NCBI RefSeq assembly: GCF_021401125.1
Contig: NZ_JACBFQ010000006.1
Location: 62,001-126,000, forward strand
DNA: 64,000 nucleotides
From: Xanthobacter sp. NM-59
GTDB taxonomy: Bacteria > Pseudomonadota > Alphaproteobacteria > Rhizobiales > Xanthobacteraceae
Direction of reading: 5' to 3'
The position numbers and the translations under genes were made by a program. The notes below the pieces were generated by a model. That model made no database searches. It was not told where the DNA came from and saw only the letters and a program-made list of their open reading frames with translations. Below, one piece after another: positions 1 to 64,000 of this stretch (position 1 is the stretch's first letter; each line of letters begins with the position of its first letter).

Positions 1-61
1 GGTGGCGCGGCGGAGCCGTACTGGCGCCCTCACAGAAGACGCCTCCAGCCCGCCGCTCCCA

Positions 62-1999
62 TCATCGGCGCCGGACGGGGGCGTGCCGGCCCCCGCCGCC
101 GCGCGGCGTCACCTTGGCGCCGCCCCGCGACGGCGCCCGCATCTGCGCCGGGCGCGACCGCGATGGCGCGTGCATGGCGGGAGATCTGCCCTTTGGCGCC
201 CGCATCTGCTGCGGCTTGCCCACATTCGGCGGCCGCACATTCGGCTTCTTCATGCCTTGCGGGTGGCTCTGGGGCTTTTTGACCTGCGGCTTCTTCACAA
301 AGCCGGGGCCCTGCCCCGCTCCCCCGGTCATGCCGGGACGTCCAGGAGTACCGGGCTTACCGGGGCCAACCGGATGCACGGGCCCGCCCGCGCCACCAGG
401 GCGACCGGGACCACCGGGCCCGGGCTTGCCGGGGCCGATGGGGGCCACGGGTCCTCCCGGGCGGCCGGCGCCACCCGCACCTCCCGGTCCGATCGGCTGC
501 ACCGGGCCACCGGGGCGACCGGGGCCTCCCGGTCCGATGGGATGCACCGGACCGCCTGGACCGCCAGGGCCCACCGGACGGCCAGGGCCGCCCGGCCCAA
601 TGGGATGCACCGGACCACCCGGGCCACCTGGACCGCCAGGGCCGCCAGGAACGCCCGGACGGCCGGGACCACCTGGCCCGATGGGATGTATGGGACCACC
701 AGGCCCCCCGGGGCCACCGGGACGGCCGGGACCGCCCGGATAGCCGGGACGACCTGGGCCCGGATGCGGACGCCAGGGCTTCAGCCCACCCCCGGGACCG
801 GGGATCGGCGCCGGACCTGGAACCGGAGGACGCGGGCCGGGGCCCGGCCAGGGACCAGGACCTGGCGGACGCGGACCGGGGCCCGGCCAGGGGCCAGGGC
901 CTGGCGGACGCGGACCGGGGCCGGGCCAGGGGCCAGGGCGCGGCGGCGGCGGGCGCCAGCCCGGATAGCCGGGCCATACCGGCGGATAGACCCATCCGCC
1001 CCCCCAGTTCCACGAATTGTTCCAGGCGCTGCCCACCAGCACGCCCGCGCCGAAGCCCAGGAGGCCCACGCCGGCCGCAGTGTAGATGGACGAGTAGTCG
1101 TACTGCGGCACGTACACCACATCCGGCTGGGCCGGGGTGATGTAGATGGTGCTCGCCCCGCCGCTGGAACCGCGCTGGGTTGTCACCACCTGCTGCGGCG
1201 TGGTCTTCAGGTTGCCGGCCGCTTCCGCCTTTGCGCGCAGGGCCTGGATGGCCACGGCGACGTCCTCAGGCTGGTTGGCGAAGGCATAGCCGATGGCGGT
1301 GGTCGATTCGAGGTTCTGGTCCAGCTGGCGGACCACATCGGGAAAGCGCGCGAGCGCCTTCACCGTGGGGTCCCACTTCTTGCTGTCGATCCCGGAGAAG
1401 TCGCCCTTCGCCACGGCCTTCTTGTGCGCGTCCAGCCAGCGGGCGGCCTCCACGATCTGCAGCGGGAAGGTGGTCGCCGGAAGCATCTGCGAGAGCAGCG
1501 TATCCGGGTAGAGCGCGTAGGGGGCGAGGAACTGTTCCAGCTCGCTCACGGTATACAGATTCGCGGCGGGAGCCGCGGCGGTTCCGTTTGCCGGCGTGAT
1601 GTCGGCGGCGGCCGGAGGCGGAGCCTGCTCGCCGGCAGGAACCGGGCCAGGCTGTGCAACCGGAGGTGCCACAGCGGAGGCGGCCGGTTCAGGCGGAGGT
1701 GAAGCGCTGGCCGCCGGAGCAACCGCCCCCGCTTCCGCAGGCGCGACAGCCGGCGCGGCGCCATCGGCAGGCGGAGCGGCGGCCGCGGGCGGCGCAACCT
1801 CGGGCGAGGCGGTGGAGACCCCAGCCGCGGGGGTTTCGGAGGTCGTTGTTCCCGTCGTCGGCGCGCCTTGCGCGAAAACCGGTCCGACGGTGGATGACCA
1901 GCCGAACACCAGAGCCACGGCAAGCCGTGACCAGCCAGCCGGCCCGTCACTTTTGAGCGGCGGCCCCGCCGCCCCGCCTTTGTGCTTGCGCTGCCTCAT
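62..1999 (-). CDS. DUF3300 family secreted protein with collagen-like C-terminus
   Basis: Predicted exported protein of 645 aa. The start at 1999 is chosen because GGGAGG lies about 7 nt upstream; the frame stays open to 2134 without a comparable site. A basic N-terminus and a hydrophobic stretch ending near VFAQG look like a signal peptide. An Ala/Pro-rich linker leads to a DUF3300 domain at about residues 146-303 (LAPYALYPD motif, then [10 protein letters not shown]). From about residue 336 to the end the protein is Gly/Pro repeats of collagen-like GGP/GRP triplets with recurring HPIGPGGPG blocks, then a basic Arg/Lys tail. DUF3300 proteins are envelope-associated in Gram-negative bacteria, with no settled function. 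The repeat tail may be unfolded or adhesive (inference). It is followed on the same strand by no visible partner inside the window. Confidence 0.85.
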
Positions 2000-2155
2000 C
2001 TGCCGCCTCCCAATTTCCCCAACCGCATGGAGATTAGAAGAAGTTGCAGCGGATTTGGACAGCAAATTGCTGGCTGCGTGGCAGTTTTCAGGCACCTCCG
2101 CCAGCCGGACGCAAAAGCGCCCCGCCGGCGGCACCGGAACGCGCCGCGCGCGCCC

Positions 2156-4819
2156 TCACTCCCCTCCGCGCAGGGCGGTGTTGACGGCCGCCACCAGCTG
2201 CTTCAGCGAGAACGGCTTCGGCAGGAAGGCGAAGTGCTCGGAGGGCGGAAGGTTGCGCGCGAAGGCCTCCTCCGCATAGCCCGAGATGAAGATCACCTTC
2301 ATACCCGGATCGCGGGCCCGCAGCTCCTTCAGCAGGCTCGGGCCGTCCATCTCCGGCATCACCACGTCGGAGATCACCAGATCGACAGGACGCGCGCCGG
2401 ACTGCTCGCCCTTTTCCAGCAGCTCGAGGGCCTCGACGCCGCTGGCGGCGGTGAGCACCTCATATCCCCGGGCGGAGAGGGCGCGGCTGGCGAAGGCGCG
2501 CACCGCATCCTCGTCCTCCACCAGCAGGATGCGGCCCTGCCCGGTGGAATCACCCATCTTCACCTCGGGCTCGGCGGGCCGCTGGGGCTCCGGCTCGGCG
2601 GAGGGCACATAGCGCGGCAGGAACACGCGGAACACGGTGCCCTTGCCCATCTCGCTGGCGGCGAGAATGGTGCCGCCGGTCTGCTGGACGATGCCATAGA
2701 CGGTGGACAGGCCGAGCCCGGTGCCCTTGCCCACTTCCTTGGTGGAGAAGAAGGGCTCGAAGATCTTGTCGATGATTTCGGGCGGGATTCCGGTGCCGGT
2801 ATCCTCCACCTCCACCACCACATAATCGGCCGGCGTGAGGTTGCCGGCGCCATAGGCCGCGCAGGCGCTTTCCGGAACATTGGCGGTGCGCAGGGTCAGC
2901 GTGCCCCCGTCCGGCATGGCGTCGCGGGCGTTCACCACCAGGTTCACGATCACCTGCTCGAACTGGTTCACGTCGACCTTCACCGGCCACAGGTCACGGG
3001 CGTGCTGCACGTCGAGGGTGATGCGCTCGCCGATGAGACGGCGCAGCAGCTCCGACACGTCGGAGATCACGTCGGTGAGCTCCACCGCCTGGGGCCGCAG
3101 CGTCTGGCGCCGGGAGAAGGCGAGCAGCTGGCGCACCAGGGCCGCCGCCCGGTTTGCGTTCTGCTTGATCTGCATGATGTCCGGGAAGGACGGATCGCTC
3201 GGCCGGTGCTTGGCCAGCAGCAGGTCGCAATAGCCGATGATGGCGGTGAGCACGTTGTTGAAATCGTGCGCCACACCGCCGGCGAGGTGCCCCACCGCCT
3301 GCAGCCGCTGGGATTGGGCGAATTGCGCCTCCAGCGCCTTCTGCTCAGAGGTATCGATGGCGCACAGCGCGATATCGCCACCGCTCGCGTCAGCGCCGCC
3401 GAGCGGTGCCGCGTAGAGGCGGGCAGAGCGGCCGCCCGCGCCGGTCGCCGTGACGTCACAGGGGCCCGAGGGCTGGGTGCCCGAGCGCGCCGCGCCCAGG
3501 AAGCCGTCCACAGCCGCCGCGTCGCGCTCGGAAATCACCGCGCGCAACGGCTGGCCGGCGGTGGCCGCCTCGGCGCCGAACAGCCGGGCGAAAGCCGCGT
3601 TGGCGGCCCGGATGCGGCCTTGGGCATCCAGCAGCGCCAGAGCCACCGGAGCGCGCAGGAAGAAACGATCCACATCGGCGCGGGCCGGCGCCTGCCCCGG
3701 CGCGGCGGCGGCCGGCTGCGGCGACGCCTCCCCAACTTCCGCAGACCGCACGACCGGCGCCGGCGCGACGCGCGCGGCAGCGGCCGGCGCGGCGGCTCCC
3801 GCCGAAGGAGCGGCAACACCGACGGTGGGCAGTACCGTACGGGGAAGAATGACCGCCGTCGCCTCGCCGGCGGCGTCGCTGACGCCCAGGCGCAGGAAGA
3901 CCGCCAGCGGACGCCCGTCCTTGCGGGTGAGGTCCAGCTCAAGGCTCGCCGCCCCCCGTCCGGGGCCGAGCGCGCCGCGCAGATCAGGCACATAGGCCGG
4001 AGCGATGACCTCCTGCAGCGCCATGCCCTCGGCCGGCCATTCGGCCAGGCCGTAGCCGAGCAGGCGGCAGAGGCTGGCATTGGCCAGCACCACCCGATCA
4101 CGTCCGAAGCGGGCGACACCGGCCGGCGCGCGCTCCCACGCCTCCAGCAGCGCGGAAGCCGTCTTGTCGTCCAGGGCCGCGAGCGGGGCGAGCTCGGCGA
4201 CCGCCTCCACGGTCGGCAGCACCGACGCTACCGGCGCGGGGGCGGGCGGCGCCTCGATCACGCGCAGCGACCACAGGACGCGTCGCCGGCTCTTGAGCGG
4301 CTGAACGGAGATTTCAAGCTGACGGCCGCCGCTTCCCGAATCGAAGCTGATGCGCCGCGTGAAGGCCTTGCCGTCCGCGACCGCGCCGAGCAGCTCGGAC
4401 ATGGCTGCCTGGGTGCCGGGCACCCGCGACAGGAACCGTTCGGGGCTGGGCGGCTCGCGCCCCTCGCTGCGGCACAGGGACAAATAAGCGGGGTTGGACT
4501 CAACCACCCGCTCCCCATCCTCGACCACCGCCATGGCATCGGGCGAGGCCTCCAGCACGACCGGCCCGCTGGCTTCCACCGGCGCGGGCTCGCCACGGAA
4601 CGAGCGCCAGACCATGGAGGCGGCCCAGAAGGCGCCGAACGCCGCGAACCCCCCGATGATGCCGGACAGGAACGAGCCGGACGCCCCCGCGAACAGCAGG
4701 GTGGCCACGATACCGCCGACCAAGGCCATCGCGGCCACGGCCACCATGCGCAAGGGGTCGCCCCCAAGCCCCCGGGACATGGACCGCGGCGCGCGCGCTG
4801 CCGCATTCGTCTTGCTCAT
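2156..4819 (-). CDS. cckA: Cell-cycle hybrid histidine kinase CckA
   Basis: Membrane hybrid histidine kinase of 887 aa, matching CckA, which in Alphaproteobacteria sends phosphate through ChpT to CtrA and CpdR. Two N-terminal membrane segments lie at about residues 24-45 and 50-68. PAS-like regions follow at about 85-190, 220-325 and 385-490. The HisKA box has the phospho-acceptor His518 in GGVAHDFNN. The ATPase domain shows the N box ([10 protein letters not shown]), the G1 box (DTGTGIP) and a [10 protein letters not shown]2 box near 698-706. A C-terminal receiver domain carries the acidic LLVEDED patch and phospho-acceptor Asp818 in [11 protein letters not shown], with Lys in LPKPF. A GGAAGG site precedes the ATG by about 8 nt. 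Ala/Pro linkers between the PAS domains are long. The divergent neighbour is the FliO-like gene. Confidence 0.95.
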
Positions 4820-5016
4820 CGCAAACCCTTCCTGCTTCCGCGTCGCAACGACCGGTCACCGTCCCGGCGACGGCTCATGCATACGCGCAGATTCGTCACC
4901 GACTGAAATCCTGCCATGATTATCAACAAAAGCTTAAGGGGTGACCCCTAACATGCAGACGCAGAGTCATCCGCCCGCTATGACTCGATACCCGTAGGCT
5001 GCGCGACGGAGGCGTG
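4820..5016. promoter_or_regulatory. Divergent intergenic region between cckA and the FliO-like gene, with a 13-bp palindrome
   Basis: Both genes start from this 197-bp spacer and are transcribed away from each other. It is noticeably more A/T-rich around 4917-4950 than its surroundings. AGGGGT-G-ACCCCT at 4937-4949 is a perfect odd-length palindrome, the kind of sequence an operator or short hairpin would have. No convincing -35/-10 pair was found by eye. Confidence 0.4.
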
Positions 5017-7335
5017 ATGTTACAGCAGTTGTTTGGCGCGGAGCTCGATCTTCCGGTTCGGTTGGCGATCTCCCTGATCGTCATCGCCGCCTTGCTCGGC
5101 GTCACCATCCTGGTGATGCGCAAGCTGAGCGGGGGCATGCCGGGACGAGCTTCCGGGCGAGGCCGCGCCGGACCTCGCCTCGCGATCGTCGACGCCATCA
5201 GCATCGACCCCCGCCGCCGCCTCGTGCTGGTGCGGCGCGACGATGTGGAGCACCTTGTGCTCACCGGCGGCAACAACGACGTGGTGGTCGAGCAGAACAT
5301 CACCGGCAGCTACGTCGCTGCCACCGGCCTGCGTCCCGCCATGCCCATGGAGCGCGAAGCGCAGCACGGCGGGCAGGCCCCCGCCGCCCGGCAGCCGATC
5401 GCCGCGCCGCGCGCGGAGAGCCCGCAGCTTCCCCCCACGCCGCCTCGCCCGGAGGCACTCGCCGCCAGCGCAGTCGCGGCGGCGCTCGGCGCCCCTGTGG
5501 ACGACGCTCAAGCGGCGCGCTATGCTCCGCCGCCCCGACCGGCCCCGGAAGCCCCGCCCGTCGCCCCGGCTCGCCCCACGCCGGCGCCGGTCAAGGCAGC
5601 CCCAGCAGTCAAGGAACTTCCTCCCGCGCCTCCTCGCCCGCAGCAGCCGGCATCGGCCGCCCCCGAGGAGCCCGAGTCGCCGCCCAGCCGCCTCGGCGAG
5701 CTCACGGAAGCCCTGGCGCGCAGCAAGGCACAGAGCGCGACCCTGCGTAAGCGCCTTCCCTCCGTGCCGGAGGACAGGAAGGAGGCCGCGCTTCAGAGCA
5801 TTCGGCGTGTCGAGCATCGAGTTGACCGTCTGCAGCGCGAAATCGAGCGGCTGATGGAGGAAGAGGAGCCGGCGGCTGACGGCGCAGCCCGCAAGGAGCC
5901 GCAGCGCTCCGACGACGCGGCGCAGCGCGGACTTGCCCTTCTGCTCGGCAGCGACCGGGAGAGCCGCGCCACCGCCGCGCCAGCGCAGATCACCCAGGAC
6001 GCCGGAAAGCCTGATTCCGTCACCCGCGCTCAGCAAAACGCTCCGGCGGCCGAGAAAGCCGCCCCCGAAAAGGCGGCCGCCCAAAAGGCTGCAGCGGAAC
6101 GCGCGGCGGCTGAGAAGGCGGCCGCGGAGAAGGCTGCGACCCAGAAGGCTGCGGCCCAGAAAGCTGCGGCGGAGCGTGCCGCAGCCGAGAAAGCCGCAGC
6201 GGACAAGGCCGCTGCTGAAAAGGCGGCAGCTCAGAAGCTAGCCGCAGAGAAGGCTGCCGCTGAAAAGGCCGCGACTGAGAAGGCGGCCGCCCAGAGGGCC
6301 GCAGCGGAACGCGCAGCCGTAGAGAAGGCCGCTGCGGAGAAGGCAGCAGCCCAGAAGGCCGCCGCCGAGCGCGCGGCCGCCGAGAAGGCAGCTGCGGAGG
6401 AAGCCGCAGCCCGGAAGGCAGCTGCGGAAGAAGCCGCGGCCCGGAAGGCCGCAGCTGAGCGCGCGGCTGCCGAGAAGGCTGCTGCGGAGGAAGCCGCAGC
6501 CCGGAAGGCCGCAGCTGAGCGCGCGGCTGCCGAGAAGGCAGCTGCCGAGCAGGAGCTGGCCGACCAGATCGCAGCGGAGATGGCGGCCGCGCTGCAGGAG
6601 CATGAGCTGGCCGCCCCCCCGGCGCCTGCTGAGGCGCCGCCGGCGCGCGCGCCCCGCGCGCCTGCCGCGCGCACGGCGGGTGGCGAAAGCGCCCATCCGG
6701 CTCCCGTGGAGCCCAGGCTTCGCGAGATGGCACAGCGGCTCGATGCCGCCCTCTCGCGCCCCTCCGATGACAGCCTGCGCCTCTCCCTTTCCGACCTGCT
6801 GGAGGACATTGAGGGCACCACTGCGGAAGTCAGCGTTCCGGTCGAGCCTGAGCGGCCGCGGCTGCCGCTGTCTCCCCGCCAGCCGGTGGAGCCCGTCGTT
6901 CCGCGCGCCGATCCGAAGGCCCGCTCCCTGAAGCCGGCTGACTATGCCCGCTTCATCTCCGACGCCCCCACGGACTCGGCTCCGGCGACGGAATCGGCGG
7001 CGCGCACCCAGGCGAAGGAGCTTTTTGCCGATGGCTGGATGCGTGCCACCCGGCGCAGTGAACAACGCACCGTGGAGCCTCCGCCCGCCGCCCCCGAGGT
7101 CGCAGCGAACCGCGCGGCCCGCACTTCCGAGCCGGCCGCGCCGACCAAGCGTGAGCCGCTTCTCAGCGCCCGTCGGACCGAGGCTGCGCCTTTGGTGAAC
7201 GTGCTTCCGAAGATGGAGCCCGAGGTCAAGGCGCCTCAACCCGAACCGGAATCGCCGATCAACATGGACGACTCATTTCTCGATGAGTTCGATGCGGAGA
7301 TGGCGACCCTTCTGGGACGCAAGCCGTCCCGCTGA
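5017..7335 (+). CDS. FliO-like membrane protein with long Ala/Lys/Glu repeat region
   Basis: Protein of 772 aa. A GTG at 5014 is also in frame, but GGAGG at 5008-5012 fits the ATG at 5017 better. One membrane helix at about residues 13-34 is followed by a short domain ([36 protein letters not shown]) that matches the FliO family, an inner-membrane part of the flagellar export apparatus. The rest is unusual: a Pro/Ala linker, a predicted coiled coil near 230-290, then about residues 336-528 built of repeated [15 protein letters not shown] units like the TolA stalk, then a disordered tail ending LLGRKPSR. True FliO is usually only 100-250 aa. No other flagellar gene is nearby, so a non-flagellar role is possible. 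The related N-terminal domain is well supported; the function is not. Confidence 0.75.
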
Positions 7336-7392
7336 GCATGAACGGGGGAGGCGCATCGCCGCCTTCCCCGCCGCGCAGCCGAGCGAGCAAAG

Positions 7393-7427
7393 AAAAAGGC
7401 CGACCCTCGAAAAGGGCCGGCCTTTTT
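7393..7427. terminator. Bidirectional intrinsic terminator between the FliO-like gene and dksA
   Basis: AAAAAGGCCG and CGGCCTTTTT form a 10-bp stem extended by partial pairing of ACCCT with the AAGGG side, around a short CGAA-containing loop. Because the stem begins with A5 and ends with T5 it works in both directions. It lies between two convergent genes, 57 bp after the FliO-like stop and about 78 bp beyond the dksA stop. Confidence 0.85.
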
Positions 7428-7504
7428 CAATTCCCGTCCGATGGACGATGCCCACCGAACCTGCCCGGAAGCATCCGGAACCCGGATGGACCGCCGGACG
7501 GCGC

Positions 7505-7921
7505 TTAATCGTCGCGATAAACCCGCTCGCGGCGCTCGTGGCGCTCCTGCGCCTCGACCGAAAGGGTCGCGATGGGGCGAGCCTCCAGCCGCTTCAGCGA
7601 GATGGGATCACCCGTATCCTCGCAATAGCCGTAGCTCCCGTCCTCGATCCGCTGAAGGGCGGCATCGATTTTCGAGATCAGCTTGCGCTGACGGTCACGG
7701 GCCCGAAGCTCAATGGAGCGATCGGTCTCCGACGACGCGCGGTCGGCAAGGTCGGGATGGTTCTGATTCTCGTCTTGAAGGTGCTGCAGGGTTTCACGCG
7801 CTTCCCGCAGGATGTCGTCCTTCCACTTCAACAGCTTCAGCCGGAAATATTCCCGCTGCCTGTCATTCATGAAAGGCTCGTCCTCGCGGGGCCGATAGTC
7901 ATCGTCGAGTTGGATCGACAT
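7505..7921 (-). CDS. dksA: RNA polymerase-binding transcription factor DksA
   Basis: Protein of 138 aa, the normal size for alphaproteobacterial DksA, which binds the RNA polymerase secondary channel and acts with ppGpp at rRNA and amino-acid promoters. The start at 7921 has TGAGGA about 9 nt upstream; the frame stays open far upstream but without protein-like sequence. The central coiled coil contains ASSETDRSIELRARDR. The C-terminal region reads YGYCEDTGDPISLKRLEARP and ends in ERHERRERVYRDD. Only one cysteine of the four-cysteine zinc finger remains, as is known for many Rhizobiales DksA proteins, so the fold is probably zinc-independent. It shares a terminator with the convergent FliO-like gene. 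Confidence 0.95.
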   Translation of the reverse strand: MSIQLDDDYRPREDEPFMNDRQREYFRLKLLKWKDDILREARETLQHLQDENQNHPDLADRASSETDRSIELRARDRQRKLISKIDAALQRIEDGSYGYCEDTGDPISLKRLEARPIATLSVEAQERHERRERVYRDD

Positions 7922-8329
7922 CAGCCGTGTCCTCAAAAAAGCGTCGTTGATCCCCGCGGTGCAGGATCCGCCGCCCGGCCTCCGGCGGATGCGGCCTCGC
8001 CTGCCCCGTCGACGAACTGGAGCGGCCTCCCACCATCGAGCGCGGCGAGGCGACCTTTCCCGGCAGGAATGACGCTCCAAGGTCGCCGCGCTTATATCCA
8101 CGCTCTCCGCCGTCGACAACCACCATTGGCGGTTCCGATGACGGTTCCGCGCTTCCGCGGGACTTGACGAAGGGGCTGCGGGTGTCGACCCTACCGCGAC
8201 GCAGCAGCCGCCGCAGGGCACTCGGGTTGACACGGGCTGCGCCCGATAGCCGCAACCCATGGCTGAAGCGCGCAGGGTGCGGCAACGCACGGGAACCCTG
8301 TCGTCGGCCGAAGAAGGAAGTGAGCATCC
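7922..8329. other. Divergent spacer dksA / MoxR-type ATPase
   Basis: A 408-bp GC-rich spacer between divergent starts. Frames that cross it are Arg/Pro-rich and have no ribosome binding site. It presumably holds both promoters, but I could not pick a convincing pair; a TTGACA-like hexamer near 8227 lacks a good -10. The GAAGGAAGTG ribosome binding site of the ATPase lies at its right end. Confidence 0.5.
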
Positions 8330-9175
8330 ATGCGTTTCGAGGGCACCGACAGCTATGTCGCAACCGATGATCTCAAGATCGCGGTCAACGCCGCCATCGT
8401 CCTGGAGCGCCCGCTGCTGGTGAAGGGCGAGCCCGGCACCGGCAAGACCGTGCTGGCCCAGGAGGTGGCGCAGGCGCTCGGTGCCCCGCTCATCGAATGG
8501 CATGTGAAAAGCACCACAAAGGCCCAGCAGGGCCTTTATGAATATGACGCCGTGGCCCGCCTGCGCGACAGCCAGCTGGGCGACCCGAAGGTGCACGACA
8601 TCGCCAACTACATCCGCAAGGGCAAGCTGTGGACCGCCTTCTCCGCCGAACAGCGGCCGGTGCTGCTCATCGACGAAGTGGACAAGGCCGACATCGAGTT
8701 TCCCAACGACCTGCTGCAGGAACTCGACCGCATGGAGTTCCACGTCTACGAGACCGGAGAGCAGGTGAAGGCGCGCCAGCGGCCCGTGGTGATCATTACC
8801 TCCAACAACGAGAAGGAGTTGCCGGATGCCTTCCTGCGCCGCTGCTTCTTCCACTACATCCGCTTCCCCGATGCCGCGACCATGCGCGCCATCGTCGAGG
8901 TCCACTTTCCCGGCATCAAGCAGCGGCTGGTGAGTGAGGCGCTGCGGCTCTTCTACGACCTGCGGGACGTGCCCGGCCTGAAGAAGAAGCCGTCCACCTC
9001 TGAGCTTATCGACTGGCTCAAGCTGCTGCTGGCCGAGGACGTGGAGGCCGACACGCTGCGCGAGCAGGACCTGCGCAAGTCCATCCCGCCGCTCCACGGC
9101 GCGCTCCTGAAGAACGAGCAGGACGTGCACCTGTTCGAGCGACTGGCCTTCCTGGCACGCCGCGAGGCCCGCTGA
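8330..9175 (+). CDS. MoxR-family AAA+ ATPase
   Basis: Protein of 281 aa, a complete single-domain AAA+ ATPase of the MoxR/CoxD type. Walker A GEPGTGKT is at residues 33-40, Walker B VLLIDE at 111-116, sensor 1 VIITSNNE near 154-161, and an arginine-finger region AFLRRC near 168-173. The C-terminal lid is helical. MoxR ATPases act as chaperones that insert metals or mature enzyme complexes, normally with a von Willebrand factor A partner encoded next door (CoxE-like). Here no such partner follows; the next gene is a short membrane protein 2 bp after the stop. The start has GAAGGAAGTG about 7 nt upstream. The substrate cannot be told from this window. Confidence 0.9.
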   Translation: MRFEGTDSYVATDDLKIAVNAAIVLERPLLVKGEPGTGKTVLAQEVAQALGAPLIEWHVKSTTKAQQGLYEYDAVARLRDSQLGDPKVHDIANYIRKGKLWTAFSAEQRPVLLIDEVDKADIEFPNDLLQELDRMEFHVYETGEQVKARQRPVVIITSNNEKELPDAFLRRCFFHYIRFPDAATMRAIVEVHFPGIKQRLVSEALRLFYDLRDVPGLKKKPSTSELIDWLKLLLAEDVEADTLREQDLRKSIPPLHGALLKNEQDVHLFERLAFLARREAR

Positions 9176-9177
9176 TC

Positions 9178-9522
9178 GTGGACGTTTCCATCATTCTGCC
9201 GCTGCTGGTCGCGCTGGTGCCCATCGCGCTGTTCTTCGCCTTGGTGCACCGTCGTCGCGCGCCGGACCGGCGCGAGGCTGTGGCTTCCGTAAAGCCGGCG
9301 ATACCTCCGGCGAGTTCCGAGCCCCCTTCGGATTTCGGGCTGGCCCGAGAAATCGATTCGGGCGAGGCCCCCGCCTCCGCCGAAGCGGCCAGCAGCAGCG
9401 CGGGCGCTGCTGCGGCCGCAGGCGGCGCCATCATCCTCGGCTATGGAGCCGCCCACCGTGGTGAGCGCGACGGCGATAACGCACCAGACGGTGACGGCGC
9501 CTCGGGCCAACGGGGCAGCTAG
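9178..9522 (+). CDS. Small predicted membrane protein downstream of the MoxR-type ATPase
   Basis: A 114-aa frame starting with GTG two bases after the ATPase stop, so translation may be coupled. One hydrophobic helix (VSIILPLLVALVPIALFFALV, about residues 3-23) is followed by a basic patch (HRRRAPDRR) and an Ala/Gly/Ser-rich tail of low complexity. Third codon positions in the first half are G/C-rich as in neighbouring genes, which supports coding. No family is recognised. The position suggests a membrane anchor or partner for the ATPase, which is inference only. The last third may not be conserved. Confidence 0.5.
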   Translation: MDVSIILPLLVALVPIALFFALVHRRRAPDRREAVASVKPAIPPASSEPPSDFGLAREIDSGEAPASAEAASSSAGAAAAAGGAIILGYGAAHRGERDGDNAPDGDGASGQRGS

Positions 9523-10043
9523 AGCCCGCCCGCGCCAAGGGGAAGCCGGCCCGCGCGGACACGGCACGTGAGCTCAATGAACTGAAGGAGGGGGAGGCCC
9601 CTCGTCCTTCCGCCTCGCCCTCCCCCCTCGCCTTGGCTCGCAGCCGCAATTGGCTCGCCGCGGTCTTTGGATCGCAGACAGCTTCCAGCGGAACGTAGAG
9701 CGTTTCCTCCGCTCCATGGCGAAAGGGAAGGCATATGCTTTGCTGATTTAGCGCGGCTTCTTCGTGCGAATCGGTTTCCGATCGCTGAAAGGCCCCCACC
9801 GGTCGCGGCCGGTCTTCAGGCATCCACTGGGCCAGCGCCCTTGCCGCGGGGCCTGAGCCCACCGGGTGCGGGTGAGCAGCCGAATCTGGACGCGGGCGCC
9901 GGCTGCGCCTTACAGCGCAAGCGTCCGCCCCATCCACGCTCCATCGCCCGGCCCATCAAAAACGGCCGGCCTTGAGACAGCCGTCCGGATACCGTCCGCC
10001 GACCGTCAAGCCCGGAGTGAAGTCTCTCCACGCGGGAGAACAG
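9523..10043. other. Gene-free spacer with probable dispersed repeat remnant
   Basis: A 521-bp region between convergent genes. No frame looks like protein. About 9698-9800 is less GC-rich and contains AATCGG-TTT-CCGATC plus GATTTAGCGCGGCTTC, reminiscent of dispersed intergenic palindromic repeats of rhizobia. That resemblance is from memory and unverified. No terminator with a T-run was seen for either flanking gene. Confidence 0.35.
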
Positions 10044-10892
10044 TCACCACCAGGACTTGCCGATGTTGAAGGTGTAGCTCAGCGAAATGCCGGTGCGGAA
10101 CTGGTTCTTGTCGCTGGTCAGCGGCGAGGATGCGGCATCGCCCAGCAGGTAGCCGTAGCCGCCATACACGCCGGCCTCGAAGCCGTTGCGGAAGTTATAG
10201 GTGAGCTGGCCCGTCACCCCCACCAGATCGAATCCCGCGCCCGCGTCATAGACCGGCAGCGGATTGCCCAGCAGCGTCGCGGTGAGCGACTGGACCGGCG
10301 TGATACCGAAATAGCTGCTCATATAGCCGGAGCCGGCATAGGAAAGGCGCGGGCCCACGGCGAAGCGCCAGCGGTCCATGGTGTAGATGGCGTCCGCCGC
10401 CAAATCGCCGGTGAAGCCGGAAAAGCCGCCGACGCCATAGCGCAGCTCGGCGCGCAGGCGCAGCCAGTCGAACGGATACCACTCGGCGAAGCCGCCCCCC
10501 TCCACGCCCATGCCGATGTCGCCGAGACCGGTCAGGCGATCGGAGGCGTCTTCGTCGCGCCCCCAATCCAGCTTGCCCACGGCACCGATGCGGAACGCGC
10601 CGGTATCGAAGAACGCGATGGAGGGGTTGTCGTCCACACTCCGGAAAACGTTGAGCTGGCTCGCCTTGGCGATGGAGAAGATGCCGCGCGGCCTGATGGC
10701 ATAACTGTCGGCGCCCGGATAATCCGGCTCGACCCGCCCGGAAATGCCGATGGTGACGTACCAATCCTCAGTGGTGGCGGGCTGCGCCGTTCCATTCCCG
10801 ATCGTCACATCCGCCGCCATGGCCCCGCTCGCGCACCCGAGCGCGACCGACGCAAGACATGCCGTGAGAAGACCCCGCCCCAACGCCACCAT
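10044..10892 (-). CDS. MipA/OmpV family outer-membrane protein
   Basis: Protein of 282 aa. The start at 10892 is chosen for GAGG about 6 nt upstream; the frame is open a further 12 codons. The signal peptide runs MVALGRGLLTACLASVALG to a cleavage site near GAMAAD. The body shows the MipA/OmpV pattern: WYVTIGISGRVEPDYPGAD near the start, amphipathic beta strands alternating with Gly turns, AGAGFDLVGVTGQLTYNF in the second half, and a terminal strand GISLSYTFNIGKSWW ending in aromatic residues as outer-membrane barrels do. The family includes MltA-interacting protein and V. cholerae OmpV. A scaffolding, porin or osmotic-response role is possible. It stands alone. Confidence 0.85.
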   Translation of the reverse strand: MVALGRGLLTACLASVALGCASGAMAADVTIGNGTAQPATTEDWYVTIGISGRVEPDYPGADSYAIRPRGIFSIAKASQLNVFRSVDDNPSIAFFDTGAFRIGAVGKLDWGRDEDASDRLTGLGDIGMGVEGGGFAEWYPFDWLRLRAELRYGVGGFSGFTGDLAADAIYTMDRWRFAVGPRLSYAGSGYMSSYFGITPVQSLTATLLGNPLPVYDAGAGFDLVGVTGQLTYNFRNGFEAGVYGGYGYLLGDAASSPLTSDKNQFRTGISLSYTFNIGKSWW

Positions 10893-11479
10893 GGAACACC
10901 TCGACGAGACCTTCGCACCGCGGTCCATCCGTGACCGTCGCGCCCCTCGGGGGCTGCCGTCGGTTTCCGTCTCGAATGGGACCGGGACGCGCCCGAATCA
11001 ACTGATCCCCCACAAGAGCATGGGGGTTATAAAATTTAGCCGCGCCGGGCCCTCCGGTGGTGGCAAAAATGCCACTCCAGCGCGGCGCCACGCGAGCTGG
11101 AAGGCGCAGCGCCTCATCACCACCGCGCGAGCGCGCGACGGCGCCCCTTGACCCCGACACGCGATGGTCTTCCATGCTGCAGTTATCTGGAAGTACAGTT
11201 GGACGTTCAGATTCGCGAAAGCCTATCGGGAGCCTCTAAAAATCGCTGGGGACCGCGCAAATGATCGAAATTCCTACGGCAAGGCTCTTCCGGCCACCCG
11301 CCTCTGCGGCAGCGCTCTTCATTGTTCGGTACAATAAAACCTCCACAAGCCGGAACAGCGGCGCGCAATACCGCATTGCCGCATCGCGGATGCTTGACAT
11401 GCCGTAAAGCGGACGTCGTGCGGATGCTCCAGGATGAACGTGCAGTGCTTTGTTCACCTTGCGTCAGAAGGATCATGTC
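10893..11479. other. Divergent spacer mipA-like / conserved unknown
   Basis: A 587-bp spacer holding the 5' regions of two divergent genes. A nested hairpin (11039-11086) is listed separately. TTGACA at 11394-11399 is a -35-like hexamer for the rightward gene but lacks a clear -10. No frame in it resembles a protein. Confidence 0.4.
11039..11086. other. Nested inverted repeat in the mipA-like upstream region
   Basis: An outer stem GCCGCGC (11039-11045) pairs with GCGCGGC (11080-11086), and an inner perfect stem GTGGCA (11060-11065) pairs with TGCCAC (11070-11075) around an AAAA loop. It is next to an A/T-rich stretch (GGTTATAAAATTT) rather than a T-run, so it is not a typical terminator. It could be a leader structure for the leftward gene or a protein site. 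Confidence 0.4.
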
Positions 11480-11965
11480 ATGACCGCAGCAGCCCCCGAG
11501 CAGCATGCCACTCTGGGCGACGAAAGCTTCATGTCGGCCGATGACTTGCGGACCTACATGCAGGAGCTGGAGCAGGCGAAGCTCAGCAAGGAGCTCGCCG
11601 CCATGGATCGCGAAGAGCAGGCGCGCGCCGCGCTGGTGAAGACGCTGTCCACGCCCCTCGACCTCAACCCCGAGGTGCTGCACGCCATCGCCGAGAGCCT
11701 CATCAGCAAGATGAAGATCGCCGCCCAGCGGGGCGAGACCGAGATCATGGTGATGCGCTTTCCCAACACCCTGTGCACCGACAAGGGGCGCGCCATCAAC
11801 AATGCGGAGGAAGGCTGGCCCGACACCCTCACCGGCCGGCCGCGCCAGGCGTTCGAGCTGTGGCGGGACCATCTGCGGCCCGCGCATTACAAGCTGAAGG
11901 CGATGATCGTGGATTGGCCGAACGGCATGCCCGGCGACGTGGGCTTCTTCCTCAGCTGGGCCTGA
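11480..11965 (+). CDS. Conserved hypothetical protein
   Basis: Protein of 161 aa, no named domain recognised. The ATG at 11480 is preferred over an upstream in-frame TTG at 11450 because AGAAGGA lies just before it. The first half is helical and charged (SADDLRTYMQELEQAKLSK, AAMDREEQARAALVKTL). The second half looks globular and conserved in character: EIMVMRFPNTLCTDKGRAINN, then WPDTLTGRPRQAFELWRD and VDWPNGMPGDVGFFLSWA. There is no signal peptide or membrane helix, so it is probably cytosolic. A strong intrinsic terminator follows 20 bp after the stop, so it is likely a single-gene unit. Confidence 0.75.
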   Translation: MTAAAPEQHATLGDESFMSADDLRTYMQELEQAKLSKELAAMDREEQARAALVKTLSTPLDLNPEVLHAIAESLISKMKIAAQRGETEIMVMRFPNTLCTDKGRAINNAEEGWPDTLTGRPRQAFELWRDHLRPAHYKLKAMIVDWPNGMPGDVGFFLSWA

Positions 11966-11984
11966 CAGCGCGCGACCACGAAGC

Positions 11985-12016
11985 CCCCGGCCGGCACCGC
12001 TGGCCGGGGCGTGTTT
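11985..12016 (+). terminator. Intrinsic terminator after the 161-aa conserved protein
   Basis: CCCCGGCC (11985-11992) pairs with GGCCGGGG (12002-12009) around a 9-nt loop and is followed by CGTGTTT. The stem is strong and the T-run short. Confidence 0.7.
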
Positions 12017-12046
12017 CCATCAGGCATCGGCGCGGGAGGCACCGTC

Positions 12047-12916
12047 ATGGGCAAGAAGAACAAAAGCGGCGGCCACAAGGCCGACAGAGCGGCGGCGGAC
12101 CTCGCCAGTCCCGCCCCCGAAATGTCCGAGGACGGCGCGGCTACCCCCATGAAACGCAAGGCCTATGAGGCCCGGCTGAAGGAGCTCCACGCGGAGCTGG
12201 TGAAGCTTCAGCTGTGGGCGAAGCAGACGGGCGCGAAGGTCTGCGTCGTCTTCGAGGGACGCGATGGCGCCGGCAAGGGCGGCGTCATCAAGGCCATCAT
12301 GGAGCGTGTCAGCCCGCGCATCTTCCGCGTGATCGCCCTGCCCCCGCCCACCGAGCGGGAAAAATCCCAGATGTTCATCCAGCGCTATGTCCCCTACTTC
12401 CCTGCAGCGGGCGAGATCATGATCTTCGACCGTTCCTGGTACAATCGCGCCGGGGTCGAGCGGGTGATGGGCTTCTGCACCGAAGAGCAGGCGCAGAAAT
12501 TCCTCATGGGCACGCCGCTGGTGGAAAAGGCCATGGTCGAATCCGGCATCATCCTGCTGAAATACTGGCTGGAGGTGTCGGAGGAGGAGCAGACCCGGCG
12601 CATGGAGAGCCGCATCGACGACCCGCGCAAGGTCTGGAAGCTCTCGCCCATGGATCTGGAATCCTATTCCCGCTGGTATGAATATTCCCGCGCCCGCGAC
12701 GAGATGTTCGCCGCCACCGATACGGAATGGGCACCCTGGTACGTGGTGCAATCGGACGACAAGAAGCGGACCCGGCTGAACATCATCTCCCACCTGCTGT
12801 CGAAGATTCCCTATGAGGAACTCCCGCGGGAGACGGTGAAGCTACCCAAGCGCGACAAGCCCCACGGCTACGCGCCCTCCGACCGCCCCATGCGCGTGGT
12901 TCCGGAGCGCTTCTGA
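12047..12916 (+). CDS. ppk2: Polyphosphate kinase 2 (PPK2)
   Basis: Protein of 289 aa, a single-domain PPK2 that uses polyphosphate to phosphorylate nucleoside diphosphates (or runs in reverse). The start at 12047 has GGGAGG at 12034-12039, 7 nt upstream. The P-loop GRDGAGKG is at residues 71-78 and the Walker B/lid motif DRSWYNRAGVERV at 128-140. The domain closes with the family's PWYVVQSDDKKRTRLN region. A lysine-rich, disordered N-terminus of about 35 residues precedes the domain. Length and motifs fit class I enzymes. It lies alone between two unrelated units. With phaC further right, it marks a cell that handles storage polymers. Confidence 0.93.
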   Translation: MGKKNKSGGHKADRAAADLASPAPEMSEDGAATPMKRKAYEARLKELHAELVKLQLWAKQTGAKVCVVFEGRDGAGKGGVIKAIMERVSPRIFRVIALPPPTEREKSQMFIQRYVPYFPAAGEIMIFDRSWYNRAGVERVMGFCTEEQAQKFLMGTPLVEKAMVESGIILLKYWLEVSEEEQTRRMESRIDDPRKVWKLSPMDLESYSRWYEYSRARDEMFAATDTEWAPWYVVQSDDKKRTRLNIISHLLSKIPYEELPRETVKLPKRDKPHGYAPSDRPMRVVPERF

Positions 12917-12990
12917 GGCGCGGCCCACTGGCCGCCGCCGTGGTGGTGACGACGCGCGGCGGCATTGGCCTGCTTCCGCCCGGAGGCGCG

Positions 12991-15900
12991 TTATTCCGCT
13001 GCCGCGCGGGGCTTTGGCGGCAGGGCGCTGGCCTCGCGGGCCGCGTCCTCCGCCGCCTCCTCCTCCTGGTGGCGGCCGGAAATGGCGTAGTGCACCACCT
13101 GGTCCAGCCGGTCGAGATAGAGATAGACCACCGGCGTGATGAACAGGGTGAGCAGCTGGGACACCAGCAGGCCGCCCACCACCGCCACGCCCAAGGGCTG
13201 GCGCAGCTCCGAGCCCGCCCCTGCCCCGAGCGCGATGGGCAGCACACCGAAGATGGCGGCCAGCGTCGTCATCATGATGGGGCGGAAGCGCAGCAAAGCC
13301 GCAGTGCGGATGGCCTCCTGGGCCGGAAGCCCGGCGCGCCTGCGCTCCAGGGCCACGTCGATCATCATGATGGCATTCTTCTTCACGATGCCGACCAGCA
13401 TGATGATGCCGATGATGGCGATGACCGAAAGCTCCATGCCCGCCACCATCAGGGTGATAAGCGCCCCAATGCCCGCCGACGGCAGGCCCGACAGGATGGT
13501 GAGTGGGTGCACGAAGCTCTCATAGAGCACCCCCAGCACCATGTAGATGACCAGCACCGCCGCCAGGATGAGCAGCACCTGATTGCCGACCGCGTCCTGG
13601 AACACCTGAGCCGTGCCCTGGAAGCCGGTGATGATGCTTGCGGGCAGCCCCGCCTCCTGGGTCGCCTTCTGGATTTCCGTCACCGCCTGCCCCAGCGAGG
13701 TGCCGGGCGCGAGATTGAAGGAGATGGTGACGGAAGGCTGCTGCTGCTGGTGGGCCACCTGGAGCGGCCCCACCGTGCGGCGAATGTCGGCTACCGTCTC
13801 CAGCGGCACCACCGTGCCCGAGGCGGTGCGCAGATAGACGCGGGACAGGTCGGCCGCATCCCTCTGGAAGCGCGGCTGCACCTCGGCGATGATCGCGTAC
13901 TGGTTGGTATCGGTGTAGAGGGTGGCCACCTGGCGGGTGCCGAACTGGGTGTAGAGGGCATCGCGCAGCATCTGCTCGGTGATGCCGAGGGCGGCGGCCT
14001 TGTCCTTGTCCAGATCGATGGTGAGCTGGGGGCTGGTGATCTGCAGATCGCTGGTCACGTCGCGCAGACCCGGCAGCTTGGCGATGGCCGCCTCCATGCG
14101 CGGCGCCACCTCGTAGAGCGTCTTGGAGTCGGAACTCTGCAAGGTGAACTGATACTGGCTCTTGGACTGCACCCCGCCCACGGAAATGTTCTGCACCGGC
14201 TGGAAAAACACCCGCACGCCGGGCACCTGCGCCACCCGCTTGCGCAGCTCCTGGATGACGCCGTTGGCGGACAGGGTGCGCTCATCACGCGGCTTCAGCG
14301 CAATGAACAGGCGGCCCGTATTGGTGGTGCGGCTTGAGCCGGTCGCGCCCGCCGTGGAGACCAGATAGACCACGTTGGGGTCCGCCCGCACCGCCTCCGC
14401 CACCCGCTTCTGCCGCTCGACCATGGCGTCGAACGAGGTATCTGTGGCCGCCTCCACCGTGCCGGTGATGAAGCCGTTATCCTCCTGCGGAAAGAAGCCC
14501 TTGGGGATGATGACGTAGAGATAGGCGGAAAGGCCCACGGTGGCGAACGTCACCAGCAGCATCAGAAAACGGTGCCGCAGCACCGCATCCAGCGCCACCC
14601 GATAGGCCCCGAGCCAGGCCTCGAACATGCGCTCGGTCAGGCGGAAGAACAGGTTCGGCTGCCGCTCGTGATCGGGCGCCTGGAACACGCGGGCGCATAG
14701 CATGGGCGTGAGCGTGAGCGAGACGAAGCCGGAAACCAGGATGGCCACCGAGATGGTGACCGCGAATTCCCGGAAGATGCGCCCCACCACGCCGCCCATG
14801 AACAGCACCGGAATGAACACGGCCACCAGCGACAACGTCATGGAAATGATGGTGAATCCGATCTCCCGCGAGCCCAGTATGGCGGCGCGGAAGGGTGTCA
14901 TGCCGCTCTCGATGTGGCGGTAGATGTTCTCCAGCACCACGATGGCGTCATCCACCACGAAGCCGACGCACAAGGTCAGCGCCAGCAGCGTCATGTTGTT
15001 GATGGAGAAGCCGAACAGCCACATGGCCGCGAAGGTGGCGATGATGGAAAGCGGCAGCGTCAACGACGGCACGATGGTGGCGCGCACATTCCGCAGGAAC
15101 AGGAAGATTACGAGCACCACCAGCACGATGGCCTCGAACAGGGTCTTCTGCACATCCGCCACCGCCTCCCGGATGGAGACGGAACGGTCCATGAGCACAT
15201 TGATGTCCACCGAGGCGGGCAGCTGCGCGCGGAAGGCCGGCAGGTGGGCCTTCACCTCGTCCACCACCGCCACCGTATTGGCGTCGGGCTGGCGCACCAC
15301 GGCGACGATGATGGAGCGGTCGTCGTTGAACCAGCTCGCCACCCGCTCGTTCTCCACCCCGTCGGTGACGCGGGCGATCTCGTCGAGCCGCACCGGCGCG
15401 CCATTGCGCCAGGCCACCACCAGCCGGCGGAAATGGTCCGCGCTGGCGCTGGGCGTGCCCATGTCGATGGTGAAGGTCTGCTTGGGGCCGGAGAGCACAC
15501 CGATGGGCGTGTTGGACGCCGCCGCCTGCACCGCCCCCTGGATATCCGCCGCCGAAATATTGCGCGCCGCCGCGGCTGCCGGGTCCACGCGGATCCGCAC
15601 GGCATATTTCTGGCTGCCATAGATCTGCACCTGCGCCACGCCCGGCAGCTGGGAAATCTGCTGGCCAATCAGGGTGTCGGCATATTCATTCACCGCCGAG
15701 AGCGGCAGCGTGGCCGAGGAGATGGCCAGCAGGATCACCGGCGCATCGGCTGGATTGACCTTGCGGAAGCTCGGCGGCGTGGTCATCTCGTCCGGCAGCT
15801 GGCGCTGCGCCACCGAAAGGGCGGACTGCACGTCGAGGGCCGCATTGTCGATATCGCGGTTGAGGTCGAACTGAATGGTGATGGAGGTCGAGCCCTGGGT

Positions 15901-16149
15901 GCTCGACGAGGTGAGCGAGGAGATGCCCGCGATTGTGGCGAGCTGCCGTTCGATGGGCGTGGCCACCGCCGTCGCCATGGTTTCCGGGCTGGCGCCGGGC
16001 AGGGTCGCGGTGACGGTGATGGTGGGAAAGTCCACTCGGGGCAGCGCCGCCACGGGAAGCTGGCGATAGGCGAACAGGCCCGCCACCACCAGCGCCAGCA
16101 TCATCAGCGTGGTCATCACCGGCCGGCGGATACACAGTTCGGCCAGCAT
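12991..16149 (-). CDS. RND multidrug efflux permease (MdtB/MdtC/AcrB type)
   Basis: Inner-membrane RND pump of 1052 aa, the usual length for hydrophobe/amphiphile efflux pumps. The first helix starts MLAELCIRRPVMTTLMML. Two large periplasmic loops and two sets of membrane helices are visible. The proton-relay Asp-Asp pair is in GFVVDDAIVVLEN, and RND motifs include GSREIGFTIISMTLSLVAVF and MLVGIVKKNAIMMID. The early part (FPTITVTATLPGASPETMA) resembles the MdtB/MdtC branch. It is driven by proton motive force and needs the adaptor gene that precedes it by 4 bp plus an outer-membrane channel that is not encoded here, so a shared TolC-like protein is implied. The substrate cannot be predicted. 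The C-terminal tail is rich in Glu/Ala. Confidence 0.95.
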   Translation of the reverse strand: MLAELCIRRPVMTTLMMLALVVAGLFAYRQLPVAALPRVDFPTITVTATLPGASPETMATAVATPIERQLATIAGISSLTSSSTQGSTSITIQFDLNRDIDNAALDVQSALSVAQRQLPDEMTTPPSFRKVNPADAPVILLAISSATLPLSAVNEYADTLIGQQISQLPGVAQVQIYGSQKYAVRIRVDPAAAAARNISAADIQGAVQAAASNTPIGVLSGPKQTFTIDMGTPSASADHFRRLVVAWRNGAPVRLDEIARVTDGVENERVASWFNDDRSIIVAVVRQPDANTVAVVDEVKAHLPAFRAQLPASVDINVLMDRSVSIREAVADVQKTLFEAIVLVVLVIFLFLRNVRATIVPSLTLPLSIIATFAAMWLFGFSINNMTLLALTLCVGFVVDDAIVVLENIYRHIESGMTPFRAAILGSREIGFTIISMTLSLVAVFIPVLFMGGVVGRIFREFAVTISVAILVSGFVSLTLTPMLCARVFQAPDHERQPNLFFRLTERMFEAWLGAYRVALDAVLRHRFLMLLVTFATVGLSAYLYVIIPKGFFPQEDNGFITGTVEAATDTSFDAMVERQKRVAEAVRADPNVVYLVSTAGATGSSRTTNTGRLFIALKPRDERTLSANGVIQELRKRVAQVPGVRVFFQPVQNISVGGVQSKSQYQFTLQSSDSKTLYEVAPRMEAAIAKLPGLRDVTSDLQITSPQLTIDLDKDKAAALGITEQMLRDALYTQFGTRQVATLYTDTNQYAIIAEVQPRFQRDAADLSRVYLRTASGTVVPLETVADIRRTVGPLQVAHQQQQPSVTISFNLAPGTSLGQAVTEIQKATQEAGLPASIITGFQGTAQVFQDAVGNQVLLILAAVLVIYMVLGVLYESFVHPLTILSGLPSAGIGALITLMVAGMELSVIAIIGIIMLVGIVKKNAIMMIDVALERRRAGLPAQEAIRTAALLRFRPIMMTTLAAIFGVLPIALGAGAGSELRQPLGVAVVGGLLVSQLLTLFITPVVYLYLDRLDQVVHYAISGRHQEEEAAEDAAREASALPPKPRAAAE

Positions 16150-16153
16150 CGCC

Positions 16154-17305
16154 TCAGCTCCCCGTGGCCGCGGTGGGCACGCTTTTGATGCTCACGGGCG
16201 TGCCATTGCGCAGAGCCAGCTGGCCATCGGTGACCACCGTCTCGCCGCCCTCGAGGCCCTTGGAAATCACCGCCTCCCCATCCACGGTGCGGGCCACCGC
16301 CACCGGCCGCACACGGGCGACGCCGTCTTCCACCAGGAACACGAAGGAGCCGTCCTGCCCCATCTGAATGGCCTCGCTGGGAATGGCCACCCGGTCGGCC
16401 TCCACGCGCAGGGTCACGGTGACGGCGCCAAGCGTGCCGGGCCACAGGCGCTCGTCCGCATTCTCGAATAGGGCGCGCACGGCGATGGTTCCCGTCTGCG
16501 GATCGACCGTATTGTCGATTACCGCCACCTTGCCGCCGGCAATGGTCTCGCCCGAGCCCTGAAGGGTGATGGCAACGCTGGCGTCCTTCTCCCGGCGCAG
16601 CTCGGCCAGATAGCGCTCGGGCAGGCCGAAGGTGACGTAGATGGGCTTGAGCTGGCGCACGGTGGCCAGGGTGTCGTCCACCTTGATGACCGCGCCGGCG
16701 CGCACCGCCGATACGCCGATGCGGCCGCTGACCGGCGAGCGGATCTCGTAATAGCCGCGCTGCACCTGGAGCGAATGCAGGTTCGCCTCGTCCTGGTCCA
16801 CGGTCGCCTTCTGCATGTCGGCCGTGGTGCGGGCATCGTCCACCTGCACCTGGGACACCGCGTTGCGGGTGGCGAGGCCGGAATAGCGCTCCACGTCGCG
16901 CTGGACCTTCACCAGCTGGGCCTGGTCCTTCGCCAGCGTCGCCTCCGCCTGGCGGATCTGCGCATCGATGACGCGGGAATCGAGTTCGAACAGCAGGTCG
17001 CCGGCCGCCACCACCGCGCCGTCCGCGAAGCCCACCTTGTCCACCTCCGCCGCCACGCGGGAGCGGATGGGCACGGTCACCATGGCTTCCACGGTGCCGA
17101 GGGCCTCCACGCGCACGGGCATGGGCTTGCGCGCCGCCTTTGCCGCCAGCACCGCGGCCGCGCGGGGCTGCGCCTGCGCCGCGGCCGCCGGGGGCTTCGC
17201 GGCCCAAGGCTTCTGCTGCCACGCCCAGACCCCCGCACCGGCCGCCGCCAGGCAGGCGATGGCCACCACGACCCGCCCGCCGCGCCTTCGCCCTTCGCTC
17301 GTCAT
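16154..17305 (-). CDS. RND efflux periplasmic adaptor (membrane fusion protein)
   Basis: Protein of 383 aa, first gene of the two-gene efflux unit. The start at 17305 has GAGG about 5 nt upstream; 26 extra codons of open frame upstream are not used. An N-terminal membrane anchor (VVVAIACLAAAGAGVWAW) is followed by the first lipoyl half (VPIRSRVAAEVDKVGFADGAVV), an alpha-hairpin near 105-165, the second lipoyl half (YEIRSPVSGRIGVSAVRAG), and a beta-barrel region with LWPGTLGAVTVTL and IPSEAIQMGQDGSFVF. These are the standard AcrA/MdtA features. It bridges the pump to an outer-membrane channel. The 4-bp gap to the pump gene indicates one transcript. Confidence 0.93.
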   Translation of the reverse strand: MTSEGRRRGGRVVVAIACLAAAGAGVWAWQQKPWAAKPPAAAAQAQPRAAAVLAAKAARKPMPVRVEALGTVEAMVTVPIRSRVAAEVDKVGFADGAVVAAGDLLFELDSRVIDAQIRQAEATLAKDQAQLVKVQRDVERYSGLATRNAVSQVQVDDARTTADMQKATVDQDEANLHSLQVQRGYYEIRSPVSGRIGVSAVRAGAVIKVDDTLATVRQLKPIYVTFGLPERYLAELRREKDASVAITLQGSGETIAGGKVAVIDNTVDPQTGTIAVRALFENADERLWPGTLGAVTVTLRVEADRVAIPSEAIQMGQDGSFVFLVEDGVARVRPVAVARTVDGEAVISKGLEGGETVVTDGQLALRNGTPVSIKSVPTAATGS

Positions 17306-17461
17306 GCCATCCTCAATCTCGCCCGCCGCCGCGCCGGCCGTGAAGTCGCTGCGATGCAACGCCAGTTGCACCAGCGCGTCCAATTACGGTTTGGACAGAT
17401 TTGAAGGCAAATGCGCGGCGTGACGCCGCCGCCACACCCTATCCTACCATCCGCCGCGAAA

Positions 17462-18643
17462 TCAGGCCCTCAGGCGCAGATGCGAGAGCCGCTCCAGGGC
17501 CTTGTCCAGGGTCGCGTCATTCTTGGCGAAGCAGAAGCGCACCACGCTTTTCACCGCATCCTGCGCGTAGAAGGCCGAGACCGGAATGGCGGCCACCTTG
17601 TGGCTCTTCACCAGATCCAGGCAGAACGCCTCATCGTCGGGCGCATTGGTGTGGGCGGAAAGATCCACGGTGAGAAAGTAGGTGCCTGCCGCCGGCAGCA
17701 CCCGGAAGCCGAGCTTGCTCAGCCCTTCCGTCAGCCGATCGCGGGAGCGCTGGAGGCCCGCCCGCATGGTGTTGAAATAGGCGTCGTCCTTGCCGAGCCC
17801 GTAGGCCACCGCCGCCTGGAGGTTGGGCGGCGTGGTGAAGGTGAGGAACTGATGGGCCTTGGACACCACCTTCATGAGCGCCGGGGCGGCGAACACCAGG
17901 CCCACCTTCCACCCCGTCATGCCGAAGATCTTGCCGGCGGAGGAGATCTTCACGGTGCGATCGCGCATGCCCTCCAGCGCCATCAGCGGCTCGAAGCGCA
18001 GGCCGTCGAACACGATGTGCTCCCACACCTCGTCGCACACCGCATAGGCGCCATAGCGCAGGCAGAAATCCGCCAGCAGCTGCAGCTCCTCGCGGGAATG
18101 CACGGTGCCGGTGGGGTTTTGCGGATTGTTGAGCAGCACCAGCTTGGTGCGGTTGGAGAAGGCCGCCTCCAGCTTCTCCTGGGTGATGGTCCAGTAAGGC
18201 GGCTCCAGGCGCACCAGCTTGGCGATGCCGCCCGCCCGCTGCACCAGCGGCAGGTAGGCATCATACAGCGGCTGGAACAGCACCACTTCGTCGCCCGGCT
18301 CGATGAGGGCGAAAAGGGCGGCCGCCAGCGCCTCGGTGGCGCCGGAGGTCACCATCACCTCGGTGTCCGGGTCGAGATCGAGGCCCTGCCAGTGCTTGAA
18401 ATGGGCGGCGGCGGCCTGCCTCAGCTCCGGCAGGCCCATCATGGACGGATACTGGTTCCAGCCGTTCAACACGGCATCGGCCGCCTTCTCGCGCACGTCG
18501 AGGGGGCCGGGATCGTCCGGAAAGCCCTGGCCCAGATTCACCGCATCGTGGGTGCGGGCGAGCTGCGACATCACCTCGAAGATGGTGGTGGGCAGAGCCG
18601 AATAGATGGCGTTGAGCGGACGCAGCGGAACAGAAGAGGTCAT
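17462..18643 (-). CDS. Class I/II PLP-dependent aminotransferase
   Basis: Protein of 393 aa, full length for fold-type I aminotransferases. PLP-binding features: NPQNPTG at 173-179, Asp204 in CDEVWEH, and the Schiff-base Lys238 in SSAGKIFGMTGWKVG. The VNLGQGFPDDPGP start and the FGMTGWK motif are closest to the kynurenine/methionine aminotransferase branch (YbdL, KAT), rather than aspartate aminotransferase. The true substrate is unknown. The start at 18643 is chosen by homology to the family's N-terminus; its ribosome binding site is weak, and the frame is open upstream to 19054. It lies alone, 119 bp downstream of the next minus-strand gene's stop region. Confidence 0.88.
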   Translation of the reverse strand: MTSSVPLRPLNAIYSALPTTIFEVMSQLARTHDAVNLGQGFPDDPGPLDVREKAADAVLNGWNQYPSMMGLPELRQAAAAHFKHWQGLDLDPDTEVMVTSGATEALAAALFALIEPGDEVVLFQPLYDAYLPLVQRAGGIAKLVRLEPPYWTITQEKLEAAFSNRTKLVLLNNPQNPTGTVHSREELQLLADFCLRYGAYAVCDEVWEHIVFDGLRFEPLMALEGMRDRTVKISSAGKIFGMTGWKVGLVFAAPALMKVVSKAHQFLTFTTPPNLQAAVAYGLGKDDAYFNTMRAGLQRSRDRLTEGLSKLGFRVLPAAGTYFLTVDLSAHTNAPDDEAFCLDLVKSHKVAAIPVSAFYAQDAVKSVVRFCFAKNDATLDKALERLSHLRLRA

Positions 18644-18756
18644 GGAAGCATCGTCTTCAGAGGAACGGAGCCCCGGCGGCGCCGGCCGCATGCCGTTTAG
18701 ACCCTTCACCGGGGCAACGAAAGGGCCTCGGCCATCGATCCGCCGCGCGGCGCGGC

Positions 18757-19047
18757 TCACTGCCCCCGTTCGGGGCCCTCCAGCGGCTTCAGCGCCGCCA
18801 GCAGCGCCTCTTCGGTCACCTGGGCCATGGGGCACAGCACCTTCGCCGCCTCGGTGCGCCGGCCGGGACGCATCACCAGCACCACCGTCTCGGCGCCGCC
18901 ACAGGCCGGGTCCCCGCAGGAGATCTCGGAAACGGAAACGGTCGCCGCCTCCTCCAGCTGCAGCACCGCGCGCACCCGGTCCGCAAGGGCCCTCGCCGCG
19001 TCGCGCGTGGAATCCGCCTCGCCCCGCCGACGCATGAACAGTCGCAT
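18757..19047 (-). CDS. Small conserved-looking protein with Cys residues
   Basis: A 96-aa protein, not assigned to a family. A near-perfect ribosome binding site (GGGAGGTGATCC) precedes the ATG, which strongly supports expression. The basic N-terminus (MRLFMRRRGEAD) is followed by a helix (ARALADRVRAVLQLEEA), then a beta-like segment VSVSEISCGDPACGGAETVVLVM with Cys44 and Cys49, then Cys72 in KVLCPMAQV and a C-terminal helix. The CGDPACGG arrangement could bind a metal or form a disulfide, which is inference. The pattern is consistent with a small cytosolic protein. Confidence 0.7.
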   Translation of the reverse strand: MRLFMRRRGEADSTRDAARALADRVRAVLQLEEAATVSVSEISCGDPACGGAETVVLVMRPGRRTEAAKVLCPMAQVTEEALLAALKPLEGPERGQ

Positions 19048-19224
19048 GGATCACCTCCCACCGTCACGGCGCCGTTCTGCCCGCGCCCCGCGGCGGCAAG
19101 ATGGCCGCCACCGGCTTGCCGTTTCGCAAACGCGCCAGGCACCGCGGCCCCTCCCCGCGCCGGTTGGACAACACCTTGGCGTGAAGAGCGCCCGCAGCTT
19201 TAGTCGACGGTCGGAGCAGTCGCC

Positions 19225-21000
19225 TCAATCCTCCTCGGCCTCCTGCTCGGGCAGACCCAGCAGGCGGCGCAGCCAGCGCAGGCCACGCTTCAGCCGGCTG
19301 CTCTCCAGCCGCAGCACCGCCCAGGTGGCGCGCCCGTCATCCACGTCGCGCACCTCGATCACGGCCCGTCCATAGGTAATGTGCATGCCAGGGGCCACCC
19401 GGTCGCCGGCCCGATCCGCAAAAGCGTCGGCAATGGACAGATTCCATTCTTCCTGCGGCACCGGCAATCCATAGAGCCCCGCCAGGTCCCCGAGCCGCAC
19501 CTCGCCGACAAAGGGGAAGGCGGCCACATTGCTCACCACCACCGCCTCGCGAGGCCGGAACAAGCGGTCGAGCCCGTGCACGCGCTGCGGCGGCGCCAGG
19601 ACATAGGCATAGTCGCCCGCGCGCATGGCGCCCGCCGCCTCGGGGGTCAGCGTCTGCCCGCCGCGCACCACCATCATCAGCCGCGCCCAGGCGGGCAGCG
19701 TGCCGGGCGTGCTCACCGGCGCCCCCTCCGCCACCGGATAGGCCACCAGCTCCACGTCCATCTGCCCGGGAAGGTCGATCTCGAAACGTCGCGCCGACGG
19801 CACCGGATCGGACAGCGCCACGCCCGACCGTCGCGCGGCCACGACCATGGTCCAGCCGTGCAGCACCAGCGACACCAGCACCACGGCGAAGGCCACGTTG
19901 AAATAGACTTCCGCTTGGGGCAGGTGCGCCAGCATGGGAATGGTGGCAAGGAAGATGGACACCGCCCCGCGCAGCCCCGCCCAGGAGACGAACGCCTTCT
20001 CCTTCAGCGAAAAACGGAACGGCGTGAGGCACGCGAACACGGCCACCGGCCGGCCCACCAGGATGAGGAAGGCCGCAACCCCCAGCGCCGGCAGGGCATA
20101 TTCCAGGATCTTCTGCGGCGAGACGAGCAGCCCGAGCATTACGAACATCACGATCTGGCAGACCCAGGTCACGGCATTCAGGAAGCTGGTGATGGGCGCG
20201 ATGGCCCGCACCGGCCGGTTGCCCATGACGAAGCCCGCCAGGAACACGGCCAGGAAGCCCGAGCCGTGCAGCAGCGCGGTGAGCGCGAACAGCAGCACCG
20301 CAACCGCAACCGCCAACACCGGATGAAGCCCCGCCGGCAGATCCAGCCGGTTCATAAGCGCCGTCAGCAACAGCCCGCCGGCCACGCCGAAGGCCGTGCC
20401 CACGGCCAGCTCGCGCCCGACCCCCAGCAGCATCATGAAGCCCGGATCGGACAGGTTGGACGACAGCAGTTCAACCAGCAGCACCGTGAGGAACACGGCC
20501 GCGGGATCGTTGGTGGCCGATTCCAGCTCGATCACCGATCCCACGCGCCGGCCGAGATGCAGCCCCTGCGCATGCATGAGGAAGAACACGGCCGCGGCAT
20601 CCGTTGAGGCCACGATGGCGCCCACCAGAAAGCCTTCCATGAGCGACAGGTTGAGCAGCGGAGCGGCCACCAGCCCCACCAGCGCCGCAGTCAGCACCAC
20701 CCCCACCGTGGCAAGGGTCACCGCGGGCGCCACGGCGCCGCGCATCGCCCCCATGCGCATGCGCAGGCCGCCATCGAACAGGATCACGGCCAGCGCCGCC
20801 GACCCCACCATGTAGGTGGCCCAATAATCGTCGAAGTGGATGCCGCCGGGCCCGCCTTCCCCCGCCAGCACCCCCACCAGCAGGAACAGCAGCAGGATGG
20901 GCGCCCCGAAGCGTGCCGCGAGCAGGCTGGAAAGGGTGCCCGCCACGAGCAGCGCCGCCACCACCAGCAGCACCGCATTGGAAACGACTACAGCCCCCAT
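19225..21000 (-). CDS. nhaP2: Potassium/proton antiporter (CPA1 family, NhaP2/CvrA type)
   Basis: Protein of 591 aa, typical of CvrA/NhaP2-type K+/H+ antiporters. The start at 21000 places the first membrane helix (VVVSNAVLLVVAALLVAGT) at the N-terminus as in the family; 83 codons of upstream frame are Arg/Gly-rich and not credible. About twelve membrane helices follow, with the exchanger core motifs GAIVASTDAAAVFFLM and ESATNDPAAVFLTVLLVE (conserved Asp residues) and WAGLRGAVSIFLATIPML. After about residue 395 a cytosolic part carries a TrkA-C-like domain (ELVAYPVAEGAPVSTPGTLP) and a second regulatory domain with VGEVRLGDLAGLYGLP. Such domains gate K+ extrusion. It seems to be a single-gene unit. 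Confidence 0.93.
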   Translation of the reverse strand: MGAVVVSNAVLLVVAALLVAGTLSSLLAARFGAPILLLFLLVGVLAGEGGPGGIHFDDYWATYMVGSAALAVILFDGGLRMRMGAMRGAVAPAVTLATVGVVLTAALVGLVAAPLLNLSLMEGFLVGAIVASTDAAAVFFLMHAQGLHLGRRVGSVIELESATNDPAAVFLTVLLVELLSSNLSDPGFMMLLGVGRELAVGTAFGVAGGLLLTALMNRLDLPAGLHPVLAVAVAVLLFALTALLHGSGFLAVFLAGFVMGNRPVRAIAPITSFLNAVTWVCQIVMFVMLGLLVSPQKILEYALPALGVAAFLILVGRPVAVFACLTPFRFSLKEKAFVSWAGLRGAVSIFLATIPMLAHLPQAEVYFNVAFAVVLVSLVLHGWTMVVAARRSGVALSDPVPSARRFEIDLPGQMDVELVAYPVAEGAPVSTPGTLPAWARLMMVVRGGQTLTPEAAGAMRAGDYAYVLAPPQRVHGLDRLFRPREAVVVSNVAAFPFVGEVRLGDLAGLYGLPVPQEEWNLSIADAFADRAGDRVAPGMHITYGRAVIEVRDVDDGRATWAVLRLESSRLKRGLRWLRRLLGLPEQEAEED

Positions 21001-21656
21001 ACCGCCCCGTCGCCTCCGCCAACAACTCACGCGATGCCCACAAGCAACAGTAGCGCCTCCGGCATTCACCGCGTAAGGTCTTTCAGGTTGCGGAAATTCT
21101 CGGGCGGTTTTGGGGGCACGCCAAACGCGTTCGCAAGGATTCTGGAAATGCCGTGGCGCGGCAAAGCCTGTGCTTACCTCGTCGTCCCCTTCGCCCTCTC
21201 TGACGATGGGATGTGGGCGAGACAGGCGGAAACCATCTGCTTCGATCACGATCTAGCCGTCGACATCGCAGAGACGGAAAGTGAGCACGCAGCAGGGGTT
21301 GGCATCTATCCCCTGGGCGCTGACGGGTGCTATCTCACCTGTGCACCCATTGCCTGGTATGGTGCCATACAACCACCGATGGAAGCCGGCAATAGCACGG
21401 CCCTCGCGCTCTCCAGCACCATCAGGCTGGATTGCCTTGCCGCGTCGAGCCTCGGCGCCCTTCAGCTGCACTGACCCATGCCGCGACGACACGCCTCACA
21501 CGGGGTCGGCCCCGTGGCGGCGGGGCGTGGCCGCTGGGCCGTATACCCTTACCAACCGGCAGGCCATAAGGGGCGTTTCTGGCGCGCAAGGGCCGCGGCC
21601 AACCGCCGCAGTTCGCGCGCGCTTTAGTGGAAATACTCGAATATACCCGCCACGGT
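21001..21656. other. Spacer between antiporter and tamB, with one weak reading frame
   Basis: A 656-bp spacer. It is less GC-rich than the genes around it. Apart from the weak frame 21148-21474 listed separately, I see no gene, and no strong terminator after tamB. Confidence 0.4.
21148..21474 (+). CDS. Possible small hypothetical protein (weak)
   Basis: A 108-aa frame with AAGGAT about 8 nt before the ATG. Its composition is more protein-like than other frames in this spacer: few Arg runs, mixed residues such as DGMWARQAETICFDHDLAV and TESEHAAGVGIYPLGADG. G/C at third codon positions is visibly lower than in the neighbouring genes, which suggests either foreign origin, a decaying gene, or chance. 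No family is recognised. Confidence 0.2.
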   Translation: MPWRGKACAYLVVPFALSDDGMWARQAETICFDHDLAVDIAETESEHAAGVGIYPLGADGCYLTCAPIAWYGAIQPPMEAGNSTALALSSTIRLDCLAASSLGALQLH

Positions 21657-24600
21657 TCAGTAATCCCACTGTGCGCCGATACCGACTGAAGTGTTGCCAT
21701 CGGCGCCCGTGGCGCCCTGCAGGCGGATATTCTTGGTCACATCCACATCCACGGTCACCTGGCTGGAATTGGGCGTCGTGCCCTGGCGCACGCCCATATA
21801 GATGTTGTTGTTGATGCGGCGGCCAAGACCCACCTGCCCGCCGGTTCCCGCTGCGTTGGTGCCCACGTCCAGGCTGTCCATGCCGAGCGAACGGCGCATT
21901 TGGTCCAGCACGCTCCCGCCGCCGGAAAACTGGGCGATGGTCTGCGCGATCTGGAGCGACTGCGCGGCCGTAAGGGAGCCGGCGTTGCGGCCGAACAGCA
22001 GGCGCGCCAGCACCTCGTCCTGCGGCAGGGTCGGTTCCGAGGTGAACGTGATCTCCGGCTGCGAGGCGGGGCCCGTCACCAGAATGCGGGCAGTGATGTC
22101 GTTCGCCGTGGTCTCGGCGATGAAGTCGAGATCGGGATCGGTGTTGCCGGAAAAGGTGATTTTGCCCCGGGTGAAGGTAAGGCGCTTGCCCAGAATGTCG
22201 AACCGGCCGCGCCGCATGTCGAAGCCACCCTGGGTCACCGGCGCCCGGCTGGTGCCGCTCACATGCAGCTCTCCGCCAAGCTCGGCCTCCATGCCCATGC
22301 CGCGCACGAAAATGTTGTTCTGCGCCGCCACGGTGAGATCGAGGGTGATGCCGCCGCTCGCACCGCCCCGCTCACGCCGCGCGGGCGGCGGCGCCATGCG
22401 TGCGGCATCGCGGCCGCGCCGATCGTTCACATTGCGCACCGGCATGGACTGCACGCCGCCGGGCATGCGCTCGGCAATGTTGACGTCCATGGCGCGGATG
22501 TTGATGCGGCCCGTCACGTGGGGATCGTTGGTGAACTGGCCTTCAACCGCGATGCGCCCTTCGGTCACGAGGCGGATCAGCTCGCTGTTCACGAGGCCCG
22601 CATTCTCCATCGTCACCTCGACCCGGCCGGGGAAATTGGCCGCGGGGTCAAGGCCCACCGAGCCGCGCGCCGAAAGGCTGCCGCCATTGGGGGTGCGCGC
22701 GGTGAGGGAATTCACCGTCACCGAGCGATCCGTGCCGGCGATCACCCCTTCAATGCGGTCGAGGGTGATGCCGTTCACGCCGTCATTGTAACGGGCGCCA
22801 CTGATGCGCACGCTGCCGCCGGCGCGCGGTGCGGCGGCGGTGCCGCGCACGGTGGCGTCGATGGCGGCATTGCCGGTGAGCTGGCTGCCCATGGCCGCAA
22901 GGGACGCATTGGCGATGCGCAGATCCACCCCACCCCGCAACGCAAGATCGAGGTCCCCCGCCCCCAGCGGCGCCGAGCCGGTGATGGCCACATTGGACAA
23001 ATGCGTCCCGGAAATGGTGGTGCGCGTCGTCACCCGCCCACCGCCGAGCGCACCGGCGGAGCGGATATCGAACGGGCCCGCGCCCGCCTTCGCGAGGTCC
23101 GGCGTGCTGAGGCGCGAGACCTGGATGTCATAGGGCCCCTCGGGCCGATCGGCCGAACCGCGCACGCGGGCGGTGCCGCTTACGGTGCCGTTGAGGCCGA
23201 GCCCCGGCGCGGCCAGCTCCGCCAAAGCCAGCGGCAGGTTGCGCAAGTCGACACTGAGATCGAGGCTGCTGCCTGCGCGCCCGGACACGGCCACCGAGCC
23301 GCCTCGGCTCGCCAGCGCCAGCCGGTCGATGCTCACCTCACCGCCCTCGATGGCGATATTAGCCGGCGCGGAGGTGGCGAGCGTAGTGCCGCCACGGGCC
23401 ACGCTGAAACGATCCAGCCGGACGCGGGAGGTGGAGCCCTGATGGTTGAGCTGAGCCGTCGCCGCGACATTCGCACCGTTTACCTGCGCATCCAGGGTCA
23501 GGGCGCTGCCCTGACCCGCACGGCGGGCCTGCAGCGAGGCGCGGGGAATGGAAACGCCCGCCTCCACATTGGTGAGGTTCACCGTGCCGTCGAGAACCGG
23601 CTGGCCCGTGGGGTCGGCGACCGTGAGGTTGATCCGCGCCCCGCCCACGCTCTGGCCGGCGGCGCGCACATTGTCGGCGGTGGCGTTCACCGCCACCGTC
23701 TGGCGCCCATCGGCCGTGCCGAGGTCGAGCCGGGCATCGAGCTTGCCGGCCAGCTCCGTCAGAGCCAGGGCCGAGAGGTCCGCAAGGTTGCCCGCCGCCA
23801 CCGCCAGCTGGCCGCCGAAAAGGCCGTCCGCCTGGCGCGCCACATGGCCGCGCGCCGTCACGGAGCCGATGGCGAGGTCAAGATCATCCAGCCGCGCGGC
23901 GCCCTGGTCGGCCAGCGCGAAGGCGCCGCCACCGGTCGCGGGTTTGCCGGCCACGCGTCCGTCGAGCTTGAAGCTGCCGGAAGGAAGACCGGTGAGGTTC
24001 CGGGCATCGAGACCCAGGGTCAAGCCCTCAATCTTCTGACCCATGGCCGTTCCTTCGGGCACGGCGACACGCGCGGCCACCGCCAGCGCATCCAGGCTGC
24101 CGGAGAAGGCCGCCGAGCTTTCAAGCCGGCCCGACAGGCGCGGCTCTACCCGCTTCAGGTCGTCCAGGGTGAGCCCGGCCTTCAGATCCGCGAGCCGGGG
24201 CGAAAGGGTGCCGTCCACCTTCAGGTCGAGCCCGGTGGCGGCAAGCGTCAGGTTCTCCACCGTGAACGCCTTCTCCCCCGCCCGGCTGAGGGTACCGGCG
24301 AGCCGGCTGGTGGCGCCGAAGATGCCGTCCACGGCGGTGATTCCGGTCTTGATGCCCTCGGTGCCGCCGGAGAGCTTCAGCGTCAGCTTTCGGAAACCGT
24401 CAGCGCCCTGCACGTCGGCATCCAGCCGCGCGGTGCCGGCGAGGGGCTGGCCCACCAGCGGGCCAAACGCGGCAAGGTCGAGCCGCTCCAGTTGCAGGGT
24501 GCCCGCCGCAGCCGCCGCGCTGGCGGTGCCCGTGAAACGTGCGGAGAGGGCGGCAAGCTGGGCGGAAAAGCCGGTCAGGGCCGGGTCGCCGCGCGCCGGC

Positions 24601-25937
24601 ACCAGAGCCGTGGCCGTCACCTGCGCGGTATCGCCCAGGGCGCTCTTCACCTTGGGGTCCGCCGCCGTCAGCCCCTTTGCATTGGCCTGCAGCGAGACAT
24701 TGAGATTGCCGCCCTCGGGCGCGGTCTTCACCTCCGCCACCACGGAGCCGGCCCCGTAGCCGGCGCCGGACAGGCCCAGCGCGTCGAGGCGCGCGGAGAC
24801 GGCGGGCGTGGCCAGCAGGCCCTTCAGGCTGCCTTCCAGCTTCACCGATTTCCAGGCCGCGCCAGGGGCCAGGGCGGCGAAGCGGTCGGGCTCGCCCGCC
24901 ACCGCGCTGAAGGCGAGATCGGCGCTGGGCCCTTGCGGATCCACCTTACCCTTGGCCGCGAAGCCGAAACCTGCGGCGCGGACGCTGAAGGTCTCCACAT
25001 CCACCGTGCCCGCCGGCTGGGCGAAGGCGATGGCCGAAAGCTCGGTGCGCTGCTCGAACATGGGCGCCACGGCCGGCGGCAGCAGCTTCGCCACGTCGGC
25101 ATCGAGCGCGAGGTTGATGCGGTGGCCGCCATTGGCCGCGCGCACGCCTGCGGCGCCGGTCACATGGGCCACATCGCCGGCGGACAGGGAAAGCTGGCCG
25201 TCCCAGGCGTCGATCGGCCCCTTGCCGTTCACCCGCGCGTCGAGGGGCGGCAGGCCGTCCATGCCGGCGGCCCGAGCGACCAGCCCGCCGGCCGGCTCGC
25301 TGGCGGCGATGTCCACATCGAGGAAGCGGGTGTCCGGGGTGTAGTGCACCTTGCCCTTCACCGACCCCGGGGCGTCCTTGCGCTCCAGCGCGAAATCCGC
25401 CGAAAGGCCGGGCCCCGCCGCCATCAGATCCGCCGAGGCGGTGAGCGAGAGCTGCGCCGCATGGCCCAGCACCGGTTCGCCGATGACGATGTCATCCACC
25501 GCGAGGCGGCCAAGCCGCACCGGCATCATGAAGGACGAGCCGCCGCTCGTGGCGGGCGCGGGCTCCGAGGCCGGCAGCTCCGGCAGTCGGTTCACCGAGA
25601 TGCGGCGCGCCTCGACGGCGTCCACGTTTACAACGCCGGACAGCAGGGAGAGCGGATGCCAGGCCAGGCGCAGCGCTTCCACCTCCGCCACTGGGCCCTT
25701 GGCATCCGCCACCGCGATGCGGCCGATGCCCATGTTCCACGGCACGCCGCCGCTGATCTCGGAGATCGAGACCGAAAGCCCCGACAGGGAGGCGAGTGAG
25801 GAGGCGACACGGGCGAGCATGGTCTTGCCCGGCCCGGTCTGCAGCGCCGCGAACAGCGCCACCAGAACCACAAGGACGCCCGCCAGGGTGTAGCCGAGGC
25901 CGCGCAGGATGAGGGAGAGGATGCCGCGCCCAGCCAT
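21657..25937 (-). CDS. tamB: Translocation and assembly module subunit TamB
   Basis: Protein of 1426 aa, anchored in the inner membrane and spanning the periplasm as a long beta-taco. The N-terminal signal anchor (LGYTLAGVLVVLVALFAAL) is at about residues 11-29. The body is thousands of bases of repetitive beta strands (AsmA/DUF748-like, then the DUF490/TamB domain). The C-terminal domain holds the family's signature, ILGKRLTFTRGKITFSG and LPQDEVLARLLFGRNAGSL, and ends in SVGIGAQWDY, which pairs with the Omp85 partner. TamB takes part in outer-membrane protein insertion and lipid transport. Its ATG overlaps the tamA stop by 1 nt (TGATG), so the two are translated together. Confidence 0.95.
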   Translation of the reverse strand: MAGRGILSLILRGLGYTLAGVLVVLVALFAALQTGPGKTMLARVASSLASLSGLSVSISEISGGVPWNMGIGRIAVADAKGPVAEVEALRLAWHPLSLLSGVVNVDAVEARRISVNRLPELPASEPAPATSGGSSFMMPVRLGRLAVDDIVIGEPVLGHAAQLSLTASADLMAAGPGLSADFALERKDAPGSVKGKVHYTPDTRFLDVDIAASEPAGGLVARAAGMDGLPPLDARVNGKGPIDAWDGQLSLSAGDVAHVTGAAGVRAANGGHRINLALDADVAKLLPPAVAPMFEQRTELSAIAFAQPAGTVDVETFSVRAAGFGFAAKGKVDPQGPSADLAFSAVAGEPDRFAALAPGAAWKSVKLEGSLKGLLATPAVSARLDALGLSGAGYGAGSVVAEVKTAPEGGNLNVSLQANAKGLTAADPKVKSALGDTAQVTATALVPARGDPALTGFSAQLAALSARFTGTASAAAAAGTLQLERLDLAAFGPLVGQPLAGTARLDADVQGADGFRKLTLKLSGGTEGIKTGITAVDGIFGATSRLAGTLSRAGEKAFTVENLTLAATGLDLKVDGTLSPRLADLKAGLTLDDLKRVEPRLSGRLESSAAFSGSLDALAVAARVAVPEGTAMGQKIEGLTLGLDARNLTGLPSGSFKLDGRVAGKPATGGGAFALADQGAARLDDLDLAIGSVTARGHVARQADGLFGGQLAVAAGNLADLSALALTELAGKLDARLDLGTADGRQTVAVNATADNVRAAGQSVGGARINLTVADPTGQPVLDGTVNLTNVEAGVSIPRASLQARRAGQGSALTLDAQVNGANVAATAQLNHQGSTSRVRLDRFSVARGGTTLATSAPANIAIEGGEVSIDRLALASRGGSVAVSGRAGSSLDLSVDLRNLPLALAELAAPGLGLNGTVSGTARVRGSADRPEGPYDIQVSRLSTPDLAKAGAGPFDIRSAGALGGGRVTTRTTISGTHLSNVAITGSAPLGAGDLDLALRGGVDLRIANASLAAMGSQLTGNAAIDATVRGTAAAPRAGGSVRISGARYNDGVNGITLDRIEGVIAGTDRSVTVNSLTARTPNGGSLSARGSVGLDPAANFPGRVEVTMENAGLVNSELIRLVTEGRIAVEGQFTNDPHVTGRINIRAMDVNIAERMPGGVQSMPVRNVNDRRGRDAARMAPPPARRERGGASGGITLDLTVAAQNNIFVRGMGMEAELGGELHVSGTSRAPVTQGGFDMRRGRFDILGKRLTFTRGKITFSGNTDPDLDFIAETTANDITARILVTGPASQPEITFTSEPTLPQDEVLARLLFGRNAGSLTAAQSLQIAQTIAQFSGGGSVLDQMRRSLGMDSLDVGTNAAGTGGQVGLGRRINNNIYMGVRQGTTPNSSQVTVDVDVTKNIRLQGATGADGNTSVGIGAQWDY

Positions 25938-27898
25938 CAGAACGCCTGCCCCAAGCTGACATACACGCCATAGGAGCCATCGTCCGGCCCCGGATTGAGC
26001 GGAATGGCCAAATCGAGCCGCAGCGGGCCGATGGCCGTGTAGTAGCGCAGGCCCAGGCCGGCGGAATATTTCATCACGCTGAAGTCCGGATATTCGGTGG
26101 CGTAGGCGGCGCCCATGTCCAGGAACGGCACGATGCCGATGGTGTCGGTAATCCGCACCCGCATCTCGGCCGAGGCCTCGAAATAGCTGAGGCCGCCGAT
26201 GATGACCCCGAAGGCGTTGCGCGGGCTCACGGACTGGTAGTCATAGCCGCGCAGCGAGCCGCCGCCGCCCACATAGAAGCGCCGCTGCGCCGGCACGGCG
26301 GTGAGATCCGCACCGATATAGCCGCCGGTGGAAACCCGCCCCGCCAGGATGTAGCGCTTGTCCTCATCGAAGGCGTGGTAGGCGGACAGGGTGGCCTTGG
26401 CCATCACCGGCCCCGCCCCGTCGTCGCCCAGATAGGCGAACGGCTCCACGGTGGCCGCCAGGCGCATGCCGCGAGAGGGATCGAGCGGCGAATCCGTATT
26501 GTCGAAGTTGAAGTTCACCGGCACGCCGAAGATGAAGTAGTCGCCGGTGCCGTCCGCGTCCTGGACTGTGGAATCCTCGAGATCGACACCCAGCTGGGCG
26601 GAGAACTGGTCGTTGAACCGGCGCCGCACGCCGGCAACGAAGGTGCCACCCTCGCGCACATAGGCGTTCGTCACCTCGCGCAGGCCGGCGACCTCCGCCA
26701 CCAGATCGTCATTGGCAGTGATGATGCCCGGCTTGGTGAAGCTGGCCGCCACCTTGTAGCCGAAGGGATCGGCATCGGGCACCGCCTCCGACTTCTGGCC
26801 GAACCAGGACACGCTGGCGTCGAGGCGCAGGGTCTCGCCGCCGCCGAACAGGTTGCGATGGCCCCAATAGCCGTTCAGCGAAGAGCCGTCGGTGTTGGAA
26901 TATTTCGCGGAGAACCCCACATAGCGCGGCGCCCGCGCCGTCACCTCGATGGTGATGGGCAGTTCGCCGTTGGCGGTGAGATGGTCGGCCTCGCGGATCC
27001 GGATGCTGGAAATGGCCTCGATCTTGGAGAGCCGCGTGCGCAGCGCCGCCAGCCGCTGCGGCGAGAACGGCTCGCCCGGGCGGATCTCGATACGCTCCTC
27101 GATGAAGCCGGGCGGAAGGAAGTCCGCGCCCACGACCGTGAAGTCGCCGAACGTCGCCTGACGCCCGGTGGCGACATAAATGGTCACGTTCAGCTTGTTT
27201 GTGGCGTGATCGGCGACCACCTGCTTGTCGGCCACCTTGGCGAAGGGATAGCCCAGCTCCCGCAGATGGTTGGACAAGGTGGTCTCGGTCGCCACGATGG
27301 CGTCGGCACGGGCGGGCTCGCCGGACTCCATGCGCAGCGCGCGCAGGGAGGGCACGTCCGGCAACGGCTGGTGCGTGGTCGCATCGACGATGCGCACGGT
27401 GCCGAAGGTGAACTGGGGACCGGGGTTCACCACGATCTTCACCGGCACCGGGCCACGCTTGCGGCTCGCTTCCACGATGTCGAAGATATTGGGCGTATCG
27501 ACGCGGTTGCCGGAGATGGTGATCTCCATGGTGCCGCCGTAAAAGCCGTTGGAATACAGCGCGGCGATGATGCGCTCGCGGTCGGTCGTCACCCGGCGCA
27601 CCAGGCCCGCGGCCCCGGCGGGCGGCCGGTTCTTCAGGCTCTCCAGCGTGGAGGCGTCGAGCACGGCGTTGCGCACGCTGCGGTCCGCATCCACCACCTC
27701 GATATCGACGGTGTAGGGCACGGCGTCGATGACCGGCCCCTCGTCCTTCTCACGATTGGGATTGAAGAAATTCAGGATCGGGTCGAGCAGCCCCCCCTCG
27801 TCCGCCTGCGCCGGCAGCACCCCGAGCGCCGTCACCGCCGCGGCGATGGCGAACGGGCGCAAACAGGACATGCAGGAAAATCTCGCCGGGTTCGCCAT
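25937..27898 (-). CDS. tamA: Outer-membrane assembly protein TamA (Omp85/BamA superfamily)
   Basis: Protein of 653 aa. The ATG at 27898 is chosen; a GTG two codons upstream is also possible, and neither has a strong ribosome binding site. The signal peptide ends near LPAQADEGG. POTRA domains cover about residues 60-320 (VDIEVVDADRSVRNAVLDA; VKIVVNPGPQFTFGTVRI; ATFGDFTVVGADFLPPGFI). A surface-antigen type 16-strand barrel follows, with the Omp85 lid motif seen as VGGGGSLRGYDYQ, and a final strand that ends in Phe (VYVSLGQAF), the recognition signal for the BAM machinery. It works with TamB, encoded immediately downstream. Confidence 0.95.
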   Translation of the reverse strand: MANPARFSCMSCLRPFAIAAAVTALGVLPAQADEGGLLDPILNFFNPNREKDEGPVIDAVPYTVDIEVVDADRSVRNAVLDASTLESLKNRPPAGAAGLVRRVTTDRERIIAALYSNGFYGGTMEITISGNRVDTPNIFDIVEASRKRGPVPVKIVVNPGPQFTFGTVRIVDATTHQPLPDVPSLRALRMESGEPARADAIVATETTLSNHLRELGYPFAKVADKQVVADHATNKLNVTIYVATGRQATFGDFTVVGADFLPPGFIEERIEIRPGEPFSPQRLAALRTRLSKIEAISSIRIREADHLTANGELPITIEVTARAPRYVGFSAKYSNTDGSSLNGYWGHRNLFGGGETLRLDASVSWFGQKSEAVPDADPFGYKVAASFTKPGIITANDDLVAEVAGLREVTNAYVREGGTFVAGVRRRFNDQFSAQLGVDLEDSTVQDADGTGDYFIFGVPVNFNFDNTDSPLDPSRGMRLAATVEPFAYLGDDGAGPVMAKATLSAYHAFDEDKRYILAGRVSTGGYIGADLTAVPAQRRFYVGGGGSLRGYDYQSVSPRNAFGVIIGGLSYFEASAEMRVRITDTIGIVPFLDMGAAYATEYPDFSVMKYSAGLGLRYYTAIGPLRLDLAIPLNPGPDDGSYGVYVSLGQAF

Positions 27899-28235
27899 AT
27901 CCACTCGTGTCTCAGCTCAGCGCGTGTCTAACAAACGTTCCCCGCGCTGCGAAGGCAGAAGAGTGCAGGGCCCTGCGCCGACAAGATCGCCGGCTCTTGC
28001 ATCTGACGGTAGGGGCCGACCGTAAATTTCGCCTTATGACACCTCCCGCGATGCCCCCGACTCCACCTCTGGCTGTCGCCGCGGAGTTTGGCATTCTTTG
28101 CTCGTGAAGGCGAGCTAAGCTGCTCACCCGCCAGGAGGATACACGCACCCCTGCGACATTCCCGCAAATCTCCCGGCAAGAGTCTGTTTACCATGATTGG
28201 CGGGTTTTTCCCCAGCGGCATGCGCGCGGACAGGC
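27899..28235. other. Spacer upstream of tamA
   Basis: A 337-bp spacer between the tamA start and the 3' end of the FAD-protein gene, both on the minus strand. It presumably contains the tamAB promoter. It is more A/T-rich than the genes near 28030-28200. I see no gene and no clear terminator. Confidence 0.4.
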
Positions 28236-29645
28236 TCATGGGCCGGGCGGCTGCCCACCGGTTCCGCCGGCCAGCCGCGCCACCGCCCGCACCGCACCGC
28301 GAAATGCCGCCGCCACGGCGCCGAGGCCGCGTGGAGACGGAGCCGCGCCAGCATCAGCCTGCGGCCCTTCGCCCGCAGGACCGGCAGGCGAAGCCCCGGC
28401 CGGCAGCTCATCGGCCACATGTCGCCGCCAATAGCCCGCGATCGCGCTCAGGCGCGACACTGGCTTGGTGCCCGCCGGCTCCAGACCGAAAGCACTGAAC
28501 AGGCGGATGCTGTCATCCCGGTCCAGAATCGCACGTCCGATCAGGTCCGCGCCCAGGATGCCGTGGGCCAGCTCGTCTCCCCCAAGGGTGACACAATACC
28601 ACACCCCCTTTTCTCCCTCCTGGATGAGAGGCATGCGGCGCCGGGTGGGCGCGAGGGTGACGCCGTGGCTGCTTTCGGCAAGGGCCTCGCGAATGCCGGC
28701 CGCCACCGCGACGCCGTGGCGGCGCAGCACCCGCGCGGCGCCGCTGCGGCTGCGCACCCGCGTGGCCGTTTCTGCAGCGATGGCGAGGCGGTCCTTGTCC
28801 CAATGCCAGCGCAGGCCGGTGCCGCCCACTTCCTCCACCACGCCGGCATAGGCCACGTCGGCGCCGGAGACGTGGAAACGGCCGCTGACCCAGGGCGTGG
28901 GCACCAGGCTCGGCGCCAGCTCAGGAGCGAGGCGGGCCAGGGCCTCCGATCCGCTGAACACCACCTGGAAGGCGCGCACCTTCAGCTGCGGCGTCGTCAC
29001 ATATTTCCGCAGCCCGTGAACATCCGCCGCCAACGCCGTGGGCCGGGGCATGATGGTGAGCTCCCCCTCCCCCGCCGCGGCCGCGAGCGCATCACGGAAG
29101 GCGGCGGCATCCAGCCGGTGGGCGGGCACCAGCCCCAGCCCGGAAACGAAGGCCGGCGTGCCCAGCAAGGCGTGCAGGTCCTCCGCCCCCAGCAACACGC
29201 TCGAATCGGACACCAGGGTTTCGCGCGCCGCGTGTTCCGCGGCCATCCACCCCGCCTCGTGGGCGCGCGCAACCGCCATCCGCCCCTTGGGGCCGAGGGA
29301 CAGGCCGGCCTCCTGCGCGATCAGCAGCCCGCGGCGAACCGCGTTAACGGAGAGCGCGTAAATCTCCGCGGCATCGGGCTGGCCCACCCGCGCGATGAGA
29401 TCGAGGGCGGAAAGGCCGAAGCCCGGCGCCAGCGCCGCATCCAGCCCCAGCGCCCGCGTCTCGCCCGGGGTGGGGAAAAGCACCACCTCCTGCCCGCGTG
29501 CCGCGAGGTCGCAGGCCAGGAGCAGGCCCGCCGCATCGTCGCCGACGATGCACACATCGCAATCGCGCGTGGGCATGAGGGCGGCGGCCCGTCCCGGCTT
29601 GGATGCCGGCGACGCGGCGGCGGACTGCGGATCGGATCCCATCAT
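28236..29645 (-). CDS. FAD-dependent oxidoreductase-like protein with altered dinucleotide motif
   Basis: Protein of 469 aa. The start has GAGG 5 nt before ATGATG. The N-terminal Rossmann segment is CDVCIVGDDAAGLLLACDLA: strand, glycine loop and helix fit the DAO/FAD oxidoreductase fold, but the middle Gly of GxGxxG is Asp (G35-DDAA-G40). Downstream regions contain LSLGPKGRMAVARAHEAGW, a substrate-domain-like stretch, and FHVSGADVAYAGVVEEVGG, which resembles the second FAD contact region. The C-terminal 60 residues are Ala/Pro/Gly-rich. The family is inferred from fold features only; the reaction is unknown. The neighbouring divergent gene is sixA. Confidence 0.7.
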   Translation of the reverse strand: MMGSDPQSAAASPASKPGRAAALMPTRDCDVCIVGDDAAGLLLACDLAARGQEVVLFPTPGETRALGLDAALAPGFGLSALDLIARVGQPDAAEIYALSVNAVRRGLLIAQEAGLSLGPKGRMAVARAHEAGWMAAEHAARETLVSDSSVLLGAEDLHALLGTPAFVSGLGLVPAHRLDAAAFRDALAAAAGEGELTIMPRPTALAADVHGLRKYVTTPQLKVRAFQVVFSGSEALARLAPELAPSLVPTPWVSGRFHVSGADVAYAGVVEEVGGTGLRWHWDKDRLAIAAETATRVRSRSGAARVLRRHGVAVAAGIREALAESSHGVTLAPTRRRMPLIQEGEKGVWYCVTLGGDELAHGILGADLIGRAILDRDDSIRLFSAFGLEPAGTKPVSRLSAIAGYWRRHVADELPAGASPAGPAGEGPQADAGAAPSPRGLGAVAAAFRGAVRAVARLAGGTGGQPPGP

Positions 29646-29921
29646 GACACCTCGCGGATTCGGACCGTCAGGGAATCTTCGCCATCGGCGGACGTGCGCC
29701 CCCACAAGCGGGGTGGCGCAGACGCGGCGAGGGGCTCGAAGTCTGCCCCAATTCTCCCGCGACTGCCTTGAAAAACCCTTGCCGCCGCTTCGGAAAGGCG
29801 TGGATTGGCCGAGCGTTACCACAGTGCGGCACCGCGTGACGCTCGGGCGCGGGCGGCGTGGGTTGCGGTGCAACGGAAGGCCCGGCATAAGGGGCCCAGT
29901 CCAAAAGTCGCTGGTCGTCAC

Positions 29922-30443
29922 ATGCGCCGTCTCATCCTGCTGCGTCACGCGAAGTCCGACTGGCCCGACGGGGTCGCCGACCAGGAGCGCCCGCTGGCGG
30001 CGCGCGGCCGCAGCGCCGCGCCGCGCATGGGCCTCTACATGTCGCAGCAAGGCCTGGTCGCGGACCGGGTCCTCATTTCCCCCGCCCGACGCACCCGCGA
30101 AACCTGGGAGCTGGTGAGCGCGCAGATGCCGCCGGTGCCCACGGTGGCGAGCGAGCCGCGCATCTATGATGCCAGCGCCACCCGCCTGCTGGCCCTGGTG
30201 CGCGAGCAGCCCCGGCAGATCCACACCCTCATGCTGATCGGGCACAATCCCGGCCTCGAGGATCTGGCCGCCACCCTGGTGGCCAACGGCGCTTCGCCAG
30301 ACATCGAGAAGCTGCGGGAGAAATTCCCCACCGGCGCCCTGGCTGTCATCGACCTGCCAGTGGATGACTGGGACGCCACCGCCCCCGGCAGCGGCCGGCT
30401 CGACCGCTTCATCATCCCCCGCGACATGTCGGGAGGCGCCTGA
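29922..30443 (+). CDS. sixA: SixA-type histidine phosphatase
   Basis: Protein of 173 aa, matching the short SixA branch of the histidine phosphatase (phosphoglycerate mutase-like) superfamily. The catalytic RHA motif is Arg8-His9 in LLRHAKSDW, and the second catalytic His108 is in IGHNPGLED. In E. coli SixA dephosphorylates histidine phosphotransfer proteins; that target here is inferred. The upstream frame is open for 39 codons but poor in protein character. Its stop is 4 bp before the next start, so it probably forms an operon with the YcjX gene. Confidence 0.85.
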   Translation: MRRLILLRHAKSDWPDGVADQERPLAARGRSAAPRMGLYMSQQGLVADRVLISPARRTRETWELVSAQMPPVPTVASEPRIYDASATRLLALVREQPRQIHTLMLIGHNPGLEDLAATLVANGASPDIEKLREKFPTGALAVIDLPVDDWDATAPGSGRLDRFIIPRDMSGGA

Positions 30444-30447
30444 CCCG

Positions 30448-31908
30448 ATGCTGGGCCTCACCCGCGCCATCGAGGACGCACGCATCGCGCTCGCGACCCT
30501 GGCCGACCGGGTGGAGGGCCTCGCGCACCCCACGCTGCGCCTGGGCGTCACCGGCCTCTCGCGCTCGGGCAAGACCATCTTCACCACCGCTTTGGTCCAC
30601 GCTTTGATGCATGGCGGGCGGCTGCCGGTGTTCGAGGCGCTGCAATCGGGCCGCATCGCCCGCGCCGCGCTGGAGCCGCAGCCCGACGATGCAGTGCCGC
30701 GCTTTGCCTACGAAGCCCACCTGTCCACCCTCTCCACGGATCGCGCCTGGCCCGCCTCGACCACGCGGGTGAGCGAGCTGCGCCTTGCGCTGCGCTATGC
30801 GCCGCCGCGCGGGGGGGAGCGCACTTTGACCCTGGATCTGGTGGACTATCCCGGCGAGTGGCTGCTGGACCTGCCGCTGCTCGACATGACCTATGCCGAC
30901 TTCGCGCGCCAGAGCCTCGATCTGGCCCGCGCGCCCGCCCGTGCCAGCGTGGCCGGCCCCTTCCTGGCGGCGGTGGAAGCCAGCCGCGCCGATGCGGTGG
31001 CCGACGAGGCGCAGGCGCGTGAGCTGGCAGCGCGTTTCACAGCCTACCTTGCCGCCTGCCGCACTGAAAAGCTGGCCATGAGCCTTTTGCCCCCCGGCCG
31101 CTTCCTCATGCCCGGCGACCTTGAGGGCTCGCCGGCCCTCACCTTCGCGCCCGTGGACCCGCCGGCCCTCGGCACCATGGCCACCGGCTCCCTGGGCGCC
31201 ATGATGGAGCGGCGCTTCGAGGCCTATAAGAACGCGGTGGTGCGGCCATTCTTCCGCAACCACTTCGCGCGGCTCGACCGGCAGATCGTGCTGGTGGACG
31301 CTCTTTCGGCGCTGAATGCCGGCCCGGCGGCGCTCGCGGACCTTGAGCGTGCGCTCGATGGAATCCTGGCGGCCTTCCGCACCGGCCGCAACAGCCTTGT
31401 CAGTGCCCTATTCCGGCCGCGCATCGAAAAGGTGCTGTTCGCCGCCACCAAGGCGGACCATCTCCACCATTCCAGCCACGACCGGCTGGAAGCCATCCTC
31501 TCGCGGCTCGTGGAGCGCGCGCGGGAGCGGGCGCACGAGCACGGCGCGGCCCTCGACGTGGTGGCCCTAGCCGCCATCCGCGCCACCCGCGAAGCCCGCG
31601 TGCGGCGCGATGGCGACGAGCTGGACGCCATTGTCGGCACCCCGGAGAAGGGGCAGGAGGTGGCGGGCCACGTGTTCGATGGCGAGGAAGAGGTGGCGGT
31701 TTTCCCCGGCGACCTGCCGGAAAACCCGGACACCCTCTTCGACCCCGCCGGCACCGGCTTTCGCGGACTCGCCTCCGCCCAAGTGGATGAGGCCGACTTC
31801 CGCTTCCTGAAGTTCCGCCCGCCGGCCGGCATTGGCGGCGGCGGCCCCATTCCCCATATTCGCCTGGACCGGGCGCTCGAATTCCTGCTGGGGGACCGAC
31901 TGGCGTGA
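30448..31908 (+). CDS. ycjX: YcjX-family stress-associated P-loop NTPase
   Basis: Protein of 486 aa in the YcjX/DUF463 family, GTPase-like proteins found with YcjF and the phage-shock (Psp) system in Proteobacteria. The P-loop GLSRSGKT is at residues 36-43 and a switch-like LVDYPGEWLLDLPLLDMTY follows near 130-148. The segment RFLMPGDLEGSPALTF and the conserved VLFAATKADHLHH (NKxD-like TKAD) support nucleotide binding. There is no membrane helix. It begins 4 bp after sixA and is followed 52 bp later by ycjF, as is usual for the pair. No psp genes are in the window. Confidence 0.92.
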   Translation: MLGLTRAIEDARIALATLADRVEGLAHPTLRLGVTGLSRSGKTIFTTALVHALMHGGRLPVFEALQSGRIARAALEPQPDDAVPRFAYEAHLSTLSTDRAWPASTTRVSELRLALRYAPPRGGERTLTLDLVDYPGEWLLDLPLLDMTYADFARQSLDLARAPARASVAGPFLAAVEASRADAVADEAQARELAARFTAYLAACRTEKLAMSLLPPGRFLMPGDLEGSPALTFAPVDPPALGTMATGSLGAMMERRFEAYKNAVVRPFFRNHFARLDRQIVLVDALSALNAGPAALADLERALDGILAAFRTGRNSLVSALFRPRIEKVLFAATKADHLHHSSHDRLEAILSRLVERARERAHEHGAALDVVALAAIRATREARVRRDGDELDAIVGTPEKGQEVAGHVFDGEEEVAVFPGDLPENPDTLFDPAGTGFRGLASAQVDEADFRFLKFRPPAGIGGGGPIPHIRLDRALEFLLGDRLA

Positions 31909-31960
31909 CGGCCGGGAGCCGCGCCCCTTTCGCGACGCGCCGAGCCCAGAGGGAGAGGAA

Positions 31961-33001
31961 ATGACCGACGAGAGCGCGAGCCCGCAACGTCCCCAGCGCA
32001 GGCCGCAGGTCTTCAAGCTCGACGACAATGCCACCCGCATCACCCTAGCCGCGCCCGAGCCGGAACCGGACAACGGCGCCACGGAGGGCCTGCCCGAGCC
32101 GGCGCGTGGCCCCGCCCGCCGCGCCTCCCGTTTCGGTATGAGCCTTGGCGGGCTGTTCTGGACCGCAGCCGGCGGCGTCGCGAGTCTCGCCCTCTATGCG
32201 GGCTTGAGCCGGCTGGTCAGCGATCTTTATGCGCAGTCGCCGGTGCTGGGCTATGTGGCCCTGGCCCTCGCGGTGGCGCTGGTGGCGGCGGGCACGGTCA
32301 TCCTCGCGCGTGAAGGCATCGGCCTCGCGCGGCTGGCCCATCTCGACCGGGTGCGCGAGAAGGCGGCCGACGCGTTGGCCCGCGACGATCGGGCCCAGGC
32401 CGAAAGCGTCGCCCGTGACATGCTCCGCGTGACGGCCGGGCAGCCCACCCTGGCGCGCGCGCGAAACGAGCTGGAAGGCCATCTCGGCGGCATCATCGAT
32501 GGTGCCGACCTGGTGCGCCTCACCGAGCGCACGCTTCTGCCCGCCCTCGACGCCCGCGCCCGGCAGATGGTGTCGGAGGCAGCCAAGAACGTCTCCGTGG
32601 TCACCGCCGTTTCGCCCCGCGCGCTGGTGGATCTCGCCTTCGTGCTGTTCACCGCGGTCTCGCTCATGCGGCGGCTGGCGCAGCTCTATGGCGGGCGGCC
32701 CGGAGCGCTGGGCATGGTGCGGCTGGTGCGCCACGTGCTCGGCCATCTCGCCATCACCGGCGGCATGGCGGCCGGGGACACGCTGGTTCAGCAGATCATT
32801 GGGCAAGGCTTGGCGGCGCGGCTCTCGGCCAAGCTGGGCGAAGGCGTGGTGAATGGACTGCTCACGGCGCGGCTGGGTCTTGCCGCCATCGCCGTCACAC
32901 GCCCCCTGCCCTTCACCGCCCTGCCGGCCCCCCGCCTTGCAGACGTCGCCACGGGCCTGCTGCGCAAGGCGGAAGAGGAAGAACGCAAGGCCCAAGGGTA
33001 A
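31961..33001 (+). CDS. ycjF: YcjF-family inner-membrane protein (DUF697)
   Basis: Protein of 346 aa, partner of YcjX. The ATG follows a strong GGGAGAGGAA site. A disordered N-terminus (about residues 1-60) with VFKLDDNATRITL precedes two membrane helices (about 62-85 and 92-115), then the DUF697 domain with SPRALVDLAFVLFTAVSLMRRLAQLYGGRPG and a last hydrophobic segment VVNGLLTARLGLAAIAVTRPLPF. The C-terminal RLADVATGLLRKAEEEERKAQG sequence is of interest because the downstream 0.8 kb contains repeated decayed copies of the DNA that encodes it. The function is unknown; an envelope-stress link is inferred from the pair. Confidence 0.9.
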   Translation: MTDESASPQRPQRRPQVFKLDDNATRITLAAPEPEPDNGATEGLPEPARGPARRASRFGMSLGGLFWTAAGGVASLALYAGLSRLVSDLYAQSPVLGYVALALAVALVAAGTVILAREGIGLARLAHLDRVREKAADALARDDRAQAESVARDMLRVTAGQPTLARARNELEGHLGGIIDGADLVRLTERTLLPALDARARQMVSEAAKNVSVVTAVSPRALVDLAFVLFTAVSLMRRLAQLYGGRPGALGMVRLVRHVLGHLAITGGMAAGDTLVQQIIGQGLAARLSAKLGEGVVNGLLTARLGLAAIAVTRPLPFTALPAPRLADVATGLLRKAEEEERKAQG

Positions 33002-33007
33002 CCGCGC

Positions 33008-33822
33008 GGCTTTGCCTTGCCCGCGCCCCCCTCACGGACCTTGTCACAGATCAGCCAGTCGAAGCAGCAAGAGGGAAAGACCCCGGCGAGGCCGCCGCTC
33101 GCCGGCACCGCCGTTCCACACGCCGCCGGTCGGCGTCCCGCCAACGCCACGCCTTTGCGAAAGTGACTAAAGGCCGCTGCGCTGGGCGGGAGGCGAAGAC
33201 CGCAAGACCCCAGTACATGGCGATGATGCCCCTTGCCGGCGCCGCCAGCCCGCGCCCGTCCCTTCAGCACCCTGCCGGCATCACGCCTTGCCGATGTGAC
33301 CGCCGGCCTGCGGCGCAAAGCAAAAGAGGAGGGCACCAGGGTTGAATGCGACGCGGCGGCACCAGCATTGCCAATGCACGCCCGGGTGCTTCGCCGTCCC
33401 CTGTCGCGCGGAGCTGGCGACGAGCCGGATGCTTCAGGCGGAAGGCGAAGAATGCAAAGCTCGGGCACCGGCGCGAGGCCGGGGGCTTGCCATCACTGCC
33501 GTCAGCGCTCCTGCCGCCCGGCGCGCTGTCGACGCCCCGCCGCGCGAGGCAGGGGGAAGAGCGTTGAGCCCAGGGGAACGGCAGGACTGAAGCTTGCCGC
33601 CATCTCCGACACGCCGCGGCCCTTGGCCCACCGGACACTGCCACGAACCTCGACAGAGGCCGCAGCGCGAGACCAAAGGCCAGGTACCACGCTCAGGCAT
33701 AACGACGCGGCCGGGGCCTACCGGCAGCGCCACTCCGCCTCGCACCGGCCCTCCGTCGTCATTTGGCGTGCGCGCCGAATACACTGCCACGCCCTGCAGA
33801 TGCGGAAGCGTGAGGCCCCAGG
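33008..33822 (+). repeat. Tandem array of decayed copies of the ycjF 3' end
   Basis: The parent unit is 32879-33000, the last 40 codons and stop of ycjF. By eye I align further units at about 33010-33088, 33098-33212, 33232-33341, 33367-33464, 33486-33576 and 33593-33684, with a doubtful last one at 33717-33822. Each opens with a variant of CTTGCCGCCATCGCCG and closes with a variant of GCGGAAGAGGAAGA...GCAAGGCCCAAG. Starts are spaced 131, 88, 134, 135, 119 and 107 bp. The unit at 33232 still reads LPASRLADVTAGLRRKAKEE against the genuine LPAPRLADVATGLLRKAEEE. No unit keeps a start signal, so none is a gene. Confidence 0.75.
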
Positions 33823-34021
33823 GACGCTCCCTCCGGCGCCTTCGATGGCCGCAAAGCTGCGGGCGGGTTCGGCCGCTTGGAAACCAGCGGCCACGGATGC
33901 CATGGCGTGTGAGTTGGCGTCCTCATCGCGCGCGAGCCGGTGTCGCCTTCACTCGCAGCAGCTCGGCGGCCGTGCTCAAGCCAACGACGGCTCGCGGCGC
34001 ACCCATCGGGCGGGGGGGCCA
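33823..34021. other. Remainder of the spacer after the ycjF tail array
   Basis: About 200 bp of GC-rich sequence between the array and the 3' end of the leftward membrane-protein gene. I see no gene, terminator or clear repeat in it. Together with the array it makes a gene-free stretch of just over 1 kb. Confidence 0.4.
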
Positions 34022-34612
34022 TCAGCCCGGCAGCAGATGCGCCGGCAGCGCGTCGAGCCGGTAGCGCAGGGGGCGGTTGCGCACCAGCGTCTCCAGGGTG
34101 GGCCAGGCCACCACGACGGATAGCAGGCCGATGATTCCCGCCGTGCTCCATTGCCCCTGAAAGGCCGCGAAGCCGACCACCACCAGCAGGCCGACCGCCG
34201 CCACCAGCCCCAGCCCCACCATCAGCCCCCAGCGCAGAGGGCCATATCCGCCCCGGCACTCCACCGGAACCTTCGCCGCCTCGAGCGCCCCATGGAGCGC
34301 CCGCACGAAGCGGGTGTAATCGGGCCCCTGGTCCCGCACCGCCGTCAGCGAGGTCCGCGAGGCGGAAGCCGCCACCAGCCGCGAGCCCTCGCGCCCCAGA
34401 ATCTCCAGCTCGAACGTGGCGCTGGCGAATTTGGCCGGCTGGAAGCGCAGGTTCAGCCGCGCGATATCCGCGAGCCGCAGCCGCCCCTCGCGCGGGCCAA
34501 CCAGCCATTGCAGAGTATCATCCGCCAGCGTCAGCTGAACCCCAGCGCCACCGAGGCGGGGATGATAGGAATAGGTGGTGGGTTCGGACGACCCGCCGCA
34601 CACATCACTCAT
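34022..34612 (-). CDS. Hypothetical membrane protein
   Basis: Protein of 196 aa, no family recognised. A beta-rich N-terminal domain (TTYSYHPRLGGAGVQLTL, LRLADIARLNLRFQPAKF, FELEILGREGSRLV) resembles small PH-like domains, which is only a structural guess. Two membrane helices follow at about 126-150 and 157-174, with a basic C-terminal end (RNRPLRYRLDALPAHLLPG). The N-terminal domain would face the cytosol if the hairpin is inserted normally. It has a weak ribosome binding site and is separated from phaC by a terminator, so it has its own promoter. Confidence 0.75.
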   Translation of the reverse strand: MSDVCGGSSEPTTYSYHPRLGGAGVQLTLADDTLQWLVGPREGRLRLADIARLNLRFQPAKFASATFELEILGREGSRLVAASASRTSLTAVRDQGPDYTRFVRALHGALEAAKVPVECRGGYGPLRWGLMVGLGLVAAVGLLVVVGFAAFQGQWSTAGIIGLLSVVVAWPTLETLVRNRPLRYRLDALPAHLLPG

Positions 34613-34883
34613 GGCTTACTCACGCCCCTCCCTGTGCCGCCTGTTTCCGCGAATGGCGCCGTGAGCGCAAGGGCGGACCGAGGAAGATCCAGCCTGCCGC
34701 GCCGTTGCGCGACACCTCGGGCCAGGCGCTCCGGCGGGCAGCATGTCTTTCCGCGCGCCGCGCTGCCCCAGGGCGTGGCCAGGGCGACGGTTTGCGCGGT
34801 TCGCCTGCAATGGGAACCGCCCCGTTCGCAGCCGAATACCCCAGCGCAAGCCTGCTCTTTCGCGAAGGTCCAGGGGTTCCCGG
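34613..34883. other. Spacer between phaC terminator and hypothetical membrane protein gene
   Basis: About 270 bp (336 bp counting the phaC terminator and 3' end) without a gene. It should hold the promoter of the leftward membrane-protein gene. Crossing frames are Arg/Pro-rich and lack ribosome binding sites. Confidence 0.4.
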
Positions 34884-34920
34884 AAACAAAAGCGCCGCGC
34901 CCCCGAGGGGAGCGCGGCGC
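34884..34920 (-). terminator. Intrinsic terminator of phaC
   Basis: GCGCCGCGC (34892-34900) and GCGCGGCGC (34912-34920) form a perfect 9-bp stem continued by CCCC/GGGG with one bulged A. Read on the minus strand it is followed by TTTTGTTT. It lies 28 bp after the phaC stop. Confidence 0.8.
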
Positions 34921-34948
34921 GCGGGCTCGAAAGACGACGGGCCAGAGA

Positions 34949-36847
34949 TCAGGAGCGTTCCTTCACATAGCGGCCCGGCGCGTCCTCGATGGCGGTGAGG
35001 CGGCCACCGCCGACCTCGCGGGCGGGAACCTCGTCCGGGTGCCAGGACGAGAACCAGTTCAGCCAATCCGGCCACCAGGAACCCTTATGCTCCTGCGCGC
35101 CCTCCATCCACAGGTCGAAATCGGGGCCGATGGGGCCGTCGGACCAGTATTGGTACTTGTTCTTCACCGGCGGGTTTACCACGCCGGCAATATGGCCCGA
35201 GCCCGCCAGCACATAGCGCACCGGACCGGACAGCAGGTTGGCCCCCACATAGACCGACTTCGGCGGCGCGATGTGGTCTTCGCGCGTCGCCAGCGAGTAG
35301 ACCGGGATCGTCACCTTGTGCATGTCCAGCTTCACGCCCGCGAGCTCGGCCTTGCCCTTGGCGATGTTGTTGGAGAGGTAGCAGTTGCGCAGATAATAGG
35401 AATGGTTCGCCGCCGGCATGCGGGTGGAATCCGCATTCCAGTAGAGCAGATCGAACGGAAACGGCGCCTTGCCCTTCATGTAGTTGTTCACCACATAGGG
35501 CCAGATGAGGTCATTGGAGCGCAGCATGTTGAAGGCGGAGGCCATCTTGCTGCCCTCCAGGTAGCCCATCTGCTTCATCTTGCGTTCCATGACCGCAAGC
35601 TGATCCTCATCCACGAAAACCTTGAGATCGCCCGCATGGGTGAAGTCGATCTGGGTGGTCAGGAAGGTGGTGGAGGCGATGCGGTCGTCGCCCGTCTCGG
35701 CCATATAAGCGAGCGTGCAGGCCAGCAGCGTGCCGCCCACACAATAGCCCACGGTGTGCACACGCCGCTCGCCCGAGGCGATGGCGACCGTGTCCAGCGC
35801 GGCCATGATGCCGTCGCGCATGTAATCGTCGAAGCCCTTGGCCACGAGGCGGGCATCGGGATTGACCCAGGAGATGGTGAAGACCGTAACGCCGTGGTCC
35901 ACCAGCCACTTGATGAGCGACTTCTCGGGATTGAGATCGAGAATGTAGAACTTGTTGATCCAGGGCGGCACGATCAGCACCGGCGTTTTCTTCACGCTGG
36001 CCGTCGTGGGCGAATACTGGATGAGCTGCATCAGCTCGTTTTCGAAGATCACCTTGCCGGGGGTGAGCGCCAGATTGCGCCCCACCTCGAAGGCGGTCAT
36101 GTCGGTCTGGCGGATCTTCAAGGTGCCGCCACCCTCGTTGAGATCCTCCGCCAGGTTGCGCATGCCCTTCACCAGGTTTTCGCCGGAGGAGGACAGGGTT
36201 TCGCGGATCAGCTCGGGATTGGTCAGCACGAAGTTCGATGGCGAGACCGCGTTGGAGATCTGCTTGACCAGGAACTCGGCCTTGTGGCGCACATGGGGGT
36301 CGAGGCCCTCGGCCTCGTTCACCATGTCGTTGGCCCAGTTGGATGTCACGAGATAGGCCTGCTTCAGGGCGTCGAAAATGGGGCTCTCGCGCCAACCCTC
36401 GTCCTTGAAGCGCGCATCCTTGGGGTCGGGAGCCGCCACCGGCTGGGGCTCCTCGCCCGCCAGCTTCTTCATGGTGTTGGCCCACACCGACAGGTAGCCA
36501 CCCATCAGGCGCGTCTGCGCCTCCACCACCCGCTGGGGATCGGCCATCCAATACTCGGCCACGTGGCCCACGGTCTTCAGCGCGTCGGCGATGTCGTCGG
36601 CGAGATCATCGGCGCGGCCGGCCTCGCGCGGGGCGAGATAGGCCGCCACCGCCTTGCCGCTCTCCTCCACCAGCTGGGCAAGGTTGTGGGCGAAGACCTC
36701 CACATTGAGGCTCTTCTCCCCCTCGCTCGCGGGGGCGGCGGGCTTCGCCGGCGGGGCCGCGGGCGCAACCTCCACCGGCGGCGCGGACGAGGCCGCGCCG
36801 GGAGCCGGCTCAGAAGGCGGTGCGGACGGGGCGGCTGAACTGGTCAT
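34949..36847 (-). CDS. phaC: Class I poly(3-hydroxybutyrate) synthase PhaC
   Basis: Protein of 632 aa that polymerises 3-hydroxyacyl-CoA into PHB at the granule surface. The start at 36847 has GGAG about 7 nt upstream; in-frame ATG codons upstream lack such a site. An Ala/Pro-rich N-terminus of about 45 residues precedes the N-terminal PhaC domain. The catalytic triad is visible: Cys369 in the GYCVGG lipase-like box, Asp524 in TREDHIAPP and His552 in [27 protein letters not shown] is the family's conserved block. The class I type is supported by its length and by the lack of an adjacent phaE or phaR subunit. It has its own terminator. The usual phaA/phaB genes are not in this window. Confidence 0.97.
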
Positions 36848-37172
36848 GTCACGCTCCATGGGGCTGCATCCCTGAATTGCAACCATTGCGGGAGAGACGT
36901 GGAGGCCGGAACCCGGAGGCTCCGTTACGGCAATCGAATCCGCGCGCGCGCCTGTGGAAGGAGGCTCGCGGACCGGCGATATCTTGATTCTTGGTGTTCC
37001 CTCGCCTGCGGACATTCCTCCATCCCCTTATTGCGCTCCGCTTTTTTAGCGGACTTCGGTGTCGCGTGTTTCGCGTTTTGGATTTTTGCGCATATTAGCG
37101 GACGAACGGACCCGGATCGAGCCTCGCGGGACTACGGAGGCCAGCAACAACCCCAGGGATTCGCGTGCATTC
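36848..37172. promoter_or_regulatory. Divergent spacer phaC / lipoprotein with inverted and direct repeats
   Basis: A 325-bp region that should hold the phaC promoter on the minus strand. TCCGCT-TTTTT-AGCGGA (37037-37053) is a perfect inverted repeat. TTAGCGGAC occurs at 37046-37054 and again at 37095-37103, 49 bp apart. The tract 37010-37105 is A/T-richer than its flanks. These are candidate operator sites; which protein binds is unknown, although PhaR-type repressors commonly act at phaC. Confidence 0.4.
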
Positions 37173-37544
37173 ATGTCCATGATGCGTCCCCGCAAGCGGA
37201 CCTGCCCATCCCTTCGCTCCCCCGTGCGGCCGGCTTTCGGCCTTCTGGCGCGGAGCGCCTTCGCGGCGTCCATGCTGGCGGCGGCCGCCGGGCTGAGCGC
37301 CTGCTCCGGCGACTCGACGCTGACATTGCCTGTTCCGCCCCATCCGGACGTACCGGAAGTTGCCCATGATTCCTACCCCACCATCGGCGCCACGCCCCAC
37401 ACCGGAAGACCGGCCCTGAACGAGGCCCAGAGGGCCCGCCTGCAGGGCGACCTGGAGCGTGCCTCCAAGACCAACTCAGCCAAGGCGCAGGCCGCCGCGC
37501 AGGCGTCCACGCCCGCAGCCGAGCCCCAGCCCGCCACCAACTGA
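37173..37544 (+). CDS. Small predicted lipoprotein
   Basis: Protein of 123 aa with a lipoprotein signal: basic N-terminus (MRPRKR), hydrophobic stretch (LLARSAFAASMLAAAAG) and lipobox LSAC with lipidation at Cys44. The mature part is short, Pro-rich (PVPPHPDVPEVAHDSYPTIG), then helical (ALNEAQRARLQGDLERASKT) and ends in an Ala/Pro/Gln tail. Two further in-frame ATGs at 37179 and 37182 are possible starts; ribosome binding is weak. No family is recognised. A short periplasmic helper or peptidoglycan-linked role is possible, which is inference. Confidence 0.65.
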   Translation: MSMMRPRKRTCPSLRSPVRPAFGLLARSAFAASMLAAAAGLSACSGDSTLTLPVPPHPDVPEVAHDSYPTIGATPHTGRPALNEAQRARLQGDLERASKTNSAKAQAAAQASTPAAEPQPATN

Positions 37545-37684
37545 CCCGACCCGATTTGACCCGACACGCGCATCTTCGCCCCGAAACCATCGCAATCATT
37601 GCTTCTTGATTTCGCGAAGAGTGCTAAAACACCCGTCCGCCGCGCCGGGAGACACATGCTGCGCGGCACCCTGGAGCCAATGAG

Positions 37685-38905
37685 ATGACCACCGATTTCC
37701 ACCGCATTCGCCGGCTGCCGCCCTACGTGTTCGAGCAAGTGAACCGTGTGAAGGCCGCCGCTCGCAATGCCGGGGTGGATATCATCGACCTCGGCATGGG
37801 CAATCCGGACCTCGAAGCGCCGGCGCACGTGATCGAGAAGCTCAAGGAAACCATCGGCAAGCCGCGCACCGATCGCTACTCTGCCTCCAAGGGCATTCCC
37901 GGGCTGCGCAAGGCGCAGGCCGCCTATTACGAGCGCCGGTTCGGCGTGAAGCTCAATCCCGATACCCAGGTGGTCGCCACGCTGGGCTCGAAGGAAGGCT
38001 TCGCCAACATGGCGCAGGCCATCACCGCGCCGGGCGACGTGATTCTCACGCCGAATCCCTCCTACCCCATTCACGCCTTCGGCTTCCTGATGGCGGGCGG
38101 CGTCATCCGCTCCGTGCCGGTGGAGCCGGGGCCGGAATTCTTCCACGCCATGGAACGGGCGGTGAAGCACTCCATCCCTAAGCCCATCGCCGTGGTGCTG
38201 TGCTATCCCTCCAACCCCACGGCGTGCGTGGCGGATCTGGAATTCTACAAGGACGTGGTGGCCTTCGCGAAGAAGAACGAGCTGATCGTTCTCTCCGACC
38301 TCGCCTATGCCGAGCTGTATTATGACGGCAACCCGCCTCCCTCCGTGCTGCAGGTGCCGGGCGCCATGGACGTGACGGTGGAGTTCACCTCCATGTCCAA
38401 GACCTATTCCATGGCCGGCTGGCGCATGGGCTTCGCGGTGGGCAATGAACGGCTCATCTCCGCGCTGTCGCGGGTGAAGTCCTATCTGGACTATGGCGCG
38501 TACACGCCGATCCAGGTGGCCGCCACCGCCGCCCTCAACGGCCCGCAGGAGTGCGTGGCCGAAATGCGCGAGACCTATAAGAAGCGCCGGGATGCGCTGG
38601 TGGATGCGTTCGGCCGGGCGGGCTTCCCCGTCCCCTCGCCGAAGGCCTCCATGTTCGCGTGGGCGCCCATTCCCGAACCGTTCCGGGCAATGGGCTCGGT
38701 GGAATTCGCCAAGCTGCTGATCGAGAAGGCGGAAGTGGCGGTAGCGCCGGGCGTGGGCTTCGGTGAGCACGGCGACGACTATGTGCGCATCGCGGTGGTG
38801 GAGAATGAGCAGCGCATCCGCCAGGCGGCGCGCAACATCCGCCGCTTCTTCGACCAGGCCGGCCACACCCTGCACAATGTGGTCCCGCTGAGCGCCGCGC
38901 TCTGA
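37685..38905 (+). CDS. alaC: Alanine-forming / LL-DAP-like class I aminotransferase
   Basis: Protein of 406 aa, close to E. coli AlaC (glutamate-pyruvate aminotransferase) and the wider LL-diaminopimelate aminotransferase group. Motifs: DLGMGNPDLEAPAHV, TLGSKEGFANMA, SYPIH, CYPSNPTA, Asp205 in VLSDLAYAELYYDG, and the Schiff-base Lys239 in TSMSKTYSMAGWRMGF. The N-terminal FHRIRRLPPYVFEQVN fits AlaC well. It probably makes alanine from pyruvate. Position upstream of hom (82-bp gap with a hairpin) is a common arrangement in Alphaproteobacteria and suggests co-regulation of aspartate-family and alanine synthesis. GGAGCC precedes the ATG. Confidence 0.85.
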   Translation: MTTDFHRIRRLPPYVFEQVNRVKAAARNAGVDIIDLGMGNPDLEAPAHVIEKLKETIGKPRTDRYSASKGIPGLRKAQAAYYERRFGVKLNPDTQVVATLGSKEGFANMAQAITAPGDVILTPNPSYPIHAFGFLMAGGVIRSVPVEPGPEFFHAMERAVKHSIPKPIAVVLCYPSNPTACVADLEFYKDVVAFAKKNELIVLSDLAYAELYYDGNPPPSVLQVPGAMDVTVEFTSMSKTYSMAGWRMGFAVGNERLISALSRVKSYLDYGAYTPIQVAATAALNGPQECVAEMRETYKKRRDALVDAFGRAGFPVPSPKASMFAWAPIPEPFRAMGSVEFAKLLIEKAEVAVAPGVGFGEHGDDYVRIAVVENEQRIRQAARNIRRFFDQAGHTLHNVVPLSAAL

Positions 38906-38936
38906 AAGAGCCCCCGCAGCCACTTATCCAGACATC

Positions 38937-38957
38937 ACGCCCGCCTCGCGCGGGCGT
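38937..38957 (+). other. Hairpin between alaC-like gene and hom
   Basis: ACGCCCGC (38937-38944) pairs perfectly with GCGGGCGT (38950-38957) across a 5-nt loop. It has no T-run after it, so full termination is unlikely. It may slow polymerase or protect the upstream transcript's 3' end. Confidence 0.5.
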
Positions 38958-38987
38958 CCTGTTCCCAGGAAAGAACCGGTCCGATCC

Positions 38988-40292
38988 ATGAGCGATTTGA
39001 AAGTGGGCCTCGCCGGCCTTGGCACCGTCGGGGCCGCCGTCATCCGCATGCTCGAACGGCGCGCGGGTGACCTTTTCGCGCGCACCGGCCGCGGCATCAA
39101 GGTGGTGGCCGTCGCCGCGCGCGACCGGACCAAGGATCGCGGCGTCGATCTCTCCGGCGTGCGCTGGTACGAGGACCCGGTAGAACTGGCCCGCGATCCG
39201 GACATCGACGTGTTCGTGGAGCTCATGGGCGGGTCGGACGATCCGGCCAAGGCTGCGGTGATCGCGGCGCTGGAGTGCGGCCGTCCGGTGGTGACTGCCA
39301 ACAAGGCCCTGCTCGCCAAATGGGGCGCCGACCTCGCCCGCATCGCGGAAGCCTCCGGCGCCAGCCTGCATTTCGAGGCGGCGGTGGCGGGCGGCATCCC
39401 GATCGTGAAAACCCTGCGCGAATCGCTCGCGGGCAATGTGGTGGAGCGGGTTTCCGGCATCCTCAACGGCACCTGCAACTACATGCTCACCCGCATGGCC
39501 GACGAGAAGATCTCGTTCCAGGACTGCCTGGCCGAGGCCCAGCGCCTGGGCTATGCGGAGGCCGACCCCACCTTCGACATTGACGGCTTCGACACCGCCC
39601 ACAAGCTGGCCATCCTCACCTCGCTGGCCTTCGGCACCCAGGTGGACGCCGACGCCATCTATGTGGAGGGCATCCGCCAGCTTACGCTGGAGGACCTCGA
39701 GGCCGCCGACGACCTCGGCTACAAGGTGAAGCTGCTGGGTGTCGCCCTGCGCACAGAGACCGGCATCGAGCAGCGCGTGCATCCCACCATGGTCCCCAAG
39801 CACTGGCCCATCGCCCAAGTTTCCGGTGTCACCAACGCGGTGGCGGTGGACGCGGACGCGGTGAGCCTGACCCTGGTGGGCCCCGGCGCCGGCGGCGATG
39901 CCACCGCCTCGGCGGTGGTGGGCGATCTGGCCGATGTGGCCCGCGGCGTGGCCGGCTTCGTGTTCGGCATGCCGGTGGCGACCCTGATGAAGCCCGAGCG
40001 GGCGCCCATGCAGCGCCATGAAGGCGGCTATTACATCCGCCTCTCGGTGGTGAACAAGCCGGGCACCGCCGCCACCATCGCGCGCCGCATGGCCGACGAG
40101 GGCATTTCGCTCGAATCGATCGTGCAGCGCCGTCCTGAAGGACAGCAGGGTGAGGCCGCGCAGGGGACGGCGCGCGTCATCCTGATCACCTACGCAACGT
40201 CGGAAGAAGCCGTGCGGCGCGCCATCGCCGCCATCGAGGCGGATGGGGTGGTGAACGCACTGCCGCAAGTGATCCGCATCGAGAAGGATTGA
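38988..40292 (+). CDS. hom: Homoserine dehydrogenase
   Basis: Protein of 434 aa that reduces aspartate semialdehyde to homoserine, the branch to threonine and methionine. The NAD(P)-binding loop GLAGLGTVG is at residues 7-15. Catalytic-domain motifs include VVTANKALLAKWG, GGIPIVKTLRESLAGN and GILNGTCNYMLTRM (the signature), and EAQRLGYAEADPTFDIDGFDTAHK. A C-terminal ACT domain (about 350-434, YYIRLSVVNKPGTAATIA) is expected to give feedback inhibition by threonine. glpX starts 18 bp downstream, so the two are co-transcribed. Confidence 0.97.
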   Translation: MSDLKVGLAGLGTVGAAVIRMLERRAGDLFARTGRGIKVVAVAARDRTKDRGVDLSGVRWYEDPVELARDPDIDVFVELMGGSDDPAKAAVIAALECGRPVVTANKALLAKWGADLARIAEASGASLHFEAAVAGGIPIVKTLRESLAGNVVERVSGILNGTCNYMLTRMADEKISFQDCLAEAQRLGYAEADPTFDIDGFDTAHKLAILTSLAFGTQVDADAIYVEGIRQLTLEDLEAADDLGYKVKLLGVALRTETGIEQRVHPTMVPKHWPIAQVSGVTNAVAVDADAVSLTLVGPGAGGDATASAVVGDLADVARGVAGFVFGMPVATLMKPERAPMQRHEGGYYIRLSVVNKPGTAATIARRMADEGISLESIVQRRPEGQQGEAAQGTARVILITYATSEEAVRRAIAAIEADGVVNALPQVIRIEKD

Positions 40293-40310
40293 GGCCAGAA
40301 GGACAACACC

Positions 40311-41324
40311 ATGTGCGCCGCCCCCCTGCACGAGAGAATGCCTCAAGTCCTCGATCGCCGTCTGGCCCTCGACCTTGCCCAGATCACCGAGCGCTGCGCC
40401 GTCGCCGCCGCGCGCCTGCGTGGCCGCGGTGACGAACAGGAAGCCGACCTGGCGGCCATGGCGGCCTGCTGGCGCGAGCTGCAGACCGTTCCCGTCAACG
40501 GCACCGTCGTCATCGGCGAGGGCGCGAAGGGAGAGGTCGAGCACCTGTTCGTGGGTGAGACCTTCGGTGCTGGCGGCGAGGGCGACAACGCCACCGTGGA
40601 CCTCGCGGTGGATGCGCTGGAAGGCTCCACCCTGTGCGCCAAGAACATGGAGGGCTCCATCTCGGTGCTCGCCATCGCGGAAGCGGATTCGCTGCTGAAG
40701 GTGCCGCCCGTCTATATGGAGAAGCTGGCCATCGGCCCCGGCTATCCCGACGGCATCGTCTCCCTCTCCCGCCCGCCCGAGGAGAATGTGCAGGCCCTGG
40801 CCGAGGCGAAGGGCGTGCCCACCTCGGAAATCACCGCGCTCATCCTCGACCGCCCCCGCCATGCGCCCCTCATCGAAGCGGTGCGCAAGACCGGCGCGGC
40901 CATCAAGCTCATCACCGACGGTGACGTCGCCGGCATCATCCACACCACCAATCCCGAGGAAAGCGGGGTGGATATCTATCTCGGCCTCGGAGGCGCGGCG
41001 GAAGGCGTGCTGGCGGCGGCGGCGCTGCGCTGCATCGGCGGCCAGATGCAGGGCCGGCTCGTGCTGGACACAGAGAGGAAGCGCGAGCAGGCCAAGGCGC
41101 TGGGCATCCGCGACGGCTCCAAGATCTATCACCTCGAGGAAATGGTGCGGGGCGATTGCCTCGTCTCCGCCACCGGCGTCACCGACGGCGCGCTCCTCAA
41201 GGGCGTGCGCTTCGACCGCGAGGTGATCGAGACCGACACCATCGTGCTGCGGGCCGCCACTGGCACCGTGCGCCGCATCACCACCGAGCATCGCGACTTC
41301 CGCAAGTTCCGCTTCGCGGAGTAG
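40311..41324 (+). CDS. glpX: Class II fructose-1,6-bisphosphatase GlpX
   Basis: Protein of 337 aa that hydrolyses fructose-1,6-bisphosphate (and possibly sedoheptulose-1,7-bisphosphate) in gluconeogenesis or the Calvin cycle. Metal and substrate motifs: VVIGEGAKGEVEHLFVGE, the DALEGSTLCA box, YMEKLAIGP, ITDGDVAGII and the glycine-rich LGLGGAAEGVLAAAALRC loop. AAGGA lies about 8 nt before the ATG. It follows hom by 18 bp. In many related genomes recJ comes next; here argC and a GntP permease intervene and recJ is reversed about 4 kb away. Confidence 0.96.
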   Translation: MCAAPLHERMPQVLDRRLALDLAQITERCAVAAARLRGRGDEQEADLAAMAACWRELQTVPVNGTVVIGEGAKGEVEHLFVGETFGAGGEGDNATVDLAVDALEGSTLCAKNMEGSISVLAIAEADSLLKVPPVYMEKLAIGPGYPDGIVSLSRPPEENVQALAEAKGVPTSEITALILDRPRHAPLIEAVRKTGAAIKLITDGDVAGIIHTTNPEESGVDIYLGLGGAAEGVLAAAALRCIGGQMQGRLVLDTERKREQAKALGIRDGSKIYHLEEMVRGDCLVSATGVTDGALLKGVRFDREVIETDTIVLRAATGTVRRITTEHRDFRKFRFAE

Positions 41325-41339
41325 AAGCGAGCCCCGATA

Positions 41340-41362
41340 CCGCCGGCCGGCGGGTGTCTTTT
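41340..41362 (+). terminator. Likely intrinsic terminator after glpX
   Basis: CCGCC (41340-41344) pairs with GGCGG (41349-41353) around GGCC, followed by GTGTCTTTT. The stem is short but GC-rich; some read-through to argC is possible. Confidence 0.45.
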
Positions 41363-41444
41363 CCCTGATACGGGATGGGTGTAGAGACCGTCGCCGCACG
41401 AAAGCCGCCCCTACCGGGGCGCGCGGCGATGTCAGGAGAGGAAG

Positions 41445-42497
41445 ATGGCGGACGCAAAGGCAAGGATCGCGGTTCTCGGTGCCTCTGGCTACACCGGTTC
41501 CGAGCTGGTGCGCCTGCTGCTGCGCCATCCGCGTGTGGAGATCGTCGCCCTGACCGCCGACCGCAAGGCCGGCCTGTCCATGGCCGACGTGTTCCCGCAG
41601 TTCGCGCCCTTCCCGCTGCCCAAGCTGGTCACCATTGATGCGGTGGACTTCAGCGCGGTGGATCTCGTCTTCTGCGCCCTGCCCCACGGCACGACGCAGG
41701 AAGTCATCAAGAAGGTGCTCGAAAGCTCCTCCACGGTGAAGGTGGTGGACCTGTCCGCCGACTTCCGCCTGAAGGACCCGGGCGCCTACGAGCAGTGGTA
41801 CGGCCACCCCCACAGCGCCCTCGACCTGCAGCAGGAGGCGGTGTTCGGCCTCGTGGAGATCTATCGCGACGACATCCGCAAGGCGCGGCTGGTGGCCAAT
41901 CCGGGCTGCCACACCACCACGTCGATCCTGCCGGTGGTGCCGCTCTTGGAAGCCGGCGCCATCGACCCCGAATCCATCGTGATCGATTCCAAGACCGGCA
42001 TGTCCGGCGCCGGCCGCTCGGCCAAGGAAGCCATGCTGTTCTCCGAGGTGTCGGAGGGCATCCACGCCTATTCCGTGGGCTCACACCGGCACATGGCCGA
42101 GCTGGACCAGGAATATTCCAAGGCCGCCGGGCGGCAGGTGGTCCCCATGTTCGTGCCGGTGCTGGCACCCATGAACCGGGGCATCTACGCCACCATCTAC
42201 GTGCGCACCACGGGCGCCACCGCCGAGGACCTGCACAAGCTCATCTCGGCCTATTACAAGGGCGAGACCTTCGTGCACGTGCTGCCCTTCGGCGCGGTAC
42301 CACAGTCCCGCCACGTGCGCGGCTCCAACATGGTGTTCATCGGCGTGGTGGCCGACCGGGTGAGCGGGCGCGCTATCATCCTTTCCACCCTGGACAACCT
42401 GGTGAAGGGCGCCTCCGGCCAGGCGGTGCAGAACATGAACCTCGTTCTGGGCTTCCCCGAAGCCATGGGGCTGGAGCAGATTGCCCTCATGCCGTGA
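41445..42497 (+). CDS. argC: N-acetyl-gamma-glutamyl-phosphate reductase
   Basis: Protein of 350 aa, NADPH-dependent third step of arginine synthesis. AGGAGAGGAAG immediately precedes the ATG. The Rossmann loop GASGYTG is at residues 12-18 and the catalytic Cys155 lies in NPGCHTTTS. Other family blocks are ALPHGTTQEVI, VVDLSADFRLKD, SKTGMSGAGRSAKE and PFGAVPQSRHVRGSN (His near the active site). Length fits the type I enzyme. It is flanked by a likely terminator upstream and a strong one downstream, so it may be its own unit. Confidence 0.97.
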   Translation: MADAKARIAVLGASGYTGSELVRLLLRHPRVEIVALTADRKAGLSMADVFPQFAPFPLPKLVTIDAVDFSAVDLVFCALPHGTTQEVIKKVLESSSTVKVVDLSADFRLKDPGAYEQWYGHPHSALDLQQEAVFGLVEIYRDDIRKARLVANPGCHTTTSILPVVPLLEAGAIDPESIVIDSKTGMSGAGRSAKEAMLFSEVSEGIHAYSVGSHRHMAELDQEYSKAAGRQVVPMFVPVLAPMNRGIYATIYVRTTGATAEDLHKLISAYYKGETFVHVLPFGAVPQSRHVRGSNMVFIGVVADRVSGRAIILSTLDNLVKGASGQAVQNMNLVLGFPEAMGLEQIALMP

Positions 42498-42524
42498 GTC
42501 TTCTCACGCATCTCTGACCTTACG

Positions 42525-42558
42525 ACAACCGCCCGCGGCCATGCCGGGGCGGTTGTTT
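42525..42558 (+). terminator. Intrinsic terminator of argC
   Basis: ACAACCGCCC (42525-42534) pairs perfectly with GGGCGGTTGT (42547-42556), a 10-bp stem with a 12-nt loop, followed by a short T/C run (TTCGTCTT). Confidence 0.85.
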
Positions 42559-42746
42559 CGTCTTCAGCAGGCAATCCCAAGGGGCTCTTGCCGTGCGGAA
42601 TCATTACCAAATCGTAAATATCCCGGTGGATATCCACCCAAAGCGAGTCGCTGCCCGATTTATGGCAGGGTAGCTTCCCCATGCTGGTGCATGCACTGGC
42701 ATAGAGGTTCGACGTTCCCTCCATTCTTTTGCTGGATCCAACGCCG

Positions 42747-44138
42747 ATGAGCTTCATCATCTGCCTTGCGGCGCTCTTCTTCCTGATGTTCGTGGCCTAT
42801 CGCGGCTTCAGCGTCATCCTGTTTGCCCCGGTCGCCGCCATTGGCGCGGTGCTCCTGACGGACCCTGGTGCGGTTCCGGTCATCTTTTCCGGCCTGTTCA
42901 TGGAAAAGATGGTGGGCTTCATCAAGCTCTACTTCCCCGTGTTCCTGCTCGGCGCCGTGTTCGGCAAGCTCATCGAGCTGTCGGGCTTCTCGCGGTCCAT
43001 CGTGTCCGCCATCGTGAAGCTGCTGGGCCCCTCCCGCGCCATCCTGTCCATCGTGCTGGTGGGCGCGCTGCTCACCTATGGCGGCGTGTCGCTGTTCGTG
43101 GTGGTGTTCGCGGTCTATCCGTTCGGCGCGGAGATGTTCCGCCAGGTGGGCATTCCGAAGCGGCTCCTGCCGGCGGTGGTGGCGCTGGGCGCCTTCTCCT
43201 TCACCATGGATACGCTGCCGGGTACCCCGCAGATCCAGAACATCATCCCCACCACCTTCTTCAAGACCACCGCCTATGCGGCGCCGATCCTCGGCTTCGT
43301 GGGCACGGCCTTCATTTTGGTGGTCGGCCTCTCCTATCTGGAGTTCCGCCGCAAGCAGGCCCAGAAGAAGGGTGAGGGCTACGGCACCGGCCACATCAAC
43401 GAAGTGGTGGTGGACGAGAGCGTGCCGCTGGTGTCCCCCTGGCTGGCGCTGCTGCCGCTGGTGGTGGTGGGCATCGCCAACCTGGTGTTCGCGCGCCTCA
43501 TCCCCACCTGGTATGAGGCCACCGCCTCCGTCACCCTTACCGAGGGTGGCCATGCGGTGAGCGTGTCGACCGCCAGCTGGGCCGCCATCTGGTCGGTGCA
43601 GGCGGCATTGCTGCTGGGCATCGTCACGGTTCTGCTGTTCGCCTTCAAGCCCATCGCCGGCAAGTTCGCGGGCGGCTCGAAGGATGCCGTGGGCGGCGCG
43701 CTGCTCGCCAGCCTGAACACCGCCACGGAGTACGGCTTCGGCGCGGTCATCGCGGCGCTGCCGGGCTTCCTGGTCATCAAGAACGCGCTGTCCGCCATCC
43801 CGAACCCTCTCGTCAACGAGGCGATCACGGTCACCACCCTGGCCGGCATCACGGGTTCGGCCTCGGGCGGCCTGTCCATCGCGCTGGCGGCCATGTCGGA
43901 GCAGTTCATTGCCCAGGCCCATGCCTATGGCATTCCGCTGGAAGTGATGAGCCGCGTGGCCTCCATGGCCTCCGGCGGCATGGACACCCTGCCCCATAAC
44001 GGAGCGGTCATCACCCTTCTGGCGGTGACGGGCCTCACCCACCGCCAGTCCTATGGCGACATCTTCGCCATCACCATCATCAAGACGCTGGCGGTGTTCT
44101 TCGTCATCGGCTTCTACTGGTTCACCGGCCTCTACTGA
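42747..44138 (+). CDS. GntP-family permease
   Basis: Protein of 463 aa with about twelve membrane helices, in the gluconate:H+ symporter (GntP) family. Blocks visible: YGGVSLFVVVFAVYPFGAEMFR, FSFTMDTLPGTPQIQNIIPT, and ASLNTATEYGFGAVIAALPGF, then SGGLSIALAAMSEQFI and SMASGGMDTLPHNGAVITLLAVTGL near the end. The family carries gluconate, other sugar acids and 3-hydroxybutyrate; the substrate here is unknown. The ATG at 42747 is chosen, with a weak GGA site, over an in-frame TTG at 42729. It is followed by its own terminator. Confidence 0.9.
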   Translation: MSFIICLAALFFLMFVAYRGFSVILFAPVAAIGAVLLTDPGAVPVIFSGLFMEKMVGFIKLYFPVFLLGAVFGKLIELSGFSRSIVSAIVKLLGPSRAILSIVLVGALLTYGGVSLFVVVFAVYPFGAEMFRQVGIPKRLLPAVVALGAFSFTMDTLPGTPQIQNIIPTTFFKTTAYAAPILGFVGTAFILVVGLSYLEFRRKQAQKKGEGYGTGHINEVVVDESVPLVSPWLALLPLVVVGIANLVFARLIPTWYEATASVTLTEGGHAVSVSTASWAAIWSVQAALLLGIVTVLLFAFKPIAGKFAGGSKDAVGGALLASLNTATEYGFGAVIAALPGFLVIKNALSAIPNPLVNEAITVTTLAGITGSASGGLSIALAAMSEQFIAQAHAYGIPLEVMSRVASMASGGMDTLPHNGAVITLLAVTGLTHRQSYGDIFAITIIKTLAVFFVIGFYWFTGLY

Positions 44139-44160
44139 GCCTGCCGACCCCCCAAAAGGA

Positions 44161-44191
44161 CCCCGCGCGCCACCCGGCCCGCGGGGTTTTT
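44161..44191 (+). terminator. Intrinsic terminator after GntP permease gene
   Basis: CCCCGCG (44161-44167) pairs with CGCGGGG (44180-44186) around a 12-nt loop and is followed directly by TTTTTCTTT. It sits 22 bp after the stop, between convergent genes. Confidence 0.9.
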
Positions 44192-44193
44192 CT

Positions 44194-44904
44194 TTATCCG
44201 GCCGCCGCTTTCTCCCGATCCGCCGGCAGGCAAAAGATCTCCGCCACCGCCACCAAGGGCGGCACCAGCATGCACCACATGCCCACCATCAAATAAAGGA
44301 AGGCCGCGAGCCCGCACCCGCCCACGAAGCCGAGGAAATTGGCGCCGAACCGCCGCAGCCGCTCGCGGTGCACATGCCGCTCGGCGCCGGGATGGGGCCA
44401 GAGCAGATTGGAGCCGTCTACCAGCAGCTGGGTGACGGTGCCGGTGACCATGGTGGAGGGTGGCAGATCCTTCAGATGGGTGCGATGCAAAGCGTTCTGC
44501 ACCGCCATGGCACTCACCAGAGTCATGCCCGTCATGAGGGCGCTCGGCGCACTGGGATCGGGAAACGGCCCGATCACGATGGCTACCAGGGCCGCATGGG
44601 CGAGCAGCACCAGCTTGCCCGCCATCAGAATGCGGAAATCGCTCTGCCCCCGCACGGCCATGGCCCGGCCCAGCAGATGCGCCGCCACCACGACGATGGC
44701 GAAGACCGGCATGGCGATGACCTTGCCCACCTCCGGCGCATGCCCCTGCGCCAGCGCCGCCGAGAAGGTGACGATATTGCCCGTGACATGGGCCGTGAAC
44801 AGGCCACCCAGGGCGACGAAACCGGCCGTATCCACGAAGCCGGCATTGAAACACAACAGGATCGGCAACCACCGGCTCACGCTGGCATCCCCCGGGAATC
44901 GCAT
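44194..44904 (-). CDS. DUF1275 (YoaK-type) membrane protein
   Basis: Protein of 236 aa with about six membrane helices. Family blocks: LCFNAGFVDTAGFVALGGLFTAHVTGN near the start (the DUF1275 signature G-F-x-D-x-x-G and TxHxTGN), and MAVQNALHRTHLKDLPPSTMVTGTVTQL in the middle. Function is unknown. The start at 44904 follows the family's length; no good ribosome binding site precedes it. Its upstream region is made of decayed recJ tail copies, so its promoter must lie within that array. Confidence 0.85.
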   Translation of the reverse strand: MRFPGDASVSRWLPILLCFNAGFVDTAGFVALGGLFTAHVTGNIVTFSAALAQGHAPEVGKVIAMPVFAIVVVAAHLLGRAMAVRGQSDFRILMAGKLVLLAHAALVAIVIGPFPDPSAPSALMTGMTLVSAMAVQNALHRTHLKDLPPSTMVTGTVTQLLVDGSNLLWPHPGAERHVHRERLRRFGANFLGFVGGCGLAAFLYLMVGMWCMLVPPLVAVAEIFCLPADREKAAAG

Positions 44905-44978
44905 CACGGCGCATGATGCACGGCCGGCACGGGATACAAGCGACGATCTTTGGTGCCATCCCGCCGGAGGAGCCGGCA

Positions 44979-45443
44979 GCCGACCTCGGCCACGTCCTTG
45001 ATCCATAACGAAACGCGTGCTTCGCCCGGTCAGGCCTCTGGCTCCAGGGAACAGGCCGCATGCAGCGGCCACCAGCAGAGCCCACCGCCGCCCTTCAGCC
45101 CTGCTCCGGGATGTCCGTGATGCGCAGGGAGACGCGGGTCTCGCCCTGCCAGGTCTCCGGCTCCAGGGAACCGACCACATGCAGTCCCGCCCGCGTGCCG
45201 CCAGCACGGCTCGGCGCAACAGCAGATTTTGGGATCATCCCGGAGGGCGGCGGACGCCCTGTGGCCCAGCTCCGGGACGTCATAGATATGCAGGGAAACG
45301 TGCGGCTCGCCCTGCCACAGGTTGCCGGTCTTTGGAGCGAGCGATATTAAAGTAGCGCCTGCCTGTCCCCCCCCCCCAGCAGAGCCCAGCCCAACGGCAG
45401 CTTTCGGCGCCATCCCGGCGCGTGGCAGGCCGGCAGCCGCCCT
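44979..45443 (-). repeat. Tandem array of decayed copies of the recJ 3' end
   Basis: The parent is the recJ tail from 45444 rightwards. Aligned by eye, three further units lie at about 44979-45084 (A), 45101-45220 (B) and 45267-45396 (C), anchored at 45003, 45122, 45288 and, in recJ itself, 45471. Unit B matches recJ at 61 of 63 bases over 45122-45184 versus 45471-45533. It still reads LHVVGSLEPETWQGETRVSL, then ITDIPEQG and a stop, against LHVAGSLEPETWQGETRVSL, IKDVAEVA and a stop in recJ. A and C are more diverged; C carries an 11-C run at 45367-45377. Short spacer parts (TTTNGGNGCCATCCCG) repeat too. No unit has a start signal. Confidence 0.85.
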
Positions 45444-47264
45444 TCAGGCCACTTCCGCCACGTCCTTGATGCGCAGGGAGACGCGAGTCTCGCCCTGCCA
45501 GGTCTCCGGCTCCAGGGAACCGGCCACATGCAGCGGCCGCCCGCGGGCCGCCAGCAGGGCCCGGCCCAGCGGTTCGTCCGCCACGCGGAAGGCGATCGCC
45601 TTCAGGCTCGACCCATCGCCGGACATCAGCCGCGCCCGCACATGGCCGGCGCCGAAGCTCTCCACATAGGAGAGCTTATGGTTGGGAAAGGCGAACACCG
45701 GCTCCGGATTGCCAGCGCCGAACGGGCCGGCGCGGGCGACAGTTTCGGCCAACGCCGGCGTCGCCGCTGCGGCGGTCAGGGCACCGTCCACGGTCAGGGC
45801 CCCCTCGGCCCGCGAGCGCTCCACATCGGCACCGAGCCGCTCTTCCAGATGGGCGCGCAGATCGCCGAGCCGAGCGCGCTCCACCGTCAGGCCGGCTGCC
45901 ATGGCGTGGCCGCCGCCCTTCACGAGAAGCCCCTTCTCCACCGCCTCGCGGACGGCGCGGCCGAGATCCACCCCGGGCACGGAGCGGCCCGAGCCGGTGC
46001 CGGTGGCGCCATTGAGGGCGATGGCGAAAGCGGGGCGCTGGAAACGCTCCTTCAGGCGCGAGGCGACGAGGCCCACCACGCCGGGGTGCCAGCCCTCCCC
46101 GCTCACCACCACCACGGGGCCCTCGTCGTGAAGGCCGAGGGCCGCCTGCGCTTCCGCCTCGGCGGCGGCGACGATGGCGCGCTCCACCTCCTGGCGCTCG
46201 CTATTCAGGCGGTTCAGCTCGGTGGCGATGGTCTTCGCCTCCATGGGATCCTGGGTGAGCAGCAGCCGCGCGCCAAGCGCCGCATCGCCGATGCGCCCGC
46301 CCGCATTGATGCGCGGGCCAAGGATGAAGCCGAGATGATAGGGCCGCGGCGGCCCATCCAGCCGCGCCACGTCCATCAGCGCGGTGAGGCCCAGCCGGCC
46401 ACGTCGGCGCAGGGCGATAAGGCCCTTGGTGACAAACGCCCGGTTGAGGCCGGTGAGGGGCACCACGTCCGCCACCGTGGCCAGGGCCACGAGGTCCAGC
46501 GCCTCCAGCAGATCCGGCGCCGGCCGGTCGGTCCCGAAATGCCCGGCCTGCCGCAGCGCCCGCACCAGCCCCACGGCGGTGATGAAGGTGAGCCCCGCAG
46601 CGCACACATGGCCGAGACCGGAAAGGTCGTCCTCCCGGTTCGGATTCACGATGGCCTGGGCGGGCGGCAGCGCCTCGCTCGCCTGGTGATGGTCGATCAC
46701 CACCACGTCCATGCCCAACCGGCGGGCGGCGGCCAGCGGCTCGATGGAGGTGGTGCCGCAATCCACCGTCACCAGCAGCTTCACGCCCTCGGCGGCCAGG
46801 GCCTCGATGGCCGGCACATTGGGGCCGTAGCCTTCATAGATGCGATCAGGAATATGAAAGAGCGGGTCGAGCCCCGCCTGCCGCAGCAGCCCCACCAGCA
46901 GCGCCGTGGAGCATGCGCCATCCACGTCATAGTCCCCGAACACCGCCACCTTCTCGCCGCGGGTGACGGCATAAGCGAGCCGCGCCACCGCGGGGGCCAT
47001 GTCGGTGAGGGTATCGGGATCAGGCAGAAGGGTGCGCAAAGCGGGATCGAGATAGGTCTCGACGTCCTCCAGGGCGACGCCCCGCCCGGCGAGCACGCGG
47101 GCGAGCAGGTCGCTCACACCGTAGCGCTGGGCCATGGCGAGGGCCGTCTGTGCGCCGCGCACATCCAGCCGCTCCCGCCAGGCGCGGCCGGTGGCGGATT
47201 GGGAGACGTTGAGGAAGGGTCGATTCGTCAGGGCGATATTCACCGGCTCATGAAGCCAGAGCAT
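45444..47264 (-). CDS. recJ: Single-strand-specific 5'-3' exonuclease RecJ
   Basis: Protein of 606 aa that degrades single-stranded DNA in the RecF pathway, mismatch repair and replication-fork repair. DHH-family motifs: FGDYDVDGACS (Asp residues 111-115), VDCG at 167-170, IDHH at 190-193, and HVCAAGLTF. The DHHA1 domain carries KGGGHAMAAGLTV, and the C-terminal OB-like domain includes FGAGNPEPVF. The start lies at the family's usual N-terminus (LNVSQSATGRAW). Size matches typical RecJ. It is probably a single-gene unit here. Confidence 0.97.
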   Translation of the reverse strand: MLWLHEPVNIALTNRPFLNVSQSATGRAWRERLDVRGAQTALAMAQRYGVSDLLARVLAGRGVALEDVETYLDPALRTLLPDPDTLTDMAPAVARLAYAVTRGEKVAVFGDYDVDGACSTALLVGLLRQAGLDPLFHIPDRIYEGYGPNVPAIEALAAEGVKLLVTVDCGTTSIEPLAAARRLGMDVVVIDHHQASEALPPAQAIVNPNREDDLSGLGHVCAAGLTFITAVGLVRALRQAGHFGTDRPAPDLLEALDLVALATVADVVPLTGLNRAFVTKGLIALRRRGRLGLTALMDVARLDGPPRPYHLGFILGPRINAGGRIGDAALGARLLLTQDPMEAKTIATELNRLNSERQEVERAIVAAAEAEAQAALGLHDEGPVVVVSGEGWHPGVVGLVASRLKERFQRPAFAIALNGATGTGSGRSVPGVDLGRAVREAVEKGLLVKGGGHAMAAGLTVERARLGDLRAHLEERLGADVERSRAEGALTVDGALTAAAATPALAETVARAGPFGAGNPEPVFAFPNHKLSYVESFGAGHVRARLMSGDGSSLKAIAFRVADEPLGRALLAARGRPLHVAGSLEPETWQGETRVSLRIKDVAEVA

Positions 47265-47320
47265 CAGGGCGTCGTCGAGGCTTCAGGGCGCAAGCCCTCC
47301 ATGCGCGAGCTCGGCAGCGC

Positions 47321-48571
47321 TCAGAACAGCCGCAGCGCCAGCAGCACCACAAGCGCGGCGAGCGCGGCGATGAGGGTGGCGACCGCGAAGCGCACCGTGA
47401 ACGCCCGCGTGCCCCCGGCGGCCGCGAACAGCACGCGACCCACGCCATTCATGCCCAGGGCGATGAGGATGCACAGGGCCGCCCCTTCCATGGAAAGGCC
47501 ATTGCCGGCGAGCCGCGTCGCGTTCAGGGACGGCACATCCACGTCCACGAGGCCAGCCACCGCGCTCACCAGATAGAGGCTGTCCGGCCCCACCGCCTTC
47601 AGCAGGAACCCGCTCAGCAGCGACACGGTGCCGAACAGGGCCGCGAACGCCGCCAGCGGGCCAATATCGATGGGATTGCCGAGATTGGCCTCGCCCCGCG
47701 CACCGGCGCCCCGCCGCATCATCACCGCCCCTGGAATGCCGAAGCCGGCGGCCGCCGCCAGGGCCGGCGGGCCCAGATGCAGCAGCAGTTCGGGGCGCAC
47801 CACGGCGCAGATGACCAGCACACGCAGCACCGAGACCATGGCCGCCAGCGCCGCGCCTCCCGCCAGCAGACCCGAGGGCTCACCCGCCGTGGAGCGCCGC
47901 GCGAAGGCGATGGCAACCGCTGTGGATGACACCATGGCGCCGCCCACGGCGGAAAAGAGAATGCCCTTCTCGGGCCCCGCCACCTTCACCGCCACATAGC
48001 CCGCAAAGGAGATGGTGGCCGTGAGCACCATGAACAGCCAGATTTGGCGCGGGTTCAGGCTGTGGAAGGGGTCGATGGTGTGATCCGGCAGCAGCGGCAG
48101 CACGATGACGGTCATCACCAGCAGCAGCAGCGCGGAGCGCAGCTCGGGCCATGTCAGGCGCCGCACCAGGCGGTGCAGCCCCTCCCGCTCCGCCAGCAAG
48201 GCGGTGACGGCAATGGCGCCGGCGGCGGCCACCTCCGTATCGTCCACCACCGCGAGCGCGCCCAGCGCGAATACAAGGATGGCGGCGACGATGCCCGTGA
48301 TGCTGTAATCGTTATCGCGCAGCATCTCGCGATATTTGAAGACCGCGAACAGCGTGCTGGCCGCGAGGCCCGCCACGATCAGCAGCGCCGGGCTCTCCAG
48401 CGCCTGGGACAAGGCCGCGCTGACGCCGCCGAGCAGGCCCACAAGCGCATAGGTGCGGATGCCGGCGGTGCGGCTGCCCTCCTCCTCCTTGCGCTCGCGC
48501 CACCCACGCTCGACCCCCACCAAGAGGCCGATGGCAAGGGAGACGGCGAGATGGAAAATCAGGTGGTCCAT
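47321..48571 (-). CDS. MgtC/SapB family protein with DUF4010 domain
   Basis: Protein of 416 aa, all membrane helices with short loops. The N-terminal third has the MgtC/SapB fold signature (LAIGLLVGVERGWRERKEEE, GIRTYALVGLLGG). The rest is DUF4010, with helical blocks VSSTAVAIAFARRS and VAGLVDVDVPSLN. Such fused proteins are common in Proteobacteria. The function is unknown; the MgtC domain is linked to magnesium-limited growth and ATP synthase control in pathogens, but this cannot be transferred safely. It lies 57 bp upstream of recJ on the same strand. Confidence 0.88.
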   Translation of the reverse strand: MDHLIFHLAVSLAIGLLVGVERGWRERKEEEGSRTAGIRTYALVGLLGGVSAALSQALESPALLIVAGLAASTLFAVFKYREMLRDNDYSITGIVAAILVFALGALAVVDDTEVAAAGAIAVTALLAEREGLHRLVRRLTWPELRSALLLLVMTVIVLPLLPDHTIDPFHSLNPRQIWLFMVLTATISFAGYVAVKVAGPEKGILFSAVGGAMVSSTAVAIAFARRSTAGEPSGLLAGGAALAAMVSVLRVLVICAVVRPELLLHLGPPALAAAAGFGIPGAVMMRRGAGARGEANLGNPIDIGPLAAFAALFGTVSLLSGFLLKAVGPDSLYLVSAVAGLVDVDVPSLNATRLAGNGLSMEGAALCILIALGMNGVGRVLFAAAGGTRAFTVRFAVATLIAALAALVVLLALRLF

Positions 48572-48905
48572 GGTGTCCGGCCCATTCGCGCGGCGACTCC
48601 GCCCGGCGCGATCCTAGAGAGTTTTCCGGCGAAGTGGACACCGGTTCACATGAAGAAAACGCGACAGCCCAATAAGCTAGGCCACGCCCACGCCCCGGGA
48701 ACCGGGAAACGAGCCGGCCGCCTGCCCTGGCGCGGAAGGTCCGCCTCTCCGCCCTCATCGCACGCTGTTTCGCAGATGTGGCGGAGGCGGACATGTTGCC
48801 ATTCTGTTCCCCTTCCGCTCCAGCTCTGGCAAGATGGGCCAATCCTGGCCGCGGGCCGCGCACGATTCGCGTGCGCGCTCGCTTATGCTCTGCTATCGAC
48901 CATCC
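48572..48905. other. Divergent spacer with palindromic repeat element
   Basis: A 334-bp spacer between the divergent MgtC-type gene and parE. It must hold both promoters. It contains one REP-like element, 48615-48663, described separately. No gene is seen. Confidence 0.45.
48615..48663. repeat. Short palindromic intergenic repeat (REP-like)
   Basis: A 49-bp element with nested inverted repeats: outer GTTTTC (48621-48626) with GAAAAC (48655-48660), inner GTGGAC (48634-48639) with GTTCAC (48644-48649), one mismatch. The sequence type GTTTTCCGGCGAAGTGGACA is familiar to me as a dispersed repeat in Hyphomicrobiales genomes; I could not verify copy number here. Confidence 0.55.
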
Positions 48906-50945
48906 ATGTCCGATACCGATGATCTCTTCGGCTCCGCCGGCCGTCCGCGCTCCTCGTCCAAGGCTTCCGGCCGGACGAAGGCCACCACCGTCCCCACCAT
49001 GGCTTCCGACTACACCGCCGCCCACATCGAGGTGCTGGAGGGTCTGGAACCGGTGCGCCGGCGGCCGGGCATGTATATCGGCGGCACAGATTCCAAGGCG
49101 CTGCACCATCTGTTCGCCGAGGTGGTGGACAATTCCATGGACGAGGCGGTGGCCGGCCACGCCTCCTTCATCGAAGTGCAGCTCGCCACCGACGGCTACC
49201 TGACCGTGATCGACAACGGGCGCGGTATTCCGGTGGAGGACCACCCCAAGTTTCCCGGCAAGTCGGCGCTGGAGGTCATCATGACCACCCTGCATGCCGG
49301 CGGAAAGTTCGACAGCAAGGTCTACGAGACCTCCGGCGGCCTGCACGGCGTGGGCGTGTCGGTGGTGAACGCGCTCTCCGACCACCTCGAGGTGGAGGTG
49401 GCGCGCGACCAGACCCTTTATCGCCAGCGCTTCTCCAAGGGCGTGGCCGAAGGGCCGGTGGAGAAGGTCGGGCGCATCACCAACCGGCGCGGCACCAAGG
49501 TGCGCTTTCACCCTGACCCGGAAATCTTCGGCCCCGGCGCGCATTTTGATCCCGGCCGGGTGTTCCGCATGGCGCGCTCCAAGGCCTATCTGTTCGGCGG
49601 CGTGGAAATCCGCTGGTCGTGTGATCCGGAGCTGCTGAAGGGCGTCGATGGCGTTCCGGAAAAGACGGTGTTCCGCTTCCCCGGCGGCCTGCGCGACTAC
49701 CTCGCCTCCGACCTTGAAGGCCAGACCCTGGTGCATCCGGACATCTTCTCCGGGCGCATCCAGAAGCCCGGCGGCCACGGTTCGGTGGAATGGGCGGTGG
49801 CCTGGGTGGCGGACGGCGACGGCTCCATCGCATCTTACTGTAATACCATCCCCACGCCGGACGGCGGCACCCATGAGAATGGCCTGCGCGCGGTGCTGCT
49901 CAAGGGCCTGAAGGACCATGCCGAGCGCTCCGGCCAGGGCAAGCGCGGCTCGGTCATCACCGGCGACGATGTGAGCACGGGCTGCGTCGCCATGCTCTCG
50001 GTGTTCGTGCGCGAGCCCGAATTCCAGGGCCAGACCAAGGACCGGCTTGCCACGACGGAAGCCGCCCGCATCGTGGAAAGCGCGCTGCGCGACCCCTTCG
50101 ACCACTGGCTGGCGGCCAATCCGAACCAGGCGAGCCGGCTGCTCGAGCACGTCATCGACCGGGCAGAGGAACGCCTGCGCCGCAAGCAGGAGCGGGAGAT
50201 TTCCCGCAAGACCGCGGTGCGCAAGCTGCGCCTGCCCGGCAAGCTGGCCGACTGCTCCAACACCGAGGCAGCGGGTTCCGAACTGTTCATCGTGGAGGGC
50301 GATTCGGCCGGCGGCTCCGCCAAGCAGGCGCGCGACCGCAAGACGCAGGCAGTGCTGCCCCTGCGCGGCAAGATCCTGAACGTGGCCAGCGCCGGCCGCG
50401 ACAAGCTGGCCCAGAACCAGCAGATTTCGGACCTCACCCAGGCGCTGGGCTGCGGCACAACATCAACTTACCGTGATACCGACCTGCGCTATGAGAAGGT
50501 CATCATCATGACGGACGCAGACGTGGACGGGGCGCATATCGCCTCCCTTCTCGTCACCTATTTCTTCCGGCAGATGCCGAAATTGATCGAAGGCGGCCAT
50601 CTTTATCTTGCGGTGCCGCCGCTCTACCGCATCACCCAGGGCGCCAAGACCCTTTATGCGCGCGACGATGCCCACAAGGAAAAGCTGCTGAAGAAGGAGT
50701 TTACCGGCAAGGGCAAGGTGGAGGTGGGCCGCTTCAAGGGCCTGGGCGAAATGATGCCGGCCCAGCTCAAGGAAACCACCATGGACCCCAAGACGCGCAC
50801 GCTCCAGCGCGTCAGGATCGAGGACGCCGAGCGCGCCGCCACCGTCGACATCGTGGAACGGCTGATGGGCAACAAGCCGGAGGCCCGCTTCACCTTCATT
50901 TCCGAGCACGCCGCCTTCGCCGACGAGGACCTGCTCGACATTTGA
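48906..50945 (+). CDS. parE: DNA topoisomerase IV subunit B
   Basis: Protein of 679 aa, the ATPase subunit of topoisomerase IV, which decatenates daughter chromosomes. The GHKL domain has EVVDNSMDEAVAG, VIDNGRGIPVEDH and GGLHGVGVSVVNALS. The TOPRIM domain carries EGDSAGGSAKQARDRKTQA, with the acidic DADVDGAHI pair downstream. These and the absence of the GyrB-specific insert support ParE over GyrB. The disordered N-terminus (DDLFGSAGRPRSSSK) is usual for the group. The start at 48906 is by family length; there is no clear ribosome binding site, so a short-leader mRNA is possible. parC is not adjacent. Confidence 0.95.
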   Translation: MSDTDDLFGSAGRPRSSSKASGRTKATTVPTMASDYTAAHIEVLEGLEPVRRRPGMYIGGTDSKALHHLFAEVVDNSMDEAVAGHASFIEVQLATDGYLTVIDNGRGIPVEDHPKFPGKSALEVIMTTLHAGGKFDSKVYETSGGLHGVGVSVVNALSDHLEVEVARDQTLYRQRFSKGVAEGPVEKVGRITNRRGTKVRFHPDPEIFGPGAHFDPGRVFRMARSKAYLFGGVEIRWSCDPELLKGVDGVPEKTVFRFPGGLRDYLASDLEGQTLVHPDIFSGRIQKPGGHGSVEWAVAWVADGDGSIASYCNTIPTPDGGTHENGLRAVLLKGLKDHAERSGQGKRGSVITGDDVSTGCVAMLSVFVREPEFQGQTKDRLATTEAARIVESALRDPFDHWLAANPNQASRLLEHVIDRAEERLRRKQEREISRKTAVRKLRLPGKLADCSNTEAAGSELFIVEGDSAGGSAKQARDRKTQAVLPLRGKILNVASAGRDKLAQNQQISDLTQALGCGTTSTYRDTDLRYEKVIIMTDADVDGAHIASLLVTYFFRQMPKLIEGGHLYLAVPPLYRITQGAKTLYARDDAHKEKLLKKEFTGKGKVEVGRFKGLGEMMPAQLKETTMDPKTRTLQRVRIEDAERAATVDIVERLMGNKPEARFTFISEHAAFADEDLLDI

Positions 50946-51010
50946 GGGCGCCGACGCGCCGCGCCACGCCCGCCGCCACGCCTCACGCAAACGTAAGGCA
51001 GACGTATACA

Positions 51011-51038
51011 TTGACATGTCGGCGGTTTTACATATGTT
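51011..51038 (+). promoter_or_regulatory. Probable sigma-70-type promoter for the RhlE-type helicase
   Basis: TTGACA (51011-51016) followed 16 nt later by TATGTT (51033-51038). The surrounding bases are A/T-rich for this genome. Transcription would start near 51045, leaving a leader of about 110 nt before the ATG at 51155, a feature often seen for cold-inducible helicases. Confidence 0.45.
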
Positions 51039-51154
51039 GCTGATCGTCGTCCGAGTTATGTCGAATCCAAGCGCGCCGACCGACGACCACTCGTCTGAGC
51101 CCGTACGGCACGGGACGTTCGATCAGCGGCGCGCCGCCGCATCCAAAAGATGCA

Positions 51155-52585
51155 ATGTCATTTTCCGAACTCGGCCTGAGCGAGAAGGTTCTCGCGGCTG
51201 TCGCCGACACGGGCTACACAAAGCCCACACCCATTCAGGCCCAGGCCATTCCCGAGGTTCTGGCGCGCCGAGATGTGCTCGGTATTGCGCAGACGGGCAC
51301 CGGCAAGACTGCGGCCTTCACCCTTCCCATGCTGACGCTCCTCGAACAGGGCCGCGCTCGGGCACGCATGCCCCGCACCCTGATCCTCGAGCCGACGCGA
51401 GAGCTTGCCGCACAGGTCGAAGAGAACTTCACCCGCTACGGCAAGAACCACAAGCTGAACGTGGCGCTGCTCATCGGCGGCGTTTCGTTCGGCGACCAGG
51501 ACTCCAAGCTCCTGCGCGGCGTTGACGTGCTCATCGCCACCCCCGGCCGCCTGCTCGATCATGTGGAGCGCGGCCGGCTCCTGCTCTCCGGCATCGAGGT
51601 GCTCGTCATCGACGAGGCCGACCGCATGCTGGACATGGGCTTCATCCCGGACATCGAGCGCATCTGCAAGCTCGTGCCCTTCACCCGCCAGACCCTGTTC
51701 TTCTCGGCCACCATGCCGCCGGAGATCCAGCGGCTGGTCGACCAGTTCCTGTCGAGCCCGGTGCGCATCGAGGTGGCCAAGCCCTCCTCCACCGCCTCCA
51801 CGGTGACACAGCTCCTGGTCGCCTCCGGCAAGGAGGATTGGGAGAAGCGCGACGTGCTGCGCGGCCTCATCCGCGGCAGCGAAAACCTGCAGAACGGCAT
51901 CATCTTCTGCAATCGCAAGCGCGATGTGGCGGTGCTGCATCGCTCGCTGCAGAAGCACGGCTTCAATGCCGTGGCACTGCACGGCGACATGGACCAGCAC
52001 GCCCGCATCAAGGCCCTCGACTCCTTCCGCAACGGCGAAGCCACCTTGCTGGTGGCATCCGACGTGGCGGCGCGCGGCCTGGATATTCCCGCGGTGGGCC
52101 ACGTCTTCAATTATGACGTGCCCCACCATGCCGAAGATTATGTCCACCGCATCGGCCGTACCGGCCGCGCCGGGCGCTCCGGCGTCGCCTATACGCTGGT
52201 GACCCACTCGGACGCCAAGTCGCTGGCCGCCATCGAGAAGCTCATCGGCAATTCCATTCCCTGGCAGGGCGAGCCCCTGGGCGAAGCCCCGCCGCGGGAA
52301 AAGCGGGAGAGCCGCGAGCGTGAGGACGGCCGCCTGCGTGGCAAGCGCAAGGTGGAAAAGGAAGGCCGCAGCTCTCCCCGTCGCGAACGCGAGAGGGAGC
52401 CGCGGGCGGACAAGGAACCGCGCGTCGAGGAGCAGCCTCGCGCCGAGCGTCCGCGCCGGCCCCAGCGTGAAGAGGCCACCGAGGCCCGCCCGCCGCGCCG
52501 CGAACGCGCGCCGGCGAACGAACCGGCGGACATGTCCCACCTGCCCGCCTTCCTCCTGCGCCCGGTGCGCGTGAAGGCGAGCTGA
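51155..52585 (+). CDS. DEAD-box ATP-dependent RNA helicase (RhlE type)
   Basis: Protein of 476 aa. All helicase motifs are present: Q motif (YTKPTPIQAQAIP), I (AQTGTGKT), Ia (PTRELAAQ), Ib (TPGRLLDH), II (VIDEADRMLDMGF), III (SAT), IV-VI (IIFCNRKRD, DVAARGLDIP, HRIGRTGRAGR). The C-terminal 90 residues are a long Arg/Glu-rich tail (about 390-460), a likely RNA-binding extension as in RhlE. Roles in RNA unwinding, cold growth or ribosome assembly are known for the family. It has its own promoter candidate and a downstream terminator. Confidence 0.92.
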   Translation: MSFSELGLSEKVLAAVADTGYTKPTPIQAQAIPEVLARRDVLGIAQTGTGKTAAFTLPMLTLLEQGRARARMPRTLILEPTRELAAQVEENFTRYGKNHKLNVALLIGGVSFGDQDSKLLRGVDVLIATPGRLLDHVERGRLLLSGIEVLVIDEADRMLDMGFIPDIERICKLVPFTRQTLFFSATMPPEIQRLVDQFLSSPVRIEVAKPSSTASTVTQLLVASGKEDWEKRDVLRGLIRGSENLQNGIIFCNRKRDVAVLHRSLQKHGFNAVALHGDMDQHARIKALDSFRNGEATLLVASDVAARGLDIPAVGHVFNYDVPHHAEDYVHRIGRTGRAGRSGVAYTLVTHSDAKSLAAIEKLIGNSIPWQGEPLGEAPPREKRESREREDGRLRGKRKVEKEGRSSPRREREREPRADKEPRVEEQPRAERPRRPQREEATEARPPRRERAPANEPADMSHLPAFLLRPVRVKAS

Positions 52586-52595
52586 ACGCACTCCG

Positions 52596-52630
52596 CCCCG
52601 CCGTGCTCCCTCGGGCCATGGCGGGGTTTT
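52596..52630 (+). terminator. Intrinsic terminator after the DEAD-box helicase gene
   Basis: CCCCGCC (52596-52602) pairs with GGCGGGG (52620-52626), followed by TTTT. The loop is 17 nt. It lies just after the helicase stop. Confidence 0.75.
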
Positions 52631-52703
52631 CCATTCCGGCCCCGCCGCACCTCACGACCTGCCCCGGGCACACATCGGGACTGGCGGCGACAGGAGGAGC
52701 GCC

Positions 52704-53672
52704 ATGGGGCAACAGCTTTTCCGCGCCTTCGCCGTAGCGCTGCTGCTCGGCCTGTCGCTCCTCTCCCCTGCCCGCGCCGAGATGACGTTCACAGAACGCG
52801 AACTGGCCAACGGCCCATTGCGCGGCACACTCACCCTGCCCTCGCAGGGCGAGGTCACGGCCGCCGCCCTGGTCCTCTCGGGGTCGGGCCCTGTCGATCG
52901 TGACGGCAACCTTCCCCACGCCCGCAATGACAGCCTGAAGGCCCTGGCCCGGGGGCTTGCGGCCCATGGCATCGCCACCTTGCGGGTCGACAAGCGCGGC
53001 ATTGGCGCCAGCGCCAGCGGCGTGACGCGGGAAGACGAGCTGCGCTTTGCAACCTATGTGTCCGATGCCCAGTCCTGGCTGGCGATCCTGAAGGCGCTGC
53101 AATGGCCGGCGGGCCATGCGCCTCCGCTCTTCCTCATCGGCCACAGCGAGGGCGCCCTGGTGGCCACCCTCGCGGCCCAGGGCACGTCGGTGGCGGGCCT
53201 GGTGCTGATCGCCGGGGCCGGAGAGCCGGCCGGTGCCCTGCTCGAACGACAGCTCGCCGCAGCGGAACTGCCGCAGGCGCTCCACGCCCAGTCCCACCGC
53301 ATCTTGGAAAGCCTGCTCCGCCAGTCGCCGGTGGCGGATGTGCCGCCGGAGCTGTTCACGCTCTATCGGCCCAGCGTGCAGGGCTATCTCATGTCCTGGC
53401 TGCCGCTTGACCCGGCGGCGGAGCTTGCGAAGGTCAGCGCGCCGGTGCTTGTGGTTCAAGGCACCACCGACCTCCAGGTTTCACCCGAGGACGCCGATCG
53501 CCTCACGGCAGCCCGGCCGGGCGCGCGACAGGCGCGGATCGAAGGTATGAACCATGTGCTGAAGCTTGCCCCGCCCGACCGTGGCGCAAACCTCGCCACC
53601 TATGCGATGCCCGATCTGCCGCTGGCCCCCGGCCTCATCCCCGCCATCGTGACGTTCATGGGCGCACCCTAA
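52704..53672 (+). CDS. Secreted alpha/beta hydrolase
   Basis: Protein of 322 aa. AGGAGG lies 6 nt before the ATG. A signal peptide (MGQQLFRAFAVALLLGLSLL, cleavage after SPARA) targets the periplasm. The hydrolase fold shows the oxyanion region SGSGPVDRDGN, the nucleophile Ser in IGHSEGALVATL, Asp in VQGTTDLQVSPED and His in EGMNHVLKLAP. The pattern resembles feruloyl-esterase-like or dienelactone-hydrolase-like members of the family. The substrate is unknown. It stands alone. Confidence 0.85.
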   Translation: MGQQLFRAFAVALLLGLSLLSPARAEMTFTERELANGPLRGTLTLPSQGEVTAAALVLSGSGPVDRDGNLPHARNDSLKALARGLAAHGIATLRVDKRGIGASASGVTREDELRFATYVSDAQSWLAILKALQWPAGHAPPLFLIGHSEGALVATLAAQGTSVAGLVLIAGAGEPAGALLERQLAAAELPQALHAQSHRILESLLRQSPVADVPPELFTLYRPSVQGYLMSWLPLDPAAELAKVSAPVLVVQGTTDLQVSPEDADRLTAARPGARQARIEGMNHVLKLAPPDRGANLATYAMPDLPLAPGLIPAIVTFMGAP

Positions 53673-53997
53673 GGCGCGCACGGCGCCCAGTGAGCCGCCG
53701 CCGGGCCGCGCTTCCACGGCACGCTCTCCGCTCACGCCAACGCCCCGTATGCCAGCTGCCTCCAGCGGATGGCCTGTGTTCGGGCCTCGGCTGGCCATCT
53801 ACACATCCGGCTCGCCTAGGCGCACGGCTCCGCCCCCGCTGCGCGGCCTTGTTCGCCCCCCTGTCCGAAGCGGCGGCAAACGATGTCCCGCGCGTGGGCG
53901 AATGCGCATCCCCTGCATAAAATCGGCCAATGTCCGACGCATTGAGCTGACGTGCGCTCTTGGCACGGATGGAACGCTATCCCGTCCGAAAGGGCCT
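53673..53997. other. Spacer between hydrolase and TfoX-N gene (convergent ends)
   Basis: A 325-bp spacer between convergent genes. Crossing frames are Arg/Pro-rich. No convincing terminator or gene is present. A short stretch (53717-53800) weakly resembles the tfoX tail but was not accepted as a repeat. Confidence 0.35.
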
Positions 53998-54333
53998 CTA
54001 CCGAGCGGCACGCTCCCGCGCGGCCACCCGGGCGGCGTCCAGAGCGCGGCGGGCCAGGGCCGCGAGATCATCCGCATCATCCAGAGCTGCTTCCGGCACA
54101 CGCCAGAAGCTGGCCATGGTGCGCGGACCGGTCTTCGCCACATAGCGAAAGGGCTCGGAGCCGCGCGCGGCGAGGTCCGCGGCGAAGGCGGCATCGGCCT
54201 TGAGATAGAGCAGCCCGTCCGCTTCAAGCGCGAACATCACCCCATCCGCATAGACGCCGGCGCCACCGAACATGCGGCGCAGGCGTACCGGGCCAAACGC
54301 GCTGAACAGATCGGAAATGGTATCCAGATCCAC
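53998..54333 (-). CDS. TfoX N-terminal domain protein
   Basis: Protein of 111 aa consisting of the TfoX/Sxy N-terminal domain alone. The signature is RRMFGGAGVYADGVMFAL, followed by DGLLYLKADAAFAADLAARG and a helical tail of Ala/Arg (DDLAALARRALDAAR). In gamma-proteobacteria TfoX controls competence; stand-alone domains in Alphaproteobacteria are common and have no proven role. It has no C-terminal DNA-binding-type domain. The gene lies 39 bp downstream of the oxygenase-like gene's stop on the same strand and may be co-transcribed with it. Confidence 0.85.
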   Translation of the reverse strand: MDLDTISDLFSAFGPVRLRRMFGGAGVYADGVMFALEADGLLYLKADAAFAADLAARGSEPFRYVAKTGPRTMASFWRVPEAALDDADDLAALARRALDAARVAARERAAR

Positions 54334-54372
54334 TACACACCTCGGTCCTCGGCCAAGCTCCGCCCGCTCAGG

Positions 54373-55155
54373 TCACCCGGCGAGCTGCCGCAGCTCGTTC
54401 AGGAGGAAGTTGCCGACACGCTTGCCGCGATTGCGGAAGGCGAGCATGGGCGTGTTGTCCACGAAGTAGGTGTGCAAAATGGTATCGCGGCTCACCACTT
54501 CCGGCCCCAGCTGATCCACGGAATGCCAGGTATCCGACCCCACGGCGAAGGCATAGCCGGTGTTCGGCGCAAAGGTCATGCGCTGGGCCATGTCGAAGCC
54601 GCCATCGGCCCGCCGCCGGTCGAAGCGGGTGCCCACATGGGAGATGCTCTCATCTTCCGGCAGGTAGAACTGGATGGTGATGCCCTTCCAGCGCGTGTCG
54701 GTGTGCGGGGGAATCTGGTAGCCGGCCACGTCGCGGGTGAGCATGGGCACGGGGAACATGCCCGTTTCCATGTATTGAGGCCCGAAGCGTCGGCTCAGGC
54801 CCGGCTCAAGCCGCCGCATGAACACCGCCTTCACCGCCTCATCGCACAGCGCCTGCCCGACGAGGGCCCACACATCCCGCTTCTCTGCGGGGAGATGCCG
54901 GATGTATTCGGGATAAAGATCGATCTTCACCCGGGTCGCCGAGCCGTCGGCCTGGATATTGTAATTGTTGCGCCCCTTCAGCGCGCGATATTCCCGCGCC
55001 TCCGGCATGGCCACGCGCATAGCGCGGTACAGCTCCGGCGGGAACACGCCCGCAAGCTCCAGGTGCCAGAAAGGCTCATCCACCAGCGGCGCGCGCTCGA
55101 CGGCATCCACGATGTGGGCGACCACGGTGGAAAGGGGCGGAAGCGCGGATGTCAT
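54373..55155 (-). CDS. 2OG-Fe(II) oxygenase-like protein
   Basis: Protein of 260 aa. The fold is inferred from an iron-binding facial triad: His and Asp in PPHTDTRWKG, and a distal His in SDTWHSVDQLGPE, followed by an Arg (VVSRDTILHTYF) that would bind 2-oxoglutarate. Strands between them (ITIQFYLPEDES) fit a jelly-roll. The N-terminal part (EPFWHLELAGVFPPELYRAM) resembles substrate-hydroxylase families. The target is unknown. The start at 55155 has GGAG about 9 nt upstream; the frame continues open to 55416 but the extra part is not convincing. It is followed by the TfoX-N gene. Confidence 0.7.
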   Translation of the reverse strand: MTSALPPLSTVVAHIVDAVERAPLVDEPFWHLELAGVFPPELYRAMRVAMPEAREYRALKGRNNYNIQADGSATRVKIDLYPEYIRHLPAEKRDVWALVGQALCDEAVKAVFMRRLEPGLSRRFGPQYMETGMFPVPMLTRDVAGYQIPPHTDTRWKGITIQFYLPEDESISHVGTRFDRRRADGGFDMAQRMTFAPNTGYAFAVGSDTWHSVDQLGPEVVSRDTILHTYFVDNTPMLAFRNRGKRVGNFLLNELRQLAG

Positions 55156-55511
55156 GCTGCAGATCTCCAAAGATGCGCGACGCATCGGCCTTCGGCGTCG
55201 ATGCGGGGCGACCCCGCTCTCGGTCGTCGCCATCGGGGCCTGGGGCGCCGGGCTGGCGCAGCCAGGGCCCTCATCGTCGCCGCGATTGTAAATCGAGCCC
55301 CCACATCTCCGCCACGCGGGGAGCCCGGTGACCATACAATCAATGCCAGCCTTGGCAATCCCGAATATGGCAGAAATGGGCCCCACCACCGGGACCGTGT
55401 GGGGGAAAATGCCCATCGCCGCGGCAGGATGCGCCGGGCCCGGTTGCCAAGGCGGGTGGGCGCACGCAATCTGGCGCCCCGCCGACCACGAGGGGCTGCA
55501 GTGATTCCCGG
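55156..55511. other. Divergent spacer oxygenase-like / SbcD-like
   Basis: A 356-bp spacer with divergent starts. One minus frame extends the oxygenase-like gene to 55416 (begins MGIFPHTVPVVGPIS), without a good ribosome binding site. The spacer is likely to hold both promoters. No repeats or terminators were seen. Confidence 0.35.
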
Positions 55512-56771
55512 ATGACGACCGCCTCGTTCCAATTTCTCCACGCCGCCGACCTGCATCTGGACAGCCCCCTGCGCGGCCTTGCGCGGCGCGGGCCCGAGGC
55601 CGCGGCCTTCACCGATGCCTCCCGCCGGGCGCTGGAAAACCTGGTGTCGGCCGCGCTGGCGGAAAAGGTGGCCTTCCTGGTCATCGCCGGCGACATCTAT
55701 GATGGCGACTGGAAGGATTTCGCCACCGGCCATTTCTTCGTGCGGCAGATGGGCCGGCTGGCGCGGGAAGCCATCCCGGTCTTCATCCTGCGCGGCAATC
55801 ACGATGCCGCCTCGGTCATCACCAGCGAGCTGCCGCTGCCGCAGAATGTGCGCTCCTTCTCGGTGAACGAGGTCGAGACCGTGACCTTGCCCGAATTGAA
55901 GGTGGCCCTGCACGGTCGCGGCTTCGCCCAGCGCCATGTGGCGCAGAATCTGGCCCTCACTTATCCGGCCGCCGTGCCGGGCCATTTCAATATCGGCGTG
56001 CTGCACACCTCCCTCACCGGGCGGGAGGGGCACGAGGTCTATGCGCCCTGCACCGTGGCCGACCTCGAGCGCGCCGGGTATGATTACTGGGCCCTGGGCC
56101 ACATCCATCAGCGCGAGGTGGTGGCGCAGAGCCCCGCCATCGTCTTCCCCGGCAACCTGCAAGGGCGCCACGCGCGGGAAACCGGCCCCAAGGGCGCGAC
56201 CCTGGTGCGGGTTGAGGACGGGCGCATCACCGCGCTCGAAGCCCTGGCGCTGGATGCCGCGCGGTTCGAGGCCCTGAGCGTCGAGCTCACCGGCGCCGAC
56301 AGCCGCGAAACGGTGCTCGAGCGCGCCCGCGCCGCCCTGGCGGAAGCGGTGGACCAGGCGGAAGGGCGCCCGCTTGCGGTGCGCGTCACCCTCACCGGCC
56401 GCAGCCTCATGGCGGCAGCCTTGCGAGCTGATCCAGTGCAGATCCGGGAGGACATGGTTGCCCTCGCGGCGGAGGTCAGCGAGGCCGTGCTCATCGAGAA
56501 GGTCTCGATCCAGGTGGAAGGGCCACGCCCCGCCGCCGCGCCCCTGCTGGCCGATTTCGAGCAGATCCTGGCGGACGTGGCCGACGATCCCGCCGCCCAG
56601 TCGGACCTTCGAGAAACCCTGCGCAGACTCTATGAACGCGCGCCGCGGCCGGCGCTGAAAGCCCTGGGTCAGGATGATCCCGATCTCGACGCGCTGCTCG
56701 CGGCAGCGGTTGGCGAGGCCCGGGACGCCATCCTCGCGCGGCTTGCCGATCCGGACGAGACCACCCCATGA
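55512..56771 (+). CDS. SbcD-like DNA repair exonuclease (YhaO/metallophosphoesterase)
   Basis: Protein of 419 aa, calcineurin-like nuclease of the YhaO/SbcD/Mre11 group. Metal-binding motifs in order: HAADLHLDSPL, AGDIYDGDW, RGNHDAA, VLHTSL and GHIHQREVV. The C-terminal capping part (about 270-419) is Ala/Leu-rich and helical. Such nucleases process DNA ends and hairpins together with an SMC-like ATPase. That partner follows immediately: the stop TGA and next ATG overlap as ATGA, so translation is coupled. Sequence and length fit YhaO better than SbcD of E. coli. Confidence 0.92.
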   Translation: MTTASFQFLHAADLHLDSPLRGLARRGPEAAAFTDASRRALENLVSAALAEKVAFLVIAGDIYDGDWKDFATGHFFVRQMGRLAREAIPVFILRGNHDAASVITSELPLPQNVRSFSVNEVETVTLPELKVALHGRGFAQRHVAQNLALTYPAAVPGHFNIGVLHTSLTGREGHEVYAPCTVADLERAGYDYWALGHIHQREVVAQSPAIVFPGNLQGRHARETGPKGATLVRVEDGRITALEALALDAARFEALSVELTGADSRETVLERARAALAEAVDQAEGRPLAVRVTLTGRSLMAAALRADPVQIREDMVALAAEVSEAVLIEKVSIQVEGPRPAAAPLLADFEQILADVADDPAAQSDLRETLRRLYERAPRPALKALGQDDPDLDALLAAAVGEARDAILARLADPDETTP

Positions 56772-59700
56772 AGTTCCTCAGCCTGGGCCTGGACCGCTAC
56801 GGCCGCTTCACCGATCGCCGGCTCGATTTCGACCCCGCCGCCCGCGTGGTGGTGGTGCTGGGCGCCAACGAAGCCGGCAAGACCACTGCGCTCGCCGCCG
56901 CCTGCGATGTGCTGTTCGGCATCGAGGAGCGCTCGCGCTTCAACTTCCTGCATGACTACAAATCCATGCGGCTTTCGGCGACCATCGCCGACGGGTCCGG
57001 TCGCACCCTGTCCTTCGCCCGGCTGAAGCGGCGGCAGTCCACGCTCGTGGACGCGGACAAGGACACACCCTTGCCGGACGATGTGCTGGCCTCCTTCCTG
57101 GGCGCCCACAACAAGGCGGCGTTCCGCGCCATCTTCGGGCTGGATCAGGAACGGCTGCGCGAAGGCGGCGCCAAGCTGCTGGCGGGTGGCGGCGATCTCG
57201 CTGATACGCTGATCGCGGCGGCGCCGGGCCTGAGCCGGGTGGCCGCCCTGCGGGACCAGATGAAGGCCAGCGCGGCGGAGCTGTTCAATCCCGACCGGGC
57301 CAGCTCCCGCCTCACCTTCTACGCCGCCGTGGGCCGCTACAGGGAGGCCGACAAGGCCCGCCAGGAGAGCGAGCTGCGCGCCGATGCCGTGCGCCAGGCC
57401 CGCGCGACGGTGGAAGAGACCGCCCTCGACCGCAAGGCCGCTGAGCAGGCGGAGACCGAGGCCGCCCGCGTCGCCGGCCGGGCCCAATCCCTGCGCGGGG
57501 CGGCCAAGGAGCTGCGCGCCATCGCCGCCGCCGAAGCCGCCCGCGCGACCCTCGGCCCCCTGCCGGAGGTCGAAGCCGGCTTCCCCGCCCTCGCGCGCGA
57601 GCGCCTGGCGGCACGCAACCGTGCCGTGGAGGCGGCTGCCGAAGCGCAGGTGGCGGAGGATCAGGCCCGCGCCGCCCGCCAGGCGATCACCGTCGACGAG
57701 GCCCTTCTTGCGGAGGCCGACGACATCGCCCGCCGCGACGAGGAGCGGGCCCAGGTGGGCAAGGAGCTGGAGAGCCTGCCCAACCGCCGCCGCGAGGCCG
57801 ACGGCGCGCGGGCGGAGCTGGCGCGCATCGCGTCCGGCCTGGAGCTGGACGGTGTGGAGACGCTGCGGGCGCGCCTCCCCGGCCGCCCTCTGCTGACGCG
57901 TGCGGAAAAGCTGGTGGACCGCCTGCGCGACCACACCACCCGGCTCGATGCCCTGGCGAAGGACACGGAGGCGCTGTCGCGTCGCCGCCGCGAGACGGAG
58001 GCCAAAGCGGGCGCGGAGGTTCCGTCCGCCAACCCAGCGCCGCTGAAGCGTCAGCTCGACGCCCTTGATGGCGCTGAGACGCGCGCGACCAATGCCGCCG
58101 CCCACGCACGCAAGCTGGCCACCGCCCGCGAAGCCTTGTCCGCACGCATTTCGCGCCTGCCTTACGGCCCCTGGCGGGCCGAGGATCTGGTGCAAAGGCC
58201 ATTGCCGGATCGCGCGGTCGCGGAAGCGGCGTTCGCCCGCCTCAATGCCCTTGCGGATGCCCATGCGCGGCAGACAGAGCAGCGGGACGAGCTCTCCGAC
58301 AAGGTGGAACAACTCAAGGCGCGGCGCACCGTGCTCGATGCGGCGGGCACGGCGCCCACCGCCCAGGCCATCACCACGCGGCGCGAGGCGCGCGATGCCC
58401 TATGGCGCGCGCTGCGCCCGGTTCTGCTCGCCCAGCGCCCGGTGGCCCCCCAGGACGCAATGCACTCGGAAGAGTTCGAGCGCGCCCTCGCCGCCGCCGA
58501 CCGGCTGGCCGATGATCGCCAGAGCGAGAGCCAGCGTGTTGCCGACCTCGCCCGCACCGATCTCGACCTGGCCGACGGGCAAACCCGGCTGCGCCAGGCC
58601 CAGGACCGCGTGGATGCCTCCGGGGTCGAGCTGCACACCGCGCGCGCGGCATGGGAAGGGCTGTGGCGCGAGAGCCGCCTGCCCCCGGATGAAGGCTCCA
58701 TCGCGGTCTTGAAGGAAGTGGAGGCGATCCGCGCCGCCGCTGACGAATTGCTGGACCAGAAAGCCGAGGCCGAGCAGCTCAAGGCCGCGGTGGACTGGGA
58801 CCGCGTGCGGGCGGAAGAGCTGCGGGGCGCCCTTGGCCTGCCGCCGCTCGGAGCCGCGCCGCTCGCTATGGCCGAGCTGCGCGCCGCCGTCGATGCGCTG
58901 ACCGCCACGTTCCAACGCCAGCGTGACCGGCAGCGCGACCAATCGCGGCACGATCTCGACGCGGCCGACCTCGCCAGCCGCAAGGTCGCGCTCGACATGC
59001 AGGGCGCCGAGCTTGTCGCGGAGGTGGGGCAGGTCTTCCCTCCCCTGTGCATCCGCCTGGAGGCGGACCCGGACGAGGCGCGCGCGGCCCTCGGCCTGTG
59101 GAACGAGGCCCTGGCGGTGGTTGAGAAACTCGTCACCGCCGAACGCCGCATCGCCGGCATCGAGCAGGACGAGGCGCGCTTTGTTCAGGCGGTCGAAGGG
59201 CTTCTCGGCCGGCTGGGCCAGCAGGCATCTGGCGACCTGTTCGCCACCGTCCGCGCCTTGCGCCAGCGGGTGGAAAGCGCGCGCCAAGCCCGGGCGCGCG
59301 CCGAAGCCGCTGACGAGCAGCTGGCCGCGCGCACCGCTGCCGCCACGGCCGCGCGCGCGGCCCAGGAACGGGCGGAGGAGAAGCTGGCGGAGGTGCTCGC
59401 CCGCGCCGGTGTCGGCGATGCGGCGGAACTGCCCCAGCAGGTGGACCGCCTGGAGCAGGCGGCACGCTGCGCCGCAGATCTTGCCGCGGCCAACCTCCGC
59501 CTTGATGATTTGCGCGGCGGCCGCGACCTGGAAGAGATCCGCGCGGAAATCGCGGATCGGGACGACGATGCTTTGGCCCGCCACGCCGCCGAGGCGGCCG
59601 AGGCCCATGCGGCGGCCCGGGCCGAACGCGATGCCGCCATTGTCCGCCACACCCAGGCCGAAGCCGCCCAGGAGGCCCTAAGCCAGAAGGATGGGGCCGC

Positions 59701-60226
59701 CCACGCGGCGCAGGAGATGCAGGACGCCATTGCCGACATGGGCGCGGCCATGGAGCGCTTCACCCGCGAGCATGTGGCCGCCCGCCTGCTCTCCTTCGCC
59801 ATCGAGCGCTATCGCGAGGCACATCAGAGCCCCATCGTCACCCGCGCCGCCAGCGCCTTCGCCACCCTGACCGGCGGACGCTGGAGCGGTATCGACATCG
59901 ACTACGACCAGGACCCGCCGCGCCTTGGTGCCGTGCGGGATGGTCGGCTCCATGGTGTCGAGGCCCTGTCGGAGGGCACCGGCGACCAGCTCTTCCTGGC
60001 CCTCAGGGTAGCCGCCATCGAGGAGCATGCGCGGCGGGCGACGCCCCTGCCCTTCCTTGCCGACGACCTGTTCGTGACCTTCGATGAAGGCCGCACGGAA
60101 GCGGGCATGCGGCTTCTGGCCGAGCTTGGCGCCATCACGCAGGTGATCGTCTTCACCCACCACGCTTATGTGGCCGAATGCGCCACGCGGGCCCTGGGGC
60201 CGGCCGCCTCCATCATCACGCTGTGA
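56768..60226 (+). CDS. SbcC-like/YhaN AAA ATPase with long coiled coil
   Basis: Protein of 1152 aa, SMC/Rad50-type ATPase partner of the nuclease. The P-loop GANEAGKTT is at residues 32-40, the signature motif EALSEGTGDQLFLALRVA near 1070, and Walker B LPFLADDLFVTFDEGRT near 1100. Between them run long Ala/Arg/Glu-rich heptad regions (about 180-1000) forming the coiled-coil arms. A zinc-hook CxxC is not seen at the mid-point, which fits the YhaN branch rather than SbcC/Rad50. The ATPase controls nuclease access to DNA. The 4-bp overlap with the nuclease gene and their pairing give strong support. Confidence 0.92.
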   Translation: MKFLSLGLDRYGRFTDRRLDFDPAARVVVVLGANEAGKTTALAAACDVLFGIEERSRFNFLHDYKSMRLSATIADGSGRTLSFARLKRRQSTLVDADKDTPLPDDVLASFLGAHNKAAFRAIFGLDQERLREGGAKLLAGGGDLADTLIAAAPGLSRVAALRDQMKASAAELFNPDRASSRLTFYAAVGRYREADKARQESELRADAVRQARATVEETALDRKAAEQAETEAARVAGRAQSLRGAAKELRAIAAAEAARATLGPLPEVEAGFPALARERLAARNRAVEAAAEAQVAEDQARAARQAITVDEALLAEADDIARRDEERAQVGKELESLPNRRREADGARAELARIASGLELDGVETLRARLPGRPLLTRAEKLVDRLRDHTTRLDALAKDTEALSRRRRETEAKAGAEVPSANPAPLKRQLDALDGAETRATNAAAHARKLATAREALSARISRLPYGPWRAEDLVQRPLPDRAVAEAAFARLNALADAHARQTEQRDELSDKVEQLKARRTVLDAAGTAPTAQAITTRREARDALWRALRPVLLAQRPVAPQDAMHSEEFERALAAADRLADDRQSESQRVADLARTDLDLADGQTRLRQAQDRVDASGVELHTARAAWEGLWRESRLPPDEGSIAVLKEVEAIRAAADELLDQKAEAEQLKAAVDWDRVRAEELRGALGLPPLGAAPLAMAELRAAVDALTATFQRQRDRQRDQSRHDLDAADLASRKVALDMQGAELVAEVGQVFPPLCIRLEADPDEARAALGLWNEALAVVEKLVTAERRIAGIEQDEARFVQAVEGLLGRLGQQASGDLFATVRALRQRVESARQARARAEAADEQLAARTAAATAARAAQERAEEKLAEVLARAGVGDAAELPQQVDRLEQAARCAADLAAANLRLDDLRGGRDLEEIRAEIADRDDDALARHAAEAAEAHAAARAERDAAIVRHTQAEAAQEALSQKDGAAHAAQEMQDAIADMGAAMERFTREHVAARLLSFAIERYREAHQSPIVTRAASAFATLTGGRWSGIDIDYDQDPPRLGAVRDGRLHGVEALSEGTGDQLFLALRVAAIEEHARRATPLPFLADDLFVTFDEGRTEAGMRLLAELGAITQVIVFTHHAYVAECATRALGPAASIITL

Positions 60227-60540
60227 GGTGCGGCCGGGCACGGCGATGCCGCCGGGGCGCATCGCATTCCAGGAACAGGGGTGGGGAGGAACGCGCTTGT
60301 CCTCCCGTTTGCCGGGAAGCGAGGAGCTTGACGACCCGCTTGGCCTATCGCCATTCAGCGCGCGTGGTGCGGCTTGCACTTTGTTACCACCGCGTTCCTC
60401 ACGGTGCCGCCCACCTCCCGCTTGCGTCGAGGACCGGGGTGCAGGCAAAACGCTGGCAACGTAGCGCCGGCAGCGCGGCGAAGGGCAACGCCTCGAAAAT
60501 CTCAAAAAGTCTTGAATCCTAGGGCTCCATGCCGGTGAGG

Positions 60541-60641
60541 TGGTCCTGCCCTAAGTGGTCCTGCCCTAAGTGGTCCTGCCCTAAGTGGTCCTGCCCTAAG
60601 TGGTCCTGCCCTAAGTGGTCCTGCCCTAAGTGGTCCTGCCC
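60541..60641 (+). repeat. 15-bp tandem repeat, about 6.7 copies
   Basis: The unit TGGTCCTGCCCTAAG is repeated six times exactly, followed by 11 bases of a seventh. There are no mismatches between units, so the array is recent or homogenised. In one frame each unit reads WSCPK; that frame has an ATG at 60529 but no ribosome binding site. Confidence 0.95.
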
Positions 60642-60650
60642 CCTCCCCAG

Positions 60651-60671
60651 CCCTCCGCCGCAAGCGGAGGG
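60651..60671. repeat. Short palindromic hairpin in the spacer
   Basis: CCCTCCGC (60651-60658) pairs perfectly with GCGGAGGG (60664-60671) around CGCAA. It directly follows the 15-bp array. Hairpins of this form are frequent between genes in GC-rich Hyphomicrobiales (from memory). No T-run follows, so it is not a typical terminator. Confidence 0.5.
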
Positions 60672-61220
60672 GAACGAGCCCCCCGGCAAACCGTGCCTCT
60701 CAAACGTCGGCCGAACCTAGGGCGCGGCAGAGCGGCATTCAGGCGTCGCGACGTTCCAAGGCGTCGCCCTTCGGCTCGCGGCCGCGTCCGCCGTCCAACC
60801 TTTGGCCCCGCGCGAGCGAGGAGGCCATAGCCGGCGGAACCTCCTGCGGGCGGGCATGAACTGTTCGCGGCGCACGACATGTCGGCTGTCGCCAGACGGT
60901 TTCAGGGGTTCCAGGAAGCGCGAGGGCGGTCGATCCTCTTGTTTTTGCGCGCTTCCACACGCGAGCGGATCCCTCTCCACTTGAACGTGTTTGCGGTGAC
61001 GCGCGCGCGGAAGTGGCCCCCTCTGCGGCCTGACCTGGTTCAAGCCGCGCCGGCCCCCATCGCGGGCCGGATGCAGGTCGCGGCGGGAAGGAACGGCGTC
61101 CGGGGCGGGCCAAGCCGATCGCGCACGGTGGCTCTTCCCATACGCTCGCGCCTCTCGCACCTGCATCGCGCGCCGTCCACGGCGCGACGCGACTGGCGCA
61201 ACGAAGGAGCCCCGCAGGCG

Positions 61221-61252
61221 AAGGCCCCACCTGCCAAAGGCCCCACCTGCCA
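61221..61252 (+). repeat. 16-bp direct tandem repeat
   Basis: AAGGCCCCACCTGCCA occurs twice in immediate succession (61221-61236 and 61237-61252) with no mismatch. Confidence 0.9.
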
Positions 61253-61976
61253 TGAGCAGTGGCAAGCCCGGCTCGCGCGACCCGCGCGCATGCTGCCCGA
61301 AAGGGCCGATGGTCGAGACGGCTCAGCGCCGGCCGGGGCGCCCGCCACGGGCGAGGCGGCCCCACCCTCCGCCGCGCGCGGCCGGGGACCGGGGCGCGGC
61401 CGCCGGGGTGGCCGGTTGGGTCAGGCGGATGATGTGGCGCACCTCGCCGCGGCGCTGCGTCTGCACCGCGCGCACCTCATCGCCGAGCACCTGCTGATCG
61501 AGCCGGTCCAGCAGCCGTTTGCGTTTCACGCGCCGGCTGGCGATGCGGGCGGCCGGGCGGCGCAGCAGGCGGCGCAGCAGCCGGCGCCGGCGCAGTCGCT
61601 CTTGCCGATCCCAGGGATCATCGCCGGCCGAAAAGAAAATTTGCTGAAGAACCACGGCATCGAGATCCGCCGTCGCGCCCGGCGCCGGCTCCGGAACAGG
61701 ACGCCCCACCTTCCCTCTCACCCTCTTCATCCGGACTCTTCCGATTTCGACTTCATCACCCCGATGATCTTTGCCCCGCACCGGGCCGAAACGGATGAGC
61801 ACAGCGTCCCGCGCCTGTTCGCGCCATCCCAAAGGTGGAGCGCCAGCGCTCCGACATTGGTCGCAGATGTTATTATATTACCTTCACTTCAGATGCTGCG
61901 TTTGGTGCCGCCGGCCACCGCCGCTATAGAGGGCGGCGCGGCCCATTGCAGCGGCCAAGGAAGCGGAAGGGGTGGG

Positions 61977-63437
61977 ATGATGTTCGGCTGGCTCTGGCGA
62001 TGGGCACGGCGGGCGGGCATCGCGCTCCTCATCGTCCTGGCGACCGTCTTCACCGTGCGGGCCGTGGATGCCTGGCGGGGGCCGCCGCTGGAGCCCTGGC
62101 ACACCTTCGTGCCGAAGGAGATGAGCCGCGCCGAGCTGGCCACCGCGGATCTCGCCACCTACCAGGCGGCCGAGGATAAATTGTTCGCCTCGGTGCGCGA
62201 GAATGTGACCGACCAGCTGCCACCGCGCGACCGCGAGCGCTTCAACCGTTATTTCGCACAGAGCCCCGTCTATCCGGGCCACTTCGCGCAGGATTTCAAC
62301 CGCACCTTCGTGCTGGAGCCGGAAGGCGAGGCGGTGGGCGCCGCCGTGTTCCTGCACGGCCTCACCGATTCCCCCTACAGCCTGCGCCATCTCGCCCGGC
62401 GCTACGCCGCGCGCGGCTTCGTCTCCATCGCACTGCGCCTGCCAGGGCACGGCACCGTGCCGGGAGCGCTGACGGCGGCGCATTATGAGGACTGGATTGC
62501 CGCCACCCGCCTCGCCATGCGCGAGGCGCGCCGGCGGATGGGACCGGACAAGCCGGTGCACATCATCGGCTATTCCAATGGCGGCGCGCTCGCGCTGATG
62601 CACGCCCTCGACGCCCTTGATGACCCCAAGCTGGTGGCCCCCTCGAAGATCGTGCTGCTTTCGCCCATGGTGGGGGTGACGGAATTCGCGCGCTTTTCCG
62701 GCATTGCCGGGTGGCCGGCCATCTTCCCCGCCTTCGCGAAGGCGGCGTGGCTTTCCATCATCCCGGAATTCAACCCCTTCAAATACAATTCGTTTCCGGT
62801 GCAGGCCGCGCGCCAGTCCTTCCTTTTGACCCAGGCGCTACAGGCCAACATCCAGCGCCACCTGCGCGCCGGCCGGCTGGCGGGGCTGGCGCCGGTGCTC
62901 ACCTTCCAATCGGTGCTGGACCACACCGTAAGCACCCGTGCCGTGATCGATGCCCTCCACACCCATCTGGAGGACAATGGCAGCGAGCTGGTGCTGTTCG
63001 ACATCAATCGAAACACCCATTTCGAGCAATTGCTCAACGCCCGCGCAGAGACCGCCCTTTCCCGGCTGCTGCCACCGGCGCCGCGCACGTTCCGCTCCTC
63101 GGTGGTCACCAATGTGAGCGCCACGTCCGATCAGATGGAAGCGCGCGTGACCCCGGCCGGAGCCACCGAGGATGAGGTGACGCCGCTGGCCCTCGCCTAT
63201 CCGCCCGACGTCTATTCCCTCTCCCATGTGGCGGTGCCGTTTCCGCTCACGGACGGGCTCTACGGCCTCACGCCGGACCCGGCGGACAATTTCGGCGTGC
63301 GCCTGGGCGACATCGCCGCGCGGGGGGAATATGGCGCGCTGATCGTGAATGTGGACATGCTGGTGCGCATGTCGTCCAACCCCTTCTTCCCCTATCTGCT
63401 GGAGCGGCTGGACGCTGGCCTGCCGCCGCGCCCGTGA
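61977..63437 (+). CDS. Membrane-anchored alpha/beta hydrolase
   Basis: Protein of 486 aa. GGAAGGGGTGGG precedes a double ATG; the frame is open far upstream but that part is not protein-like. A membrane anchor (ARRAGIALLIVLATVFTVRA) covers about residues 10-29. The hydrolase core shows VFLHGLTDSPYSLRHLARRY, LRLPGHGTVPG, nucleophile Ser in IGYSNGGALALM, and a possible His in NRNTHFEQL. About 130 C-terminal residues (FRSSVVTNVSATSDQMEARV onward) form an added domain of unknown type. The family is monoacylglycerol-lipase-like; the substrate is unknown. It faces the convergent AI-2E family gene. Confidence 0.82.
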   Translation: MMFGWLWRWARRAGIALLIVLATVFTVRAVDAWRGPPLEPWHTFVPKEMSRAELATADLATYQAAEDKLFASVRENVTDQLPPRDRERFNRYFAQSPVYPGHFAQDFNRTFVLEPEGEAVGAAVFLHGLTDSPYSLRHLARRYAARGFVSIALRLPGHGTVPGALTAAHYEDWIAATRLAMREARRRMGPDKPVHIIGYSNGGALALMHALDALDDPKLVAPSKIVLLSPMVGVTEFARFSGIAGWPAIFPAFAKAAWLSIIPEFNPFKYNSFPVQAARQSFLLTQALQANIQRHLRAGRLAGLAPVLTFQSVLDHTVSTRAVIDALHTHLEDNGSELVLFDINRNTHFEQLLNARAETALSRLLPPAPRTFRSSVVTNVSATSDQMEARVTPAGATEDEVTPLALAYPPDVYSLSHVAVPFPLTDGLYGLTPDPADNFGVRLGDIAARGEYGALIVNVDMLVRMSSNPFFPYLLERLDAGLPPRP

Positions 63438-63461
63438 GCGCGGGCGGCAGACTGGCGCCAA

Positions 63462-64000
63462 TCACGCGGCGGCGTCCCCCTGCCCCGGGGCGGGATGCAG
63501 CGCCTCCACATGCGCCGGCTGGCCGGAGAGCACGTCGGCGATGGCGCGTGTCGCCGGGTGGTGCGCGCACAGGGTGAGGGCCGCGATCAGGATCGGCACG
63601 CCGATGAAGGCCCCCGGCACGCCCCACAGGAACGCCCAGAAGAACACCGCGAACAGCACCAGGAACGGCGACACCGCCGTCGCCTTGCCGGCAATGCGCG
63701 GCTCGATATAGCTGCCCGAGAGGAACTGGATCAGGTTGAGACACACGAACACGAATGCCGCCATTTCCCAGGATTCGAACTGGGCCAGGGCGAACAGGGT
63801 GGGCAGCAGGGTGGCGATGAACGGGCCGATGAAGGGAATATAATTGAACGCGAAGGCGAGCGCGCCCCAGGCCAACGCCAACTCCAACCCCGCCGTGAGG
63901 GTGAACACCCACACCACCGCGCCGGTGGCCACGCTCATCAGCGTGCGCACGGCCATGTAGGTCTGCAGCTTGCGGGCGATATCGGCCCCGGCGGTGAGCA
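63462..64000 (-). CDS. AI-2E family transporter (partial, 5' end beyond window)
   Basis: C-terminal part of a membrane protein; about 178 codons are visible and the frame is still open at the window edge (ADIARKLQTYMAVRTLMS), so the start lies outside. Family features: GALAFAFNYIPFIGPFIATLLPT, FLSGSYIEPRIAGKATAVSP and FFWAFLWGVPGAFIGVPI in four helices. The family name comes from TqsA; many members instead move ions, so the substrate is uncertain. The C-terminal tail is soluble and short. It converges on the hydrolase gene, 24 bp apart. Confidence 0.9.
   Translation of the reverse strand, partial: LTAGADIARKLQTYMAVRTLMSVATGAVVWVFTLTAGLELALAWGALAFAFNYIPFIGPFIATLLPTLFALAQFESWEMAAFVFVCLNLIQFLSGSYIEPRIAGKATAVSPFLVLFAVFFWAFLWGVPGAFIGVPILIAALTLCAHHPATRAIADVLSGQPAHVEALHPAPGQGDAAA

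Follow-up and report, generated by a model that had tools for sequence, protein, structure and literature searches.

Gene-tail arrays behind ycjF and recJ

Two genes in the window, a stretch of 64,000 nucleotides from Xanthobacter sp. NM-59, are followed by tandem copies of their own 3' ends. The first is ycjF (DUF697, Pfam PF05128), at positions 31961-33001 on the plus strand, which faces a convergent neighbor with no Pfam match at 34022-34612 on the minus strand. The gap of 1,020 bp behind it holds six supported sense copies of roughly the last 130-140 bp of the gene, and a marginal seventh. The founding unit is the native tail, 32862-33001 (plus strand), running from about position -140 to the stop codon; it was delimited by a unit scan, and the match to the start of the unit begins at the stop codon. 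On the same strand follow a shortened copy 1 (33014-33083), copy 2 (33081-33213, recovered also by blastn and wraparound alignment), copy 3 (33214-33342, recovered also by blastn, 77% over 91 nt) and copies 4, 5 and 6 (33343-33460, 33461-33575 and 33576-33699), each with a score reached by 0 of 1,000 shuffles; the score of a possible copy 7 (33700-33831) was reached by 21 of 1,000. The remainder of the gap, 33832-34021, has no tail likeness (595 of 1,000 shuffles reach its score), and the gap contains no copies of the convergent neighbor's tail. Matches from blastn lie at gap offsets 239-329 (77%), 83-212 (69%), 416-459 (75%) and 592-623 (83%). Wraparound alignment of the gap against a cyclic tail unit (-140 to -10) scored 324 and covered offsets 13-838; the best of 20 shuffled gaps, for which a thinned grid of units was used, scored 62.

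The second gene, recJ (Pfam DHH, DHHA1 and RecJ_OB), occupies 45444-47264 on the minus strand, with a DUF1275 gene (PF06912) downstream at 44194-44904 on the same strand. Its 3' gap of 563 bp holds three sense copies of the tail. The founding unit, delimited by self-alignment and unit scan, is the native tail extended by 8 nt beyond the stop codon (45436-45568). Copy 1 (45215-45333, by alignment) lacks its front part, copy 2 (45095-45218, by blastn and self-alignment) is 87% identical to the native tail, and copy 3 (44976-45094, by blastn and wraparound alignment) is 75-79% identical; all are on the minus strand, and 0 of 1,000 shuffles reach the score of any. Tail likeness is lacking both in the opening 110 nt (45334-45443; 167 of 1,000 shuffles) and at the far end of the gap (44904-44975; 471 of 1,000). 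The wraparound path spans copies 2 and 3 only and scores 302, versus at most 72 in 20 shuffles. A head test with the 5' end of the DUF1275 gene found no copies in this gap.

Significance was judged copy by copy, with each piece compared to 1,000 dinucleotide shuffles. Nine copies, six of ycjF and three of recJ, are individually significant, all in sense, while antisense controls are unremarkable except for recJ copy 1, whose antisense score was reached by 2 of 200 shuffles. The tandem gene-tail copies behind both genes, first proposed in a sequence-only reading of the window, are therefore confirmed as real. That reading had also assigned some downstream spacer to the unit, which is correct for recJ, where about 8 nt past the stop codon are shared, but not for ycjF, where there are none. 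A weaker third trace that it thought possible after an SbcC-like gene (60300-60530) is unsupported, scoring 40 in sense and 38 in antisense. Ungapped autocorrelation, which makes no reference to the genes, misses the ycjF array (top lag reached by 107 of 200 shuffles) and merely hints at that of recJ (9 of 200), and a tandem-repeat finder reported no row in either gap.

Searches for elements and RNA signals

Whole-genome searches with two query stretches at an E-value of 0.001 returned one match each, and no copies of either gap were found elsewhere in the 861 kb searched. The founding sequence thus belongs to its own locus and not to a dispersed family, and the two arrays of the window contain no REP-like dispersed palindromic unit. 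In a scan for inverted repeats, the ycjF gap gave four weak pairs and the recJ gap gave none. Neither gap has a terminator-like site, RNA folding of the two is no better than that of shuffles (z of +1.19 and +0.48), and Rfam gave no match within the window at gathering score. Most copies abut, with no element-sized DNA between them, and the sole clear non-tail stretch between copies is that of about 110 nt behind the recJ stop codon. The alignment contains no perfect short att core, though decay could have removed one.

Ancestral state and age

In all 11 comparable genus mates of the window's genome (G000), ycjF overlaps its convergent neighbor by 12-15 bp. The gap downstream of recJ is 10-144 bp in all 11 genus mates measured; six of them have a DUF1275-like gene next, and the other five have a different gene in convergent orientation. 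Since an overlap or short gap is found in 11 of 11 in each case, the gaps of 1,020 bp and 563 bp represent gains. The genus-typical last codons of ycjF have been replaced in G000, where the protein ends in EEEERKAQG* versus forms such as EEEEAAASRRQ* in genus mates, and the convergent neighbor keeps its usual LLPG* end. Among 79 named recJ loci, 74 of them with at least 300 nt downstream, no comparable copy was found; there was one 24-nt match (35.6 bits). G010, the genome of a second species, is expanded at the same two genes as G000, with different units, and was thus struck separately.

Among the copies, states of G000 outnumber those of X. agilis by 71 to 45 for ycjF and by 22 to 6 for recJ (copies 2 and 3 plus a short piece), which dates the copies to after the split from X. 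agilis. The ycjF copies are about 70% like the gene and 48-62% like each other, and their relationship is therefore star-like. Their divergence of about 30% from the gene exceeds most orthologous gaps between G000 and X. agilis, which implies either formation early after the split or rapid decay. Differences from ycjF fall evenly over the three codon positions (75/273, 79/263 and 81/258). Those from recJ are uneven (26/116, 17/115 and 32/115 at positions 1, 2 and 3), a pattern that silent substitution in recJ itself, or some constraint, may explain.

Four further array-bearing genes of G000 were queried in other genomes. In G010 no array follows two of them, which we take to be Tex and an indolepyruvate oxidoreductase-like gene, and one, presumably a histidine kinase-like gene, could not be placed there. 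The remaining one, presumably a homospermidine synthase-like gene, is separated in G010 from the next gene by 4 bp, and the same locus has a different array beyond it. None of the four has a detectable array in X. agilis or G012.

Scans of gene tails, gene heads and gaps

Gene ends for the wider scans were taken from our own gene calls rather than annotation, with a refitted codon model that includes a scheduling step; the window genome's codon model was applied to all genomes for the counts of tails and heads, arrays and gap classes. The sequence-only reading predicted an excess of 3'-end over 5'-end copies. Such an excess appears in G000 and G010 together (10 of 414 tails versus 2 of 487 heads, p = 0.016), but it loses significance without the loci that had been picked (6/370 versus 2/427, p = 0.15). 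By blastn, same-sense copies within 1 kb in G010 follow 8 of 399 tails versus 0 of 400 heads (p = 0.004), although three of the eight tail cases (L239, L240) are at distances above 500 nt and may be neighboring genes that are related. Corresponding counts in G000 are 2 of 781 tails and 2 of 783 heads by blastn, and 4 of 244 tails and 1 of 289 heads in a sensitive scan; the 3' excess in this genome rests mainly on ycjF and recJ themselves. No tail in G012 (50 scanned), X. agilis (54) or 80 named recJ loci (340) has a copy scoring at least 80, and in G014 one of 28 does. Outside G000 and G010, heads exceed tails (6/684 versus 1/472), which argues against a universal 3' excess.

Tandem arrays in G000 and G010 occupy 11 of 146 convergent gaps, 9 of 856 codirectional gaps and 0 of 150 divergent gaps. 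The preference for convergent gaps is significant over codirectional ones (p = 2e-5; 4e-5 without the picked loci) and over divergent ones (p = 0.0003; 0.0015 without them). Two arrays within one gap were counted as one. The count left out pairs shorter than 60 nt, periods outside 40-450 (among them a 15-base minisatellite), arrays at contig ends, L238:9400, which spans a called gene, and L220:4511, a repetitive gene head that was retained in the head counts. L225, which consists of two mmgR sRNAs, was dropped as well. Before exclusions, array density per Mb is 11.6 in G000, 30.6 in G010, 13.9 in G014 (two arrays in 144 kb), 4.2 in X. agilis, 0 in G012 and 3.5 in the named loci; beside G014, G000 is therefore not exceptional. 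The suggestion of a general gene-tail process thus survives in part: more than one accident is involved, and G000 and G010 have other 3'-side intergenic arrays, concentrated in convergent gaps, but scans of G012, X. agilis, G014 and the named recJ loci show that tail copies are not general nearby.

Origin of the arrays

For copies that lie in sense, are absent from relatives, postdate the split from X. agilis and have decayed loosely, we consider it probable that both arrays go back to local tandem duplication, which 3' junctions tolerate, and to subsequent decay. Each would have started when about 120-140 bp, from within the coding tail to the stop codon or just beyond, were duplicated locally in tandem; three to seven extra copies would have accumulated and then decayed as spacer. 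The duplicating act may have been slippage during replication or a template switch, and unequal exchange may have followed. At a 3' junction the first copy would still end the gene, the downstream neighbor would remain whole and no promoter would be split. Judging from which gaps hold arrays, duplications would be found at such junctions because they do least harm there; and because a duplication longer than the gap takes in coding tail in a compact genome, the spacer comes to resemble a series of gene ends. The 110 nt that separate the recJ stop codon from copy 1, which are not tail-like, count against this account, as do the uneven codon-position differences of the recJ copies and the high divergence of the ycjF copies. 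A uniform random process is disfavored by G010, in which ycjF and recJ were both struck too; with arrays at 3-4% of tails, the chance of this coincidence is about 0.1%. Arrays are made or kept more often in the lineage of the window, in G010 and perhaps in G014 than in other lineages.

It is unlikely that a process acting at gene 3' ends is responsible, whereby convergent transcription, R-loops or transcription-replication collisions lead to template switching that re-copies the tail. The convergent-gap preference in G000 and G010, the blastn tail excess in G010 and the striking of recJ and ycjF in two lineages all favor it, but selection against split promoters and against wider spacing in operons predicts the same placement; selection alone would likewise leave a 3' bias, and the pooled excess of tails is not significant without the picked loci. 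Moreover, recJ is not convergent with its neighbor. The two genes are on opposite strands at a distance of 12 kb, and GC skew does not change sign in the interval, so at most one should be head-on to replication, and the transcription-replication conflict offered as a cause by the sequence-only reading is not favored. We are equally doubtful of directed re-copying of 3' ends in some Xanthobacter lineages that favors convergent junctions, strikes recJ and ycjF independently and, as a directed route of intergenic growth, drives overlapping pairs apart with arrays of their own tails.

That the copies are functional 3' sequence under selection, such as terminators, RNA stabilizers or regulatory sites, is improbable. 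They do sit behind genes, in sense, and the recJ copies are least changed at second codon positions; however, they show no terminator-like site, folding signal or Rfam match at gathering score, the ycjF copies decay evenly, and 11 genus mates have a short gap or none. Some mobile elements are known to attach at the 3' ends of genes, and their remnants could include a replacement tail, but most copies here abut, with a single clear non-tail stretch between copies, have no counterparts elsewhere in 861 kb and carry the host lineage's own states, which makes this reading very improbable. Insertion of local copies by end-joining repair (Ku/LigD), also raised in the sequence-only reading, is hardly credible, for although searches found Ku in 8 of 14 genus genomes and in the array-bearing G014, neither G000 nor G010 (93% complete) gave a Ku match, and G012 has Ku yet no arrays in 240 kb. 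Loss of MutS was rejected as a cause: G000 and G010 both have the protein, which was not found in X. agilis and G008.

If 3' junctions do generally shelter duplications, unique-looking intergenic DNA may often consist of decayed gene ends, with consequences for annotation, spurious small-gene calls and models of intergenic growth. Here the separation of an overlapping gene pair is traced with the ancestral state known from relatives, and most of the new kilobase of spacer behind ycjF is the gene's own tail, repeated and decayed. The occurrence of array-rich lineages alongside array-poor sisters opens the cause to testing.

Comparison with known repeats

Close direct repeats are said by Achaz et al. 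to arise by tandem duplication and then to decay. The present arrays are likewise local same-sense repeats of ordinary sequence that diverge with age, near-contiguous apart from the 110-nt stretch behind the recJ stop codon, and relatives have the unduplicated state. They differ in that the founding unit is a coding tail, that they lie at 3' junctions, and that, with the native one included, there are four units for recJ and seven or eight for ycjF. In animal mitochondrial genomes, tandem duplication-random loss leaves an intact gene accompanied by partial copies that decay, as at ycjF and recJ; here, however, the setting is a bacterial chromosome, units are far below gene length and gene order is unchanged. 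The arrays share with minisatellites or VNTR arrays head-to-tail units at a single place, but have units of about 120-140 bp that are about 67-87% identical to a working founder gene. The tandem duplication-random loss model is named in the abstract of PMC4223735. Literature searches at the level of titles and abstract openings, together with passages of PMC2884548 and PMC1635066, brought up no paper on gene-tail arrays. REP/PU palindromic extragenic elements are also repeats clustered between genes, but the two gaps of the window have no dispersed copies in 861 kb. Several arrays of G010 hold a palindromic repeat of about 36 nt, as REP/PU elements might.

Tail copies behind ycjF and recJ

Decayed sense copies of a gene's own 3' end (its tail) lie behind two genes of the window, both identified by Pfam. 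Behind ycjF (DUF697; 31961-33001, plus strand), six well supported copies and a marginal seventh extend from 33014 to about 33831; behind recJ (45444-47264, minus strand), three copies occupy 44976-45333. Both series had been recognized in a sequence-only reading. A third, weaker trace suspected behind an SbcC-like gene did not hold up, as no tail copies occur there. The gap behind that gene has an exact 15-base minisatellite of 6.8 perfect copies (60540-60641). Short-period tandem repeats also occur at 480-986 and 6049-6553, with a CCXGGX-type stretch, presumably collagen-like, and a GCCGAGAAGGCCGCC-type stretch.

Counted from the gene end, the best ycjF unit extends from about -140 to -10, and the stop codon is where a match to the start of the unit sets in (15 to 67 of 2,000 shuffles do as well, depending on the piece cut). 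The best recJ unit starts at -120 and ends at the stop, and the spacing of copies 2 and 3 is 119 nt; the roughly 110 nt between stop and first copy are not tail-like. The earlier suggestion that units carry a little spacer fits recJ, where similarity reaches 8 nt beyond the stop, but not ycjF, where none is visible. The neighbours' own gene ends, tested likewise, are not copied.

In alignments fitted to the native tails, differences in the ycjF copies are even across codon positions, and those in the recJ copies less so (26/116, 17/115 and 32/115). The ycjF copies are about 70% like the gene and 48-62% like each other, as expected if copies of about equal age change freely and the gene itself is under selection.

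Origin of the arrays

The source genome, a 4.96-Mb draft (G000), has 1,020 bp behind ycjF and 563 bp behind recJ. In all 11 measurable genus mates, ycjF overlaps its convergent neighbour by 12-15 bp (omitting G005, with no ycjF match, and G010, with repeated tails at a contig end). The gene following recJ lies 10-144 bp away in all 11 measured (omitting G011, with recJ in two pieces, and G010, with 1,286 bp); it is DUF1275-like in six and another gene in five. The ycjF product ends in EEEERKAQG* in G000 versus forms such as EEEEAAASRRQ* elsewhere; ycjF seems to have gained a new end at the junction, with the neighbour's own end retained.

The closest relative by recJ among those compared is X. 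agilis LMG 16336 (recJ 93% identical). Where the two differ, under an alignment neutral between them, the ycjF copies match G000 at 71 sites versus 45 (p 0.02), and recJ copies 2 and 3 plus a short piece at 22 versus 6 (p 0.004), p treating sites as independent, which is not fully true. These matches make an origin of both arrays on the window's branch most likely. Copy divergence is large compared with most orthologous gaps, so an early origin on that branch or fast decay is needed.

In G010, a single tail copy lies behind recJ (91.7% across 84 nt, up to the stop), and two ycjF tails, one possibly native, sit within a repeat of 276 nt where a contig ends. Neither unit is that of G000, and at these genes the arrays of the two genomes resemble each other in tail sequence alone, which suggests independent events. 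A test of 79 named loci, 74 of which extend at least 300 nt downstream, revealed nothing comparable behind recJ. That both genes were struck twice would be surprising at a uniform rate, although the observation is post hoc.

Gap class and gene end

In G000 and G010, intergenic arrays, whatever their founding sequence, lie in 11 of 146 convergent, 9 of 856 codirectional and 0 of 150 divergent gaps. Without the picked loci (the window and the G010 contigs chosen for ycjF or recJ), the counts are 9/131, 6/790 and 0/134. Two arrays in one gap count as one; pairs under 60 nt, periods outside 40-450, L225, L238:9400, L220:4511 and contig-end arrays are dropped.

By blastn (40 bits; same-sense copies within 1 kb of the gene end), copies occur at 2/781 tails and 2/783 heads (5' ends) in G000 (861 kb) and at 8/399 and 0/400 in G010 (490 kb), with no antisense copies in either genome at this threshold. 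The wraparound scan, which aligns a gap to the cyclic tail unit (score 80; gaps of at least 150 bp), gave 4/244 tails and 1/289 heads in G000, 6/170 and 1/198 in G010, 0/54 and 0/68 in X. agilis, 0/50 and 0/82 in G012, 1/28 and 0/46 in G014, and 0/340 and 6/488 in 80 named recJ loci. In antisense, three passes came from the named loci, one from G014 and none from the other four genomes. Tails against heads stand at 10/414 versus 2/487 (p 0.016) in pooled G000 and G010, and at 6/370 versus 2/427 (p 0.15) without the picked loci. From these counts, gap class is a strong signal and tail content a weaker one.

X. agilis, too, has long convergent gaps (699 and 459 bp; L256 and L255) behind genes we take to be Tex and homospermidine synthase-like, with no arrays detected; the G012 counterparts measure 63 and 124 bp. 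These long gaps are possibly older arrays decayed past recognition. Twin mmgR (suhB) sRNA genes (L225:1770-2211 and L262:2101-2688) follow one and the same gene in both the window genome and X. agilis.

Candidate mechanisms

If local tandem duplications are tolerated at 3' junctions and then decay, the anatomy, gap class, one-sidedness and decay are explained with nothing new required. End-joining repair, suggested earlier, finds little favour: neither G000 nor G010 has a Ku match, although G014 has Ku and two arrays. Across 14 genus genomes, the Ku search gave no match in G000, G002, G005, G008, G010 and X. agilis, and two per genome in the remaining eight; MutS was found in both G000 and G010. 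Transcription-replication conflict, also suggested, is disfavoured because ycjF and recJ lie on opposite strands and the GC skew keeps its sign from one to the other. Neither gap contains a dispersed element, terminator or RNA signal.

In 490 kb of G010, a REP-like palindrome of about 36 nt (L082:5505-5540) recurs at about 36 sites, versus 5 in 861 kb of G000, 2 in 240 kb of X. agilis and 4 in 240 kb of G012. Several G010 intergenic arrays contain it, so part of the array load of that genome may have its own separate cause.
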